From Laburnicola sp. R22_1 (taxonomy: Eukaryota; Ascomycota; Dothideomycetes; Pleosporales; Didymosphaeriaceae), in NCBI GenBank assembly GCA_014281115.1, contig JACONQ010000005.1:1116001-1180000 (forward strand): DNA of 64,000 bases, given 5' to 3'. Under the pieces are notes generated by a model that did not search any database, was not told the origin of the DNA, and saw only the letters and a program-made list of their open reading frames with translations. Below are positions 1 to 64,000 of this stretch, one piece after another. Within the stretch, counting starts at the first letter, position 1, and each line of letters opens with the position of its first letter. Position numbers and translations under genes: made by a program.

Positions 1-621
1 CACGCACGCAGTTCGCAACCCATTTTTGCCACATCATAAACGTGCAGCACTATCGTCACCTCCAGTTTGTTTCGTGCGCGTGCAATTGTGCATCTGCCCC
101 GTGGCGCCCACAGCCAATGACGTATGCCGCTGACTTCCGCAGCCGTTTCCAATATTCGGCTACAGCCCGTCGGGCCACGCTTTCACTGTGGGCGGTCGTG
201 TACTTCCATTCGTCGACATCCTCGTGCAGCACGCCGTCCCGAGGTCTGTTGCCGTGGTGTTTTGTGCCGCAACTGCCCTGGAGCCACTTTTATTACCCGC
301 ATGCAAGATCCTATCCGCTCGGACCAGGGTCTGATTAGGGTACCGTCTTTCCTGTGCTGGACGATCCTCTTTCCGAGTCACTACAGAGACGAATATCGAT
401 AACATGCGAGTCTGCATAGTGTAGACACCTAGGAGCGGCGATGAAGTGGTATAGCTTTATTAAAATTCCCGGCTGGACCTAATTAATCTTCCAGCTCGTG
501 TCACACGGCGCTAGTCATTGCGCAGCATGACGCTCCGTCTGACCTCGCTGTCCATGCTCGTACTTTGCAGCGGTCCCCGCTACTGGATCATGCAATGCTC
601 CATAGCCGTCAAAGTCTGAGC
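1..621. other. Intergenic, no gene recognised
   Basis: Several short open frames overlap on both strands, but none starts convincingly with ATG or resembles a known family. The right end is presumably the 3' flank of the leftward gene that ends at 622. An upstream neighbour may lie outside the window. Confidence 0.5.
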
Positions 622-2456
622 TCACCAACTACCGCGACCACGACCGCGACCATGCCCACGGTTCGCGTTGAACCCACCTCTGCCGCGCCCTCCACCACGA
701 CCTCTGTTCCCGCCTCTGTGTCCACCACGTCCCCTATCATTACGTACAGAGTCCGCTCTAGGGCCCTTTTGCATCAATTGCCCTCGTTCTTCGTCCGACG
801 CATGGAAAGGGTTCGGTATTTGGAGTAGGCTGCAAAACGCTTGAGTGTGTGGATTGGAGTACTCTTGCGGGCCTTCTTGTACATGAATACCTTTGGTTGG
901 ATCATATACAGGCGCTGTGCGAGCGAAGTCCTCAGGAATAGTCAACTTCCTAGCTTTGACAATGTTTTCGTCTACCCATGCCATCTCTTTCTCGATTAAT
1001 GGCCGGTAATAGGCTTCTCCCATATCCTGGGGTACTCGAGCTTCTGGGCAACCCAAGCGTAGATCAGCTGCGAACGTACGCGTAATTGCGAGCCACTCTG
1101 GGTCATATTCTAGCTTAAGGGGTCGCTCGTAGTCAGCCGAGGATAGAGGAGCGACTTCCACGAGCTGGAGAAAGTGTCTATTGGGCAAGCACTTGTCTAA
1201 TGCGAGGAATTTCGTAGTCTTGTTCGTTATCTCTGGAGGAAATAGGAGCATGTGTGGGGCAGAGTAAGAGGGTTTGGCTGCACGCGTGAACGATTCGGGC
1301 AAGCCATGTCGAACGTCGTCTGAGGCGAGGTTATCTCGTCCTCTCTTCAGTGCTGATGTTTTGGGCGCAACCTCTTCCTCCAGGTCGAGATCGATCTCAG
1401 CGGGATCCTTGGGAGCTGGGTTGGGCGCAGCCTCTTCATCTAGGTCAAGATCAATCTCAGCGTCATTCTTGGGAACTGGGATGGTAGCTGTATCGTCCAT
1501 GTCCAAATCGATCTCGTTCTCGTTGGATGTCCTCTCGCTGCCAGAAACAGGGATCGCGGGCGTATCATCGATGTCCAAGCTATCATCGCCTTGGTTGGTT
1601 GTCATTGGGGCTGTGACATAGTCCGGGACGGTTGTCTGGGGCTGCAGGACATCTTCATGCTCCCACACAGCTGTATATTTGGTATGAAGATGAGCGCTAA
1701 ACCAGTGCCTAGGTCGTAACCGTTTCAAGACTTCGGTCGCCGCCACACTTCCAAGCTGACCACTCTTTGCGTCTTGTTCGAAATATGGTTTGAAGCGGAA
1801 AAGCTGCTTGTAATCGCCTTTCCACTCCATACCCTGAGGCCAGTCGTGACTCAGTCCGATATCCACTTGACTGCGCAGCTGAAGAAGCTTGCGCGTATCT
1901 AGTTCTCTAACGTGGTATATGCTCTTGACATCATCATTGTTGTATGGCAGACGTTCGTAGTGCGTCTTCCTGTAGTTGTATCCTTTCCAGATTCCGGAAA
2001 GACCAGCAATACGAAGTGGACCAATCCGGACAACATTCGCAGCTCCCATGTAGTAGATGTTAGGAGCAGCCCAACCTCCGTAATACAGCTCCCACATGTA
2101 ATTGCTGGCTTCGTGATTACCTCCGATGAATATCGTAAGGTAAGGAGCGGTCCGTGTGCCGGAGTAGTATTCATGAAAGTCATGCATGGCATAATACTTC
2201 GAGGGCATAGAGACAGCTTTGAGATCGTACGCGTTTCGAACAGCCTACATGGATAGTCAGTAATCATGTTGAGCGGAAGGAAGAGCCTATACAAGACCTG
2301 AAAGTCACCTCCAATGATCAACAGATCAACGCCCGGCCATCCCTTGAGCTCGCATGATTTCTTGACGGAGGCATAGATTTCATGCAACGTCCCGTGACCA
2401 CAGCCTTCGACGGCTATTCGCAGGCCGCTCCCTGTGGACTGTGTCAGTGATGCCAT
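622..2456 (-). CDS. DBR1: RNA lariat debranching enzyme DBR1
   Basis: Hydrolyses the 2'-5' branch of excised intron lariats in the nucleus, opening them for turnover. Two exons, 2298-2456 and 622-2244, around a 53-nt intron (starts GTCTTG, ends ATGTAG); 593 aa. The metallophosphoesterase metal ligands are visible in family order: EGCGHG (C19, H21), GGDFQ (D51), GGNHE (N96, H97), SHDWP (H186) and SAHLH (H238, H240). The DBR1 C-terminal domain follows a low-complexity acidic linker with repeated EIDLD blocks. The protein ends in an Arg-Gly-rich tail of about 35 residues, typical of RNA-binding RGG segments. The start ATG at 2456 lies just before the conserved domain. It is divergent from the RNase P/MRP-type gene, with about 300 bp between the starts. 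Identification is firm; the weak 5' splice site is inferred from the protein. Confidence 0.95.
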
Positions 2457-2753
2457 CCACTCGGTTGATCGCTATATTGTGAGTGAGGTTATATGAGAAG
2501 CTCCTAGAGAGCAGGTGTCGAGGAGGCGGTTGATCTGTTTTCATTTGGTGGCCAAGGCAACTACGGCTCATGCACACGTGGTAGATAGTACAAAAGGTGA
2601 AGGAGCCAGGGTTCTGTTTAAGGAAAAGCTAGCGTCGGCAGTCGGCGTTTTTAGTCCGAGCACGTGATTGCATCAACCCCAGTCGACCGTCTCAAGAATC
2701 CATCTCGGTTTTCGAGCAGACACCAGAGCTCATCAATACCAACCACGCATGCC

Positions 2754-3341
2754 ATGGACCCATCCGAAGCTCGATTAAAGTTTCTGAGGCAGGCAGCGTA
2801 TCAACTCACAGCCTCCGCCCCAGCTATTTCGGCAAATCTCGCGTCAACCTACAACAATCTGGTCACTGACATAGATGATGACCTGCAGCGGGCTAAGAAG
2901 GAATGGGACATGCTGCCGCGGGAAGTTTGTGGTGCTTGCGGCAACATAATGCTTCCAGGATGGTCAAGCTCCACCGTCCATCAATCGCGTCCGGCATCGA
3001 CGAAAAAGAAATGCGTGGAAACGCCAGAACGGTCCAAGAAACTGCTTGTGCACACATGCCTGAGGTGCGACCGGAAATCAGTGCAGTCTTTGCAATTGTC
3101 GAGGCCACCGAAACACGTCAACCCGAAGCCTGAGCGGACAATGGCCCGGTTCAAGGATATGGTAGATCTGAGGAACCAAGTCCAAGAAAACCAAGCAAAG
3201 GTCTTGAAGTCAGCGAATGCAACAAGCAAGCAAAGAAAGAAAACACGCAAAGGCGGGCTGCAGGCAATGCTCGATAAGAACAAAACCCAAAGCTCAGGAC
3301 AAGGTGGGCTTGGACTCGATTTGATGGACTTTATGCAATAA
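2754..3341 (+). CDS. RNase P/RNase MRP subunit, Rpr2/Rpp21/Snm1 family
   Basis: A small protein component of RNase P (tRNA 5' maturation) or RNase MRP (pre-rRNA cleavage). Single exon, 195 aa from the ATG at 2754, which sits in a near-ideal context (GCCATGG). The open frame extends upstream to 2664 but that part looks like leader. The N-terminal helix (EARLKFLRQAAYQL) is typical of the family. A zinc ribbon follows, built from CGAC near residue 62 and CLRC near residue 102. The lysine-rich C-terminus contains KGGLQAML and ends DLMDFMQ, as in Snm1-like fungal proteins. Sequence alone does not decide between the RNase P and MRP paralogues, so no symbol is given. Confidence 0.8.
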   Translation: MDPSEARLKFLRQAAYQLTASAPAISANLASTYNNLVTDIDDDLQRAKKEWDMLPREVCGACGNIMLPGWSSSTVHQSRPASTKKKCVETPERSKKLLVHTCLRCDRKSVQSLQLSRPPKHVNPKPERTMARFKDMVDLRNQVQENQAKVLKSANATSKQRKKTRKGGLQAMLDKNKTQSSGQGGLGLDLMDFMQ

Positions 3342-3629
3342 GGTCTTGGATATAGTCTTCGCCCGAACTCACGAAGCCGGGTGCGACCTGTTGCTGGAGA
3401 GTGGCAAGGTTTTCAGAATTGGGACGCCGTAGGGCTGACAGGGATCAGCCGCTGCGAACTGCAGGGAAAGCACCGGATCGAGCTAGAAAGGACCCCGCCA
3501 AATTCGCGGGGCTCAAAATCTTTCGCGTTTCGTCACTGCCCAACAGCCACAATCCGATACCGCAACCACAACTCCGGTCGGTCACATACACTTTACCTTT
3601 CATCTTATTGCAGTATACAATTTCTGAAG

Positions 3630-5201
3630 ATGGCGGCGCAACAGGTCCTTACAAAGGACTTGTTCGAGGATATGGGTCGCAAGGTGGCGGAGGCGAGTGC
3701 GCAAGGAAGCGACGTGGATGGTACCACGGTCGTTGATGAAATCAAAGAGACGCTGTGTATGAACTGTCACTCAGAGGATGTAAGTCGAACATCTTTACAT
3801 TCATACTAGACATAGCTGATTGTTAGGCATCCACGCGACTGCTCCTGACCAAGATACCCTTCTTTCGCGAGATCGTTATAATGTCATCCCAATGTCCAGA
3901 CTGCGGCTGGAAGAATGCCGAGGTGCAGCCCGCGGGCGAAATTCAGCAACGTGGCGTCAAGATGACTCTGAGAATTGACAACACCGAGGATCTGAGCCGA
4001 CAAATAGTGAAGAGCGATACGGCAGTATTTCGGGTGGATGACATCGACCTTGAAATCCCACAGGGCCGGGGACAACTCACAAATGTCGAAGGTGTACTGT
4101 CTATGGTTGCGCAAGATCTAGAACAGAAGCAGGATGAAAGGAAGGAGAAGGTGCCGGAGATGTACGAAAAGATACAAGGCGTGATACAGACTCTGAAGGA
4201 AATGGCCGCTGGCAAGAAGACGCCCTTCAAAATCACAGTGGACGACCCCGCCGGCAACTCATCGATCGAGCCTTCGACACACGACACATCCGCGAAGTAT
4301 TTCCGACACGAGTACCCTCGAAGTCCCGAGCAGAACGCAGCGCTAGGTCTAGGCGACACTTCAGGTGATGCGCCGCCTTCAGAGATGCGCCCCGAGTATC
4401 ACGCAAATCAGATGTACCCACAGATGCCGGATGGACCTATGGTGAACAACGTAGATGAAGAGGACATTGTGGAGAACCAGGTCTATTCGTTCCCCGCAAG
4501 TTGCCCGGGATGCACAAAGCCCTGCACAACGAATATGAAGATGGTTAACATCCCACATTTCAAACAAGTCGTGCTGATGAGCACAGTTTGTGAGCAGTGC
4601 GGATGTAGGTGATCCTTTGCTATTTTATTTAGCATCTACTGACAGTACGACAGACCGAAGCAACGAGGTCAAGACTGGAGGCGAAGTACCAGAAAAGGGA
4701 CGGCGCATCACCGTGTCTATCGAGAACAAAGAAGATCTGTCGCGAGACATCCTCAAGGCCGAATCATGCGCCATGTCATGTCCAGAGTTAAACCTGAGCG
4801 TCGAACCTGGAACATTGGGTGGCAGGTTCACGACCATTGAAGGTCTCCTCACTCAAGTCCGCGACGACCTTCGCTCTCAAATTTTTGATATGGACGGTGG
4901 TGGAGACTCGATGCAGACGGCTACCAAGGGAAAATGGGACAGCTTCTTCAGCCAGTTATCGTCAGCCATCAACGGTGAGGTGAAATTCAGCGTCATCCTT
5001 TCGGATCCGCTGGCCAGTAGCTACGTACAGAGCTTTGCTGCGCCAGAACCCGACGCGCAGATGAAGGTCGAGGAGTACGAGCGGACAGAGGAAGAGGAGC
5101 AGGACCTCGGCCTCCGTGACATGAAGACAGAAGACTACGCAGACGAGCAGCCGGTGTCGAACGGCGCAAGGACCAATGGCGGAACAACTAACGGTACGTG
5201 A
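3630..5201 (+). CDS. ZPR1: Zinc-finger protein ZPR1
   Basis: ZPR1 is a conserved chaperone-like protein that binds eEF1A and shuttles between cytoplasm and nucleus. Three exons: 3630-3779, 3827-4604 and 4654-5201; 491 aa. The introns are 47 and 49 nt, and the second is fixed by restoring CGYRSNEVK across the junction. The duplicated family architecture is plain: a first C4 finger (CMNC...CPDCGW) with its beta-sandwich, then a second finger (CPGC...CEQCGY) with a second sandwich. Both have the characteristic DLSR motif. The C-terminus is acidic. A GTACGT sequence overlaps the last codons and a TTTGCAG lies about 40 nt downstream, so an alternative last intron is possible; it would change only a few residues. 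It converges with the cyclophilin gene, with 116 bp between stops. Confidence 0.95.
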
Positions 5202-5317
5202 CGGGCGCCGGGTTCCAATTTCCTTCGTTTGCAGTGTAGATAGCAGAGGCTTCGCCGGCCGTAATTGAGCATTCCAAGACATGTCCTTAGCTTAGCGCCC
5301 TGTTTTCATATCATCTC

Positions 5318-5863
5318 TCATGCAGCCAGAGGATTCGCATGCATGGTGACGTTCTTGATTTCCACCCGCTCTCGAGGCCGGCCCTTTTTGTCCACGTCCA
5401 AGCCTTCCATGTCATGCAGGACCTCGGTGCCCTCAAGCACTTTCCCGAAGACGGTGTTTTTGCCATCCAGATGCGGCGCGGGCGCAAATGTGATGAAGAA
5501 CTGGCTGCCATTCGAGTTGGGGCCCTTGTTGGCCATGCTCACGATGCCCTTCGCATTGTGTCGCAGGGCGGGGCGGATCTCGTCCTCGAACAGGTGGTCG
5601 GCGGTGTCGTAGATGGACGTCGAGGCCTTTGACTTGGGGTCCGAGGCCGGACTGCCGGTCTGCACCATGAAGTTGGGGATCAGGCGGTGGAAGGGGCTGC
5701 CATTGTAGAAGCCCGAGGCGCAGAGGGCGAGGAAGTTCTCGGCCGTCTTGGGCACGGATTCGCAGAAGACCTCGAGCTTGATATCGCCGCGCGTGGTGTG
5801 CAGCTGGGACGGGGTCAGCATGGCGGGGGCGAGAGAGGCGGGGATGCGCACGGTGACAGACAT
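5318..5863 (-). CDS. cyp10: Peptidyl-prolyl cis-trans isomerase, PPIL3/Cyp10 type
   Basis: Cyclophilin catalysing proline isomerisation; the PPIL3 family is spliceosome-associated. Two exons, 5852-5863 (only MSVT) and 5318-5803; 165 aa, against about 161 in the family. Cyclophilin core residues are present: FHRLI with the catalytic Arg, FMVQTG, NGSQFFIT, HLDGKNTVFGKV, and the C-terminal HANPLA typical of PPIL3. The 48-nt intron 5804-5851 (GTGCGC...CTGAC...CCCAG) is a multiple of three with no stop. An unspliced mRNA would therefore encode 16 extra residues between MSVT and LHTTRGDIKLEVF. Splicing restores the exact family N-terminus. Further upstream the frame is also open, but the first family-like Met is at 5863. 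Confidence 0.93.
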   Translation of the reverse strand: MSVTVRIPASLAPAMLTPSQLHTTRGDIKLEVFCESVPKTAENFLALCASGFYNGSPFHRLIPNFMVQTGSPASDPKSKASTSIYDTADHLFEDEIRPALRHNAKGIVSMANKGPNSNGSQFFITFAPAPHLDGKNTVFGKVLEGTEVLHDMEGLDVDKKGRPRERVEIKNVTMHANPLAA

Positions 5864-6565
5864 GGTCGTCTGGGTGGTGGTGGTGGTGGTGGGCGTGGTG
5901 GGTGCGGTGGGCGTGGTGGCCGCAGTCGACCGCTCAGCTCCGCCGGCGCCCAAGAGCGAACCTTGGAAGCAAGTCGGCCAGCAACGCGTCACAGTCACAG
6001 GGCTGCTGCTTGCTCCCATCTCGGCTCTGCGCCGCCCGCCGTGTGCTGCCATTGTCGCTGCCAGCACCCCCCAGACCCGGCTGTCGCACGGTGCCATCGT
6101 CCTCCGCCGCCCGCCCCGTCCCCATGCCTTAACGGACCCGGCCTATCACAAAGCCCAGCTCCGCCGTCCCGCTGCCTGCTCAACGTCGACGACGCTCCCA
6201 GACGGCGCCCTCACCACGCACGCAAGACCGCCCATCCGTCGCTGCGCCCGCCACAGCCACCAGCTGCTCCTCCCGGCTCGCCGCCTGCCGCGCGCCCCGT
6301 CCGTCGAAGCATTCCTCGGTGCGCCTCGACCCCACCGTCCCGCAACCGGCACCGCCAGTCTGCCACCAAGCACGTCCCACGTCCCACGTCCCACGTCCCA
6401 CGTCCCACGTCCCACGTCCCACGTCCCTCGCCCGCGCTCCACGCTGGAGCTTCTCGCCCGCTGCTGCATCACCGCTTCGAAGCGACAGAGGACGCCGGAC
6501 CTCGCCCATGCGGTGCTCGCCGCCGTCCCAGGCCTGCGCCGAAGCTCCCGTCACCGTGAGAAGCC
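5864..6565. promoter_or_regulatory. Divergent promoter region, cyclophilin / arrestin-like gene
   Basis: About 700 bp separate the two divergent start codons. The sequence is C-rich on the + strand and stop-poor, so long open frames cross it, but none looks like protein. It contains the 7-bp tandem repeat at 6371-6426. Its promoter role is inferred from position only. Confidence 0.5.
6371..6426. repeat. Tandem repeat, CACGTCC x 8
   Basis: Eight perfect head-to-tail copies of the 7-mer CACGTCC, 140-195 bp upstream of the arrestin-like ATG and about 510 bp from the cyclophilin ATG. Each copy has an ACGT core, the half-site recognised by many bZIP and bHLH factors, so it could be a clustered binding site or simply an unstable minisatellite. 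Confidence 0.95.
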
Positions 6566-7920
6566 ATGTCGGCCTTTGTGCGCGTCTCCGGACCGCCAAA
6601 CAGTAATTTCCTCGTCGGCTACCCAGGCATATCCGCGACATTGGTACGTCTGCTGCCTTTCGTCTCGTCTGCGCGACTGTGCACGCCCCGAGACCAAGCT
6701 CCTTCAGCTCTGGCAAGCTGGAGCTCTGCTGACCCTCACGCAGCCGCGAATAGAAGGCAACGTCGAGATACGCCCGCTGCTCGGCGTCTCGGCGCCCGTC
6801 AACGTGTCGCTCGTCACCATCGCCCTCCACCGGCGCGAGACCATCCATCCCTCCGCCGAGTCCATCACAAAGAAGCATCTGGCTGCCCCGCGCAAGGAGA
6901 TCACCGACATTGTGGGCAAGGAGATGCTGCTGTTCCGGTGTGCAGGTGGAAAGAACCACGATAGCGTGCTGTCCATGGATCTTCCCTTCGTAATATTCAT
7001 ACCATACGGCCGTGGAGGCGAAGAGGTAGCGAGGAGGGTACCGCCTGCGAGTCTGCAATTGCCAAGCCGGACAGCTGAGACGTTCTACGAGTTGGTCGTC
7101 ACGGTACAGCAAGGGCAGACAGAGCAAAAGAAATATCCGTTTCCGGTGCCTATACAACGATACGACACTCTGTCCACATTTGGCATGTATAACCGTCCCG
7201 AAAACGCCGAAAGAGTCACGGACCACCTTGTTACATTGGGCATAAGTCTGCCCAGGTGGAGCTACGGTCCATTGGATCCCGTGTCAGTCTACATCAAGCT
7301 CAGCCCCAACCCGGATTGGTTGAAAAAGGCGCAGAAGGTAACTATTCAAAAGATCACCGTAGGGATAGACGAGGAGATTATCTTCAACCACGAGGGTGAC
7401 GAGCCTACAAGAAAGGTAAAGACGTTGGCGAAGACGACCCAGGCCGTCGGTGTTAAGATGCCGGAGGCTGGTTACTTTACGAATTTGGGCTTAGTATTTC
7501 CCGCCAAAGACCTACGAGACTCAGAGGGCATAATACCCCGCGGCAAGAAGGAATTTCCAATGTACGCCGTAAACGGCTTCACGACGACAGGCACTCTGTA
7601 CAAGATTGAATATTATCTCACAGTCAAGGTAACCGCGAGGAGCCTGGCTAGTTTGCGGCACCGCTGACTTGTCACAGGCACAGTTGTCGTCGGCACGGGA
7701 TATATTGCTCCGCCAGCCTATTGTTGTCTGTCCGTTCGATCATGCCGGCTGTAAGGAAGAGATGGAAGCTATTGAGCAAGCAGCCAGAGACGCTGCGCAT
7801 GTCTCGCCCGACAATCCTATGCTACCCGCAGCCACCATTATTCGCCCAAATGACCCGAACGGACTCTCCGCCATAGGAATGGCGATAGTAGGTGGTGTCA
7901 GGAAGCCCTTGATTGAGTGA
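6566..7920 (+). CDS. Arrestin-like (beta-sandwich) protein
   Basis: Three exons, 6566-6643, 6744-7628 and 7678-7920; 401 aa. The introns are 100 and 49 nt (GTACGT...CGCAG and GTAACC...CACAG), both phase 0. The start ATG at 6566 begins MSAFVRVSGPPN; the open frame of the main exon runs far upstream but that part is promoter-like DNA. The order of beta-strand-like segments (EGNVEIRP, VSLVTIALHRRE), an LPF strand, a Pro-rich edge (LQLPSRTAETFYELVV) and a second sheet ending TGTLYKIEYYLTV resembles fungal alpha-arrestin-like N-domains. The C-terminal ~80 residues look unstructured or helical (EEMEAIEQAARDAA). No PY motif is seen, so a role as a Rsp5 ubiquitin-ligase adaptor is not supported. The family call is by pattern only. 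Confidence 0.6.
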
Positions 7921-8649
7921 AGACTGCGAGATGGGTGGTAGCTTCTTTTTGAACGAAACATAGTACTCGCTGCAACATGTCGCCAGGTGCGGATGGTTTC
8001 CAGGCAGGTTGCGAAAAGCTCAAGGATGCGTCATGGCTATATCGGCATGAGCACAAGCGCCGGATGGGTCTCGAACGATATCCACGAAGCATTGCAGGAC
8101 CCTATCTTGAGCTAACTTTTAGCGATTTTCTGGACGGAGGGGCATTTTGTTGATGTGGTGTTATGGTGTTAGAGCTGGGTCTGGAAAAGACGGAATACCA
8201 CAGCGCAGGAGCTCCGGTGTCGGGTGCTACTTTCAGGCGCATATTCATACTTGTACAGCCGGCGGATGGCGGTAGCATAGCCGGCTTCCCGATGAAGCTC
8301 GTGCACCTGCATTTATTGGAGTCTTGCTGGGCTGGATGAGGCATGTCATATGGTACGCTTAGTTGGGCTCCTAATATTGGTGGAATGGGGCGGGCTCTGC
8401 AATGTTCGGAAGGAGTGAGGGGGTTTTGTCGGGAGGCTGGTTTGTGGGTTGAGTTGAGTTCTGTGCATATCGTGGCCCAGTCCCGGCAAGGACAGGCTTA
8501 TTCTTAGGGGCCGTTTATTCAAGAAGTGCAGATGCTACTAAATATCATGTTTGTCTGCATGCAGCATGACCATACTATACGCGAACTGGGATATTTTAGT
8601 CTAACCCGTGATGCGTCCCGCATCACGCAATAATCCCACCACCTCGAAA
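7921..8649. other. Intergenic, no gene recognised
   Basis: Likely 3' flank of the arrestin-like gene and 5' flank of the HET-type gene. Short open frames on the minus strand have no recognisable features. Confidence 0.5.
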
Positions 8650-10764
8650 ATGGGGAAACGTAAAGCGAAGCACATCGTCTCAGGGAATACAGAACACGGG
8701 AAGCACGCGTGGAAGACCGCGCCGTGGGGACCAAAAACTTATGAGTACCGCACGTTGGAACATGGCTACCTTCGGGTACTTCAATTACATCCTTCGCAGA
8801 ATAGCGCAGACCGGCTTTCCTTCGATCTGATCCATATACCATCTGAGCATGGCGAGCAAACTCGGCGCCTAGCCAGAAACGAAAATTACATCGCCATATC
8901 CTATACCTGGGGTGGTCAGAAGCCACGGAATGACGCGAGATGCGATGGGCTGCCGATGAAGATCACAGACAATTGCCGCGACATCCTTACTGCTCTGCGC
9001 CAGAGTGAAGTGGTTGTCAACGTCTGGATTGACCAAGTCTGTATCAATCAATACTCTACCACGGACAAAGCAGACAATGTGCGTCGGATGGCGGATATAT
9101 ACAAAAGGGCCACGGCTGTGTTCATCTGGACTGGAGCTTGGAGGAAGGAGATGGAAAAGCATTTATCGTCATACTTACATAGCAGCGGTTGTGGTTGGGG
9201 TACACCCCTGCTCGATGGTTTCTTAGTAAATTTGTTCGGTGAAGGAGAACGTATCGAGGCGGACACGCACCAGTTCGTGCACAGCAGTACGTTGGAACCA
9301 CCTTCCAGTGGTATGTCCCGCCTTGCAAATAGCATCTAACTGACGTTGCCTAACAGGCACGCTCGACAAAGAATTCGTAGAGCATCCCTGGTTTCAGCGG
9401 CTCTGGACTTTGCAAGAAACAATCATGACACCACCCACTAGAGGTTTATTTCATCGTCGGACGGTTACTCTTACCGTTCTCTAAGCTTGCTGTGTCAACG
9501 CGGCATTTATCACCTACTCTTTACAGTATTCTCGGTCCACTCTTGGAAGCTCAAAAATTGTTTGACAGCGCAGTCGCATTTGTAGAACCAGATTTTGACA
9601 TGTCTATGTCTAACGACTGTAAGCGCATTTTCTCAACCATCTATGACGATGCCAGATTGCGCGATTGCTCCTTATCGAAAGATAGAGTGTATGCTGTACA
9701 ATCAGTCTTACACGCTGCCTATTCTAGCCGCTCCATATGCAAGAGAGCCATACGGGCTGAACAGATGGTCAAACCAAACTACAACAAGTCACTCCGGGAT
9801 ATTCTGATTGGGAATGCTGCATACATCATTGGGAACGAGAAAGAGCTCGAGTATCTCAGCCTCGCAATATTGTCATCAGAGGAACAAAAGACGTCCAAAG
9901 AGTCCTGTCGATTGCCATCCTGGGTGCCAGATTTACAACGCCTATTCACGCTACAACGGTATCGGGGAGATGGACAAACGTGGCCTTTCCATAGTGTACG
10001 CTTTTGCCTCAATTTCGATGGAATTATACACGATAACAGAAAAATCGAGATCCAGAAGACTATGACGAACACTTCGAAATCACCTTTAGTTCTTAAGGGA
10101 AGGCTTGAAGGACGCATTCACTCTGTATCTGCGGAGTTCCCAGCAGCCGATACTCAGACATGGGAAGCAAGACCCGAGGAATTCTTGAAATGGGGACTGC
10201 ACATCAGCTCACTCCTGATGGACTGGTGCGATAAGTGCAATGGGGATCGCGTCCTCGTCGATGACCTAGGTGCAGCGATACGTTACAGTAAGCGCAACTC
10301 GAGAGTCTACCCAAAGCGACGGCATTGGTCATATCTACAGTACCCTCATACAGCTCATGTATTTTGACCGCGCGGGATTTGAAGAATTGGTACGAAACCA
10401 GGGGGTTCCCCAACCAGACCATCTCTCGTTCTTTGAAGACATGGTTGTGTTCGAAAAGTCGTGTTTGATCCGAACGATGGACGGATCCCACGGCATAGCC
10501 TTTGGTGCAGTAAATGCAGGAGATTACTTGGTGGCTATCGAGGGCGTAGACCACGGGGTTTTGAACTACCGAACGTGGGAAGACGGACAGGCACAGTTTG
10601 TGAAAAGTGGAGGGACGCTCACGCGGCTTGTTTTGAGGTTGGTCAAGGAGAAAGGGTTGACTGCCGACCCGGCGCAACAATGGCGATTGGTTGGCAAGGC
10701 GATTGTGCCTTGGTTTGTTGTCAGGCCGTCAGAGGGGAGATGGCAAAGATTTCTGGTGGTGTAA
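8650..10764 (+). pseudogene. HET-domain (heterokaryon incompatibility-type) gene with frameshifts
   Basis: HET-domain proteins trigger cell death after non-self recognition in filamentous fungi. The N-terminal part shows the three domain blocks: YIAISYTWGG, VWIDQVCINQ and HPWFQRLWTLQE. The start could be ATG 8650 (good context) or 8611. A normal 46-nt intron lies at 9311-9356. After LWTLQETIM the frame must change near 9440: the family-like continuation (YFIVGR then LPFS) is read in another frame, implying one extra base or two missing. That frame runs to about 10287. The C-terminal part (LIRTMDGSHGIAFG ... QWRLVGKAIVPWFVVRP), typical of HET proteins, is in a third frame to the stop at 10764. 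The only good intron between them (10288-10340, GTAAGC...CTACAG) has the wrong length to join them. Two independent breaks suggest a pseudogene; sequencing errors are the alternative. Confidence 0.75.
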
Positions 10765-12212
10765 CATGCTTCACTGTGGCTGGGTCCATCTTCAAATCTC
10801 AGTCTTGGTCAGACTGAATGCAAATGCTCTTACATTTGTGTCTTGTATAGAAGTGAAGTGTTGCAGTGGGACACAACATTCGGTTGAGGCAGTGTGTCAC
10901 CGGGATAGATGTGACACCTACGCAGACTGTGCGAACATCTGCCTAACAATGTGTCTAGCTTCTGTCATCCTAATAGAACAAAACAACATGACTTTCACTC
11001 CAATCTGTCGTACCACTGTACAAGAACGTTCATGGCATCGAACCTTCAAATATCCGTCGAACCCCGAAAATCGCCATCAGATCTCTGAAAGATCTCCTCA
11101 AAGCAAGCCGCAAAGCTCTCTGCAATCTGATGACCGCCGTTTCCCGATTTCTTTCTGCAAAAGCAAGATTTGATTGTTATTTACGTGGTATTTGCCAACG
11201 CTGTTTCCGCCGATACATCAATTGATTTACTTCTCTTCTGGAGTCGTTCGTGTGCCGCACGTGCGCATGCTTACCCGCGCTTCGTTCGGGAACTGGAAAA
11301 TTTCCGGAAAAGGCCGTGTTCAGTGAGTAGGCATGTACCTACGCGGTTCCGCAGATATTACCAAACCAGGGTGCCCTAAAAGGACAGTGTAATGGCAATG
11401 TATCGGTCAAATATGACATGTTGGAGTTCGGTTGCACCTGCACCGAATTGTCTAGACCATAGACGGTCGTTCCACGGCAGCAGATTCCGCTGCCGCCCAT
11501 CAAGAAATAAGCCACTTGGGGCTCAGTTCGGGAACGACAGCCCATGACTGGTCGCGACGGTTTCGGCCAAAAGCTTTGCTGTGCCGTCGCAACGCCTTCA
11601 CCAACCTTCGCGAAGCTTGTGACCTCTGCGCATGCGGCACACTCTCCGCGGCCGCCTCAAGCTTTGCCTCCTCTAGTCCTGGCTGGAAATGAATCCTGGC
11701 ATCCCAAGCCGCCATGCCATCAACTAAGGCTCGCCTCGAGGAAACTAACCGAAAACAAAATGTCATCTCCGTCATCTCGGTCGTTGCTTCATTCGCGGAA
11801 AATTCCCTGCCCCAGTTCCACCAAGCGCGAGATCCACGATCATCTCCCCTCGAACTCAACAAGTGGAGGCCCGCAAGGCTTCTGGGGCCCCATAGGGGCC
11901 CCATATCTGACTATTCCACACTAGAGTCGTGCGCCTAAGTAGAAGTGTTGTGAGTTGAGCTCGAGAGGGCGTTGATTCGTGTAATTATTGACGGACCACG
12001 AATGTAAGGCGGCTCCCCAGAACCTGCATGTGGTTATCTCTGCGTACCCGCTTCTTAGGGAAAGCATGGACTCTATATTAGTGGGTACACCTTATAAGTA
12101 TTGCGAGGGCGGTCTGCGGGGGCTGATTTCTTTCTGGCAGCGCTCCTCTGCGTCCTTTGCTGTTGTGGAAGGCTGCTCTTTTTGTCAAAAGTGCTTCATC
12201 ATAACCGCCATC
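10765..12212. other. Intergenic, includes sugar-transporter promoter
   Basis: No convincing gene. Overlapping open frames at 11500-11940 on both strands resemble no family. A TATA-like CTTATAAG lies about 120 bp upstream of the transporter ATG. Confidence 0.5.
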
Positions 12213-13957
12213 ATGCCTACCAAGACCGCCGTGTACAATTGGTACATCTCGCTCGTAGCGGCATCATGTATGGTGCTCTATGGGTACGATGCTTCCGTTT
12301 TCAACGCCCTTCAGAACTCGGAAAATTGGAAGAACTACTTCAATAATCCTGTGCGTCCAACCAGTAGCCTGTGTGGAGATCATGCTAATCATCCACTTAG
12401 AATGAAAACACCATCGGCGCCATCAACACTTCGTACACTGTCGGTGCCGTTGTGGCAGGTTTCTTCATGGGTGGGCCCCTCGCTGATTGGGCTGGTCGAA
12501 GGGTCGGCATGGCTACTGGATCGGTACTCGTTATCATTGCAACCTTCATGCAATGCTTCTCTCCCAGAGGGAACATTGGATGCTTCATCGCCGGCCGCGT
12601 AGTGATCGGTATTGGACAAGGTATCGCTTTGAGTAAGTCGATCTTCCTTTGCAGAGAGTGGCTCTGACGGACGTTTTGTAGCTGCGGGACCAATTTACAT
12701 CGGAGAACTTTCAAGGCCTGAGGTTCGTGGCAAAATCATGTCTTTCTGGCAGATGTTCTACTCTGTTGGATCTTTCATTGCGTAAGTCTCCTCGCACAAT
12801 GTCAACTTTCCAAACTAATGAGTGCAGTTACTGGGTCGGATTCGCAACTTCAAAGTACCCTAAGAATCTGGGCGAATGGGACTGGAAGATGGTCGTTATT
12901 TTCCAGCTCCTCATGCCCATTGTCATCCTCGCACAGGTCTTCTTCATCCCCGAGACGCCCCGATGGTACATTCAGCACGGTGACCGACAAGACGATGCCC
13001 GAGCCTCCCTCCGCAGGGTCCGCGATACCGAGCAGGAAGTCGAAGATGAGCTCCTCCGCATCCGCGAAGCCATCGAGTTCGAAGCCGAGGCCATCTCCAG
13101 CGGCTATTCTGCTCTGTGGAAAGATAAATCTGTCAGGAAGCGTCTGCTTCTTTGCATGATCATCAACGGTGGTCAACAGATTACCGGCCAGGGTACTTTG
13201 AACTCGTACAGCTCCATCATTTACAAGAAGGTGTTCAACGATGCTTCTCAGATTGCACTGATCAACGCTCTGAACGCGACTTTCGGTATCATCTTCACGT
13301 TGAACGCTACGTGGACTGTGGATCGATTTGGACGGAAGTTCTTGTTCATCGTCGGTGGCATTGGTATGGCTCTTTGCATGGTCACTGTCGCTGCTGTTGG
13401 TTCCGAGACACCTTCTCCTGGCGGAGCAAAGACACAGAGCGTCGGAATTGCAATTGTATTCCTCATGTTCCTCTTTGCACTCTTTTGTAAGTCAACTCCC
13501 TCCCGCCAACTGTTCAAATATCTAATGAAGCGAAGATAAGCCAAGCTGGGGAGCAACCGTGTGGATCTACACAGCGGAAGTGTTCTCCATGAACGTGCGC
13601 GCACAAGCTGTAAGTTGTACAGTGATATAGGCAAAAAGGAGTGAATGCTAACAATCGCAGGTCGGCATGTGTTCGCAAACCCAAAACGTCGTAAACTCCA
13701 TCGTCCAGCAATTCTTCCCCATCTTCCTCAAGAACTGCGGCTTCTACGTCTTCTACTTCTTCGCAGGCATCAATGTGCTGCTCGCGCTCTTCGTGTTCTT
13801 CTTCCTGCCTGAGACGAAGAAGGTCAGTCTTGAGGAGATCGACGCGCTGTTTGGCGGAAAGAACCATGTAAACGAGGGTCAGGACATGGTGGATGCGAAG
13901 GATCCGCATCATGCGTCCATGGAGCGGGTTGAAGTTACTGATGAGAAGAAAATATAA
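12213..13957 (+). CDS. MFS sugar transporter
   Basis: Plasma-membrane, probably proton-coupled hexose-type transporter of the sugar porter family. Six exons: 12213-12350, 12401-12632, 12682-12781, 12828-13486, 13536-13609 and 13661-13957; 499 aa, the usual length. All introns are 46-51 nt GT-AG. Family signatures are seen in order: GYDASVFNAL in TM1, DWAGRRVG in the TM2-3 loop, PETPRWYIQHG at the end of TM6, GGQQITGQG in TM7, VDRFGRKFLF in the TM8-9 loop, and PETKKVSLEEID after TM12. The cytoplasmic tail is short. The substrate cannot be read from sequence. The 2.2-kb flank toward the HET gene holds the promoter. Confidence 0.93.
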
Positions 13958-14455
13958 GGGGAAGGGGAGGTGCCGGGTGGAATGTGAACGTTGTACCAAT
14001 CAGGACCATGTTAATGAAAGATGAATCATAACAACTATAATTTTGTGTGCCATCTCTCAATGTCCGAGGCAATTCACCTGTGATTTCTGGTGGATATGTG
14101 GTTTTCCTTTCAAGAGAGCATGTGTTTGAACCAATGCGGCATATGTTGTTTTCACCATAGGGGTGCGACTACCCTTCTTGTGCAGCTCCTACTCCACGTC
14201 CTTAGATGCGAAAGGCGCCCCCAACGCTAATCTCCTCACCTGCACTGGCCGAATGTCTTTCCGCGACACAACACTATTACAAGGCCTCTCCTCGCAATTT
14301 TATATCTATCAGTTTACCGATGCGCCTCTGCGGATTCCCAAGCTATCATCAAGGCGCGCGCTCGGAGACAAGGTACAAAGGCATCAACGATCCGCGTTTG
14401 CATTACGTGCCCTGGGGTAACACACCTACGGTATGAGATGAGGCTGCGTTAATGA
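13958..14455. other. Intergenic, no gene recognised
   Basis: 3' flank of the transporter. Two overlapping frames at 14163-14436 are open but resemble nothing. Confidence 0.4.
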
Positions 14456-15050
14456 TTGTTCATACTGGCCTGTATTGCACCTACGAAGTCATGTCTGGTG
14501 GTGGACCACCAACTGTCGTCATTGCGGCCAGAAGTTCAGGGGATCCACCCAAGGGCGCGAAGGTCCTCGAGCATTGGGGAATTCATGGGTGCTGCCAAAA
14601 ATACGGAGTCCGCGGTCATACACTCTGGCCATGCCATACCTACAAGAGCAGTGCTTGCCCTCGTCCTCAGCAAGCCTCCTAAGCATACAGTCAAGCGCCA
14701 TGAGTGGGAGATGCTTGATCGGGCTTTCAGGCGGACGCAGGTTTGTAATTGACCTTGTTCTACTCGCAATGCTAACTCATTTTCCTTTAGGCCATCACAC
14801 GAGACATCAAAGCTGCAAATGACGCTGGCGTCACGCCTACTCTGATTGCATTAGGGCTTGACGGATGGACTTGTGACGTCCGTATGGTGCAGCCCTATCT
14901 CCAAACCGGCGTCCGGTTCCTTCTTGCTCTCTGGATGCTGCGTTGCTCTATGGATTCTCTCCGAAATACGCTCAGGAAAACAACAGTGTTCATTGGGTGG
15001 TGTTCTCCTCTAAAAAATTGCCTTAGAGAACGGACCAGGCTCTGACCCTG
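14456..15050 (+). pseudogene. Unrecognised gene remnant with an intron
   Basis: An open frame from about 14456 ends in a protein-like stretch (KRHEWEMLDRAFRRTQ). A well-formed intron follows, 14744-14791 (GTTTGT, GCTAAC branch, CTTTAG). It reads on as AITRDIKAANDAGVTPTLIA and continues to about 15043. There is no good start codon in frame and I do not recognise the family. Downstream DNA becomes AT-rich. It may be the 3' part of a decayed gene; chance is the alternative. Confidence 0.3.
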
Positions 15051-15748
15051 CAGTAGATCACCTTTTTGCAATCTGATAGAGACTACAAGGAATTAAGGAT
15101 GATACAGCTAGGAATAATTGGCTTTTTCGTGGCTGGAACCATAGTAATGTTGGACAAGTCTTCGTCTGTCATGCTCTTTCTTCTTATTCCAATGCGCTCC
15201 TGGTACGAGATGATCTGTTATGTGATAAGCTTTCTACTAGATGGAGGCACATTCAAGTGCAGCCATATTTGTTTTTATTAACCGTAAGGGGTGCATATCC
15301 TTTACGATTCTGATGTACTCTCTGTTTGCTCAAATTCTATCATGTTGGTTTACTAAGATACATAGAGGATACGTCTTACTTCATTCAAAAGCGTAATAAG
15401 AGCTACGCCGTAAAGGGGAATAGGATAGCCATATACAAAGCATGCGAAACCCAGTAAATTTTTCACACATGTAGCGTTGTAAAAAGTTTTAATAGAGAGG
15501 GGAAACGTTTACTGTCTAATGTTCGATGTTTAACGTTCAGTAGAATATTAGCTTAGAGATCGTTAGAATGACCACGATTCGCTCTGCTAAGCTCGTGAGA
15601 CGTTAACTCTTGTGCGTTGGTCATCTTACCCCGCTCCAATTGCTTAGACAGCATCAACCCTCTCTGAACATGTCAGCTGCATTCTGTCTGCTTTATGGTG
15701 CTCCATTATTTATTTTATATTCCAAAAATTTGCCATCAAAAATCATCA
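15051..15748. other. Moderately AT-rich intergenic DNA
   Basis: No genes seen. The composition (TA-rich, few C before A) hints at mild RIP or old transposon sequence upstream of the tRNA gene. Confidence 0.4.
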
Positions 15749-15764
15749 GGCAAGGTGGCCGAGT

Positions 15765-15816
15765 GTGAGTGTTTCCAATATCCGCTGAGCCGCATCCAGT
15801 AACTGACAGTCATTAG
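15765..15816 (+). other. Spliceosomal-intron-like insert in the tRNA D-loop
   Basis: The 52-nt insert begins GTGAGT, contains AACTGACA about 13 nt before its end, and finishes CATTAG. That is the size and signal layout of the protein-gene introns in this window. Excision exactly at GT...AG joins GAGT to GGTC and restores the conserved D-loop GG and the A-box. The insert lies 3' of the first A-box half (TGGCCGAGTG), which remains intact. Confidence 0.85.
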
Positions 15817-15838
15817 GGTCTAAGGCGCTGTGTTTAGG

Positions 15839-15860
15839 CAGGCTTCCGAGCAAGCATAAA
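15839..15860 (+). other. Canonical tRNA intron (37/38)
   Basis: A 22-nt insert directly after position 37 of the anticodon loop, the standard nuclear location cut by tRNA-splicing endonuclease. Its 3' end (ATAAA) can pair with the TTTA of the anticodon region, as in typical pre-tRNAs. Confidence 0.85.
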
Positions 15861-15880
15861 CCGCAGTCTTCACGGGCGTG

Positions 15881-15891
15881 GGTTCGAATCC
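15881..15891 (+). promoter_or_regulatory. Pol III B-box
   Basis: GGTTCGAATCC matches the consensus internal B-box exactly, within the T-arm. Confidence 0.9.
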
Positions 15892-15910
15892 CACCCTTGT
15901 CAAGCGCAAC

Positions 15911-15916
15911 TTTTTT
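15911..15916 (+). terminator. Pol III terminator (T6)
   Basis: A run of six T residues starting 9 nt after the discriminator base, the normal RNA polymerase III stop. Confidence 0.85.
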
Positions 15917-16315
15917 GCCTCTATCAGTAGTGTGCTGATGTGGTGTGTTTTTTTATTTGCGTGGGTGATGTGCGATGTGGGATGTGTGGGCCACATAGCC
16001 GAGGGCTAAGTAAGGACGGCGGGGCAGGCACGTCGACCACGAACACTAAGCGTATTCTCTCGCTATGCTTGCAAGAGCATCTTATTTTAGTAATCTCGAG
16101 CTGCGCTGCGATGCATGGCAGATAATTGTAGTGTTTGATGTTGTGTGCAGGTACTTCTAAGACCCGCGTTTGCTCGATCTGTTGGGCTTTCATGCGGCCG
16201 GCCTTCTTCCCCACTCACTCACCTCAAGAATCAACCAGCTCGCAGAGATTTCTTGCACGCTGTTGTCGCAAAATCAGAAACCACCGACAACACTAGTTAT
16301 CAAAGTGTATCCAAG
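15917..16315. other. Intergenic
   Basis: Spacer between the tRNA and the small gene. Nothing else is seen. Confidence 0.5.
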
Positions 16316-16682
16316 ATGCCCTCTCAAGAAGACGATCTTTTGGCCTCAGTACGTTCCTCATACAGCCCCCTGCACCTTTCAATCCTGCACCACCCACATC
16401 CGCCCTCCCGCAAACTCTGCACCATCCCTATGTTCCCATAAAGACTGCACTACTAATATTTTGCAGCTCCAATCCTCCATGCGAAACGCGCTCGCAACCT
16501 TCGGTCCCGCGAGCCCGCAGTACGCCAGCATCAAATACGCTGTCGACGAGCACGTGGCGAACGCCGCACTGCAAAACTTGAATCTCGACTCGCAGAGGAA
16601 GGGTGAGGGGAAAGAGAGCGGGGTCGTAGGTAGTGTGAGTGGGCACGTTATGAATCTGGTGCTTCGGCCGAAGGGGTTCTGA
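16316..16682 (+). CDS. Small hypothetical protein (82 aa)
   Basis: Two exons, 16316-16348 (MPSQEDDLLAS) and 16467-16682. The 118-nt intron has strong signals (GTACGT, TACTAAT, TTTTGCAG) and phase 0. The 82-residue product has an N-terminal helical part (LQSSMRNALATFG...YASIKYAVDEHVANAAL), a Lys/Gly linker and a hydrophobic end (HVMNLVLRPKGF). The good intron and protein-like composition support a real gene. I do not recognise the family. Confidence 0.6.
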
Positions 16683-17802
16683 GGAAGGTGGTTTTTGCGG
16701 GGAATCGAAGAGCAGAGTTAGGAGTGGGTATGCGATGGGGGTTGAACCTGTGGGATGATGGCAGGCTTTTGATGCCTAGGCACCGTGACTAGGATGCAGG
16801 TACGACGAATAGGAATTCGATCGCGAAGGGTTCGTGCTACATACCCAGCGGCTGCCAACGAATCGGTCACCGCATACCGGGGGTACTACATGTACGACAC
16901 CAACAAACCTTTCGTAGTATGGAAACATCATACACTGTCAACAAAATACTTCCTCCAATCCTAACTCATACACCAATTCGTTTGCCCAATAGATGTTAAT
17001 CTGTCGGGGGATGACAAGATTTATGAACACGGTTCTTTCTCCAACGAAAAAGTTCCACGCAGTCAGGGAGCTCGACTCCCCAGCGTGCCAAGCTCCTGGC
17101 CAGCTCATGAGCATAGATGCAATAGCACGCGTGTCAAGTCGGGATTGACTTAGTGGAAGGGAAAGAAAGAGGCCAGAGGGGAGTCACTGTGCGTGAGAGA
17201 ACACTGCATATGAGTCAAACAAAACATTCGCCACGAACACCAAGGTTTCGGGCAGCAATGACACATCACCGTGTGACTGTAATACAAGCTAACAACAATA
17301 CAAGCTAACAACACAAGCACGGTGCGAGACCAACCAACGCGTGACATGGTATGAGTCGCTCAGAGTCATCGTTCGTCACTGTCAGAGTCACCAGTAGGGA
17401 GTCATCGTGTAATGAGAACAGATATATTTAAGACACGCCCCAGAGGCCTAAGCACGAAGGCATCTACCCGCCACTCAACACTATTACATTCATAAAGGAC
17501 AGTGAACAGCAAATCATCCGAAGAGCCGACTCGAATGTCGACGGAAGCCACGCACCGGAACCAGGAGGAGTCAATCAACCGAGGGGAGACTACGCTCCGG
17601 CCGGAAAACACAGACGCACACGCAAAGGGAACACGCCAATGCGCCGCCAGAAACGACGGCGAGAAGCGGCTCGAAAAGCAGGAAAGATAAAGAAAGAAAG
17701 GAAATTTTGTTGGTCAAGGCCGAGGAGGCGAGGCTAGCCTCACCAGCTCCCTTAAACCACTGATGCGGACCGATTCCGGGAGCGCACATTGAGCGCACTT
17801 AT
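16683..17802. other. Intergenic / convergent 3' flanks
   Basis: 1.1 kb between convergent genes. The 17.5-17.7 kb open frame is rich in Glu/Arg/Thr but has no family features. The left part of the stretch near the bZIP stop probably includes its 3' UTR. Confidence 0.5.
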
Positions 17803-19109
17803 TCATGATTCGGAATAGCCCTGGGCAAAGGCGATCTTCTTCCACTTTTCAACTTCCGCCTCTAGCTCTGTATTGCGCTTCTCAAGCGTGGTCATGTGAT
17901 CAAACTTCCGTTGCCGCGAGTCACGAGCTGCAAGAGTATTGCGCGCTCGCTTCAAGGCCACCTTGTCGTTGGGGTCAACCATGATGGTGGGGAGCGGGCC
18001 CTTTCGACGACGAGGTTTGGTAATGGATGCGTTGGTGGCCGGCGAGCCGTTAACTGATGACTTCCTCCGGTGCGAGTTGGGCAAAACGACAGGCGAGTTG
18101 GCGCTCGAGGAGCTAGATTTGGCCGTATTGCTGCTGACAGTGCGCTCGAGAGCAGGAGTGGCTGTGGATGCAGTAACAGCTGGTGCCATCGTTTTCGCGT
18201 CTTCCTCTGGGAACAAAGAGTACCAGTTGTCGGAGACCATGTACGTGTCTGACTGGAACATGGGCGATGTCTCGAAGCTGTCGTTCATGAACGGAGATTG
18301 GTCAATATCGGGAGAAGTGATGTTGGTGAACGTCGTCGAAGCTGGCGTGGACTGGAGTGGGTCGGCAAAGATGTCTTTGGGAGACACGGTTCGTGTTGAG
18401 CCCGCTACCGAGTGAGGGTTGATGGCAGTGAAGGCAGAAGCGGGAGCCTCCCAAACGCTTGACTCCTGGAAGCCAGTGAAGAGGCTAGCGCCCGAGTCGA
18501 ACGAGTTGTTGCTGTTCAGGTCTGCGGGCAGCGTGAGCTTGAGCCTCATTTGGGCAGAGCTGGCGTGAGTCCTACCTGCCATGGCTGCGACGTTGTCTGG
18601 TGGAAGTTGCGGAATGCTGTTGCTAGAGCTAGAGAACAAGGGGACCGGTGGACGTTGTTGTGACTGTGGCTGTGGAAATCCTATGGTAGACGTGGGCGCA
18701 GAATTCGCGTAAAAGGAATAGGCTGCGTTAAACAGACGCCCAGGTTGCGGCGCGCTCGGTGCACGCTGCGGCTGAGGAGGGGCTTGAGCCGGCCGGTCGT
18801 AGAGCACGAAGTCCGTCTGCGGAGGCACGAAATCGGTATGGGACGTAATCAGTGGTGGCCGTGAGGCTGGGGGAGCAGGTGAGGGAAGCCATGTTGACTG
18901 TTGAGAAGCCGTGGTGACGACGTAAGTCGAACGGGGAAGGAAGTTGCGAGGAACTAGAGCTGCGCAAGGCTGGGCTTTAGTTCAGAGGTTCCAAAAGGAA
19001 GACTCTGAGGTGGTGTTGGGCGAGAGGGGAGTGGGGTGGGTGATGGGGGAATCTGAAGGGTCGGCGTGAAGTCGACCGGAGGCGCTGAAGGAAACTAGAA
19101 GACAGCCAT
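17803..19109 (-). CDS. cpcA: CPC1/GCN4-type bZIP transcription factor
   Basis: Master activator of amino-acid biosynthesis (cross-pathway control). The C-terminus carries the diagnostic segment PRRRKGPLPTIMVDPND, then the basic region VALKRARNTLAARDSRQRK, then a short zipper (LEKRNTELEAEVEKWK) ending IAFAQGY, as in CpcA/CPC1. The middle is Ser/Thr-rich with acidic activation patches such as SDNWYSLFPEED. The frame is open from 18981 to the stop at 17803 but contains no ATG before residue-like MAGRTH. The true start must be spliced in or lie internally. One solution is ATGGCT at 19104-19109 joined over a 134-nt intron (18970-19103, weak GTCTTC donor) to CCTTGC. Unspliced, the same ATG makes a 4-codon uORF (MAVF, stop at 19095), the kind of leader element that controls this family. 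The start is therefore uncertain. Confidence 0.85.
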
Positions 19110-20599
19110 GGTCGTGGATGTCTGGTGTGATTTGTTGTGGAGTAGCGGTGGATGGAGAAAGGAAGAAAGAAGTCGGTGCCTGGCGCGGGGCATGGCTACT
19201 TTTTGTGTGCGCGCGAGCGAGGGCGCTAGCGCGTCCGAAGTGTGACTCACACGGCACAGGACGAGCAGCGCAGGGATGTGCTGCGTGGTGGATGTGGCTT
19301 AGCGACGGGGCTGCCAATCAGCGTGCAGAGTGGCGCTCGGCTTGCAATGCGCTTTCCCTCCCGCGTGCTAGCGCCCACTAGCGCCCACTAGCTGCGCGAA
19401 AGAGCTCTGTCAGACCGCAACGAAATTCCGCTCGCTGCGCACACGGTGCAGACGGCTGTGTGCCCTCGGCAGCAGCATATTGCCTTGACAGCGCACTGTG
19501 TTGATGCCCTTGCCCTTGCTCTCGCCTTCGCGGTGCCCTCGCTCTCCTCCTCACTCTCCTCCTCGCCCTCTGCCCTTGCCAGCCATCATCGCACTGCCAG
19601 CGTGGCCGGCCGCGCCATCATCCGGTGCCAACATCAGGCATCAACTTTTCGACATGTAGGGCGCGAATCAGCGCCGGCCTACCCCAGCAGCCTACAGTAG
19701 CCCAGCTGGGTGCTTGGAACCGGTGGAGGTGATTGCGAGCGCCAGACTAACGCCGCCTGCTGCGGAATAAGGATGCAAACGCCGACGGGAAAGAGGGCGG
19801 GAACCAGCAGCGCCCTTTTCCCTTTCCCTTGCACTCCGACTCGGACCTGGACATCACTATCGACGCGGCCGCGTGTTCCGTCTGGTTTCGCCCAGCAAGC
19901 GGTGTGTGAGCGAGTGCGCCCTTTGAAACGGACGGGGAGTCTGCATGCATCAGCCGTATGACTCCCCAGGCACGGAAAATCTATGGAACTCAGCCCCGAA
20001 ATATGCACTCAACGCCGATCCCCAGAGTCCAGTTCGCATTTCGCATTTCGGCTCCCAACCCCAGTCTTCCGCATAGATAGTCCAAGTACACAGTAGATAC
20101 TCTACGGGATATACGCAACGAGTGCTGATCATAGAAGCTCATATGCGATATTTGATCCGATCCTCTTCTTGCGCTTCCACCATGTCTCCGTTTTTCGGCC
20201 GCTCGCCGCTTCATGCGCGGCCGTAATAGCACACGGTGCACCGAGCAGGGTTTGGTTAGCTGATCTAAACGGATATTGTAGTCTGCAGCATCCAGGTGTT
20301 GCGCAAGTTATATGTGTGTGTTTTCCTCTGGCTATTCTCACCGAGAGGGACGTCAGCCGGCCATAGAAAAGCGTATAAAACGCTTAGTCATAAAGTTAGG
20401 AAGGGATAAGCAAAATGCCACTAGCCTTGTTAAGCGGCTACTCGTTTCCTTTGATTACTATTCTGGAGTCGGATTTTTATATATTCCAAGAATCTGCAGG
20501 AGAGCTATCACAGCCAATGCAGTGTCTCCTACAACGCGTACTACTAGTATCCTTTTGCACCCGCCTGCGACTCTAAAACACGCGTAATAAAATGCGAGC
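19110..20599. other. 5' flank of cpcA and left edge of AT-rich block
   Basis: About 1.5 kb with no convincing gene. It is GC-balanced to about 20,330, then drops quickly into AT-rich DNA. It probably holds the long leader and promoter of the bZIP gene. Confidence 0.5.
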
Positions 20600-21020
20600 G
20601 GCTTGTAGTATATAGCATCTGATAGTCCGTATTCTATGGTGCCGCTTGTTGCGGCTGAGCTCTACTCTCCTAGTAATAGTTATATACAGTAACGCTATAA
20701 GCTGCGCTAATTACTTTTAATTACTTATTATAGTTGCCTAAGCGCTATTTTTATAGCTAGATCTAGAGGAGTAGTAAGCGCTAAGTTACTAGCTTTTATT
20801 CTATTTACTATATATTCTTTTATTATTACTCTTTTAAAATAAAACTTATATTAGTATTAAGCTTATTAATACTATAGTTAAAGTAGGCGTAGTACTACTC
20901 TATTTAGTAATAGTGGTAGCTATAAGTATTCTTTATAAAGTAGTATTAGTAGTTATTATTATAATTAGTGTTAGTATTATAAGTAGTATAAGGTAAAGTT
21001 TATAAACTAGTTAGTATTAT
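20600..21020. other. RIP-decayed DNA left of the retrotransposon
   Basis: Unidentifiable AT-rich sequence with no coding or repeat structure I can name. Confidence 0.4.
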
Positions 21021-21025
21021 AGTAG
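21021..21025. repeat. Target-site duplication (left), AGTAG
   Basis: AGTAG immediately precedes the left LTR and is repeated at 28369-28373 after the right LTR. A 5-bp duplication is standard for Ty3/Gypsy integration. Confidence 0.9.
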
Positions 21026-21603
21026 TGTAAATAGCAAGGACAGAGAAATAAATTTACAGTAACTAGGTAGTAATATTAAAACTACTTAGCATAGAGTTAG
21101 CAGCGAGGCAGAGGTAATATAGTTACGTAACTAGCATCTCGCTAAGACAGACACTAAGAGAGAGAAACAATATTCCGCCAAAATAGACGCTAAGAGAAAG
21201 AACTAATATCCTGCTAAGACAGACGCTAAGAGAAAGAAACAACATCCTACTAAGACAGATACTAAGAGAGAGAAATAATATCCCGCTAAGAGCAAACATC
21301 CTAGGAAGGATAAGGTAGCGTAGGAGGGACGTAGTCTAGAAGAATTATAGGACGGCAAAGATGAGGACTATATAAATCTATAGAATCTTCTTAGGTATAA
21401 GTCTTTATAGTTAATTCTTCTTAGTACTATCTCCTATATAGATTAGTACTAGTTATTCTATCTTGTTTAGAATTAGAAGAGCCTTATATAAGACTATTAA
21501 TATCTCACTTAATTTCTCCTAAAGCCTCTAATATAGATGCCTTAGAGTTTATCTTATCTCCCCTAATCTAGATTAGGACAAGGTACGTAACCCTATATTA
21601 ACA
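21026..21603 (+). repeat. 5' LTR (578 bp)
   Basis: Begins TGTAAATAG, ends ATTAACA, and has the same length as the right copy. Differences from the right LTR are mainly C/T and G/A, as RIP produces. It contains four 36-bp tandem units at 21141-21284. Confidence 0.93.
21141..21284 (+). repeat. 36-bp tandem repeat x 4 inside the 5' LTR
   Basis: Four units of about GCTAAGACAGACGCTAAGAG plus 16 more bases, exactly 36 bp apart (starts 21141, 21177, 21213, 21249), followed by a partial unit at 21285. The same array, also four units, is in the 3' LTR. Confidence 0.95.
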
Positions 21604-24600
21604 CTTTAACTACCTAATAAGTTTTAAAAAAAATAGTTAATACACTATAACAACGCCAGTAAGTGCTTAAGCAACTACTAGTAGTGGCTTAGCAGTAACA
21701 CCTACTAGTAGTAGTACTAGTAGACTAACTATAAATACAACTAGTGTAATAGCGGTATAGGCTAACTAGATTTAACAGTTAGAAGTATAGGTGTTAGAGC
21801 TTCTAGCGGCTATTACAGCACAATAGATAGTAGAGGCAGAGAAGACTATTTAACTATCTGTAGAAAAGTATAGTAGAGGAAAAGGACTAGAAAAGTTTCT
21901 TACTAATATAGAATTGTACTATTAGTATAATTTAGCTTTGTTTTCTATAAAATAAGATAAGGTTCTTGCAGCCAGCCTACATCTAAGGGAAAGGGCAGCT
22001 AAATAGCTTTAACTGTTAGTAAATAACTTTATTACTAAGAATAAGATTAGTAAGATATAGGATAAGACTAAGCTTATATTTAAAATATGGCAGGACTTTA
22101 AGAAATAAATACGGGTTATATTTAGAGAAGTAGATAAGGAATAGTAAGCCAAATAATAGATTTAATAGTTCTAACAAACAATATTAGTTAGTAAATATGT
22201 CTTAGAGTTTAGATAACTATAGTCTAAGGTTAAGTAGAATAACGCAGTATTAAAGGCAGCCTTCTATTACAAACTAAAGGACAGTATTAAGGACGCGTTA
22301 TTACTTTATAATAAACTAAACAACCTAAGCAAGTTAATTAAAATCGCGGCACGTATTAATAACTGTCTCTATAAGAGAATATAGGAAAAAAAATACGGCA
22401 AAGCCAAGATAATTACTAAGCCAAAGAATAAACTTAGGACAAGGCGATACTATAATAATAATAGAGATATTATTATGGCCAGAAAAGTCTAGGAGAAGGA
22501 AGAATCTTTATAGAGGAAAAAACTAACTAAAGAACTAAGAAAGGACAACAGTCTATTAAAAGAAAAAAGACAAAGGCAATACAACAATCGCGCATGTCTA
22601 GCATATAGCAAACAAGACTATTTTAAGCGAAACTACTTAGAGAAGCAAAGGATTGGTAGAGCTAGAGCTATTAAAGTAGGAATAATTAGGTCCTACAGAG
22701 AAATAACTCTGCCAGACCTAGACAAGAAGCACGCGACTCTTAACTAGATAGAGTGTAAGATAGTAGTTAATAACAAGTATTATAGAACCTATAAAGAAGA
22801 CTAAGAGATTGTAGTTTAATAACCTGGCCATCTAGACCACTTTCTAATTATAATAGAAGAATATAGAGTGCAACTGGCCTATAGAAAGAATAAGAATTCT
22901 TGCTATATTTACTATTAATAGGATTGGAAGGACTAGTATAAGCTACTAGGATAGTACTAATGCTATAACAACACCTATAAAACTTATAGGACGCATAAGT
23001 ATACAATAGGATAGTGGCTAGTAGAACTAGAAGAAGAAAATGCGAACAAAACACTCTGTAAATAAGAGGATTATAGAGTTAGATATAAAGAAGAATATAA
23101 TAATTTACTAAAATAGATAGACTATAATAAAAAATAATGCTTAACGCATACCTACGAGTAGAAAGAAGCATTGACTAGTAGGCATTAATCTAAATATAGA
23201 CACCTAAAGCCTTAGGAGTGTTAGGTATAGAATTGCTAAAGACACTAGAATAGTAACACAAATAAGAAAGAAGACTAGCGTGTAAAAGATGCATGGAACT
23301 ATTATAAATAATAGTATTAAGATATAGACACAGACCCTTATTTAGATAAACCTTAGATAAAGTGTAACAAAGATAACAATTAACATTATTAGGAAATAAA
23401 AGAATTAGCAGGATGCTTTCCACCTAACAAAGCCCTTAATAAGGTACTATAGTAGTAACAATACGCAACTATATTATAGATAGAGTGTTATAAGGACTAG
23501 TGTTAAATATATTTTAACGCTAAATAGGGCGCGGGATAGTTCCTAAAGGGCCCAAAACTAACAAAAAACTAGAAAGCTCTTAGTAATAGAGTTACGCTAG
23601 TAAGAGCAAAAGAACAACTCTTTATAAGGTACATTATAACGCGAAAACACATCTAAAGGTAGATATACTAGTATAAGGACACAAAATTCGCGCGCTTATA
23701 AATAGTAGCGCTAAGTAGACCTTTATATTACCACAAATAGTAGAATAATACAATATACTCTATTAGAATAAGCTAAAATCTATAAAGATTATACTTGCAG
23801 AAAACACACTACTAGAATATAGAAATGGCGTAATACACCTTAAGAACTAGAAAGTATTACTAGAACTCGCTAAATTAGAGAACTGACGACAAATTAATAT
23901 TATAGATCTTAGAGAAGAAGACATATTAATTAAATACAATTGGCTTAGAAAGCATAATCCTACTATTAATTAGTAGAATAAAATATTATAAAGCTAATAG
24001 CCTATAAATAAGGTCGCTTCGCAACAAAGATTAGAATAAAGAGGATCTGCAAGGCAAGTCGCTTTAGACCACAATTTATAGTTAAGCCTAATAACTTATA
24101 GTATACTCTAGCTAGGTAGGGTTAGCAAGATATTAATAATAAAAATAATGCGCATATATAGGAAAGACCCTTAGAAGGTAGAAGTTATCTAGATATAATA
24201 AGTTGCAACTATAGAGGATAAACCCTAACCTAATATACCTTAGAAATATAAGGAATACTATGAGCTCTTTAAGAAGCATAAAAGCAATAATCTACTAGAG
24301 CACTAGAAGTAAAATTATAAGATTTACCTAGAGAAAGAAGCAAAGCTTAAGTCTAGATATATATACTAGCTATTAAATAGCTAGTAGAAAGAGCTAAAGA
24401 CGTATATTAATAAGAATCTTATAAGAGGATTTATATAATAGAGTGGAAGCTTAATAACCTTACTAATTCTATTTGTACTAAAAAAAAAAGTAAGCTAAGA
24501 CTCTATATAGACTATAGACAGCTAAACAATACTGTAAGAAAGGATATATACCCCTTACCTCTTATCTAAGAACTTATAGATTAGCTCTAGAAAGTTAAGT

Positions 24601-27600
24601 AGATTATAAAATTCGATATTTGTAAGAGATATTACTAAATACAAATTGTAAAGGAATTTAAATAGCTTACTGCCTTTAAAACGCGATATGGCCTGTTTAA
24701 ATATATAGTTATGCCTTTTAAATTAATAAACGCGCTAGCGATGTTTTAGACAGTTATTAACAAAGCACTATATAAATACTTAGACGTATTTTATATAGCG
24801 TACTTAGACAACATACTAGTGTACTCTAAGAAATTACTTAAGGAGTATATGGAATATATAAAGAAGGTGCTTAATAAGCTAAAGTAGTATAGGTTACTCT
24901 TATAGCTAGAAAAATGTAAATTCTACATTATATAAACCGGATATCTTAGATTTATTATTAGACAAGATAGCATTACTATAGACTCTTAGAAAGTTGCAGC
25001 TATATAGGACTAGCCAGTTCCGAAAATAGTTAAGGATATGCAATTCTTCCTAGGATTTGCGAACTTCTACTAAAAGTTTATTATGGGATACTTAAAAACC
25101 ACAGCGCCTCTTATAGAAATAACTAAGAAAGAGACAAAATTCTTATAGGACTAGGAACAGCAAGTAGCTTTTAAGAAGCTAAAAGAACTGTTTACTATAG
25201 TACTATTACTATAGTTATAGAATCTAATACAACTAATATAGATGAAAATAGATATATTAGACTACGCCTTAGAAGCTATACTTATATAGTAGGGCGAAGA
25301 TAAAAAATAGAGACTAATATTCTACTATTTAAGAAAGTTCTTAGAAGCATAACTTAACTATAACATTTATAACAAGAAACTATTAGCGATAATAGACTTT
25401 TTTAAATAATAGAAACCACAGCTTATAGGAGCTTAATACTAGATTAAGGTATTCTTAGATTATTAGAACCTTATAAGTTTTATATCGACTAAAAAACTTA
25501 ATAGATAATAGGTTAGATGGGCAGAAATAATAGCAAACTATAATTTTAAGATCTACTATCGCTTAGAATTGCTAAACAGGGCAGCAAACGTCCTTAGTTA
25601 AAGTTTAGACCTTAGGAAGATAGACTAACCTAAGATACACAATGCGGTCTTATAAATAGAAATAGACAATGCTCTTTAATACAACTAACTATAATTAGTA
25701 AATGTGACAATATTCTAATATAAAGAACTACAAGTTAAGAATTTTTAGAACTACTCCTAACTAAGTCAGAAACAATAAAAGCAGTACAACTTAAACAAAT
25801 AGATTTAAGCGACTACAAAAAATCATAATAATTAGGGCAGGATTAAGGTGCTAGATTATATGGCTAAGATCTAGATTAGGTTATAATACAAGTTAAAGGG
25901 CTAGGGATATCTAGGGATTAATAAAACAACTCGATAGATTTAACTAGAATACAATATTCCACATATACAGGATAAGGTAAAGAAGGTTATAGGTAACTAT
26001 TTAATATATGCAAAGAATAAGCCTAAGAGATATAAGCCCTATAGGTTATTATAACCCTTAATACTACCTATGCGACTATAGACTAGTGTTATAATAGACT
26101 TTATAGTAAAGCTCCTAATATTAATAGAACCTGGATCTAGATAACTATGCGACTTAATATTGATAATTATAGACTAATTAACCAAATAGGCATACTTTCT
26201 ACCTATAAACAAGTCTATTACAGTAGAGGATATGGCTTACAAGATTATAAGAACGCTTATTGCTAACTATGGCCTACTAAAAATTTTTATTATAGATCGC
26301 GATAAGCTGTTTATATGTAAGTACTAGAAAATATTATTAGTAAAACTAGGGGTTATTCGCAAGCTCGCGACAATAGCTTACGCTTAGACAGACAGCCAAA
26401 TAAAACAAATTAACTAGATACTCGAATAATACCTATAGATATATATTAATAAGTTATAGGACAACTGGGTTAAACTATTACTAACAGCATAATTAGCGTA
26501 TAATAGTGTGAGATTTAATATAATAGGACGCTTACTACATTACACAAACTATAAATATGAGCCGGTTGCTTATAGAGATTTAAAAGATATTAAGAGCCTT
26601 TTAGTATTGGCTAATAAAAAGGCCTAGCTTATACAGAAACTGTATAACAAATTAAGTAAATAGATAGCTTAAAGAAATCTTACAACAGCTAAATAAGCAA
26701 ATAAACACAGGCTTAAGGGACTAATTCTTAAGAGGAGGGACAAAATTCTTCTATTATAAAGGAATCTAAAGACTAAACGACTATCTAAAAAGCTTAACCA
26801 CCTCTAAGTAGGACTATTTAAAATCCTAGAGGAATAAGGACTAGTAAACTATAAGCTAAAGTTACTAAAGAAGACCTATATACACTCTATTTTTTACAAA
26901 TTACTCCTTAAACCAGTACTACTAGACGCCAAAACTAAAACACAACTTAAGCTTAAAGACAAAGAGTATAAGGCTAAAGAGGTTAGAAACCTATAGAAGT
27001 TTAAACATTAGTAGAAATACTTAGTTAAATGATAAGGATGGCTAGAGAGCTAAAACATATAGGAACCTATATAAAACCTTATAAACTGCACAAGGTTAAT
27101 ATAGTGGTATTATTAATAGAATTTAGAAATGAGATATCTACACTAGTAAGAAAAGAGGCAAAGAAGGAATCGCTTAGGGAATTAGCCTATAACTAGCCTA
27201 GGTTAGTTAATAAAGGTTCGAGTTGCAGTAATTTAGGAGAGGCGTTAGTATCTATACTCTTAGGATCTACCTCTTATTCTAACTACTCTACTACCTTAGC
27301 AATACAAAGATTATAATAAGCAAACAAACGTTCTTTCTCTTCTACCTTAGCAAGATTTAACTCTAGACGCGCAGCTTTGGCTTTGGACTAAAGCAAAGTA
27401 AGATGCTTTTAATACTTTTTGAATTAGATTTACTTCTACTCTTTCTTAGAGACCTATAAACTATAGTCCACGTAAATAGTAATACAACTAGCGTATTAAC
27501 TAGAAGTAGTATCTACAAAATAGCGCAGTTTCTCTTTTTAACACTGCATACACCCAGACGCTATTTTAAGACCTTAACTAGACATATATTCTACACAAGT

Positions 27601-27790
27601 ATGCCGCTTAGCGGTTAACAATAGTTTGCGAACCTTAGGTATAGTTAGAAAGGCAAAGGGGATTAAGAGGAGCATATAATATAATAAGCAAAGTAAGGCA
27701 CACACACCTTTATATACGCACAACACCTTATAAGGTAGCATAGCACAAAGCGTAAGAATATTAGAATAATAACTATAAAAGAAGGGCAAG

Positions 27791-28368
27791 TGTAAATAGA
27801 AAGGGTAGAGAAATAAATTTGCAGCAACTAGGTAGTAATATTAAAGCCACTTAGCATAGAGTTAGTGGCAGGGCAGAGGTAATATAGTTATGTGACTAGC
27901 ATTCTGCTAAGACAGACGCTAAGAGGGAGAAATAATATCCCACTAAGATAGACGCTAAGAGGGAGAAACAATATCTTGCTAAGACAGACGCTAAGAGAGA
28001 GAAATAACATTCCGCCAAGATAGACGCTAAGAGAGAGAAACAATATCTCGCTAAGAGCAAACATCCTAGGAAGAATAAGATAGCGTAGAAGGGACGTAGT
28101 CTAGAGGGATTATAGAATAGCAAAAATAAGGACTATATAGATCTATAGGATCTCTTTAGGTTTAAGTCTTTGTAGTTAATTCTTCTTAGTACTATCTTCT
28201 ATATAGATTAGTACTAGTTATTCTATCTTATTTAGAATTAGAAGAGCCTCACACAAGACTATTAACATCTTGCTCGATTCCTTCTAAAGCCTTTAACATA
28301 GACACCTTAGAGTTTACCTTACCTCCTCTAATCTAGATTAGAATAAAGTACGTAACTCTATATTAACA
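27791..28368 (+). repeat. 3' LTR (578 bp)
   Basis: Same length and termini as the 5' LTR, preceded by a purine-rich AAAAGAAGGGCAAG that may be the polypurine tract. Confidence 0.93.
27906..28049 (+). repeat. 36-bp tandem repeat x 4 inside the 3' LTR
   Basis: Units start at 27906, 27942, 27978 and 28014. Reverse translation gives a spurious 75-codon minus-strand ORF with a 12-residue repeat. Confidence 0.95.
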
Positions 28369-28373
28369 AGTAG
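28369..28373. repeat. Target-site duplication (right), AGTAG
   Basis: Matches 21021-21025 exactly. Confidence 0.9.
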
Positions 28374-29229
28374 CTATGCCTACTAACCTTGCTTAGCTCG
28401 CTTGTAACGCGCTAATCCCTTTTTATTAATATTTTAAAACGCTTTTTTATATATATAATAGTAGAAAAGATATCTACTATTATTATAATATTTTTATTAG
28501 AAACCCCTTAGTCGTAAAAAAACTATAGTAGCTATAAATAATAATAATATATATATATATATATATAAGATTTAGTAGGGCTACTATTTCTATTAGTAAT
28601 AGAGGTGCGTAGTAGGCATTTTATACTAGTAAAGTTAGCTATATAGAGAGCTGTTAAATTAGCTATTAAAGTTAATTTTAGTTAAGTGTTAGGGGAGTAA
28701 GAAGAGCTAAGCGATTAACTCTACACTATATGCCTACCTATAGTTAAGTAGCTATATTTCTAGGCCATTACCTTAATATCCTCACTCTAACTCTAATAGC
28801 AACTAATAATAGTGTTAATTACGTCTATAGTAGTATACGTCTACTTAAAGATAGGTAATATAATAAGCCTCTATATTAGGGCTAGTATTTAAATTATTAC
28901 TAGCGTTGCTTCTATAAACCCCTTGCGCTGCCCCCTTCTACCTGCCTATACTTACTTCTTAATTATCTCTTAATGCCTTTAATCTATTTTTTAATATAAC
29001 TCTATTTCTATTCGCTATTTATGCTTTACTATAAAGTTAGCTACTTCCTCTTTGTAATATATAGCTTTATAAGATACTATTATTAAGTTCTTTAAGCTAT
29101 TAAAATTATGCTTCTTTAAATAAAAGAAGCTTATCTATTAGTGTCTTAGTTACAACTATAGTAGTATTATTTAATATTTTAGTATCTTAAAAATACTATT
29201 ATCTTATAGTTTATAAGCTAGAGATCTAT
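28374..29229. other. RIP-decayed DNA, unassigned
   Basis: Includes a short (TA)n run near 28,547-28,568. It may contain the upstream part of the kinase-like pseudogene that follows, but I cannot read it. Confidence 0.4.
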
Positions 29230-29700
29230 TAGGCAATATATTATAAGGTAGAAATAGGTTCTACTTTCTCTTAGGCTTTATTAGGTTAAGTAACTTTTTA
29301 ATACTATGTAGTTTATTTATTTAAGAGGCGTGCTCTATAGCAATATAGTATATAGTAATATTTTCCTTAATAATAATCTTAATATAAAGCTTAGTAATTT
29401 CGCTAGCTTAGCTATACTAGTAGATAACCTTCTACTACTTATCTATTATAAAACTAGTTACAAACTTTCTTATAAAGACATCTTAATACGGACTAAACTC
29501 TTTACTCTTAGTTCTACTATTTATAAGATAATAACTAGCTTAAAGCTATATAAGAATATACCTAATTATAAAGTATTTACTACTTTCTCTAAGAGTCTCT
29601 ATCCTAATCTAGAATCTATCTCTATATTTAGAAATATAATTATAAGATACTAGAGGCAGCGTTATATAACTATAGAAGATATAATAGTACTTACTAGCCT
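29230..29700 (+). pseudogene. RIP-decayed protein kinase-like gene fragment
   Basis: The + frame from about 29,330 stays open for ~107 codons and resembles the C-lobe of fungal kinase-like proteins. A catalytic-loop-like NIVYSNIFLNNNLNIKLSNF (expected HxDI..N.FLD..L..K..DF) is followed by YYKTSYKLSYKD (activation/APE region) and LFTLSSTIYKIIT (expected LFALGSTLYEIMTG). A tail resembles ..YPNLESISIFRNII.. . The catalytic HRD/DFG-type residues have been altered by G-to-A changes. Upstream sequence fits an N-lobe poorly and has stops. It is probably a host or element-borne kinase-like gene caught in the RIPed block. Confidence 0.5.
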
Positions 29701-29717
29701 TTCTACTAAGCACGTCC

Positions 29718-30078
29718 TATTACCTTTTTTTACACTCTATTTTCTTTATTTACGCCTTTTACCTTCTTAAAGGCGCCTTTTCTAGTTAGTATTAGTATAG
29801 TAGTTAGTATAGGCCTATATCCTACGATGTCCTCTATATGTAAGGGCGATACACGGCCTTATAGGGCAAACCTCTTAGGGATAGCTAGTATAGTTAAAAG
29901 AGATAACTAAATTTAAACTATACTAAGATAGGGGATAAGAAAGGGACCTAGAGGACCCTTACTTATATAGTGGGCGGCGTAGGGCACAGGCCCATGCTAA
30001 TCACGCGCTAACACTAACTAGAAAAGGCGCCTTCTATAAGGTAAAAGGCGCTATTAGGGTGTAAAAGGAAAGGTAATA
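29718..30078. mobile_element. 361-bp element with ~70-bp terminal inverted repeats
   Basis: The left arm 29718-29796 and right arm 30008-30078 are inverted copies. Shared blocks include TATTACC at the ends, GCCTTTTACCTT, AGGCGCCTTTTCTAGTTAGT and a final TTAG. The ~210-bp centre is unrelated to any coding sequence. Size and structure fit a MITE-like non-autonomous DNA transposon. No clear target duplication could be fixed. Confidence 0.75.
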
Positions 30079-30863
30079 GTGAATAACTAGTAGGAAGGCA
30101 GGCACGAACTATTACACTATATAAGAAAGGGCCCCTTATATTCTTTTCTTATTTACTATTTTAAAATAGTATTAATTTAACTAGCTCTTTTAACTATTCT
30201 AGCTATTTCTAATAGGTTAGCCATATAAGGCTGTGTACTACTCTTATATTATTCTAAGACTAACCTTTTTATTTAGCTATAGATAGTAATATAATATCTA
30301 CTTCTTTTTTAAGACGCTACCTATAAGTTGTTAAATTAGTAAAGATTTTACTTTATTAGTTACTTTAGTACTAGGTAGCTATTATACTACGCTAGGGTTT
30401 ATTAAGAGAGGCTACTTCTAAGTCTCTTCTTTACTTATTATATAAGGGTAGAAACTTTATTAGTTACTAGAAAGGATTTCTAGCGCTAAGGAGTTTATAT
30501 TTTACTACTCTAAGGTCTATTAAAAGAGGCTACTTTTAAGTCTCTCCTCTACTTAATATATAAGAGTAGAAACTTTATTAGTTACTTTTATAAAAGACTA
30601 GTTTAATAGGTTATACTACTACAGTTTATTAAGAGAAATTACTTTAAATTATAGAAGTAGTAATACTACTTTACGCTAGTAGAATTAAGATACTACTAAG
30701 GTCTATTTAAAGAGACTAGAATTCTAAGTCTACTAGATACTAGTTATAGTATAAGTAGTAGAAAGTTCTATTAGTTACTTCTATAAGACTTTATACTCTA
30801 GTTTAATAGGTTACATCTAGATTTACTAAAAGAGATTCTTTTAGTCTATTAAGAGGCCACCCT
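30079..30863. repeat. Decayed imperfect tandem repeats
   Basis: From about 30,355 several units of roughly 110-130 bp recur, each with a form of TTATTAAGAGAGGCTACTT, then TAAGTCTCT, then AGTAGAAACTTTATTAGTTACT. Copies are recognisable near 30,400, 30,510 and 30,700, with more degenerate ones between. The unit origin is unknown. Confidence 0.55.
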
Positions 30864-31552
30864 AAATAATAATAAATAATAATAAATAATAATAAATAAT
30901 AATAAATAATAATAAATAATAATAAATAATAATAAATAATAATAAATAATAATAAATAATAATAAATAATAATAAATAATAATAAATAATAATAAATAAT
31001 AATAAATAATAATAAATAATAATAAATAATAATAAATAATAATAAATAATAATAAATAATAATAAATAATAATAAATAATAATAAATAATAATAAATAAT
31101 AATAAATAATAATAAATAATAATAAATAATAATAAATAATAATAAATAATAATAAATAATAATAAATAATAATAAATAATAATAAATAATAATAAATAAT
31201 AATAAATAATAATAAATAATAATAAATAATAATAAATAATAATAAATAATAATAAATAATAATAAATAATAATAAATAATAATAAATAATAATAAATAAT
31301 AATAAATAATAATAAATAATAATAAATAATAATAAATAATAATAAATAATAATAAATAATAATAAATAATAATAAATAATAATAAATAATAATAAATAAT
31401 AATAAATAATAATAAATAATAATAAATAATAATAAATAATAATAAATAATAATAAATAATAATAAATAATAATAAATAATAATAAATAATAATAAATAAT
31501 AATAAATAATAATAAATAATAATAAATAATAATAAATAATAATAAATAATAA
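30864..31552. repeat. Perfect 10-bp satellite, AATAAATAAT x 68
   Basis: Sixty-eight perfect copies from 30871 to 31550 with a partial unit on each side, 689 bp in all, without a single variant. The array has no C or G on either strand, so RIP cannot mutate it. Confidence 0.97.
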
Positions 31553-31822
31553 CTATATTACTTCTAAAGACTAATTTGTCTATAACACCTAACTAGTGTT
31601 ATACTATAAAGGCTAAAGGCACAAAGTAAGAGGAAATAGAATTAGGCTCTAGAGGCGCTATAGCGCTATCTATAAAGATTTTATATAAGTAATACTTTTA
31701 CTCTTTTTATAAAGCGCCCTATTTTACTTACTAAGCGCGCTATCTTACACTTATAAAATCCCTAGATCTACTAAATCTAGATACTTTACTACGCCTAACT
31801 ATTAACCTTTTAGGTATTTTTT
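31553..31822. other. RIP-decayed DNA, unassigned
   Basis: Short spacer between the satellite and the TIR element. No feature seen. Confidence 0.4.
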
Positions 31823-32792
31823 TTATATATTAGAAAAAATTTTGTGCGCGCATAAGCACCTAGGGCACCTAAGCAGTCCTATATAAGACTACGCACACCT
31901 GCGTACTAAATACGCTTAGAGCGCACTAGTAATACTACTTTTTTCTTAGTGTGCATATATATAAGATTGTGTAAGAATGCGCACCTATACTACTAGTATA
32001 CCTAGAGTAGTTAGAGTAACTAAAATACTCTAGGTGCCTATACTACCTATAAAATACTAATTAATAAGCAAAAAAAGCTCTTTAATTAGCTAAAATTTAA
32101 AAAAAGCTTAGTAAGCTTTTAAGAAAAGATTTTTAAAGTATAAAGTTAAAGTCTCTTACTAAATAGTAATTACTAGTTAATATAATAGTACTAATTACTA
32201 CTAGCGTGTTACATAGAACTTTTATCTAATTCTAAATTCTAGGTTATATAGGTTTAAAAATAGAAAAATATAGTTTTATAATTATTTAAAAGAATTAGAT
32301 TAGGCAAAAATTAGTAGCTTAGCAAAGAACACTATTATAAAAAGTATAAACTTTAATAACTTTTTAACCACCTTACTTTTATTAAAACCTTTTTAATAAT
32401 TTAAATAATATATTATTAGTACTATATTTTTATATATAAATATTACGTAATATATATAATAACTAGTAAAATAAAGATTTTTTATTAATTACTAACTAAT
32501 TACGTAATAAAAATAGTATTTTTAAATTAAAAAATTAAAGACTAGTATTTTCTCTATAAATCTATTAAGAAATTAAAATTATAGCTTTACTAGTAAAAAC
32601 GTTATAAAGCTTTAAAAAATTACTTATTTAAACTATTTGTGCACATCTGCGCAAGTCTATGCATATCTGCGCATCTCTAAGCATTTTTATACTAGTAAAT
32701 TGCTTGTGTAAAAATGTGCAAGTATGCGTATATTTGCGCACGTCTGCGCACGATTAAGCAGCCTCTCTAGAAAAAACTTTTCTAATATAATA
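31823..32792 (+). mobile_element. ~970-bp TIR element, left copy
   Basis: A direct repeat of the copy at 38953-40030 along its whole length, with many C/T and G/A differences. Its ends are inverted: a left TATATTAGAAAAAAT-type end and a right CTTTTCTAATATAATA end. The right end is exactly what full RIP of CTGATGTAGTG would give. It contains repeated TGCGCA(C/T)-rich segments near its right end. No coding capacity was seen, so it is probably non-autonomous. Confidence 0.75.
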
Positions 32793-33766
32793 GACGCCCC
32801 TTATAAATCGCTTAGCTACTTAGAAAACTTAGATACTAGGTTGCCCTAGTGCCAATCTTACTAAGTAGCTCTATCTAGTCTACTCTAATCTTTTACTATT
32901 CTACCTTACTAAGTAGCTTTATATACTTTACTCTAATCTTTTACTACTTTAAACCTTAGTTAAGCTTATATTTGAACTAGGGTAGCACTAATTACTCTAG
33001 CTCTTACCTATTACCTATTAAATATTTAGCTAGATAATGTGAGGGGCTAAGCGCCCTTCTATAGTTACTCGGCCTACTACCTTAGAGTTCTAGGACTATA
33101 CTTCTACTAAGCCAAGAGTATATATAAGTCTATAGCTAAAGTTACTATTAAACTCTATTAAATTTATAAGTTTACTTAGGCAACTCTAATCTTATAGTCT
33201 AAAGTCCTTTATATTAAATTTAATTAACCTTTTATAATAAGAGAGCTTGCAAAATCTCTCTAATACGCTAGGAATAAACTTATAAATATAAGAAAGAAGT
33301 TATAGTGCACTTCTTTACGCCTAAATAATCCTATACCCTTAAAAGGCGTAGAGAGCTATAACCTAGTCTATAGTACCTTAAAGATAGGTCTCTAGTAAGT
33401 AGTTAAATTAGATATTAAGATTTCTTAACTTTATAAACAAACACGTAGTTAAGTTAAATACTAAGATTTCTTAACTCTATAAATAAATATAAAGTTAAGT
33501 TAAATATTAAGATTTCTTAACCCTATAAAATAAACATAAATACAATAGAGAGAATACTAAAGTCTTCTTATAAAAGAAAAAAATTCTTATCCCTTATCTA
33601 GTGTAATAAGTTACTAAACTTTAATAGTAAGGAGCTATAAAGATAAATATTACTACTAACCTTACTAAGAAACTATATATAGGAGGTTATAATAGAATAG
33701 AATATATATAGAAGATTAAGCTAGTTTACTAGTATCTATAAAACTAAAAGTTAATAAGGCTTTAAG
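32793..33766. repeat. RIP-decayed spacer with short tandem repeats
   Basis: Holds two copies of a ~49-bp unit (TTACTAAGTAGCT..., 32858 and 32907) and three copies of a 46-bp unit (AAGATTTCTTAAC..., 33417, 33463, 33509). No gene is recognisable. Confidence 0.6.
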
Positions 33767-33963
33767 TGTTAGGGATTCCTGAGATGCGGCGCGCCCGGCG
33801 GAAGGTTCCGCCGAGCCCCGGAACCTTACCCGATTAGGCATTAGCGCCTCGGCTACGTGTGGGTATATAAGGCAGCTGTTAACAGTCTTTATACGCCACC
33901 TCGATATCTTAGTAAAATCAACTTCTTGATTTTAACCTTTGATGCCTTGAGTGATCCCTTACA
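33767..33963 (+). mobile_element. GC-rich LTR-like island that escaped RIP (197 bp)
   Basis: Starts TGTTAGGGAT and ends ATCCCTTACA, a 10-bp inverted terminus with one mismatch and TG...CA ends. Inside are a strong GC hairpin (GGCGGAA..TTCCGCC), a TATATAAGG TATA box and a plausible transcription start region. It looks like a short LTR (solo, or the 5' LTR of a lost element). No matching target duplication flanks it (TTAAG versus ATTGC). Its normal composition inside AT-rich DNA is striking. Confidence 0.65.
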
Positions 33964-34079
33964 ATTGCTGTCGCCTATACTTTACTAGGTAAAAGTTATC
34001 ACTCTAGTTTATAACTTGCAACCATACTATACTATATTACTAAACTCGCTACTAATAATAATAATTCTATTATTATAAC
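33964..34079. other. Junction sequence after the LTR-like island
   Basis: Short stretch where a primer-binding site would be expected. I see none of the common ones. Confidence 0.3.
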
Positions 34080-36240
34080 TATAATAGCAACTAAGAAGAC
34101 AGCGTAATTACTTAAGAATATTAAAACAGCCTATATTGTTAACAAGACAGTCTAAGATATTATTACTACTATTAAGGCCAAAACTTAACATTTACTAGAA
34201 AAGCTTCTTAAATAAAAACTTAGAATTAAGGTTATAAGTTATCACCTAACTAATAATAGCATACTATACATTAAGAATTAATTATATATCTCTAATAATA
34301 AGGAGATTTATATATATATCCTTAAGCAGGCCTATAATAGCATTACTACTAAATATATTAGTTATAAGAGTACTTATAAGCATATTAGTTACTAGTACTA
34401 CTAGCTATATATAATATATACTATTACCTATTATATTCGCGCCTATATATCTTGCTGCCACAGTAAACTATACTATAACGCTAAGTATAGTTTGCTCTAC
34501 TTACTACTAATTCTAGACTATTACTAGAAATTAATTTTAATAGACTTTATTATTAGTCTGCCACCTTATTATAATAATAATAGAATCTATATAGCTATTA
34601 TAATTATTATAGAATAGCTTAGTAAGAAGAAAAAGTTTATCCCTATAGTTAAGATTATATTAAAGATAGTTATAGAGGCCTTTATTATATATAGTTAGCG
34701 CAAAGAGGGTTTTTTAAAAAATATTATTAGTATCTATAGTTAATAGTTTATATTCCACTTCTAAAAATAACTCTATATACGCCTTAGTATAAAGCTATAA
34801 CTATCTACTAGTTAGTATCCTAAGACTAATAGTTAGACTAAGATTGCTAACACTATGCTAAAGAAGTATTTACACGCATATATTAACTACTAATAAAATA
34901 ACTAGACTCTATACTTGTCTATAGTAGAGTTTATTACTAACTTATTAGTTAGCGAGTTAACTAGCGTAGCACCTTTTATTACTACTAAGGGTTACTTACT
35001 ATATAATAGTATAGAGCCTAAGTAAATATATAATATTAAGTTAGTAAGTAGGAATACTAATACTAGCGAGCGCCCACTTATAACACCTACCTATATAGAT
35101 TATTAACGCGCAAATAACTTTGTTAACTTTTTTATCTACTTATATAACTTTCTACGCAACAATTTATAATAGGTATAAGCTAAGTAGGCTAAGTACACTA
35201 ATATAAAGCGCGCACTAGCACTATTTTTTAAGGTTAGTAATAAGGTAATATTAGATACACGCAATCTAAAGACTAAGAGATCTAGCTCTTTACTTAACTA
35301 CAAAAATAGAAGACCTTTTTATATTATATAAGTTATTAATAATATAGTATATAAGTTTAACCTACCTAAAGAAATAGGCTAATTACACAATATTTTCTAT
35401 CTATAGCTACTATACCTATATAATAAGCAGCCACTTAATAGTTAGGCGTATAATAAAAATAATATACTATTAGATAAATATATAAATAAAGAATATAAGG
35501 TAAAGACTATACTTATCTATTAATTAAATAAGTCTAAGAAGAATCTATACGTTCTTAATTATAGTATTATAAAGTATAAGGTTATATAGAATAGTTTTAA
35601 AGACCCTACCTAGGAGCCTTACTATAACTTACTTAACTACCCTTGTCTAATTGCTATATTTCACGCTAAGAACCTAAGGAAACCTGCTATACTACACAAC
35701 TTTAACAAGCTTATTGCGCGCTAGAATATTATTACTTATCTTATAGCCCTTCTTATTACAGACGTCTATCTAGATATCTAGAGATAGTTAGATATAGATC
35801 TTAAGTTAACAATATATAGTAGTCCTCCTAAAAACCCTTCTAGTAGTAATACTCTTAGTAAGACAGCACATTCTAACTTATACAGTAATAATCCTAGTAG
35901 TAGCTAGCTTAATAGTAGTTACAATAATAATATTAGTTATAATAATACAACTAGCAATTATAATAACGTAACACTAATAGATATAGACAAATTAGATTAA
36001 ATCTATAGTAATTTAGTGTAAATTACTATGAGTTTTATACTAAATTAAAAATAGAGTGTAATAGAGTATAATAGTTATAGTAATTTAGCGTAAATTACTA
36101 TAAGGATTATAATAATTAATAATAGAGTATAAGAGAGCGCAATAGTTATATAGAAACTAATATATAGTTAGATAGTCCTTAGTAGCACTAGAGTTGCTGC
36201 TATAAAGGGGAGGATAGTATTACTAATCTAAGGTACAGCT
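34080..36240 (+). mobile_element. Second Ty3/Gypsy chromovirus, 3' half only, RIP-decayed
   Basis: Reads, through RIP stops, from the end of RNase H (about 34.1 kb) into the integrase zinc domain (34.27-34.50 kb) and the integrase core (LPPYYNNNRIY region near 34.56 kb). After it come a GPF-like KVILDTRNLKTKRSS module near 35.26 kb and a chromodomain-like EPYYNLLNYPCLI segment near 35.62 kb. It ends with a purine-rich AAAGGGGAGGATAG near 36.21 kb, the usual polypurine tract before a Gypsy 3' LTR. Reverse transcriptase and gag are missing. The integrase differs from that of the element at 21-28 kb, so it is a different family. Confidence 0.8.
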
Positions 36241-37480
36241 CCCTCGCTTACGTTATCCTTAGCTATTTTCCCCTTTAGAACTAGCGCAGTTTTAAGCGAG
36301 GCTATATATATAGCCTGCCTATATACCCACCTTACATAGGTATTACTACTATTTTATATTTAAATTCTAATTACTACTATTATCTTATATACAGTATAAT
36401 AACCCCTATAGTGCCCTTATATTCTCTTACTCTTTCTTATTAGCCTTACTCTTAAAGCTATTAGTCTTAAGCTTTTTTAGGCCTACCTTATATACATTAT
36501 ATAAACGCTTTTTATATACACTACTATAATTAAAGATTTATTTACCTATACAACTCTATAGTATAAAAGGGCCTTTCCCCTTACTAGCGGCAATTCTACG
36601 CTTAGCTAGGGCTACTTAGTAGGCCCTTAGATTAACTTTATTCTTAATCTTATCCTACTTTTTATATATAGCTATTAGTTTTGCCTCTAACTAGTTGCCT
36701 ACTTTTTATTAATTAACTAATACGTAATAATAGAATATAATAATATACTACTCCTTTAATTCTTAAAGTAGATCTATATAAGCTCTTCTTTTTCTATATA
36801 AGCTATTAATGATTTTACACTTTAGAAAGTAGTTAGTAGTCCTTATTATTATAAAGCTTCTTCTTAAGCTAATATTATATAGCTTAATTAGCTAATTTAG
36901 TAAAGTCTAGTACCTTGTTTCTTTACTATAGAGTATATCGCAAGACCTCTATATAATAGTATAGGCGCTATTACTAAGTGCACCTTTAAATAGCACTTTA
37001 TAGTTAGTAGGATAACTTTTCTAACAACTACTTTATTTATAATAAAAAAAATAGTACTAACCTCTTTATCTCTAGATATAAAGCCCTATCTATATTAGTA
37101 TATAGTGTAATAAAAGGCTATAATTACTAAATATCTTAGTAAGATCCTTCTACTTATTGCGCTTAAAATTTGCTAGTATCTATAGGCCGCTACTTAGGAA
37201 GCTCTCTAGAATATTAGAAGACTCTTTCTTAACAAATACTATAGTATAGGGTATAATAATAGTACGTAATAACTATAGTTAATATTATAGAAATAATAAA
37301 AATATTATTATTATTATAAAAGGTAGCTATAGAGGCCTATATATATAAGCGAGGCGCTAATAACACTAGTGTGTTTTCTTTACTTACCTTGCCGCCTACT
37401 TAGCTACTTTACCTTACTACCCTCCTAGCTACTTTTTTAATACTTTATAGCCTTAACTACTATATAACCTTAATTTCTAA
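36241..37480. other. RIP-decayed DNA, probably 3' LTR plus unassigned sequence
   Basis: The first part should be the 3' LTR of the second chromovirus but no partner LTR was found. From 36.45 to 37.25 kb the minus strand reads in places like a basic protein (for example LAKRRIAASKGKGPFIL), but no family could be named. Confidence 0.4.
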
Positions 37481-38010
37481 AATAATAGCACATACTAGGC
37501 TAGCTAAATACTCTAAACTAGTTACTAGCAAATCTTAAGTATAAAAAAAAGCTGCTAGCTACTAAGGCTACGCGAAAGGCGCCTCGCAAAACACTACCTA
37601 TCGCGCTAAAAAGAAAGCACTACTAGAAGCTAGGTAGTATATTATTATTATAGCTATTTATTATATATATATTCTAATAATATATAGCTATTACGCTTAG
37701 AAAAATTAAAAAGTACTAAAAGAGTATTAAGCTCCTTATTAAAAAAAGGCTATTCTGCCGTCTTATTAAGAAAATAGTGTAAGATAATAATAAGAAATAT
37801 CTGCGCTTCTAGTCTACTGCGCTAGCTGCTCTCTAAGAGGCAATAGAGGCTTTTATAGTTAGAATATTTAAAGGTATTTCTTTATACTACTCTACTCCTA
37901 CTATAAAATAAATACTAATATCTCTAAATACTAATATTAACGCTATTTATATAAAATAGATTACTATATAGACTAAGAATATATAGCTAGCAAATAGATA
38001 CTATAAGAAG
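37481..38010 (+). pseudogene. RIP-killed histone H3 (variant) gene with introns
   Basis: The histone fold is readable along 37690-37872: LRKIKKY, stop, KSIKLLIKK..F..RLIKKIV, stop, then YLRF, stop, STALAAL, stop, EAIEAFIV. It aligns without gaps to the H3 core. The stops fall at the Gln codons of YQKS, AQDF, FQSS and LQEA, as C-to-T in CAA/CAG predicts. The end, N-AIYIK..ITI..TKNIQLA at about 37,933-37,995, matches the last H3 helix. Upstream, ATKATRKAPRKTLP-like tail sequence begins about 37,555 and a decayed start is near 37,484. Two intron-like gaps are visible, about 37,634-37,687 (ends ATATAG) and about 37,873-37,926. It is therefore a genomic duplicate, not a retrocopy. Whether the parent was H3 or a variant such as CenH3 is unresolved. 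Confidence 0.85.
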
Positions 38011-38952
38011 TATATAGATACTAAGTATATAGATACTAAGTAAATAGTAAAGCGCTTAGTTAGGTTTAATATATATATTTAACACTAAAACTATACTTTT
38101 ACTATAATAAGTAAACATAATAATTGCTACTATAATAATAACGGTATTTTTATAGTAATTTACTATAAAAATTATATATAGCTAATAAAAAATATAATTA
38201 GTTAAACCTAATATAACCTAGTCTGTACAACTATAACCTAACCTATACCTATTACTAGCGCAAAATCTATAGGTAGAGATTAGGTTAGAGTTAGAGTCTT
38301 ACGTAAGGGAATCTAACCTTAACCTAATCTATACCTATTTGCCAGCCTATATTAAAGTAAAGATTTAGTGTACTAGGTATTACTAATATTATAAAAGACT
38401 TATATACTATGTGTATAGTAATCTATAGCTATACTATAGCTATTAAATTACGAGCATAATAACTAAACTATAGTTAAGTATTCTATTACCTACACTACTT
38501 CTACAGTTGCGACTTCGCAGTCCACTATAGCTCTCTAATAGTCTACTAGTTAAGAGATAATATATAACTTAGTTATACTTAACTATTTATTAACTACTAT
38601 TATTAATACTGCTATATAAAAAGTTAATAATAAAATTATTATTATTTTGTGTATATTTTATTACTACTACTATATACTAAGTACTAGATTTTAGTGCCTT
38701 CTATTTTACTCCTCTCTATATATAGTGTAGACTTAACCTTAGTTAGAATTTTTATATAATAAAGATCTTTAATATAAAATTACACTATAAGTTTTACTAT
38801 TTATAACTAACTATTCTTTTTATTTACTAAGTAGGGGCACTACTTTTTTAATTAAGATAAAAGCCTTTATTATTCTATCTCTAGATAGTTAATTTAACGC
38901 AATATAAAGTAATATAATTATAAAGTCTAAGCGTTAGCGGCCAAAAGTAGTA
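38011..38952. other. RIP-decayed DNA, unassigned
   Basis: Includes a local inverted repeat around CTAACCTATACC / GGTTAGAG (38.2-38.3 kb). A segment at about 38,822-38,900 resembles the insert nested in the right TIR element. Confidence 0.4.
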
Positions 38953-40030
38953 CACTATATTAGAAAAAGTTTTAAGTAAGTATAAGCACCTAGAATACCT
39001 AAGCGACTCTAAATACGCCTACGCATACCTATACACTAAATACGCTTAAAGCGCACTAGTAATACTACTTTTTTCTTAGTGTGTATATATATAAGGTTGC
39101 GTAAGAATGCGTACCTATACTACTAGTATATCTAGGATATATAGGGCACCTATACTATTAAAATAATACTAATTAATTAGCAAATAAAGCTTTTTAAATA
39201 GCTAGAATTTAAAAAAGCTTAGTAAGCTTTTAAAAAAATTTTAAAGTATACAATTAAAGTTTCTTACTAGATAGTAAGTACTAGTTAATATAATAGTACT
39301 AATTACTAGCGTGTTATATAGAACTTCTACCTAACTCTAAATTCTAAGTTTTATGAGTTTAAAAATAGAAAAAAATTTAGTTTTATAATTATTTAAAAGA
39401 ATTAGATTAGGCGAAAAATTAGTGGCTTAGTAAAGAATACTATTTTAAAAAGTTTAAACTTTAATACTTTTAACTACTTTATTATTATTATGACTTTTTT
39501 AAAAATTTATATAATAATTTATTAGTACTATATTTTTATATAATAATATTTTTATATAATTACCTTTTTACGCCTTTTTTAATTACTAAGCAGGGGGCTC
39601 TACTTTTTTGTTATATTATTTAAGATAAAAGCCTTTGTCGTCCTACCCCTAGGTAGATAAAATATCGTTACATATAATAATATTACGTAATATATATAAT
39701 AACTAGTAAAATAAAGAGTTTTTTTAATTACTAACTAATTATGTAGTAAAAATAGTATTTTTAAATTAAATAATTAAAGACTAGTATTTTCTCTATAAAT
39801 CTATTAAAAAATAAAATTATAGCTTTACTAGTAAAAAAGTTATAAAGCTTTAAAAAAATTACTTATTTAGACTATTTATGCATATCTGCGCAAGTTTACG
39901 CATGTCTATATATCTTTAAGCATTTTTATGCTAGTAAATTGCTTGTGCAAAAATGCTCACAAATGCGCAAGTCTGCGCACGTCTGCGCACGATTCGCATA
40001 GTTAAGCAGAAAAACTTTCCTGATGTAGTG
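38953..40030 (+). mobile_element. ~1.08-kb TIR element, right copy, at the isochore edge
   Basis: The left end CACTATATTAGAAAAAGTTT is inverted at the right end (reverse complement CACTACATCAGGAAAGTTTT). Both ends are flanked by TA (38951-38952 and 40031-40032), suggesting a TA target. It is collinear with 31823-32792 but about 110 bp longer owing to a nested insert. Its right terminus is the last AT-rich base pair before unique gene-rich DNA. No transposase is encoded. Confidence 0.75.
39553..39680. mobile_element. Small insert nested in the right TIR element
   Basis: Absent from the left copy. It carries TTACTAAGCAGGGGGCTCTA and a block ending GATAAAAGCCTTTGTCGTCC. A similar but RIPed sequence lies at about 38,822-38,900. 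The borders are approximate because the flanks are TAATAAT-rich. Confidence 0.55.
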
Positions 40031-40271
40031 TAGCGGCGCCGCCGATCCTGTGACATGTCGGTGCATGGCGGCACGTAGGGCTGATTAGAGTACGCCCCGG
40101 GCATTGCTTGCTACTGTTCCTCCTCAGCTTCACCCCCGCCGTCACTAATACAATTACGAACCGAGCTTCCCCCTCTCTCCGTCTCAACCTACTTTTGACA
40201 AATTGTGGAGCAACACCGCACCTCGTCTTGGCGTCGTTCTGTTGTCAGATCAGAGCGAGAGTACGTAAGCC

Positions 40272-41489
40272 ATGGCGGACATGCAACCTGAGAAACTACA
40301 CGCGGCCTGCGACGAGTGCCGTGAGTTGGACAGCTTCCATTCCTCGTATATGTCGAGGCTAAAGTGCCGGCACAGGTACGAGGAAGCTGAAGTGCTCGGG
40401 AGACACGCCGGCCTGTATCCGCTGCGTGCGGGAGAGCATAGGATGCGTGTACTCACCCCAGAAGCCCATGGGACGGCCGAGGAAGAGGAGAAGAGATGAT
40501 GTACCGCTTGAAGACACTGCCGAGTTGCAGACAGAGCCTAGCCCCACCGTCAACGGCTTTTCCATGCAGCCGCTGGGAAATGGCGGTCTGGCATCGCAGA
40601 CTGACCTGAGCGTCGACTTTCCTGGTTTCGCAGACCTGTCTACAGGTAACGCCTTCTCCAGTTCTTCCATGTCGCCAGCTTATTTGGAAACCTTCGGACA
40701 AGCGGCTGCACAGGACTTCAGGCAAGTCGTGCGTATACGGGTCGCGGAAGCCCAACGTCTAATATTGTGTCCAGTTTTGTCTTGGATTCAATGGACCCTT
40801 CCTTGTGGAATGCAACACCATACGATTCAGGTCATGGTTCCCATGAGATAGAGACAGGCCCTTGCAGTTGTCTCTCGCTCATGTACCTTACTCTCACCGA
40901 CCTGCAGGCACTCAACAACTTCTCTTTTCCCGCCGTAATCCCGCGCCTGCGTCATGCCTTAACCGCGGCCTCTACCATGATTCACTGTCCCAAATGCCCT
41001 ACAGAGGTCTTTACCAGCATCCAGAATATGCAGACTCTCAACGCCCTGCTCTGCGCAATCGCAGGGCGCTTCCACAAAGTACTCGCCGAAATTGATGCTG
41101 AAGCTGCCCGACTCGAACAAAGTGGAGAAAAGAAGTCGTATCGTGTAGGTGACAACAGCCCGGAGAACGCGCATTTACATACAGGCGATTTGAGCTGTCC
41201 CATGGGATATGACATCAAACTTGACGCCCAGGACTGGAGAAAGCTGGCGAAACAGATGCTCAAGACTGAGATCGAAGGTGGAGGGCACAACCCAACGCCG
41301 CTTCTTGGGTTAGTAGAGGACTTGGAAAAGCGGCAGGAGAGGTGGCACTGTGATAAGAGCATGCATACAGAGGAACGGACAAGATTGTTTGGTGGAGAAC
41401 ACACGTGCAGGTCGAATGGTAATGACGCGATGTGTTTGAAGATGGTGCGTCATATCCGAATAATGGTAGAGCAAATGAACTGGGACTGA
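40272..41489 (+). CDS. Zn2Cys6 transcription factor, AflR-like
   Basis: Three exons, 40272-40320, 40376-40721 and 40775-41489; 369 aa. Intron 1 (55 nt, GTGAGT...GCACAG) splits the zinc cluster. Splicing gives ACDECRTRKLKCSGDTPACIRCVRES, truncated here by length, with all six Cys in C-x2-C-x6-C spacing. A basic RPRKRRR follows and may be the nuclear signal. Intron 2 (53 nt) is of GC-AG type (AG|GCAAGT...GTCCAG), giving DFSFVLDSMDPSLW. The C-terminal half has the LTLTDLQALN and HCPKCP segments seen in the aflatoxin-regulatory-protein family, so it may control a secondary-metabolite cluster. No biosynthetic genes are adjacent on the right; the left side is the RIPed block, 240 bp from its ATG. 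Confidence 0.85.
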
Positions 41490-41848
41490 GGAATGATAAC
41501 ATCTCCACAAGCGGGGCCTTGTACGGTAATGGTTATGGCACAGTGCGGTGTGGTCGCTTTGGTCAACATTGCAGTACAATGCCTGGCCGATGGGCCTCTT
41601 GTTGTCAAGTTCTCAAAAGTCAAGCCCTATAGGAGTTCCGCGCTCGTATCACAGAATTCAATGTGGAAATTTGAGTTGGTGCCACTTCCGTGCGCCCGTA
41701 ACACACTCGAAGCTTCCGTGCTCATTTATTGATGTAGGGTGCTGAAATATTTATCAATGCCAGTGTCCCACGTGGTGCGAGCCCTTGACCCACGGGCATA
41801 TATAAGTACAGGCGCCGTAAGTGAGCACAGCGAATGCTAGAAGAGACA
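41490..41848. other. Convergent 3' flanks
   Basis: Spacer between the AflR-like gene and the CIA30-domain gene. Nothing else is seen. Confidence 0.5.
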
Positions 41849-42696
41849 TCAACTGAGGCGCGCGAAACATAGCCCTCCTACTGTTTTCCTATTTCCAAAT
41901 GTCAGCAAGGTACACATCACCCTTTCGGCTGCACTAACCCCAGTAGAGCCGTTCTCCAGATCATTTGACTTTGTAACGGCCTTGATTGATTTAACCGTGA
42001 GAGAAAAGTCGCCTTCTTGATCTCCGAAGAAGCTGGTGCACATTAGTACTCATGACAAAGAGCGCAGACTATCATCAACAATACCTCCTCATCATGATAC
42101 TGAATCTTCTAACATTCTTCGTGTCAAGTGGCTTAACCCCCTCCTTTTCCTTCCCCCGGTACGTTGGCTTCAGCTCCTTCCACGGTACGAACACAAAAGA
42201 GCTCTCAGCCCCAGCCGCGTCCTTTGAGATGGCGAAATCATATTCCCACGAAATAGTCGCCTGGTCTCCCCCATTGTCGGGATTTCGAGGCAGGAGCTCA
42301 TCTTTCAGGATGATGGTGTATCGCTTGCCGTCTGATTTACCCAGATCTACAAGAATGCCATCGTAGGCAGAGAGATCCCAGGTGCTGTCTTCGGTTGTGG
42401 TGCGTTGACTGGCGAAGCCTGTGCCGCCAAGTGTTTTGATGTCGAGATGTCCGTGGAAGCGCGCGTCTGAACCTGCGATGTCAAGATAAGACTGCGGAAG
42501 GAATGAGTTGAATGCTCATAGCAGGAGAACTTTCGGATGCACATTACCTGTGACTTGCCGCCGCGCACCCGATCGTCACTTGCAGTCCAGTCCGAGGCTT
42601 TCCATGATCTGCACCTGGTCAGCGCGCGATTGTATTCAACAGTAAAGCTTCTTACTCTGCTCCCCCGAATAATACAAGTTCTTTTTCTTTGGCCAT
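41849..42696 (-). CDS. CIA30 (NDUFAF1-like) domain protein
   Basis: CIA30 proteins assist assembly of mitochondrial complex I; fungi also have paralogues of unknown role. Four exons: 42656-42696, 42548-42614, 42085-42491 and 41849-42032; 232 aa. The introns are 41, 56 and 52 nt, all GT-AG. The spliced product begins MAKEKELVLFGGAECRSW and has the domain signature DWTASDDRVRGGKSQSYLD. Next come ARFHGHLDIKTLGG, the strand WDLSAYDGILVDLG, and the end segment RFSIMMRSFFGDQEGDFSL. The last ~35 residues after IKAVTK are atypical and may reflect an unrecognised last intron. No mitochondrial targeting peptide is evident, so a cytosolic paralogue is possible. It is divergent from the DUF202 gene with 228 bp between starts. 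Confidence 0.85.
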
Positions 42697-42924
42697 GTTG
42701 ATGATTAACCGAGTGTTTGCGTTCAATGGAAGTGTGAAGACAGTGAAGTGCGATCCGTAGCTTCCGCCTCGTGATCTTCATGACCTCAGCAACTTCCCGT
42801 TGCGGGTCTGGCGTCCGTGCACTCGGCCCGCCAGTGAAACCGTCTAGACTTCGAACTACACATATCATTCATTCATATCCGTTTATAGTCGGCTTAACAT
42901 TACGCAAGCACTATCCACCACATC

Positions 42925-43639
42925 ATGGACTTCCGATCGATAGATCGCATGCGCGATTCCGACGAATCGCTTATAGACGAGCCCTTCCGCCCGTTTTACA
43001 ACTTCTGGGCACCGAAGCCGGTCCTCGTGCACCAGTGAGGCTAAATCCACCTTGGAGCCGAAGGCGTCGCTGATGATTATAGGGCCAACAATTATGAGCG
43101 TGAGGCGTTTATAGAGAGACCGTGGCTGGGGGTGTTACTGTTTGACAACAACGCCTCGGATGCAAGGGACCATGCTGCAAATGAACGGAGTAGGTTTTGA
43201 AGAGTACGGTGATATAGGACAGAGTTTGACTAGATGAGCAGCTTTCCTGTCGTGGTTGAGGCTGTCGGTGTACATGGCTATTGTGTCAGTTGCGATCATT
43301 ATGAACTTTCATCTCAAGTCTGAGCCCAGTGCCGTTGGTAAGTGCTCTTTCTCTGGAAAGAGTCGCTCCTGTGTCTTCCCTGTGCAGTCTCTGCGCCGTC
43401 ACTGACTTGTTGTAGAAAGGAGTTACTCCCTTCCATTTGGCATCATCTTTTGGGTACTGTCGGTAGCATGCCTTGGGGCGGGGCTAGCCAATTATATCAA
43501 GACCATTTCAAGATATAGCAGACGAACAGCGCTGGTACAAGCTGGGTGGAAGACGCAAACGGTGTTCACAGTGGTCGCGACCGCCATTGTAGCGGCATGC
43601 ATCTTATTTTTGTCTACAAACGCGCAGACACGCCGATAA
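42925..43639 (+). CDS. DUF202-domain membrane protein
   Basis: Four exons: 42925-43034, 43083-43189, 43242-43337 and 43416-43639; 178 aa. The introns are 48, 52 and 78 nt. Joining them gives a continuous fungal DUF202 protein: an acidic N-terminus (MRDSDESLIDEPFRPFYNFW), the conserved ERPWLGVLLFDN and DHAANERTFLSWLRLSVYM motifs, then three membrane helices (VYMAIVSVAIIMNF, FGIIFWVLSVACLGAGL, TVFTVVATAIVAACILFL). The family is related to the membrane part of the vacuolar VTC complex, but its function is not established. Each splice is fixed by the conserved motif it restores. Confidence 0.85.
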
Positions 43640-43774
43640 ATGTTCAGCCTGGGATTATTCGCTTAGAGGTCTCATAAATGCTACTTTCATGACCTTTGCC
43701 TGGCCATCGATGCCTTGAAAGCGTATCCATTCGCAAATAGAAGTCCCTAACAGCCTAAGCGTATATGAATGCCG

Positions 43775-44746
43775 TTAATCCGCCTCTAGAACAGCCCAAG
43801 TCGTGTCGTCAACAGTCGTGTATATGAGACCTCCGGAAAGCAAGTCATCACCCGCCTTGGCGACCTCAGCAGTGTCGATGCCGAGCTGGGCGGCAATGAC
43901 CTGTGAGTGCAGTCCTTCTTGCGTTTGCGGCGATTCCCTCATGAACTGGAACACGCGCTTGGCGACGGCACTGTATCCCGACAAATCTGCACCCACGTAT
44001 GCACCGCCTCCTACCTGCTGAGCAGCACTGCTGGTGGTAGCCGCACCGCCCGTGTTGTTGGAGCCGCCGAGTGGGCCCTTGGTGTAGTACAGGTGCACTG
44101 CTGTCGCCTCCAACATGTGGTATGAGACTTCGTTCATGTCGTCTACCGGACGTATGATCTGCGCGTTGACGTGTCGCCGGTCGTGAAAGCTCTTCAGCTT
44201 GCCCCACGCCCGACAGTAGGCATTCTCAACGAGCCGTGATTTCAGCGGGCTCGTCTCCATGGCGTCGGCATCGTTCCATTGTTTCACCTCGATACTGCCT
44301 GTACCGTCGTCGAGCTTGTATGTGATGTTGGTCGTTTGCGTGGCGATGTTGCGTATTTGGCCGACAAAGGTGAGCTGCCGGAGTTAGGAGAGCAATACTC
44401 AGAAAGCAGGGCAATAAACAGTACCTGCGTGACCTTGGCGCCGTCGATCTTGAAGTCGTCCGACGGGTCGGGCTGCGCATCGAGAATCTGCTTGATGGTA
44501 ACCGGCCGGAGCGTGTCCTGCCTGTTGTCCTGGGGTCTGTTAGAAGCCAGGTCCACGTGTAATGAATAGCAAAGAAAACCCACCCGTCCTCTGCTAGGGC
44601 TGCTCTGGCTTCCCCCATCAGGCATGAAGCCACCGCCGCCGCCGCCTCCACCCCCGCTGTACGACGTGTACGACGTCTCGTAGTTATTGTAGTCTACCGA
44701 TGTCAGCGTGCGGCCCTTGGCTGTCGACAGCTCGGGACGTACTCAT
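43775..44746 (-). CDS. RPA2: Replication protein A 32-kDa subunit (RPA2)
   Basis: Middle subunit of the heterotrimeric single-strand DNA-binding complex in replication and repair. Four exons: 44743-44746, 44584-44693, 44425-44529 and 43775-44374; 272 aa. The first exon is only ATGA; its 49-nt intron (GTACGT...CTGAC...GGTAG) joins it to give [13 protein letters not shown], the typical fungal N-terminus, followed by a Gly9 run. The OB fold runs from RPVTIKQIL to about HLYYTKGP ([25 protein letters not shown], and the [21 protein letters not shown] strand). After a Gly/Ala-rich linker comes the C-terminal winged helix ([13 protein letters not shown]). It is divergent from DBP10 with 214 bp between starts. 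Confidence 0.94.
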
Positions 44747-44960
44747 GGTTGGCCGGACGTGTTGCGTTTGCGTCGTCGACGTCTCAGGCGGAACGAGGGG
44801 CAACACGGACGCGACGCGTTCTGCTTACGTGGGAAGTCTCGACCCCGCGTGCGCTAGCTGCGCCAAGATTTCGGGGTCCGAGCTTTGGAATTTTCGTTCG
44901 ACGGCCCGCGACCAAGCTCGCCTTGCGTATCCAGGGCTCCGTACGGCACCATCACCGACT

Positions 44961-47769
44961 ATGGCTCCCTGCGCGAGCTCGCCGGCGCTTCCAGAGAACG
45001 AATACGACATCGGCGCCGCCCTGTTCGGAGAGGATGATGCCATTGGAAACGGAGGAGGATCTACCTTGGACCTGGGACTCGACCTAGACGCCGGCGGCGA
45101 CGATGGCTCCGACGACGAGGCTTTCATTGCGGCCACGCAGGCTGCTTCCAACAGAAAGTCCTCGAATCTAAAAGGCCACACGGTCAAAAAAGGCGGAGGT
45201 TTCCAAGCAATGGGTCTCAATGCAGCGCTTCTCCAGGCTATCACGCGCAAGGGCTACAAGGTCCCGACTCCGATACAGCGCCGCGCTGTGCCTCTTATAC
45301 TGGATCGGCAGGACGTGGTTGGAATGGCTCGTACAGGTTCCGGAAAGACTGCGGCCTTCGTCATACCCATGATCCAGGCGTTGAGGGCGCACTCGGCCAA
45401 ATTTGGTGCCCGCGCTATTATCATGTCACCCTCGAGAGAACTGGCTTTGCAAACCCTGAAGGTGGTCAAAGAGCTGGGGCGAGGTACAGATCTACGGACG
45501 GTGCTGCTGGTAGGTGGTGATAGTCTAGACGAACGTATGTTCATCCAAATTCAACGAAGAGCATACAAGACGCTGACAGGTGACTAGAGTTCAGCTCGAT
45601 GACTACTAATCCTGACATTATCATTGCGACACCAGGTCGATTTCTCCACCTGAAGGTCGAGATGGGCTTGGACCTGTCTTCAGTGAGATACATTGTATTC
45701 GATGAGGCGGATCGCTTGTTTGAAATGGGATTTGCTGCCCAACTTGCCGAGATCCTCCACGCTCTGCCCACGTCAAGACAGACTCTACTCTTTTCTGCTA
45801 CTCTCCCTAAAACCTTGGTCGAATTTGCGCGAGCTGGACTTCAGGAGCCACGACTGATCCGGCTTGACGACTCTAAAATCTCACCGGATCTCGAAAGTGC
45901 ATTCTTTACTGTCAAGAGTGCCGAAAGAGATGGAGCGCTTCTATACATACTTGACAAGGTCATCAAACTGCGTACTGGCGAGACAGAAGCTGCGAAAAGG
46001 GCCAAGAAGACAGACGCAAAGAGCAAAAAGCGCAAGCGAGCTCCCGAAGGATCTAACCCAGTGGACTCTCCAACACCGAATTCAACGGTTATTTTTGCAG
46101 CTACCAAGCACCGAGTTGAGTATTTAGCCAGTTTCTTGAAAGCTGTTGGATATTCTGTCTCGTACGGTGAGTTTGCCTTGTCACGCGCAGCTACGGCTCA
46201 TACTGACCATTATCAGTGTATGGAAACCTTGACCAGACGGCTCGAAAACTTCAAGTTCAGGATTTTAGAGCAGGTTTGACAAATGTGCTTGTGGTCACCG
46301 ATGTTGCAGCACGTGGTCTTGATCTGCCATACCTCGCAAATGTTATCAACTACGACTTTCCTTCGCAACCCAAGATTTTCGTGCATCGCGTGGGTCGAAC
46401 AGCTAGAGCAGGAAGAAAGGGCTGGAGTTACAGTCTGATCCGGGATTCTGACGTTCCCTACCTGATCGATCTCCAATTGTTCCTTGGACAACCTCTTGTT
46501 TCCGAAAAAAATTCGAACACGGAAACAAATTACGCGCAAAATGTAGTGGTGGGCACATTCGTTCAAGACGAACTTGCACCTGAGGTTGAGCTTGTCAACA
46601 GGCTACATGAGGCCGACGAAGACTTGATTAACCTCCAGATTGTGGCGGGGAAGGGCGAAGCCCAGTACACCAGGACCAGAAATTCAGCCAGTAGTGAATC
46701 CGTGAAGAGAGCGAAGCAATTACTATCTTCCCGGACTCTATCAAACACTCATCTGCTCTTCCGCAACGATGTACAGGAAACGCTACGAGAAAAAGAGAGA
46801 ATGTTGGAAAGGATCAGCTCTTTCCGGCCCACCGAGTCGATATTCGAAATCGGAAATCGTGGCGCCGGTGGCGAAGCGGCCGAGATCATGAAGAAAAGAA
46901 GGCAGCAGATCGACAAGATGAAGCAAAAACAAGCGAACCAGTCTAATGGCATGTCCGATGGTCTAGGCGCAGAAACGGCGACATCGGACGCTACGGCCGA
47001 ACTTGACGCTGCCTCAGAAGACGGGGAGGATCTTGCAGATGCGGACTTTGCGTCTGAATCAGATGACCTTGAAATCTCCGTATCGCAGCCAGCCGATCGT
47101 GAGGGTGGTAAAGATGATTGGCAGAATTCCGAGTTCTTCATGTCATACCAACCGAAAGGTATTAACGTGGCTGAAGAACGAGGTTACGGGGTTCACACGG
47201 GTTCTTACAATACGGCACAGCAAGCCTCAAACTTCGTTGAGAGTGCCAGGGCGGCGCAAATGGATCTTACGAACGACGAGGTACGCGGATTTGCGGAGCC
47301 TAGCAAAGCTCGAGGTATGCGCTGGGATAAAAAATCCAAAAAGTATGTCGCCAAGGCGAACGACACGGACGGCTCCAAAGGGGCGAAGATGGTGGTAGGC
47401 GAAAGTGGCCTCAAAATCGCTGCCAGCTTCCGTAGCGGGCGGTACGATGACTGGCGCAAGTCGAACAAGGTTGGACGTCTGCCACGTGTCGGTGAACTCG
47501 AGAAATCGGGCCATGCAGCGCCTCGCAATAGCGGCCGCCACTACAAGCACAAGGCGGAAAGGGCACCGAAAGAGGCCGATCGATACAGAGACGACTATTA
47601 CACCCAGAAGAAGAAAGTAGCGGACGCAAAGGAGAAGCGCATCGGGAAATTCAGGGATGGTGGCGCCAAAAGCGAACTGAAGGGCGTTGACGATGTCCGC
47701 AAGCAACGAGAGCTCGATGAGAAACGCAAGGCGAAAAACGCAAGACCTTCCAAGAAGAGAAAATTTTGA
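44961..47769 (+). CDS. DBP10: ATP-dependent RNA helicase DBP10
   Basis: DEAD-box helicase for 60S ribosome assembly in the nucleolus (DDX54 homologue). Three exons: 44961-45534, 45588-46166 and 46217-47769; 901 aa. The introns are 53 and 50 nt. The start is ATG 44961 ([22 protein letters not shown]); the frame is open further upstream but is not conserved-looking. Motifs: Q-motif region GFQAMGLN, motif I ARTGSGKT (~res 122-129), SPSRELA, TPGR, DEAD (~230), [13 protein letters not shown] and [10 protein letters not shown] (~440). A Lys-rich insert lies near residue 340. The DBP10 C-terminal signature is present ([33 protein letters not shown], ~res 745-800), followed by a basic tail ending PSKKRKF. 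Confidence 0.95.
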
Positions 47770-50700
47770 TTTCGAATTCTAGTCCAATACATCGATACCA
47801 ATATTGCAGCAGTTGGCTAATAGAAGTCATTGTGTCACAAACTAATACTTGGGCCGTAGCATACAGTGTACACAGACTTCAACCTGAACCTCAGCCCTAC
47901 CGGGCGCAACCGAGCGCCTTGTACCACATAGACTGCAGGCGTATAGAGCACAGATCGGGCTGCTTTTGGCCAGCACGGGGTGGTCCACATTGGCTTGCAT
48001 CTCACCGCCCTCACCAGCTTACCGTCATCGTCTCCACTCGGCAAGCCCTCGTAGTTCCGCGCGTCAAGTCCAACCTTCCGGTTACACTAACGGGCGTACA
48101 AATACGGGCCCGTTGCTAATCCGGAAGCAGCAATTTCGCAATATGCAGTCATCGGCAGATTGACAAGACCGATAGTGTCACAAGGCGCGACCTGTGAATT
48201 GATAGAGATATTGTCCAAATCTCGTCGCATGCTTGGAGAAATCGACGAGACACTGGCTCAACACGCCAGCACGCATGCTAATAAACTCAACATTGACCCA
48301 CGTTATGCAAAACATACGATTGTGGCAACCAGCCGCCGTGTTACCAGCGGGGAATAGAGTTTAGCATTGACGGCAGGCCGCTCAGCACAAACTAGCTGCA
48401 CCGCGTGCTTTAACGTGGCACCACCCGACCGGGTCAGGATAGCTTTAGGGCCCCCCGATTCATTGCCCTTCTTCTTAGCGACACCCTGTACGATCGCACC
48501 TTATACTACCAGTATGTATTAGGGTGACATGCCACGTGCAAGTGTATTTTTACCCGCGGTCCCGAAGGAGAATTTTATCCCTGGAATGACTGCAGAATGC
48601 CTAGCAAAGTAGGTATGTAGGCATAACTGTGGGCTAATTTTTACACCACTCTCTGATGAGTATTTCGTGCGGAGCTTACTCGCTAGGGCAAGGAGCGAAG
48701 TTAAACGGGCTTCGAGAAGGCGCTGCATATGTATGTTTCTCGTCAGCCGCATGCACCCGTTCCGCGCCCCATACAAGGGACACATATGCAGTCATCAGAT
48801 GAGATGCGTTGGAGCATATCAAGCTATTCCTGGACACGATCCAATTGCCTATTAGCGATATTACGAAGGGTATAATTCTCCGAAATTTATCCCGAAGTCC
48901 CGAAGCACATTATGGTGTGTAGCCGCGGACGAAAATGCGGATAACATTATATACACGCATGGATAGTTTCGGGACGAGCCAGCAACTAAACCTTGACAGA
49001 AGGGGGGAACCTGGTGTTGAGAGCTGCCCGCTTGACCTAGAAGGGGAAACCACAATAGAGAGACGCGACTAATCTACCAATGACTGCCTCCATCCTTCCC
49101 GAGCGGAAATTTATCGGCCGCTCCGGCTATCACGCGACAAGCTCTATTACGCATTGTTCCTGCTCCATGCTGACATCCCGTCTCCCAATACATGCGCGGC
49201 ATTGCATTTGCAAGGCTCCTTAAACTTTACGCCGCACGAACATGACGGTTCAGGCCGACGCGAGGCCAAAGGCAGGGGTGCTGCGTTGCGTTTGGAGGAA
49301 GAATTTCGCCAACAGGACGACGGATTATCATTGAAGTGAGGACGGCCCGCACCAGTCGTCAATCGCGCTCCGTCCGTGGCGCGTGCGTGGCGAGGCAAGC
49401 AGTGTGGCATTTCAATAAGCGCCCCTGTCGACACTGTGCTACTTTTGGCACAAACGTAGGTTCGCAGATCGCGCGGTTATGTCCGCCGGCCTCGAACTGA
49501 ACTGCTCGCACAGCAGCATGTCGTGCCAGTATCCACAGCATGGCCTCCACCAAAACGGCAATTTCAAAGTGACACTGCACGAACCCCCAAGCCAGAAGCG
49601 GAACAGCAGATTACCTCCCGAGGACGGCGCCGTTGGACAGAGGCACGACGTTGCCATATGCTCATTTTCCGTACGGCCACTCCCAGGACAGCAGAAATGA
49701 GCCAATAAATGGGCAATCCTCGACGTTCTCTTAGCGGTGAATTCGATATTCCCGCCTCCATTTTTGGCTCACGCTGCTGAAAAAGGCTAAAATAATCCCG
49801 GCCTTGCAGGGCTTCCACGAGCCATGATGCTCACAAAAGTTCCGTCCGCTAGGTCCGCAGGACGGCGCGCCCGGTCGGACTGTTGCAACACCACGTTTTA
49901 CCAGCTGTCGTCGTCCTCTTTGGGCGAAGCTAGTCCTCGGGAACGCAGCTTACACATCTGTCCGGAGTCTTGGCCGTGTTGGACATCCCCATTAGTGCTG
50001 TCCTCCGCTGCTCGTAATCGTATCCTGAGCCTTTGAGCTTCCAGAATCGCCATGGAAGGCCGGTTAAGCGAGCAAAACTTACGACGGGCGTCTGCGCAGG
50101 ACAGCGTGAGAAGGGCGAGAAGGGCAGGTACGGCGCCATAACATAATTCACAGCAAAAGTCACGACGACCAGGGGACGCAACAAGCATCGGCGCTGCGCT
50201 GCTATTCCTGTCCGCAGCCAACTTATTCCACCCTCGAACCTCAGCGGCGGGTTGATACCAGTTCGCTAGGGTGAGCCAGCCGCGTTTCCGTCGAGCTTGG
50301 AGCAAAAACGCGGGGAGCCTGTTCAGGCCTTCGATCGCAACTGCAAGTGCTGACGACTCTTGTAAAGACCGCTGCTATTCGCCGTCGTCGCGCCCTGGAT
50401 GTGATGTTAGGTTCGGTTCGGTTCGTGGGAGGCTGTGCTCTTGTCGTCACATGCATTGTCATGCTTCAGGGCTTTGAATGTTTATGCGGCGATGTCGTCA
50501 ACAATCTCCCTGAAGTTTATATCATTATCACACTATCTGTGCCACCGCGAGGCTCGGCGAGCCGGCTCCACGCTGTCCAAGCTTCCCGGACGCATGATTC
50601 AGGGCAATCTCCGCAGGGCCGTTTCTGGGTGATCATCGACGGCACCGGGGTCGCAGGCACCAGGTCGGAGCATTTGGCGAGATGGCCATCTCTGCTCGAT

Positions 50701-52575
50701 CCGCGACGACAAGCCACGACTATGTTGCAGGTGATAGTACCGCGACGCTGCACCGCATCTGCGCCGTCCAAGGCTGGCTGCTGAGCAGTCTCAAGATTGG
50801 CCGCCGCAGATCTAGTGCAGGACTCTTAATCAAACAATTCGCAATCGTGCGAGTGCGAATGCAGCGCTGCGGAATTACGCTCGCGCGGGAAGACGATCAT
50901 CTGACTGCAGCGAGTCCGGGTGTGCGCTCTACGAGCCGCTGATGCGGCCATGGACCGGTTCGGCAGGCTTCGCGATGCTAACAGCGGCAGTAGTGTCCAC
51001 TGTCCAGCATACATACGATATGCGGCTGTAGGCTCCGTTTGGCGGCACAGCGCCTGTTGAAGCGTGACCCCGCAGCGCCCGACGGACGCTCTAGCTGCTC
51101 ATGCTCAAAGATGTGCAGCAAGTTTTGCAGCTTCTTGGGACCCAGCTACAGAGGTGGCGGATGTGCACACGAACATTGCCGCCGGAGCTGGAGGTTCACT
51201 TTGACTCCAAACCCCCAGCGCTACCGTGCGGCCAGCATCCATGTATTGTGCGTATTGGCCAATGCCCAAGGTAGGCCGCAAGCGCTTCGAGGGGGACCTG
51301 TATAGGGAGGGGGGTGGGTTCATTCAAGCCCTATCCGTAGGGCGGGTCGATCAACGAAGTGGCTGACGCCGTGTCCTATATGTTTTCGCCTCTTCTGCAC
51401 CCAGACTCTGTGTACGCAGATGCCGGCCACCCAGGGACGGACGGCGCGCTCCTTGTCCTGGACAAGACGAGACCCTGCGGCGAGGGTGCCGGCAGCCAGC
51501 CCAGAAGAGGGTCCCGCGGACCGACGAGTCCCTTCTTTGGGCGGGCCCGGGAAGGCGACATAACACCATGCTTCCCGCGAGGGGGGTGGTGCTAGAGCGG
51601 AGCGAGCTGTCAACTAGAGCCACATTTTAGAAGCGTGTAGGCAGCGGGCCGCGTGCTGAGCGTAGTGCTGCTGCACTGCTGCACATGCAACTCGCACACC
51701 ACTAAGGGTTCTCATTCGCGCTCCCAACGCTAGGAACGCGGCGGCTGACCCAACCGCCGTGTGCAGCGATGCGCATTGTCGACGCTCATCCAACTCTCTG
51801 CCTCGATTTGCCCACCGGCTGCGCTCCGGGGTGCCATAGCGCATCGCTGTCGCTAGCTGGACGGCTCGATAGCAGGGGCATGGCATGGACTGACTGGCAT
51901 GGAGCATGGCCATGGCACCATGCTCCACCCACGCCGCACATGCTTCCAAGAACGATCAGCCGAACAAGCCAGCATGCCGTCGCCGACGTGCAGCCTCCCC
52001 TGCACGCCCAAGCTTCCCATAGCCCGGTGCTCAGTGTGGCCCCTGTGGCTCTCCTCCATCGCCTGCAGGTCGGGCAGGGATCGTCGAAGAGATCTGTGGG
52101 CAGAAGCTTGAGAACCGATCGAGGTTATTACTGGAGGATCTCCGCCGAGCTAGGCAGAGACCTCTCCCTCTGTCAGTGCTGTTTGCACGCACCATTGGGT
52201 CTGACATTCGCACGCTTGCCTTCTCTTCCGACCGCCCTCCCCAGCCTTGTCTCGACGGACCGGCTTTGGCTGCTCCCTTCTACCACGGGAGGTTCGCGTG
52301 CTTTCTTACGAGAGCAGGTCGAAACAAGACCTCCGACTGAAGGCGTAAACGGAAATTTCCCAAAAGGTACCGACCACTTTCCATTCTCCGCTTCTCCACC
52401 CATCTATCCCTGCCCGCGGACTTCGTATGTTGACGACGGATGTTTCTGATACTCCGTAACGGGGACCTTGCATGATTGTTTATCGCTACCTTTCATCTTT
52501 TACTTGAATGTACGCAATTTTTGCCTTGGTAGTTGCTTCTCAAATCCCTTGAATGTCAACTTACCCATACTTGAC
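47770..52575. other. 4.8-kb gene-free stretch upstream of a Zn2Cys6 factor
   Basis: GC-balanced DNA with many short overlapping frames on both strands, but no family match, no good gene structure and no repeats I can name. It probably combines the DBP10 3' flank with a very long promoter and leader of the transcription factor at 52576, as is common for developmental regulators; this is inference. A long non-coding RNA or an unusually small gene could be hidden here. Confidence 0.45.
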
Positions 52576-54820
52576 ATGCAGACACAACAGCTCCCCGTTC
52601 TCGACTCGTCGTACCAGCATTCGTCCCAACTAAGCAGGTCTTCGGTGCCCACATTCACGAATCCGTTCAAGAGACCAACCAACCATACTGAGCACTGTGC
52701 TCTCGCTGCAGACGCGGCCTTTGAGCGCTGCGCTGGTCGAGCTATGCAGAGTCTGTCCTTACCTCCTCCGACGTCAGTTCCTTCTACCCCATTCGGGCGA
52801 CTGCAAGAACCGGGAAGCGGCCGGATACAATTTCCACAGTTCAGTCCCGGTAGGCCAGAACAGCACAGCTATCCGTCTCCTCCCATGTCAGATTCTCATT
52901 CACCCGCCCGCCGCTCAGCCCATATTGTCGAACAGGAAGGTCGTCAGCACGCGACCCCGCGGCACGAAGCACACCGGCTAGATGGACTTGCGCCGCATCC
53001 ACCACCACCACCGCCGTCGTCGTTGCTCGACCCTCGATCGGCGACGACTGCGCATGGCATTGCGCAACAGCGGCCGTTGTATTCTGGAGAGTCCCAGCCC
53101 AGAGGTCCGCCAGTGCAGCATCAGGCAGGCCGAGCGCTTGAGCCTCCTTATGGGGGCATGCAGATCTCACAGAGCTATGGATATGGGTACCCCCCTTCGG
53201 GTGTACCTACATACCTTGGAAGTCAAGGTGCAGCCCCAGGTCCTCAAGTACAGCCGAGTGCCATCGTAGCTCCACAGCCTCTCAAACAGAACAAGCCAGC
53301 GAGAAGAGCGAAAGCGCATGTAGCGTCAGCGTGTGTCAATTGCAAGAAAGCGCATCTAAGCTGCGATGTTCAGCGCCCTTGCGGCCGATGCGTGGCTTCT
53401 GGAAAGCAGGTCAGTGAATCCGAAGCGAGTCCGGTACCCAGCGCGTTCACACGTTGGTGTGCGCTCTCGTTGACCCAACTGACCTAATTTTGAAATATAG
53501 GACACATGTAAAGATGTGCAGCACAAGAAAAGGGGACGACCGAGGTTAAGGGACGACAAAGAGTTTGGACGGAGCGAGGAAGTAGGCATGGCACCGACCC
53601 AAATCATGGGCGCATTACCCCCATCCGGTGCGGATACCGTACGTCAGCAGCCTCCGTTTCCGACGGGCCCACGAGTGCCCGAGTCGTATCGTGTGTTGGC
53701 TTCCGCGCCCGAAGATAAGAGTTCGAACAGTCGCCTTCAACCCAGGGCTACGGCCACTGGAGCGCCCCCGCAACATGCTAGCAGTTACAGTGCCGTTACA
53801 ACTTCCCCATATTCTGCGAGGCCGGACTCGGTATCCCCGTCGGTGCCAGTAGCGTTTCTTGATTTGGACCTCGTTATTCAGAAGACCAACAAGGCTTTTC
53901 AGGATCTAGTTGGCCTCGCTGGCGATGCTCGGGGGAACAACCTGGTGGATCTGCTTGACGGCCGGCAACAGGATGTTGTGCAGCATCTTCGTTTCGAGCT
54001 GCGGCTTGAGCGAGACGAGCGCGAACCAGCGTACATGGCCCCGATAACACCCGTCGGGCAAAATCGTATGCAGCCCGTAATGGAATCGGTCTCGGAGAAC
54101 GACGTCGATCAGGTCAGTCAGGGCTTCACTGACAGGCCTGTGTCGTTAAATTTCCGATTATCAGACGGTCAACATCAATCTTTCCAGACACAGATCCGGC
54201 TTGCAAAGACTTCGTTGTACTTTGTCACTCTGGTAGTGCACATCCCCTTTCGACATGCTGGCCCACCTCTTTTGACACAGCAACTGGCACCACCTACGCC
54301 AGTTCGAACTTCACAGCCCATGTCAGCCCCCGCCAGAGATTTTGGAACGCATCCCCTTCGACCTACCTCATCTACTAGCTCGGCTCCGAGCTCCCCCTAT
54401 TTCAACTTCCATTCGGTCAGGACATCGCTTCCGACCGCCAGTTCCAGCTCGTTCGGGGCCAGTCCCTATGGCTACTCCCCAACAGCTGGTCCCGAGCAGG
54501 GATATTTTCCGACTTATCAGCCGCCATCCCAGCCGGGAGCGTACCCCTCTTCCTACCAGCCTGGGTCCAGGCCTGGGTCAGTCGCGTCCGAAGCTCAACG
54601 TGGGGCTCGACCTGCTCGGCTGGAGGGGCTACAACTACCGCCAATCCGGACCACGCCTGCCGCACCCTTGGGTTCGCCCCTGGCACAAGACTTTGGCGAA
54701 GGCACGCAAGAGCGAGAACGCGCGCGACGCCGTACTTCTCTCTCGAGTGCAGAAGCGCGACCAGACACGCCGGACACCAACAAACGAAGACGTTTGAACA
54801 TACACGAAGTATTGCAGTAA
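52576..54820 (+). CDS. Zn2Cys6 transcription factor with a PAS-like domain
   Basis: Two exons, 52576-53409 and 53501-54820; 717 aa. The 91-nt intron (GTCAGT...AAATATAG) cuts the zinc cluster, and joining gives CVNCKKAHLSC, CGRCVASGKQDTC in C-x2-C-x6-C-x5-C-x2-C-x8-C spacing. KKRGRPRLR follows as the basic linker. The start is ATG 52576 (MQTQQLPVLD); the frame is open upstream without an ATG. The N-terminal 240 residues are Pro/Ser/Gln-rich and disordered. Residues ~395-500 (VAFLDLDLVIQKTNKAFQDLVG...LVDLL) resemble a PAS fold, as in the Rds2/ERT1/AcuK-like group. The C-terminus is low-complexity Ser/Pro/Tyr and ends KRRRLNIHEVLQ. The target genes are unknown. Confidence 0.85.
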
Positions 54821-56087
54821 TGAAAGAAAAGAAAAGAGAAACACCCCGGACGCGTAACGTAACGTAACGTTTACCTCATGCAATAGACGATTTCGACTTA
54901 ATACACACCTTTGTTTGTTGTAATAGTCTCCTTTTGAAATTTCGGGTGGATAAAAGAGGAAGGAGACATACTTTGCATGCATTCATTGTATATGATGACC
55001 CTCTTTGGGTGTTCCTCGACGAGGGGCGGACGAGGCCGGCCTTTGTCTCGCTCGGCTCGGTACACGCACAGAAATTTCTTCTTCGACGCGCCTCGTTGCA
55101 TCTTGGGAGGGCGCCTGTCTTTGTAGCATTTCTGGGGCACATATGGGCGGGAGGGAAGATACCACAGTAACTGGATTTTGGAGTGGGAATGTTGGTTTGA
55201 TTGATTTGTTGAGGAGGATGTGTGGATTTGCTCGAGTTGTGCGACCTTCTTCTTCTCTTTTGGTTTCGGTGCACCGTGTGGGATGAGCGGGGCTAGCGGC
55301 ATATGCATGGCGTTGGAGTTGGGTGGTGGGAATAGCATGCGCGATGCGCGGGTTGGGTGGAATTGTTGCGTTTTTTTGGGGGGGGGGAGGGGAACGGATG
55401 CTGGGTTTCTGGTGTTGGGAGATGAGGTTGGGGGTGGGTGGTGATGGATTGGCTCTTCAGAGAATTTTGGGTCGCAGGTCCGGATGCGCGATATGATAAC
55501 GAAGGGTTCCGTTTCTTGGTCGGTGGACATTTTGCTTGCGGCTGTGGGTGGCTCGTTGTTTTTTTGCGCGTGGGTGGGCAAAGGTTTTGTGTATACCCTT
55601 TTTTATGCGTCTGGTGGAATGTAACAGTAGGAATTTGTGGTATGGCATGTACGTCGACGGCTCGTGAATTGTGTTTTCTTGTCGCCTTTTGTGCGTGTCT
55701 GAGTAACGTTACATTGTGTTGTGTGGTGTGTTGGCATGTCGAGCGGCTTTTGGGATTCATGGAATACTGTGTGAGATTGTTAAAGCATTGAGTCTTGATG
55801 TTTTTGTAACTAATTGAGGGGATTTGGATTTATAATCGTTTATTTGAAGAGTGATCACAGCTCGTTAGAACAAGCTTCTTGTGATGTAGTACCAAGGTAT
55901 TTGGTATTCGCGCCCCTTTCGGGCCACGGTAGTAGTATAGTACATGCATGATTCTCAGCCAGATGCTGCGCGCATGTGGCATCCTGAACGCCTGTCCTGA
56001 ACTCCACGCTTTACTGAAGCTTCTCAGCTCTTCAGCACGAAGCCATGCCCTAGAACGCCTTGGACAAACCATAACGTCGGCAATCCC
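54821..56087. other. Intergenic, no supported gene
   Basis: The + strand is G/T-rich, including a T7G9-type run near 55,371-55,389. This leaves few stops on the complementary strand and creates long but unconvincing open frames there. A short CGTAA repeat lies at 54,853-54,868. Confidence 0.5.
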
Positions 56088-56792
56088 TCAGCCCACCACC
56101 TTCATCTTCTTCTTTTTCTTCTTGCCATCCTCAGGGCCTTTTCCCTTCTGAAAGTCTCTCCAGCTATTGATGCGCGTGTCTCTAGTCTTCTCCCACGCAT
56201 CCTCAAGCTCCCTCTTCCGCTTCCGCTCCGCAATCTCCTCCTCCTCCTTGCGCTGCGCCCTGCCCTCCTCCCTCAGCTGCGCCTCCATCTGCCTCTTCTT
56301 CCGCTTCTCGTTGTCCATAATCACCCACGTCGTCTTCTCGCGCCACGCCTTGGCAAACTCTTCGCCCCGCGTCTCCTCGTCGTCGGCCGTGAGCTTGCGC
56401 TCCCGCATCAGCAGCATGCGCGCATCGGCAATATGCTCGTCCAGCTCGGTGCGCAGCTTCTCATCCATGAGGGTCCCCTGCGCTTTCTTCAGACGGTCAA
56501 AGGCCTCGGGGGCTTTGGGATTGGGCGTCTTATCCGGATGGATGAGGAGCGATTTGTTGCGGTAGACCTTTTTGATGTCGGACTCGGGGACGCCTGGCTG
56601 GAGGTCGAGGACGGCATAGGCGTTGAGCTTGAAGATGGAGAGAATGCGGTCGATTTCGGCATCCTGTGAGCTGGCTGTTAGCATGGTGTACACAGGGCAA
56701 TGCGGTAGTAGGTGGAATCGTACCTTGTCGAGCTCTCGGCCGGTGGCGAGAAGCTCGGCCTCGATGTCGACCTCCTTCTCGGCGTCGGCCAT
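56088..56792 (-). CDS. J-domain protein, DNAJC8/Spf31 type
   Basis: Hsp70 co-chaperone of a spliceosome-associated family. Two exons, 56724-56792 and 56088-56663; 214 aa. The 60-nt intron (GTACGA...GCTAAC...CTCACAG) is in frame and stop-free, so its retention would add 20 residues. Splicing joins GRELDK to DAEIDRILSIFKLNAYAVLDL, the conserved DNAJC8 N-terminus. The J domain spans roughly residues 40-105 with the essential HPD in LLIHPDKTPNPKA. A long charged coiled coil follows (EKRKKRQMEAQLREEGR...), and the protein ends in a Lys-rich tract before MKVVG. It is divergent from DBP4, 198 bp between starts. Confidence 0.92.
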   Translation of the reverse strand: MADAEKEVDIEAELLATGRELDKVRFHLLPHCPVYTMLTASSQDAEIDRILSIFKLNAYAVLDLQPGVPESDIKKVYRNKSLLIHPDKTPNPKAPEAFDRLKKAQGTLMDEKLRTELDEHIADARMLLMRERKLTADDEETRGEEFAKAWREKTTWVIMDNEKRKKRQMEAQLREEGRAQRKEEEEIAERKRKRELEDAWEKTRDTRINSWRDFQKGKGPEDGKKKKKKMKVVG

Positions 56793-56990
56793 GGTGTCGT
56801 GATTTGGTAGTTGAACCAATGTAGCGACCGTGTGTGGCGTGGTGGACGTCCCACGAAAGCAGGCGACACCTCCGGGCGGGTGGTTCCCCCACTGTCGCGC
56901 CCGGGCCAACTATGATCTTCGTCTCCCAAGAAATTTAATTTTGCCTCGACACCACATCGGTCGTGCTCGACATTCACCGCCCCTTCAACC

Positions 56991-59502
56991 ATGGTGAGTT
57001 AGCCCAGGATATGCAATACGTGTATTGACGGTATGCTAATTGCTTAGGTTGCACCGGGATTGACGGGTCGCACTCGGCCTACCAAGCTGAAGAAACAGGC
57101 TGGCGCGCAGAAGAGAAAGCGCGAAGACGTCGACGTCGAGCAGCTGGACGAGGCCGTCGCGCAGCTCGTAAGGCGCTCCCACTATTCTCTACACGAACGG
57201 CTCCTAACGCGCGCAGGACCTCAAAGATGGGTCATATAAGAACTTCGCCGACCTTCCGCTGTCGGGTGCTACCAAGCAGGGCCTCAAGTCGGCCCATTTT
57301 TCCGTCATGACGGATATCCAGGCAAAAGCCATTCCGATCGCGCTCAAGGGTCACGATATACTCGGCGCGGCGAAAACCGGAAGCGGGAAAACCTTGTCTT
57401 TTTTGCTACCGGTCCTGGAGAACTTGTACCGGTTGCAGCACATGGGTGCTGACGCAGGCCTGGGCGCCTTGATCATATCGCCGACTCGCGAGCTCGCTAT
57501 TCAGATTTTTGACGTCCTGCGCAAAATAGGAAGGCATGGACACATGTTTGCGGCGGGACTAGTAATAGGTGGGAAGAGCCTGGAAGCTGAGCGAGAGGCT
57601 CTGACAAGGATGAATATTCTCGTCGCAACACCAGGCCGAATTCTGCAGCATTTGTCGCAAACCGCCGCGTTCAATGTAGACGATTTGAAGATGCTCGTCT
57701 TGGATGAGGCGGATCGCATTCTCGACATGGGTTTTCAACGAGACGTTGACGCTATTTTGGAGTATCTGCCAAAGGAGCGCCAGACCCTGCTGTTTTCCGC
57801 TACGCAATCGAAGAAAGTCTCCCATCTGGCGCGATTAAGTTTACAGGATCCCGAGTACGTCTCCGTACATGCCGAGGATAAATCAGCCACACCGAAGAGC
57901 CTGCAGCAGAATTACATCATCTGTCCAGTTGAGGAGAAGCTAGATACCTTGTGGAGCTTTATCAAGGCGAGCAAGAAGTCCAAGATACTATGTTTCTTTT
58001 CTTCAGCGAAGATGGTGCGCTTCGTCTACGAGTCGTTCTGTCACATGCAACCCGGTATACCTCTATTACACATTCATGGTCGCCAAAAGCAAGGAGCTCG
58101 TCTAGACGTTACTTCGAAATTTGCAGCCGCAAAATCCTCCTGCTTGTTTGCTACGGACGTTGCAGCGCGAGGTCTTGACTTTCCCGCTGTCGATTTTGTA
58201 ATCCAAGTGGACTGCCCCGAGGACGTCGATACCTACATTCACCGCGTGGGACGGACAGCGCGCTATAATCGTGAAGGCCGCGGAGTATTGTTCCTAGCAC
58301 CGAGCGAGGAAGAGGGTATGCTGAGACACATGGAAGCAAAAAAGGTCCCAATCGAGAGTATCAATGTACGGCAAAAGAAAAAGCAGTCCATCAAGAGCCA
58401 GCTGGTGCATATGTGCTTCAAAGATCCTGAAATCAAATATCTCGCGCAAAAGGCATTTGTCACATATACCAAGTCTCTCTACGTGCAGAGAGATAAGGAG
58501 GTTTTCAACATCAGGAACTACGATCTGGAGGCTTTTGCCGCCAGTCTAGGTCTCCCGGGTGCACCGAAGATCAAGTTCTTGAAGGACGACGACGGAAGGC
58601 AGAAGAAACAACAGTCACGGCAAGAGCTCGAAATATCAGGTTCAGATGAAGAAGAAGACGAGGCATCGAAGAAGGACGCCAAGCCTGTACGCACCAAATA
58701 CGACCGCATGTTTGAGAGGCAAAATCAAGACGTCTTGGCAAGTCACTACAAGAAACTTGTTACAGACGGAGATGAAGAGGGCTCATCGGATGAGAACCAC
58801 TTTACGGGTGGAAAGCCAGCTGCAGACGGAGAGGAAGACGATTTCATGGCTATAAAACGAAGGATACCTGTCGAAACAGACGCCGACATGGCACTGGAAG
58901 AGGAAGACCACTCCACTGTGCCTAGGGGCATGGTTGTCAATCTGGCAGGTGCTTCTCAACCGCTCATCGTGGACAGTAATCGACGCGAGAAGCTCCTCAA
59001 GTCCAAGAAGAAACTTCTCAAGTTCATGGACAAGGGCAAGAAGCTCATCTATGATGACGATGGCAACGCGCATGAGATTTATGAACTCGAGGATGAGAAC
59101 GACTTCCGCGCTAGAGGCCTTCCAGAAGAACAGCGGGAGAAGTTCCTGAATGCCGAAAGGGAGGCCGTTGCGCAAGCAGATGTGGAGGACAAGGCTGCTG
59201 TCAAAGAGAAGAGGAAGGAGAAGATACGGAAGCGGAAGGAACGCGAGAGGACGGAGATGGGCGAAGGAGGCGTGGAGATCGAAGATACCGGCGAAGATGC
59301 GCTCGCGAACTTCATTGCCGATGCACAGAGCAGCGAGGAGGAGAAGGAGGAATCGCGCCCTGAGAAGAAGTGGTTCCATTCAAATTCAGAGGATGAAGAG
59401 GTCGACAAGAGGCGGAAGGCTAAGAAACGCGCCAGGCACGTCGTGGAGGAGCCACAGACGCTCGAGGATATGGAGGCTTTGGCTGCGGATTTGCTCGCGT
59501 AA
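56991..59502 (+). CDS. DBP4: ATP-dependent RNA helicase DBP4 (HCA4)
   Basis: DEAD-box helicase that releases U14 and U3 snoRNAs during 18S rRNA processing (DDX10 homologue). Three exons: 56991-56993, 57048-57167 and 57217-59502; 802 aa. The first exon is the ATG alone, followed by a 54-nt intron (GTGAGT...GCTAAT...CTTAG); exon 2 continues [17 protein letters not shown]. Motifs: Q-motif region [20 protein letters not shown] (~res 93-100), [19 protein letters not shown] (~205), [15 protein letters not shown] and HRVGRTAR. The family-typical helicase extension ([20 protein letters not shown]) and an acidic/basic C-terminal third follow, with coiled-coil [16 protein letters not shown]. Confidence 0.95.
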
Positions 59503-59805
59503 AGTACGGGTTTTCATGCTCTGCATCGCATATCCTAGTAACTTGCTTACAGTTTAATGTAAAAGTACTCGTTACTCAAGTCCAGCTGTTTGCTCGTCAT
59601 CCCATATACTCCAAACTCCTGAAGGTGCCAATCAAGGGTAAGTCGAATTTGTACCCCCCGCACAGTGAATACAAGTTGGGCTGAAGATGGGGTTGGAACG
59701 TGATACAAGCGAGCCCGCCGATATGTGTAGGATTCACTGTTATTAATAGCCAACTAGACTACTCCACACGCGAGTGTAGACCTCTACAAATTACCACCGC
59801 CAAAA
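59503..59805. other. Intergenic
   Basis: 3' flank of DBP4 and promoter of the next gene. No feature seen. Confidence 0.5.
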
Positions 59806-60621
59806 ATGCCAGACCTCGAGGATATCACCTACTCGCGCGATGAGACAGTCGCCGCTGTCCGCGATTACGACCACTTTCTCACCAAAATGTGCCTAGACGA
59901 GGGTTACATCGTCAAGCCACCACCCGGGGGTTGGGCGCACATCACCACGCGGCATTCCACCCTCGACAAGTCCAAAGAAGTCATCAATCTCCTCCGCAAT
60001 CTCCCCTACATCAAGCGCCCTCACGACGACACTCTCCACGCACAAGGTGCACCCGACTGCATGTTCGCCGACTGGCAGGACATCTTCCAGCGGTGCTTGA
60101 GCCGCAGTTTCGTCAGCAGCGTTACCGAGGATATCGGCATGGGCGAGGACAGTCCCGACGTTCCCAAACACGTCGTCGGCCTCACGTTTGGCCCCAGGGA
60201 CAATCCCGTGTTCCTGCTCGATGTACACCAGGGCACGGTCTTGTAGTACCAGTGTCCCGGGGCCGTCGGGGATAACCCTCACCGCGACACGGTCGAAGAT
60301 GATCCGTACGACTATTGCGCTACGGAGGAAGAGGCCGAGTGGCGGGCAGAGGGCGAGACGTGGGCGATTCGCGACTTTTTCGAGGAGTTGAAAGAGGGGT
60401 TTCGGAGGCTGGATTTTGTGCCCTTGAGCAGTAGCCATGTTACTGCGACGTGGATAGGGGGCGTGCCGGAAGATCGGGTTGTGCTTGCTGGGGTGCAGGA
60501 GGTTGATATAGAGGTCTATATAGAGGATTATAGGACTATTAAGGCACGGTCATGTCCAGAGAGTGGCCAGATCGAAAATAGCTGGACGGCCGAATCATGC
60601 CGAGGAAAGATTACAAATTAG
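59806..60621 (+). pseudogene. Conserved-type hypothetical protein interrupted by one in-frame TAG
   Basis: The ATG at 59806 opens MPDLEDITYSRDETVAAVRDY and reads to a TAG at 60244-60246 (146 aa). The same frame then continues without a shift for another 124 codons to a second stop at 60619. The downstream part is clearly protein-like and family-like: CPGAVGDNPHRDTVEDDPYDY, cut here by length, then EEAEWRAEGETWAIRDFFEELK, also cut, and RLDFVPLSSSHV. Acidic Asp-Pro-Tyr and Trp-Ala-Ile blocks are typical of a fungal family of unknown function. The stop falls between GTVL and YQCPG, inside a conserved-looking segment. The last ~25 residues look atypical. Either the gene is freshly inactivated, the stop is read through, or the base is miscalled. 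Confidence 0.65.
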
Positions 60622-60745
60622 CGGTGACAAAAAGAAAGAGATATGTGATGAAGCCGAACAGAAAACTCTACCTCCCAAAAGCTCCACCGCCGTCAAATTA
60701 GTATTAGTGCTATAAGACGACATGACTGACGCCACTCCTCCCACC

Positions 60746-63700
60746 TCACGCCTCATACTTCAAACTAAACCCATCCGTCCTCACAACATCCCAATCCTCA
60801 TCCCGCTCCTCATCCCCAAATATCCTCAATGCCATGACCCTAAAGCTGTACCGCCCCTCATCCACCACAGACCCATCCGCCAGCAACCCATTGAAATAAG
60901 CCCGCATCATTCCCCTCGCCACATGCATTTGCGGCCACCCCGCTAAACTTCCTACTACCTCTTCTCCGCGGAGAAGATCCACGCGCAGCACACTTGTCCC
61001 GACCGTAAGATCCATGTACACGTTAGGCGTGGTCGAGTCGTCGCCGCGATCGGTAGGCGGAGGATTCTCTGGATCCGGACGGGGGATGACGTAGGAACTG
61101 TTTGCGGGCGCAGGGATGTTGAAGTCCGCGAGGTAGACTTGGGAGGAATAGAAGACAGGAGTGGATCGCATGCTGCCGGCGACGCCGAGATAGGGGACGA
61201 CGAGGGTGTTGTTAGGAGAGGCGCTGCTCAGGGTGATGTAGCCGCTGTAGACGGGGAGAAGAGTTGCGTTGAGGTTGGTCGGTGGTGTGCATGTGACGGT
61301 TATGTTGGTGGAGCCGCCGGCGGGAACGGTGATTTTGCTGGGAGTGTGTTAGTATAATGCGAAGAGGAGAGGTTGAGTATAGTCGGTCTTCGCATTGCTC
61401 ATCCTGGGGTAACATATTCTGATAAGAGGAATAACGTACTTGTCACTGAACTGAATATCGGCCCAATCTTCGACTATGGGATTAGGGAAGGCGCTCGCTC
61501 GCATGGGTTCGAGACCTGATTTCATGGTATACATGGTGACGGCCTTGCGGTGGGCAACGTCGAAAACAGCGTCTGTGGATCCCGTGTTGTACACGGTGAA
61601 AGTATGAGTGCCGGAAAAGTGGTCGGTGTCGTTGAACGAGATGCTGTCGATGCTGAGCTCGGCGGTGGTGTGGACGGCGTTCCAGGCTTGAACTATTCCA
61701 GAACCTTGCTGCGGGACTGGGGCGAGGATGTCGGGATGCGCTGTTTTGCCGTCGTGCCAGGCTAGCGGTTTCGAGGTCGAAGTCAGAATTCGACGTATGC
61801 GCTGCGGATCTAGCTTTCCGTGCACTTCGCCGAGTAGTGTGTACACGCCTGCTACCAGTGGTGTCGCTAATGAGCTTTGGTCAGCGATTGCTTCTGTACA
61901 GTGCTAGGACAAAAGTTTGAGTACTATGTGTTATCCCCGGATAGCCGACACGAAGGGTAAGATGTACTCAAACTTTAGTCCTGTACCTATAGAGCGCAGG
62001 GAAACGTACACATGCTGGTGCCGGTCATGACACGGTAGCTACCCATGGCCGTTGGAAACGTGCTCAGGATATTCTGTCCTGGGGATACAAGCTGAGGACT
62101 TATGTTCAGCTCCCAGCTAGGGCCCCAGCTGGTCAAATCACCCGCAACGTAGCCTCCGTTGACATTATTCTCGAGCTCCTCAAGATAGACTTGAGATGCG
62201 TTGGCGTTGGGAATCGTTACGGTGACGGTGGAGCCGTGTTCCAGCAGAGAGAGCCAGTGCTCAGCCTGATATGGCACCGCCTTTGCTACGCCTTGGATAC
62301 CGTCGGCGTAGACGTACGGCTCGTCACGCATGGTCCTGATGATTGTAAGCTATAAGACTCTTATACCAATACAGTACTAGGACAAAAGTCTGACTACCGT
62401 GTTGCCTCTGGATAGGTAACACGGAAACCGAATGGACTCAAACTTTTGTCCTGTAGCTGTAACAAAGAGGTGACATACAGATTATTCCGCTCATAGTAGA
62501 CTAGAAAACGCCCGCCCTTTGCCGCTACATTCGCGCCCTGGTCTTGCGTATAACATTGCGTTGCTCGCGAGTCCGGAAACTCTAGTAAGACGATCCGTTC
62601 GCTCAAATCTGGGGTGTTATCAGGTAGTGGTTTACAGGCATTGTTTGCTCCTGCCGCAGACCACAGCGGAAGTGTCGTATTAACTGCGAACGGGGGCACG
62701 CCCATCAAGAAGCCGAAATCGGTTGTGTTGCTGTGACTGGTAGAGTTGGAATCAGTGGTGTAAGAGCCTCGTTGAAGAAGAGTAGGGAACAGTGTGTTCG
62801 ACACGGCTCCTGTGCCAGTGACACTGTACCCCACGGCGGGCGAGGAGGCATAGAAGAGCCCCGCACCGCCGTCATTGCCCTCGGATACGACGATTGGGAT
62901 GCCGGAATCGACGATACGGGATAAGACTACAGCCTTTGCACCCTGCGCCCAGCCAGAGGAACTGTTTGGTGGGTTAGCGTGTAGAGTAACCAAGGGGTCC
63001 AGTGAACACGAACTGGCCGTTTGAATATGAGATGACGTCCGACCCATCCTCAACCGCGCGAGCAAATGCAGCCAGCTCGATCTCGTCCGTCGACGTGGAA
63101 GTACACCCCCACATGCGGTAGGCAGCCAACTTGGCGCCTGGGGCAGAGCCTACGAAGCCATATTCGTTGTTTTTGAGCTGCGCGGCTATCGTACCTGCAA
63201 CGTGGGTGCCATGTCCTTCGCAGTTGTCCATTGGATCTTCATCCGGCTCTGCAGGCCTCACGCCGGGTAGGAAGTTGTCTCCCGTGAAGTCGTATCCGAC
63301 CTCTACCAGGCATCCTGGTCCAAAGCAGCCGCCCAGTGCTGGGTGCGTGTAATCGATGCCGCTGTCGATGATGGCGACCCGGAAACCCTTGCCCGTCACT
63401 CCTTCCGCATGCACCTTGTCGACCTGGGTCATGACATGTGGAGAAAAAGTCCGCTCAGTCTGAGCCTGGCGCTTAATGCGCGCATTCGGAGCGGTAGAAA
63501 GTGCTGCATCCGGTACCTGTGGCACCTCCCGCACATCGCGTCTGGTGATACGGTTGGGCCATATATTCCGGACTCGTGCCGTCGCTTGCATCCGGCGCAA
63601 AAATGGCCAGCTGTCGGGGGCGCTCGAATTTGAGCTCGAACTCCGGATCTGGAACGAAACGCCCTTGAAGAACCTGAAGCTCAGATCCATGCGGTGTTCG

Positions 63701-63891
63701 ACTTGCACTCCGTCAGCCGCGAGCGACTCGTAAAAAGCCGATGGAGTATCATCCTCATCGGCGAACTCGACAATGTACGCGCCGGGCAAAATGTCGCTTG
63801 CTTCTGCCGTGTGATCTTCCTGACGGATCGGCGTGGACAAGGCGAATTGCGCGCCCAGGAGGAAGGTCGCGATGACACAAGAGACCCTCAT
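60746..63891 (-). CDS. Secreted subtilisin-like serine protease (S8, PA insert)
   Basis: Five exons: 63008-63891, 62479-62961, 62010-62335, 61440-61866 and 60746-61337; 903 aa. The introns are 46, 143, 143 and 102 nt; the first donor (GTTCAC) is weak and inferred. It starts with a signal peptide (MRVSCVIATFLLGAQFALSTP), then an inhibitor-type propeptide (GAYIVEFADEDDTPSAFY). The catalytic triad is visible: Asp in AIIDSGIDYTHP, His in GHGTHVAGTIA, and Ser in GTSMSTPLVAG formed across intron 3. A PA-like domain is inserted between His and Ser (ACKPLPDN...RIVLLEFPDSRATQC...GRFLVYYERN). C-terminal Fn3-like/DUF1034 strands follow, with several N-glycosylation sites (NST, NTT, NIT). It resembles Vpr-type fungal secreted proteases of nutrition or host interaction. 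Introns 2 and 3 each contain a related mini-element. Confidence 0.9.
61904..61983 (+). mobile_element. 80-bp TIR mini-element in protease intron 3
   Basis: Ends CTAGGACAAAAGTTTGAGTA and (inverted) TACTCAAACTTTAGTCCTG; TA follows on the right and TG precedes on the left. It shares its termini and a GTGTT...GGATAG...ACACG core with the copy at 62377-62453, in the same orientation. Confidence 0.85.
62377..62453 (+). mobile_element. 77-bp TIR mini-element in protease intron 2
   Basis: Ends CTAGGACAAAAGTCTGACTA and (inverted) GACTCAAACTTTTGTCCTG, flanked by TA on both sides. The size and TA duplication suggest a Tc1/mariner-dependent MITE. Confidence 0.87.
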
Positions 63892-64000
63892 CCTCGTTGC
63901 TGAGACCAAAAACGAAAACGATGGCGATGCGTGCAATTGATTGCAGCCTCGAGGTCGTCAATACATGTACCAAATCCGTGGCCGTGGCAGCGCGCGGCTC
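63892..64000. promoter_or_regulatory. 5' flank of the protease gene
   Basis: Presumed promoter, cut by the window end. No motif is called. Confidence 0.3.

Follow-up and report, generated by a model that had tools for sequence, protein, structure and literature searches.

Probable spliceosomal introns in nuclear tRNA genes of the fungus Laburnicola sp. R22_1

The window analysed here, a stretch of 64,000 nt, is part of contig C22 of the Laburnicola sp. R22_1 genome, which was surveyed over 63.9 Mb in 26 contigs. At positions 15749-15902 it carries a tRNA-Leu(TAG) gene with two inserts, one of 22 nt at position 37/38 and one of 52 nt in the D-loop. An earlier note, made from the letters alone, had described both; the coordinates that it gave for the larger insert (15765-15816), its GTGAGT start and its TAG end proved exact. 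The parts of the gene and of its promoter are the following:

15713..15721, +, TATA-like TTTTATATT, read by eye from the sequence and unscored
15733..15739, +, CCATCAA upstream of the tRNA gene, containing YATCA
15749..15764, +, exon 1: acceptor 5' strand, T8, G9 and 5' D-arm to position 16
15756..15766, +, A-box-like TGGCCGAGTGT, 10/11 letters against TRGYNNARNGG despite spanning the 5' splice site
15765..15816, +, D-loop insert of 52 nt with U2-type intron signals: 5' site GTGAGT at 15765-15770, branch site AACTGAC, 3' site TAG at 15814-15816
15817..15838, +, exon 2: G18G19, remaining D-arm, 5' anticodon stem and loop TTTAGG (anticodon TAG)
15839..15860, +, ordinary 37/38 tRNA intron of 22 nt
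15861..15902, +, exon 3: C38, 3' anticodon stem, long variable arm, T-arm, acceptor 3' strand and discriminator A
15881..15891, +, B box GGTTCGAATCC, 11/11 letters
15911..15916, +, T6 run, pol III terminator

The acceptor stem pairs GGCAAGG (15749-15755) with CCTTGTC (15895-15901). As had been predicted, GT/AG excision of the 52 nt rebuilds the D-loop, yielding GGCCGAGTGGTCTAAGGC, and ARAGORN, which finds no tRNA at the unexcised locus, reports an end-to-end tRNA-Leu once the insert has been removed. With the 22-nt intron at the canonical 37/38 site, the anticodon loop reads TTTAGG+C and the anticodon TAG; this reading of the anticodon rests on the canonical placement, because ARAGORN slid the 22-nt intron and labelled the anticodon TAA. 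The sequence displays the features of a functional tRNA gene, namely a cloverleaf, A and B boxes, and a T-run terminator. The 52-nt insert precedes G18 and thus lies off the canonical site that the 22-nt insert occupies; it has the 5' site, branch site, 3' site and host-like size of a U2-type intron, and the A of its AACTGAC is 10 nt from the intron end. Of 27 uninterrupted tRNA genes tested (out of 64), 13 have YATCA no more than 40 nt upstream, as do 4/8 split ones; among random 40-mers it occurs in 5667 of 100,000. Rfam, run over the whole window with E up to 1, matched nothing, the tRNA-Leu(TAG) gene itself included, and exact 12-mers of the 52-nt intron had no shared copy elsewhere in the window.

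Four mRNA introns of the window were placed by protein continuity with family sequences:

4605..4653, +, intron of the ZPR1 gene, 49 nt, GTAGGT..TACTGAC..CAG
45535..45587, +, intron of a helicase gene, 53 nt, GTATGT..CGCTGAC..TAG
46167..46216, +, second intron listed for the same helicase gene, 50 nt, GTGAGT..TACTGAC..CAG
56664..56723, -, mRNA intron, 60 nt, GTACGA..TGCTAAC..CAG

The helicase gene is presumably DBP10-like, and the gene with the 60-nt intron is one that we take to be DnaJ-like. In all four introns (49-60 nt), the A of a CTRAC lies 10-14 nt before the 3' end, which is YAG. The claim that the tRNA insert matches such introns in size is borne out, with 52 nt set against 49, 53, 50 and 60 nt. 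The gene content of the window is fungal, as shown by a cluster protein of the Zn(2)-Cys(6) type; a bZIP match falls just below the Pfam cut-off. A 20-kb block (20001-40000) has a GC content of 20-37%, the rest of the window 47-60%, a composition of the kind that repeat-induced point mutation of transposons leaves in fungi.

Further copies of the Leu gene were sought with patterns drawn from its arms. The Leu D-arm pattern (up to three mismatches) matched one place in the genome (L033), where no intact tRNA lies, and the Leu T-arm pattern (up to two mismatches) matched 20 places. Because two of these besides Leu(TAG) itself, L060 and L065, proved to be split tRNAs, a genome survey was begun, in which an Rfam scan (63 of 2627 candidates scored) was combined with T-arm patterns and B-box-plus-T-run patterns; with this coverage, all tRNA gene totals are lower bounds. 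Dropped before counting were 14 loci on contig C19, which are mitochondrial, and two in a mitochondrial-like insertion on C24, and two further C24 matches to the tRNA model fell outside the fetched set. The C24 matches form a cluster of four at C24:1269204-1288732, on a nuclear contig, and are putative mitochondrial-type tRNAs in inserted mitochondrial DNA. Subtracting L060 (the unspliced Arg gene), L076 and L085 from 67 scored rows leaves at least 64 clear uninterrupted nuclear tRNA genes, of which 52/64 have an ordinary 37/38 intron. A tRNA-Thr(CGT) gene (L102, C26:1133041) has an unusually long insert of 99 nt at that ordinary site. Altogether, at least 72 clear tRNA genes were counted, eight of them split off 37/38.

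At least eight nuclear tRNA genes thus bear GT-AG inserts in the D- or T-arm. The insert is thus not peculiar to one gene. The earlier note had proposed a search of other tRNA genes for GT..CTRAC..AG inserts in the D-loop; the survey yielded seven more genes of the same design. They are given below with the position of the T-arm match as locus position and a slash at each splice site:

Window, tRNA-Leu(TAG), D-arm, GGCCGAGT/GTGAGT..TAG/GGTCTAAGGC, 52 nt
C21:3459077, tRNA-Leu(TAA), L105, D-arm at the same site as Leu(TAG), GTACGT..CACTAAC..TAG, 49 nt
C10:1483233, minus strand, tRNA-Ile(AAT), L100, D-arm, TTAGC/GTGAGT..TACTAAC..CAG/TCAGTTGG, 57 nt
C5:1723671, tRNA-Arg(TCT), L060, D-arm, CAATG/GTGCGT..AACTAAC..TAG/GTAGCGC, 59 nt
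C9:1578595, minus strand, tRNA-Pro(TGG), L120, T-arm, CCTGG/GTAAGT..TGCTAAT..TAG/GTTCGAATCCCAG, 55 nt
within C22:85895-86042, minus strand, tRNA-His(GTG), L114, T-arm, CTGGG/GTAGGT..TACTGAC..CAG/TTCGATTCCCAG, 77 nt
C12:1617774, minus strand, tRNA-His(GTG), L143, T-arm at the same site as L114, GTAAGG..TACTGAC..CAG, 69 nt
C10:276136, tRNA-Phe(GAA), L125, T-arm, CTGTG/GTGAGT..AGCTAAT..TAG/TTCGATCCACAG, 54 nt

The inserts, of 49-77 nt, share a common set of signals. The 5' site is GTRNGT in seven of the eight and GTAAGG in the remaining one. Every insert ends in YAG and has a CTRAY whose A lies 10-14 nt before that end. The His and Phe inserts are at 53/54, and that of Ile is at 11/12, inside the D-stem. 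Cloverleaf stems are intact and T-run terminators present in 8/8 genes. A box letters number 10-11/11 in the split Leu, Arg, Pro and His genes, 8/11 in Ile and 9/11 in Phe (9 also when spliced), and B box letters 8-11/11, with the intron AG replacing promoter letters in the T-arm cases; in several split genes the intron's own GT or AG serves as promoter letters.

The spliceosomal look that had been ascribed to the Leu(TAG) insert, with its GTRNGT, CTRAY and YAG, is rare by chance. The full motif GTRNGT..CTRAY..YAG occurs in 19 of 3,000,000 segments that were drawn at random from the window with the lengths of the inserts, as against 7/8 inserts, and a relaxed motif (GT as 5' site, AG as 3' end) in 907 of 3,000,000, as against 8/8; the pool for both counts was the window itself, its own introns included. 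The junctions were examined by blind excision, in which any 40-100 nt were removed and the products ranked by a simple cloverleaf score alone. In five of the eight genes (Ile, Pro, both His and Phe), the GT-AG cut was among the 1-4 top ties of 1716-3795 cuts. The Arg gene gave 58 tied best cuts, two of them GT-AG, and in both Leu genes a cut other than GT-AG scored higher (30.7 vs 28.9; 31.1 vs 29.3). The cloverleaf score alone therefore leaves several options for the joint in the two Leu genes and in Arg, and the Leu junctions, for which GT-AG is outscored, rest on the consensus D-loop together with the splice signals. ARAGORN found a tRNA in 0/8 split genes before excision and in 8/8 after it; since it also accepted many shifted excisions, the exact joint cannot be read from its calls. 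Two of the genes, His L114 (36.4 bits) and Pro L120 (30.6 bits), are picked up by the Rfam tRNA model even unexcised. Uninterrupted genes supply matching joints for Ile and Phe: Ile(AAT) L077 reads TTAGCTCAGTTGGTTAGAGC straight through, its joint TTAGC/TCAG being that of the split Ile gene, and Phe L124 reads CTGTGTTCGATCCACAG, with the joint CTGTG/TTCG of split Phe. For Pro(TGG), an uninterrupted gene is found (in L120) at a distance of 1 kb from its split counterpart, from which it differs in its other arms. On these sequence grounds, the 52-nt insert is very probably a U2-type spliceosomal intron in a nuclear pol III tRNA gene, and at least seven further genes of this genome carry one.

Another reading is that these are non-canonical tRNA introns of the kind found in a red alga or in nucleomorphs, removed by the tRNA splicing endonuclease, and that their GT-AG look is accidental. 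The positions give it some ground: the introns of tRNA-Ile(UAU) from Cyanidioschyzon merolae, described in excerpts of PMC9602550 as lying at 12/13, 37/38 and 53/54, overlap with the sites seen here (53/54 in His and Phe, 11/12 in Ile). It is nevertheless very unlikely. The strict archaeal form of the bulge-helix-bulge, with all 4 central and 2+2 outer pairs, was found at the junctions of 0/8 genes (in Leu(TAG), the pairs number 2, 0 and 1), and an accidental GT..CTRAY..AG in 8/8 inserts sits poorly with its frequency in random segments.

That the genes are decayed, with chance insertions that are never removed, is highly improbable. In its favour, D- and T-arm insertions in eukaryotes mostly affect one of many synonymous genes and are taken as pseudogenes, according to a review (PMC4090602), and uninterrupted genes of the same anticodon were indeed found here for Ile, Pro, Phe and His. 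Against decay stand the intact stems, T-runs and splice signals of all eight genes and the two split His loci, whose exons are identical. The survey also found no other gene for Leu(TAA), Leu(TAG) or Arg(TCT), and the anticodons TAG, TAA and TCT are absent from the 64 clear uninterrupted nuclear genes. For Leu(TAG), an intact copy, which the earlier note had advised looking for, was found neither with the Leu D-arm, T-arm and joined-exon patterns nor among those 64 genes; the joined-exon DNA query is an insensitive one that missed Leu(CAG), which has the same T-arm. The pseudogene that the note had allowed for is weakened by the seven further split genes and by the split U6 gene described below. 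Finally, removal by self-splicing or as some other kind of intron, without a spliceosome, has next to no probability: no supporting point was found, the inserts measure 49-77 nt (52 nt in Leu(TAG)) where the catalytic core of a group I or II intron takes well over 200 nt, and the window gave no Rfam match (E up to 1), a weak argument because Rfam misses tRNA-Leu(TAG) too.

Between the two split His genes, the introns have diverged through much of their interior but keep GT, TACTGACTG and AACAG. A common introner family was considered and rejected: among 91 intron pairs compared, only these two introns were clearly alike (0/2000 shuffles), and the 5/2000 shuffles of the Leu(TAG)-Phe pair are not significant over 91 pairs.

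The U6 gene of the same genome (L122, C9:1677817) is split as well, reading GTACTTCGGTACATTTGGTCAATTTGAAA/GTACGT..GTGCTAACAGCAACGCAG/CGATACAGAGAAG, with the intron signals GTACGT..GTGCTAAC..CAG. The Rfam U6 match lacks the first 33 model positions, which is consistent with the split. A B-box-like motif lies downstream, and a second intron (GTACTC..TATACTAAC..CAG) is likely near the 3' end. Since U6 is split, mRNA-type introns in a pol III RNA seem to be tolerated here. An inverted partial U6 copy adjoins the gene (C9:1677500-1678500) and retains a piece of that second intron (28 nt, 93%), which marks it as a DNA-level copy.

The earlier note had named some fungal U6 genes as the only case known to it of mRNA-type introns in pol III transcripts. 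Such introns are known not in U6 alone but also from U3 and from the rRNA genes of lichen fungi (PMC5832005, PMC8527467). Spliceosomes are described as able to process transcripts of pol I as well as of pol III (PMC8527467, PMC10484740), and U3 and U6 as so far the sole small structured RNAs in which introns are known to be frequent (PMC5832005). Fission-yeast U6 matures via an mRNA-type intron (PMC10484740), and such introns in fission yeast and other fungi resemble ours in being U2-type introns of a small structured pol III RNA (PMC10484740, PMC5832005); they differ in that U6, unlike tRNA, is a spliceosome component, for whose introns an origin by reverse splicing near catalytic nucleotides has been proposed. 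The introns of fungal U3 snoRNA genes are likewise of the normal spliceosomal type, their host is again a small structured RNA, and they are present in some paralogues and not in others, but that RNA is U3 rather than tRNA (PMC5832005). Lichen fungi harbor spliceosomal introns in rRNA genes, thus in a non-mRNA transcript from which they are removed in the cell, and in yeast an intron of 57 bp was spliced out of rRNA made by pol I; there the polymerase is pol I and the host rRNA, whereas here they are pol III and tRNA (PMC8527467). Eukaryotic tRNA introns off 37/38 have been reported from nucleomorphs and C. merolae, the excerpts stating no spliceosomal character (PMC4090602, PMC4033280). The tRNAs of C. 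merolae and cryptophyte nucleomorphs resemble ours in combining D- or T-arm introns with a 37/38 intron and in sharing site 53/54; by contrast, no GT-AG or branch site is mentioned for them in the excerpts, those of Guillardia theta measure 3-24 nt, and for C. merolae a bulge-helix-bulge and the tRNA endonuclease are proposed, the mechanism being otherwise called unknown (PMC4090602, PMC9602550). Among the matches listed from the PMC open-access literature, none describes nuclear tRNA genes with spliceosomal introns. The intron type is known, and tRNA as its host is new as far as those listed matches go.

Under standard decoding, only Leu(UAA) reads UUA and only Arg(UCU) reads AGA. Both codons are used in the window; the 732-codon helicase ORF at 57307-59502, for example, has 3 UUA and 3 AGA. 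As no uninterrupted gene was found for either tRNA, genes with these codons would be unreadable if Leu(UAA) and Arg(UCU) were left unspliced, barring a further copy that the survey missed. The split tRNA genes are probably functional. It is likely, and we hold this with good confidence on the basis of the gene sequences, that spliceosomal introns have colonised nuclear tRNA genes and that at least eight of the 72 clear tRNA genes need the spliceosome; that translation depends on mRNA splicing, Leu-UAA and Arg-UCU being the sole decoders found for UUA and AGA; and that two splicing machines, unrelated to one another, are required to mature each of pre-tRNA-Leu(UAG), Leu(UAA), Arg, Pro and Phe.

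A plausible course of events would begin with transcription of the split gene by pol III; TFIIIC could bind, since most letters of the promoter survive the insertions. The nuclear spliceosome would then remove the D- or T-arm intron as a lariat, and the rebuilt elbow would permit T-arm modification, end processing and export, steps that would come later because they need the rebuilt arms. In a separate step, the tRNA endonuclease and ligase would take out the 37/38 intron. In C. merolae, the anticodon intron is believed to go last, after those of the D- and T-arms, and Pus4 is inactive on precursors with a T-arm intron (PMC9602550). As to their origin, the introns probably entered tRNA genes that had been uninterrupted; reverse splicing into a tRNA, with the product then copied back into DNA, is one possible route.

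Besides these eight genes, three loci with tRNA-like ends and T-runs, L076 (C1:1421276, minus strand), L085 (C8:517900) and L121 (C12:2354543), gave no convincing solution with one or two GT-AG introns; Rfam calls L085 a tRNA (31.7 bits, cut-off 29). As genes for tRNA-Trp(CCA) and tRNA-Tyr(GTA) were not found in the survey, these three loci may represent additional tRNA genes with a larger number of splits. Three other loci, L097 (C3:583137), L133 (C2:803611) and L145 (C20:629001), have a TATA-like element upstream, a B-box-like motif and a T-run, with no tRNA seen, and are candidates for other pol III RNAs; on L097, Rfam (E up to 0.1) found nothing. By eye, 58 of the 96 listed B-box-pattern rows belong to a dispersed family ending like AGTTCGAATCTCGCCCTCTCCCCCTCTRGTTTTT (e.g. 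C1:49402, C4:339175 and C26:148889), perhaps a SINE with a B box.

If the splicing proposed here is true, several consequences would follow. Finders restricted to 37/38 introns can miss such genes, so that tRNA sets look incomplete. Filled and uninterrupted tRNA genes would stand side by side, for studying intron gain outside mRNA. The spliceosome would work on very short pol III transcripts, and the decoding of certain codons would be tied to mRNA splicing. The gene sequences suggest, in short, that the machine that splices mRNA must also finish some tRNAs, a job ascribed to quite different enzymes.
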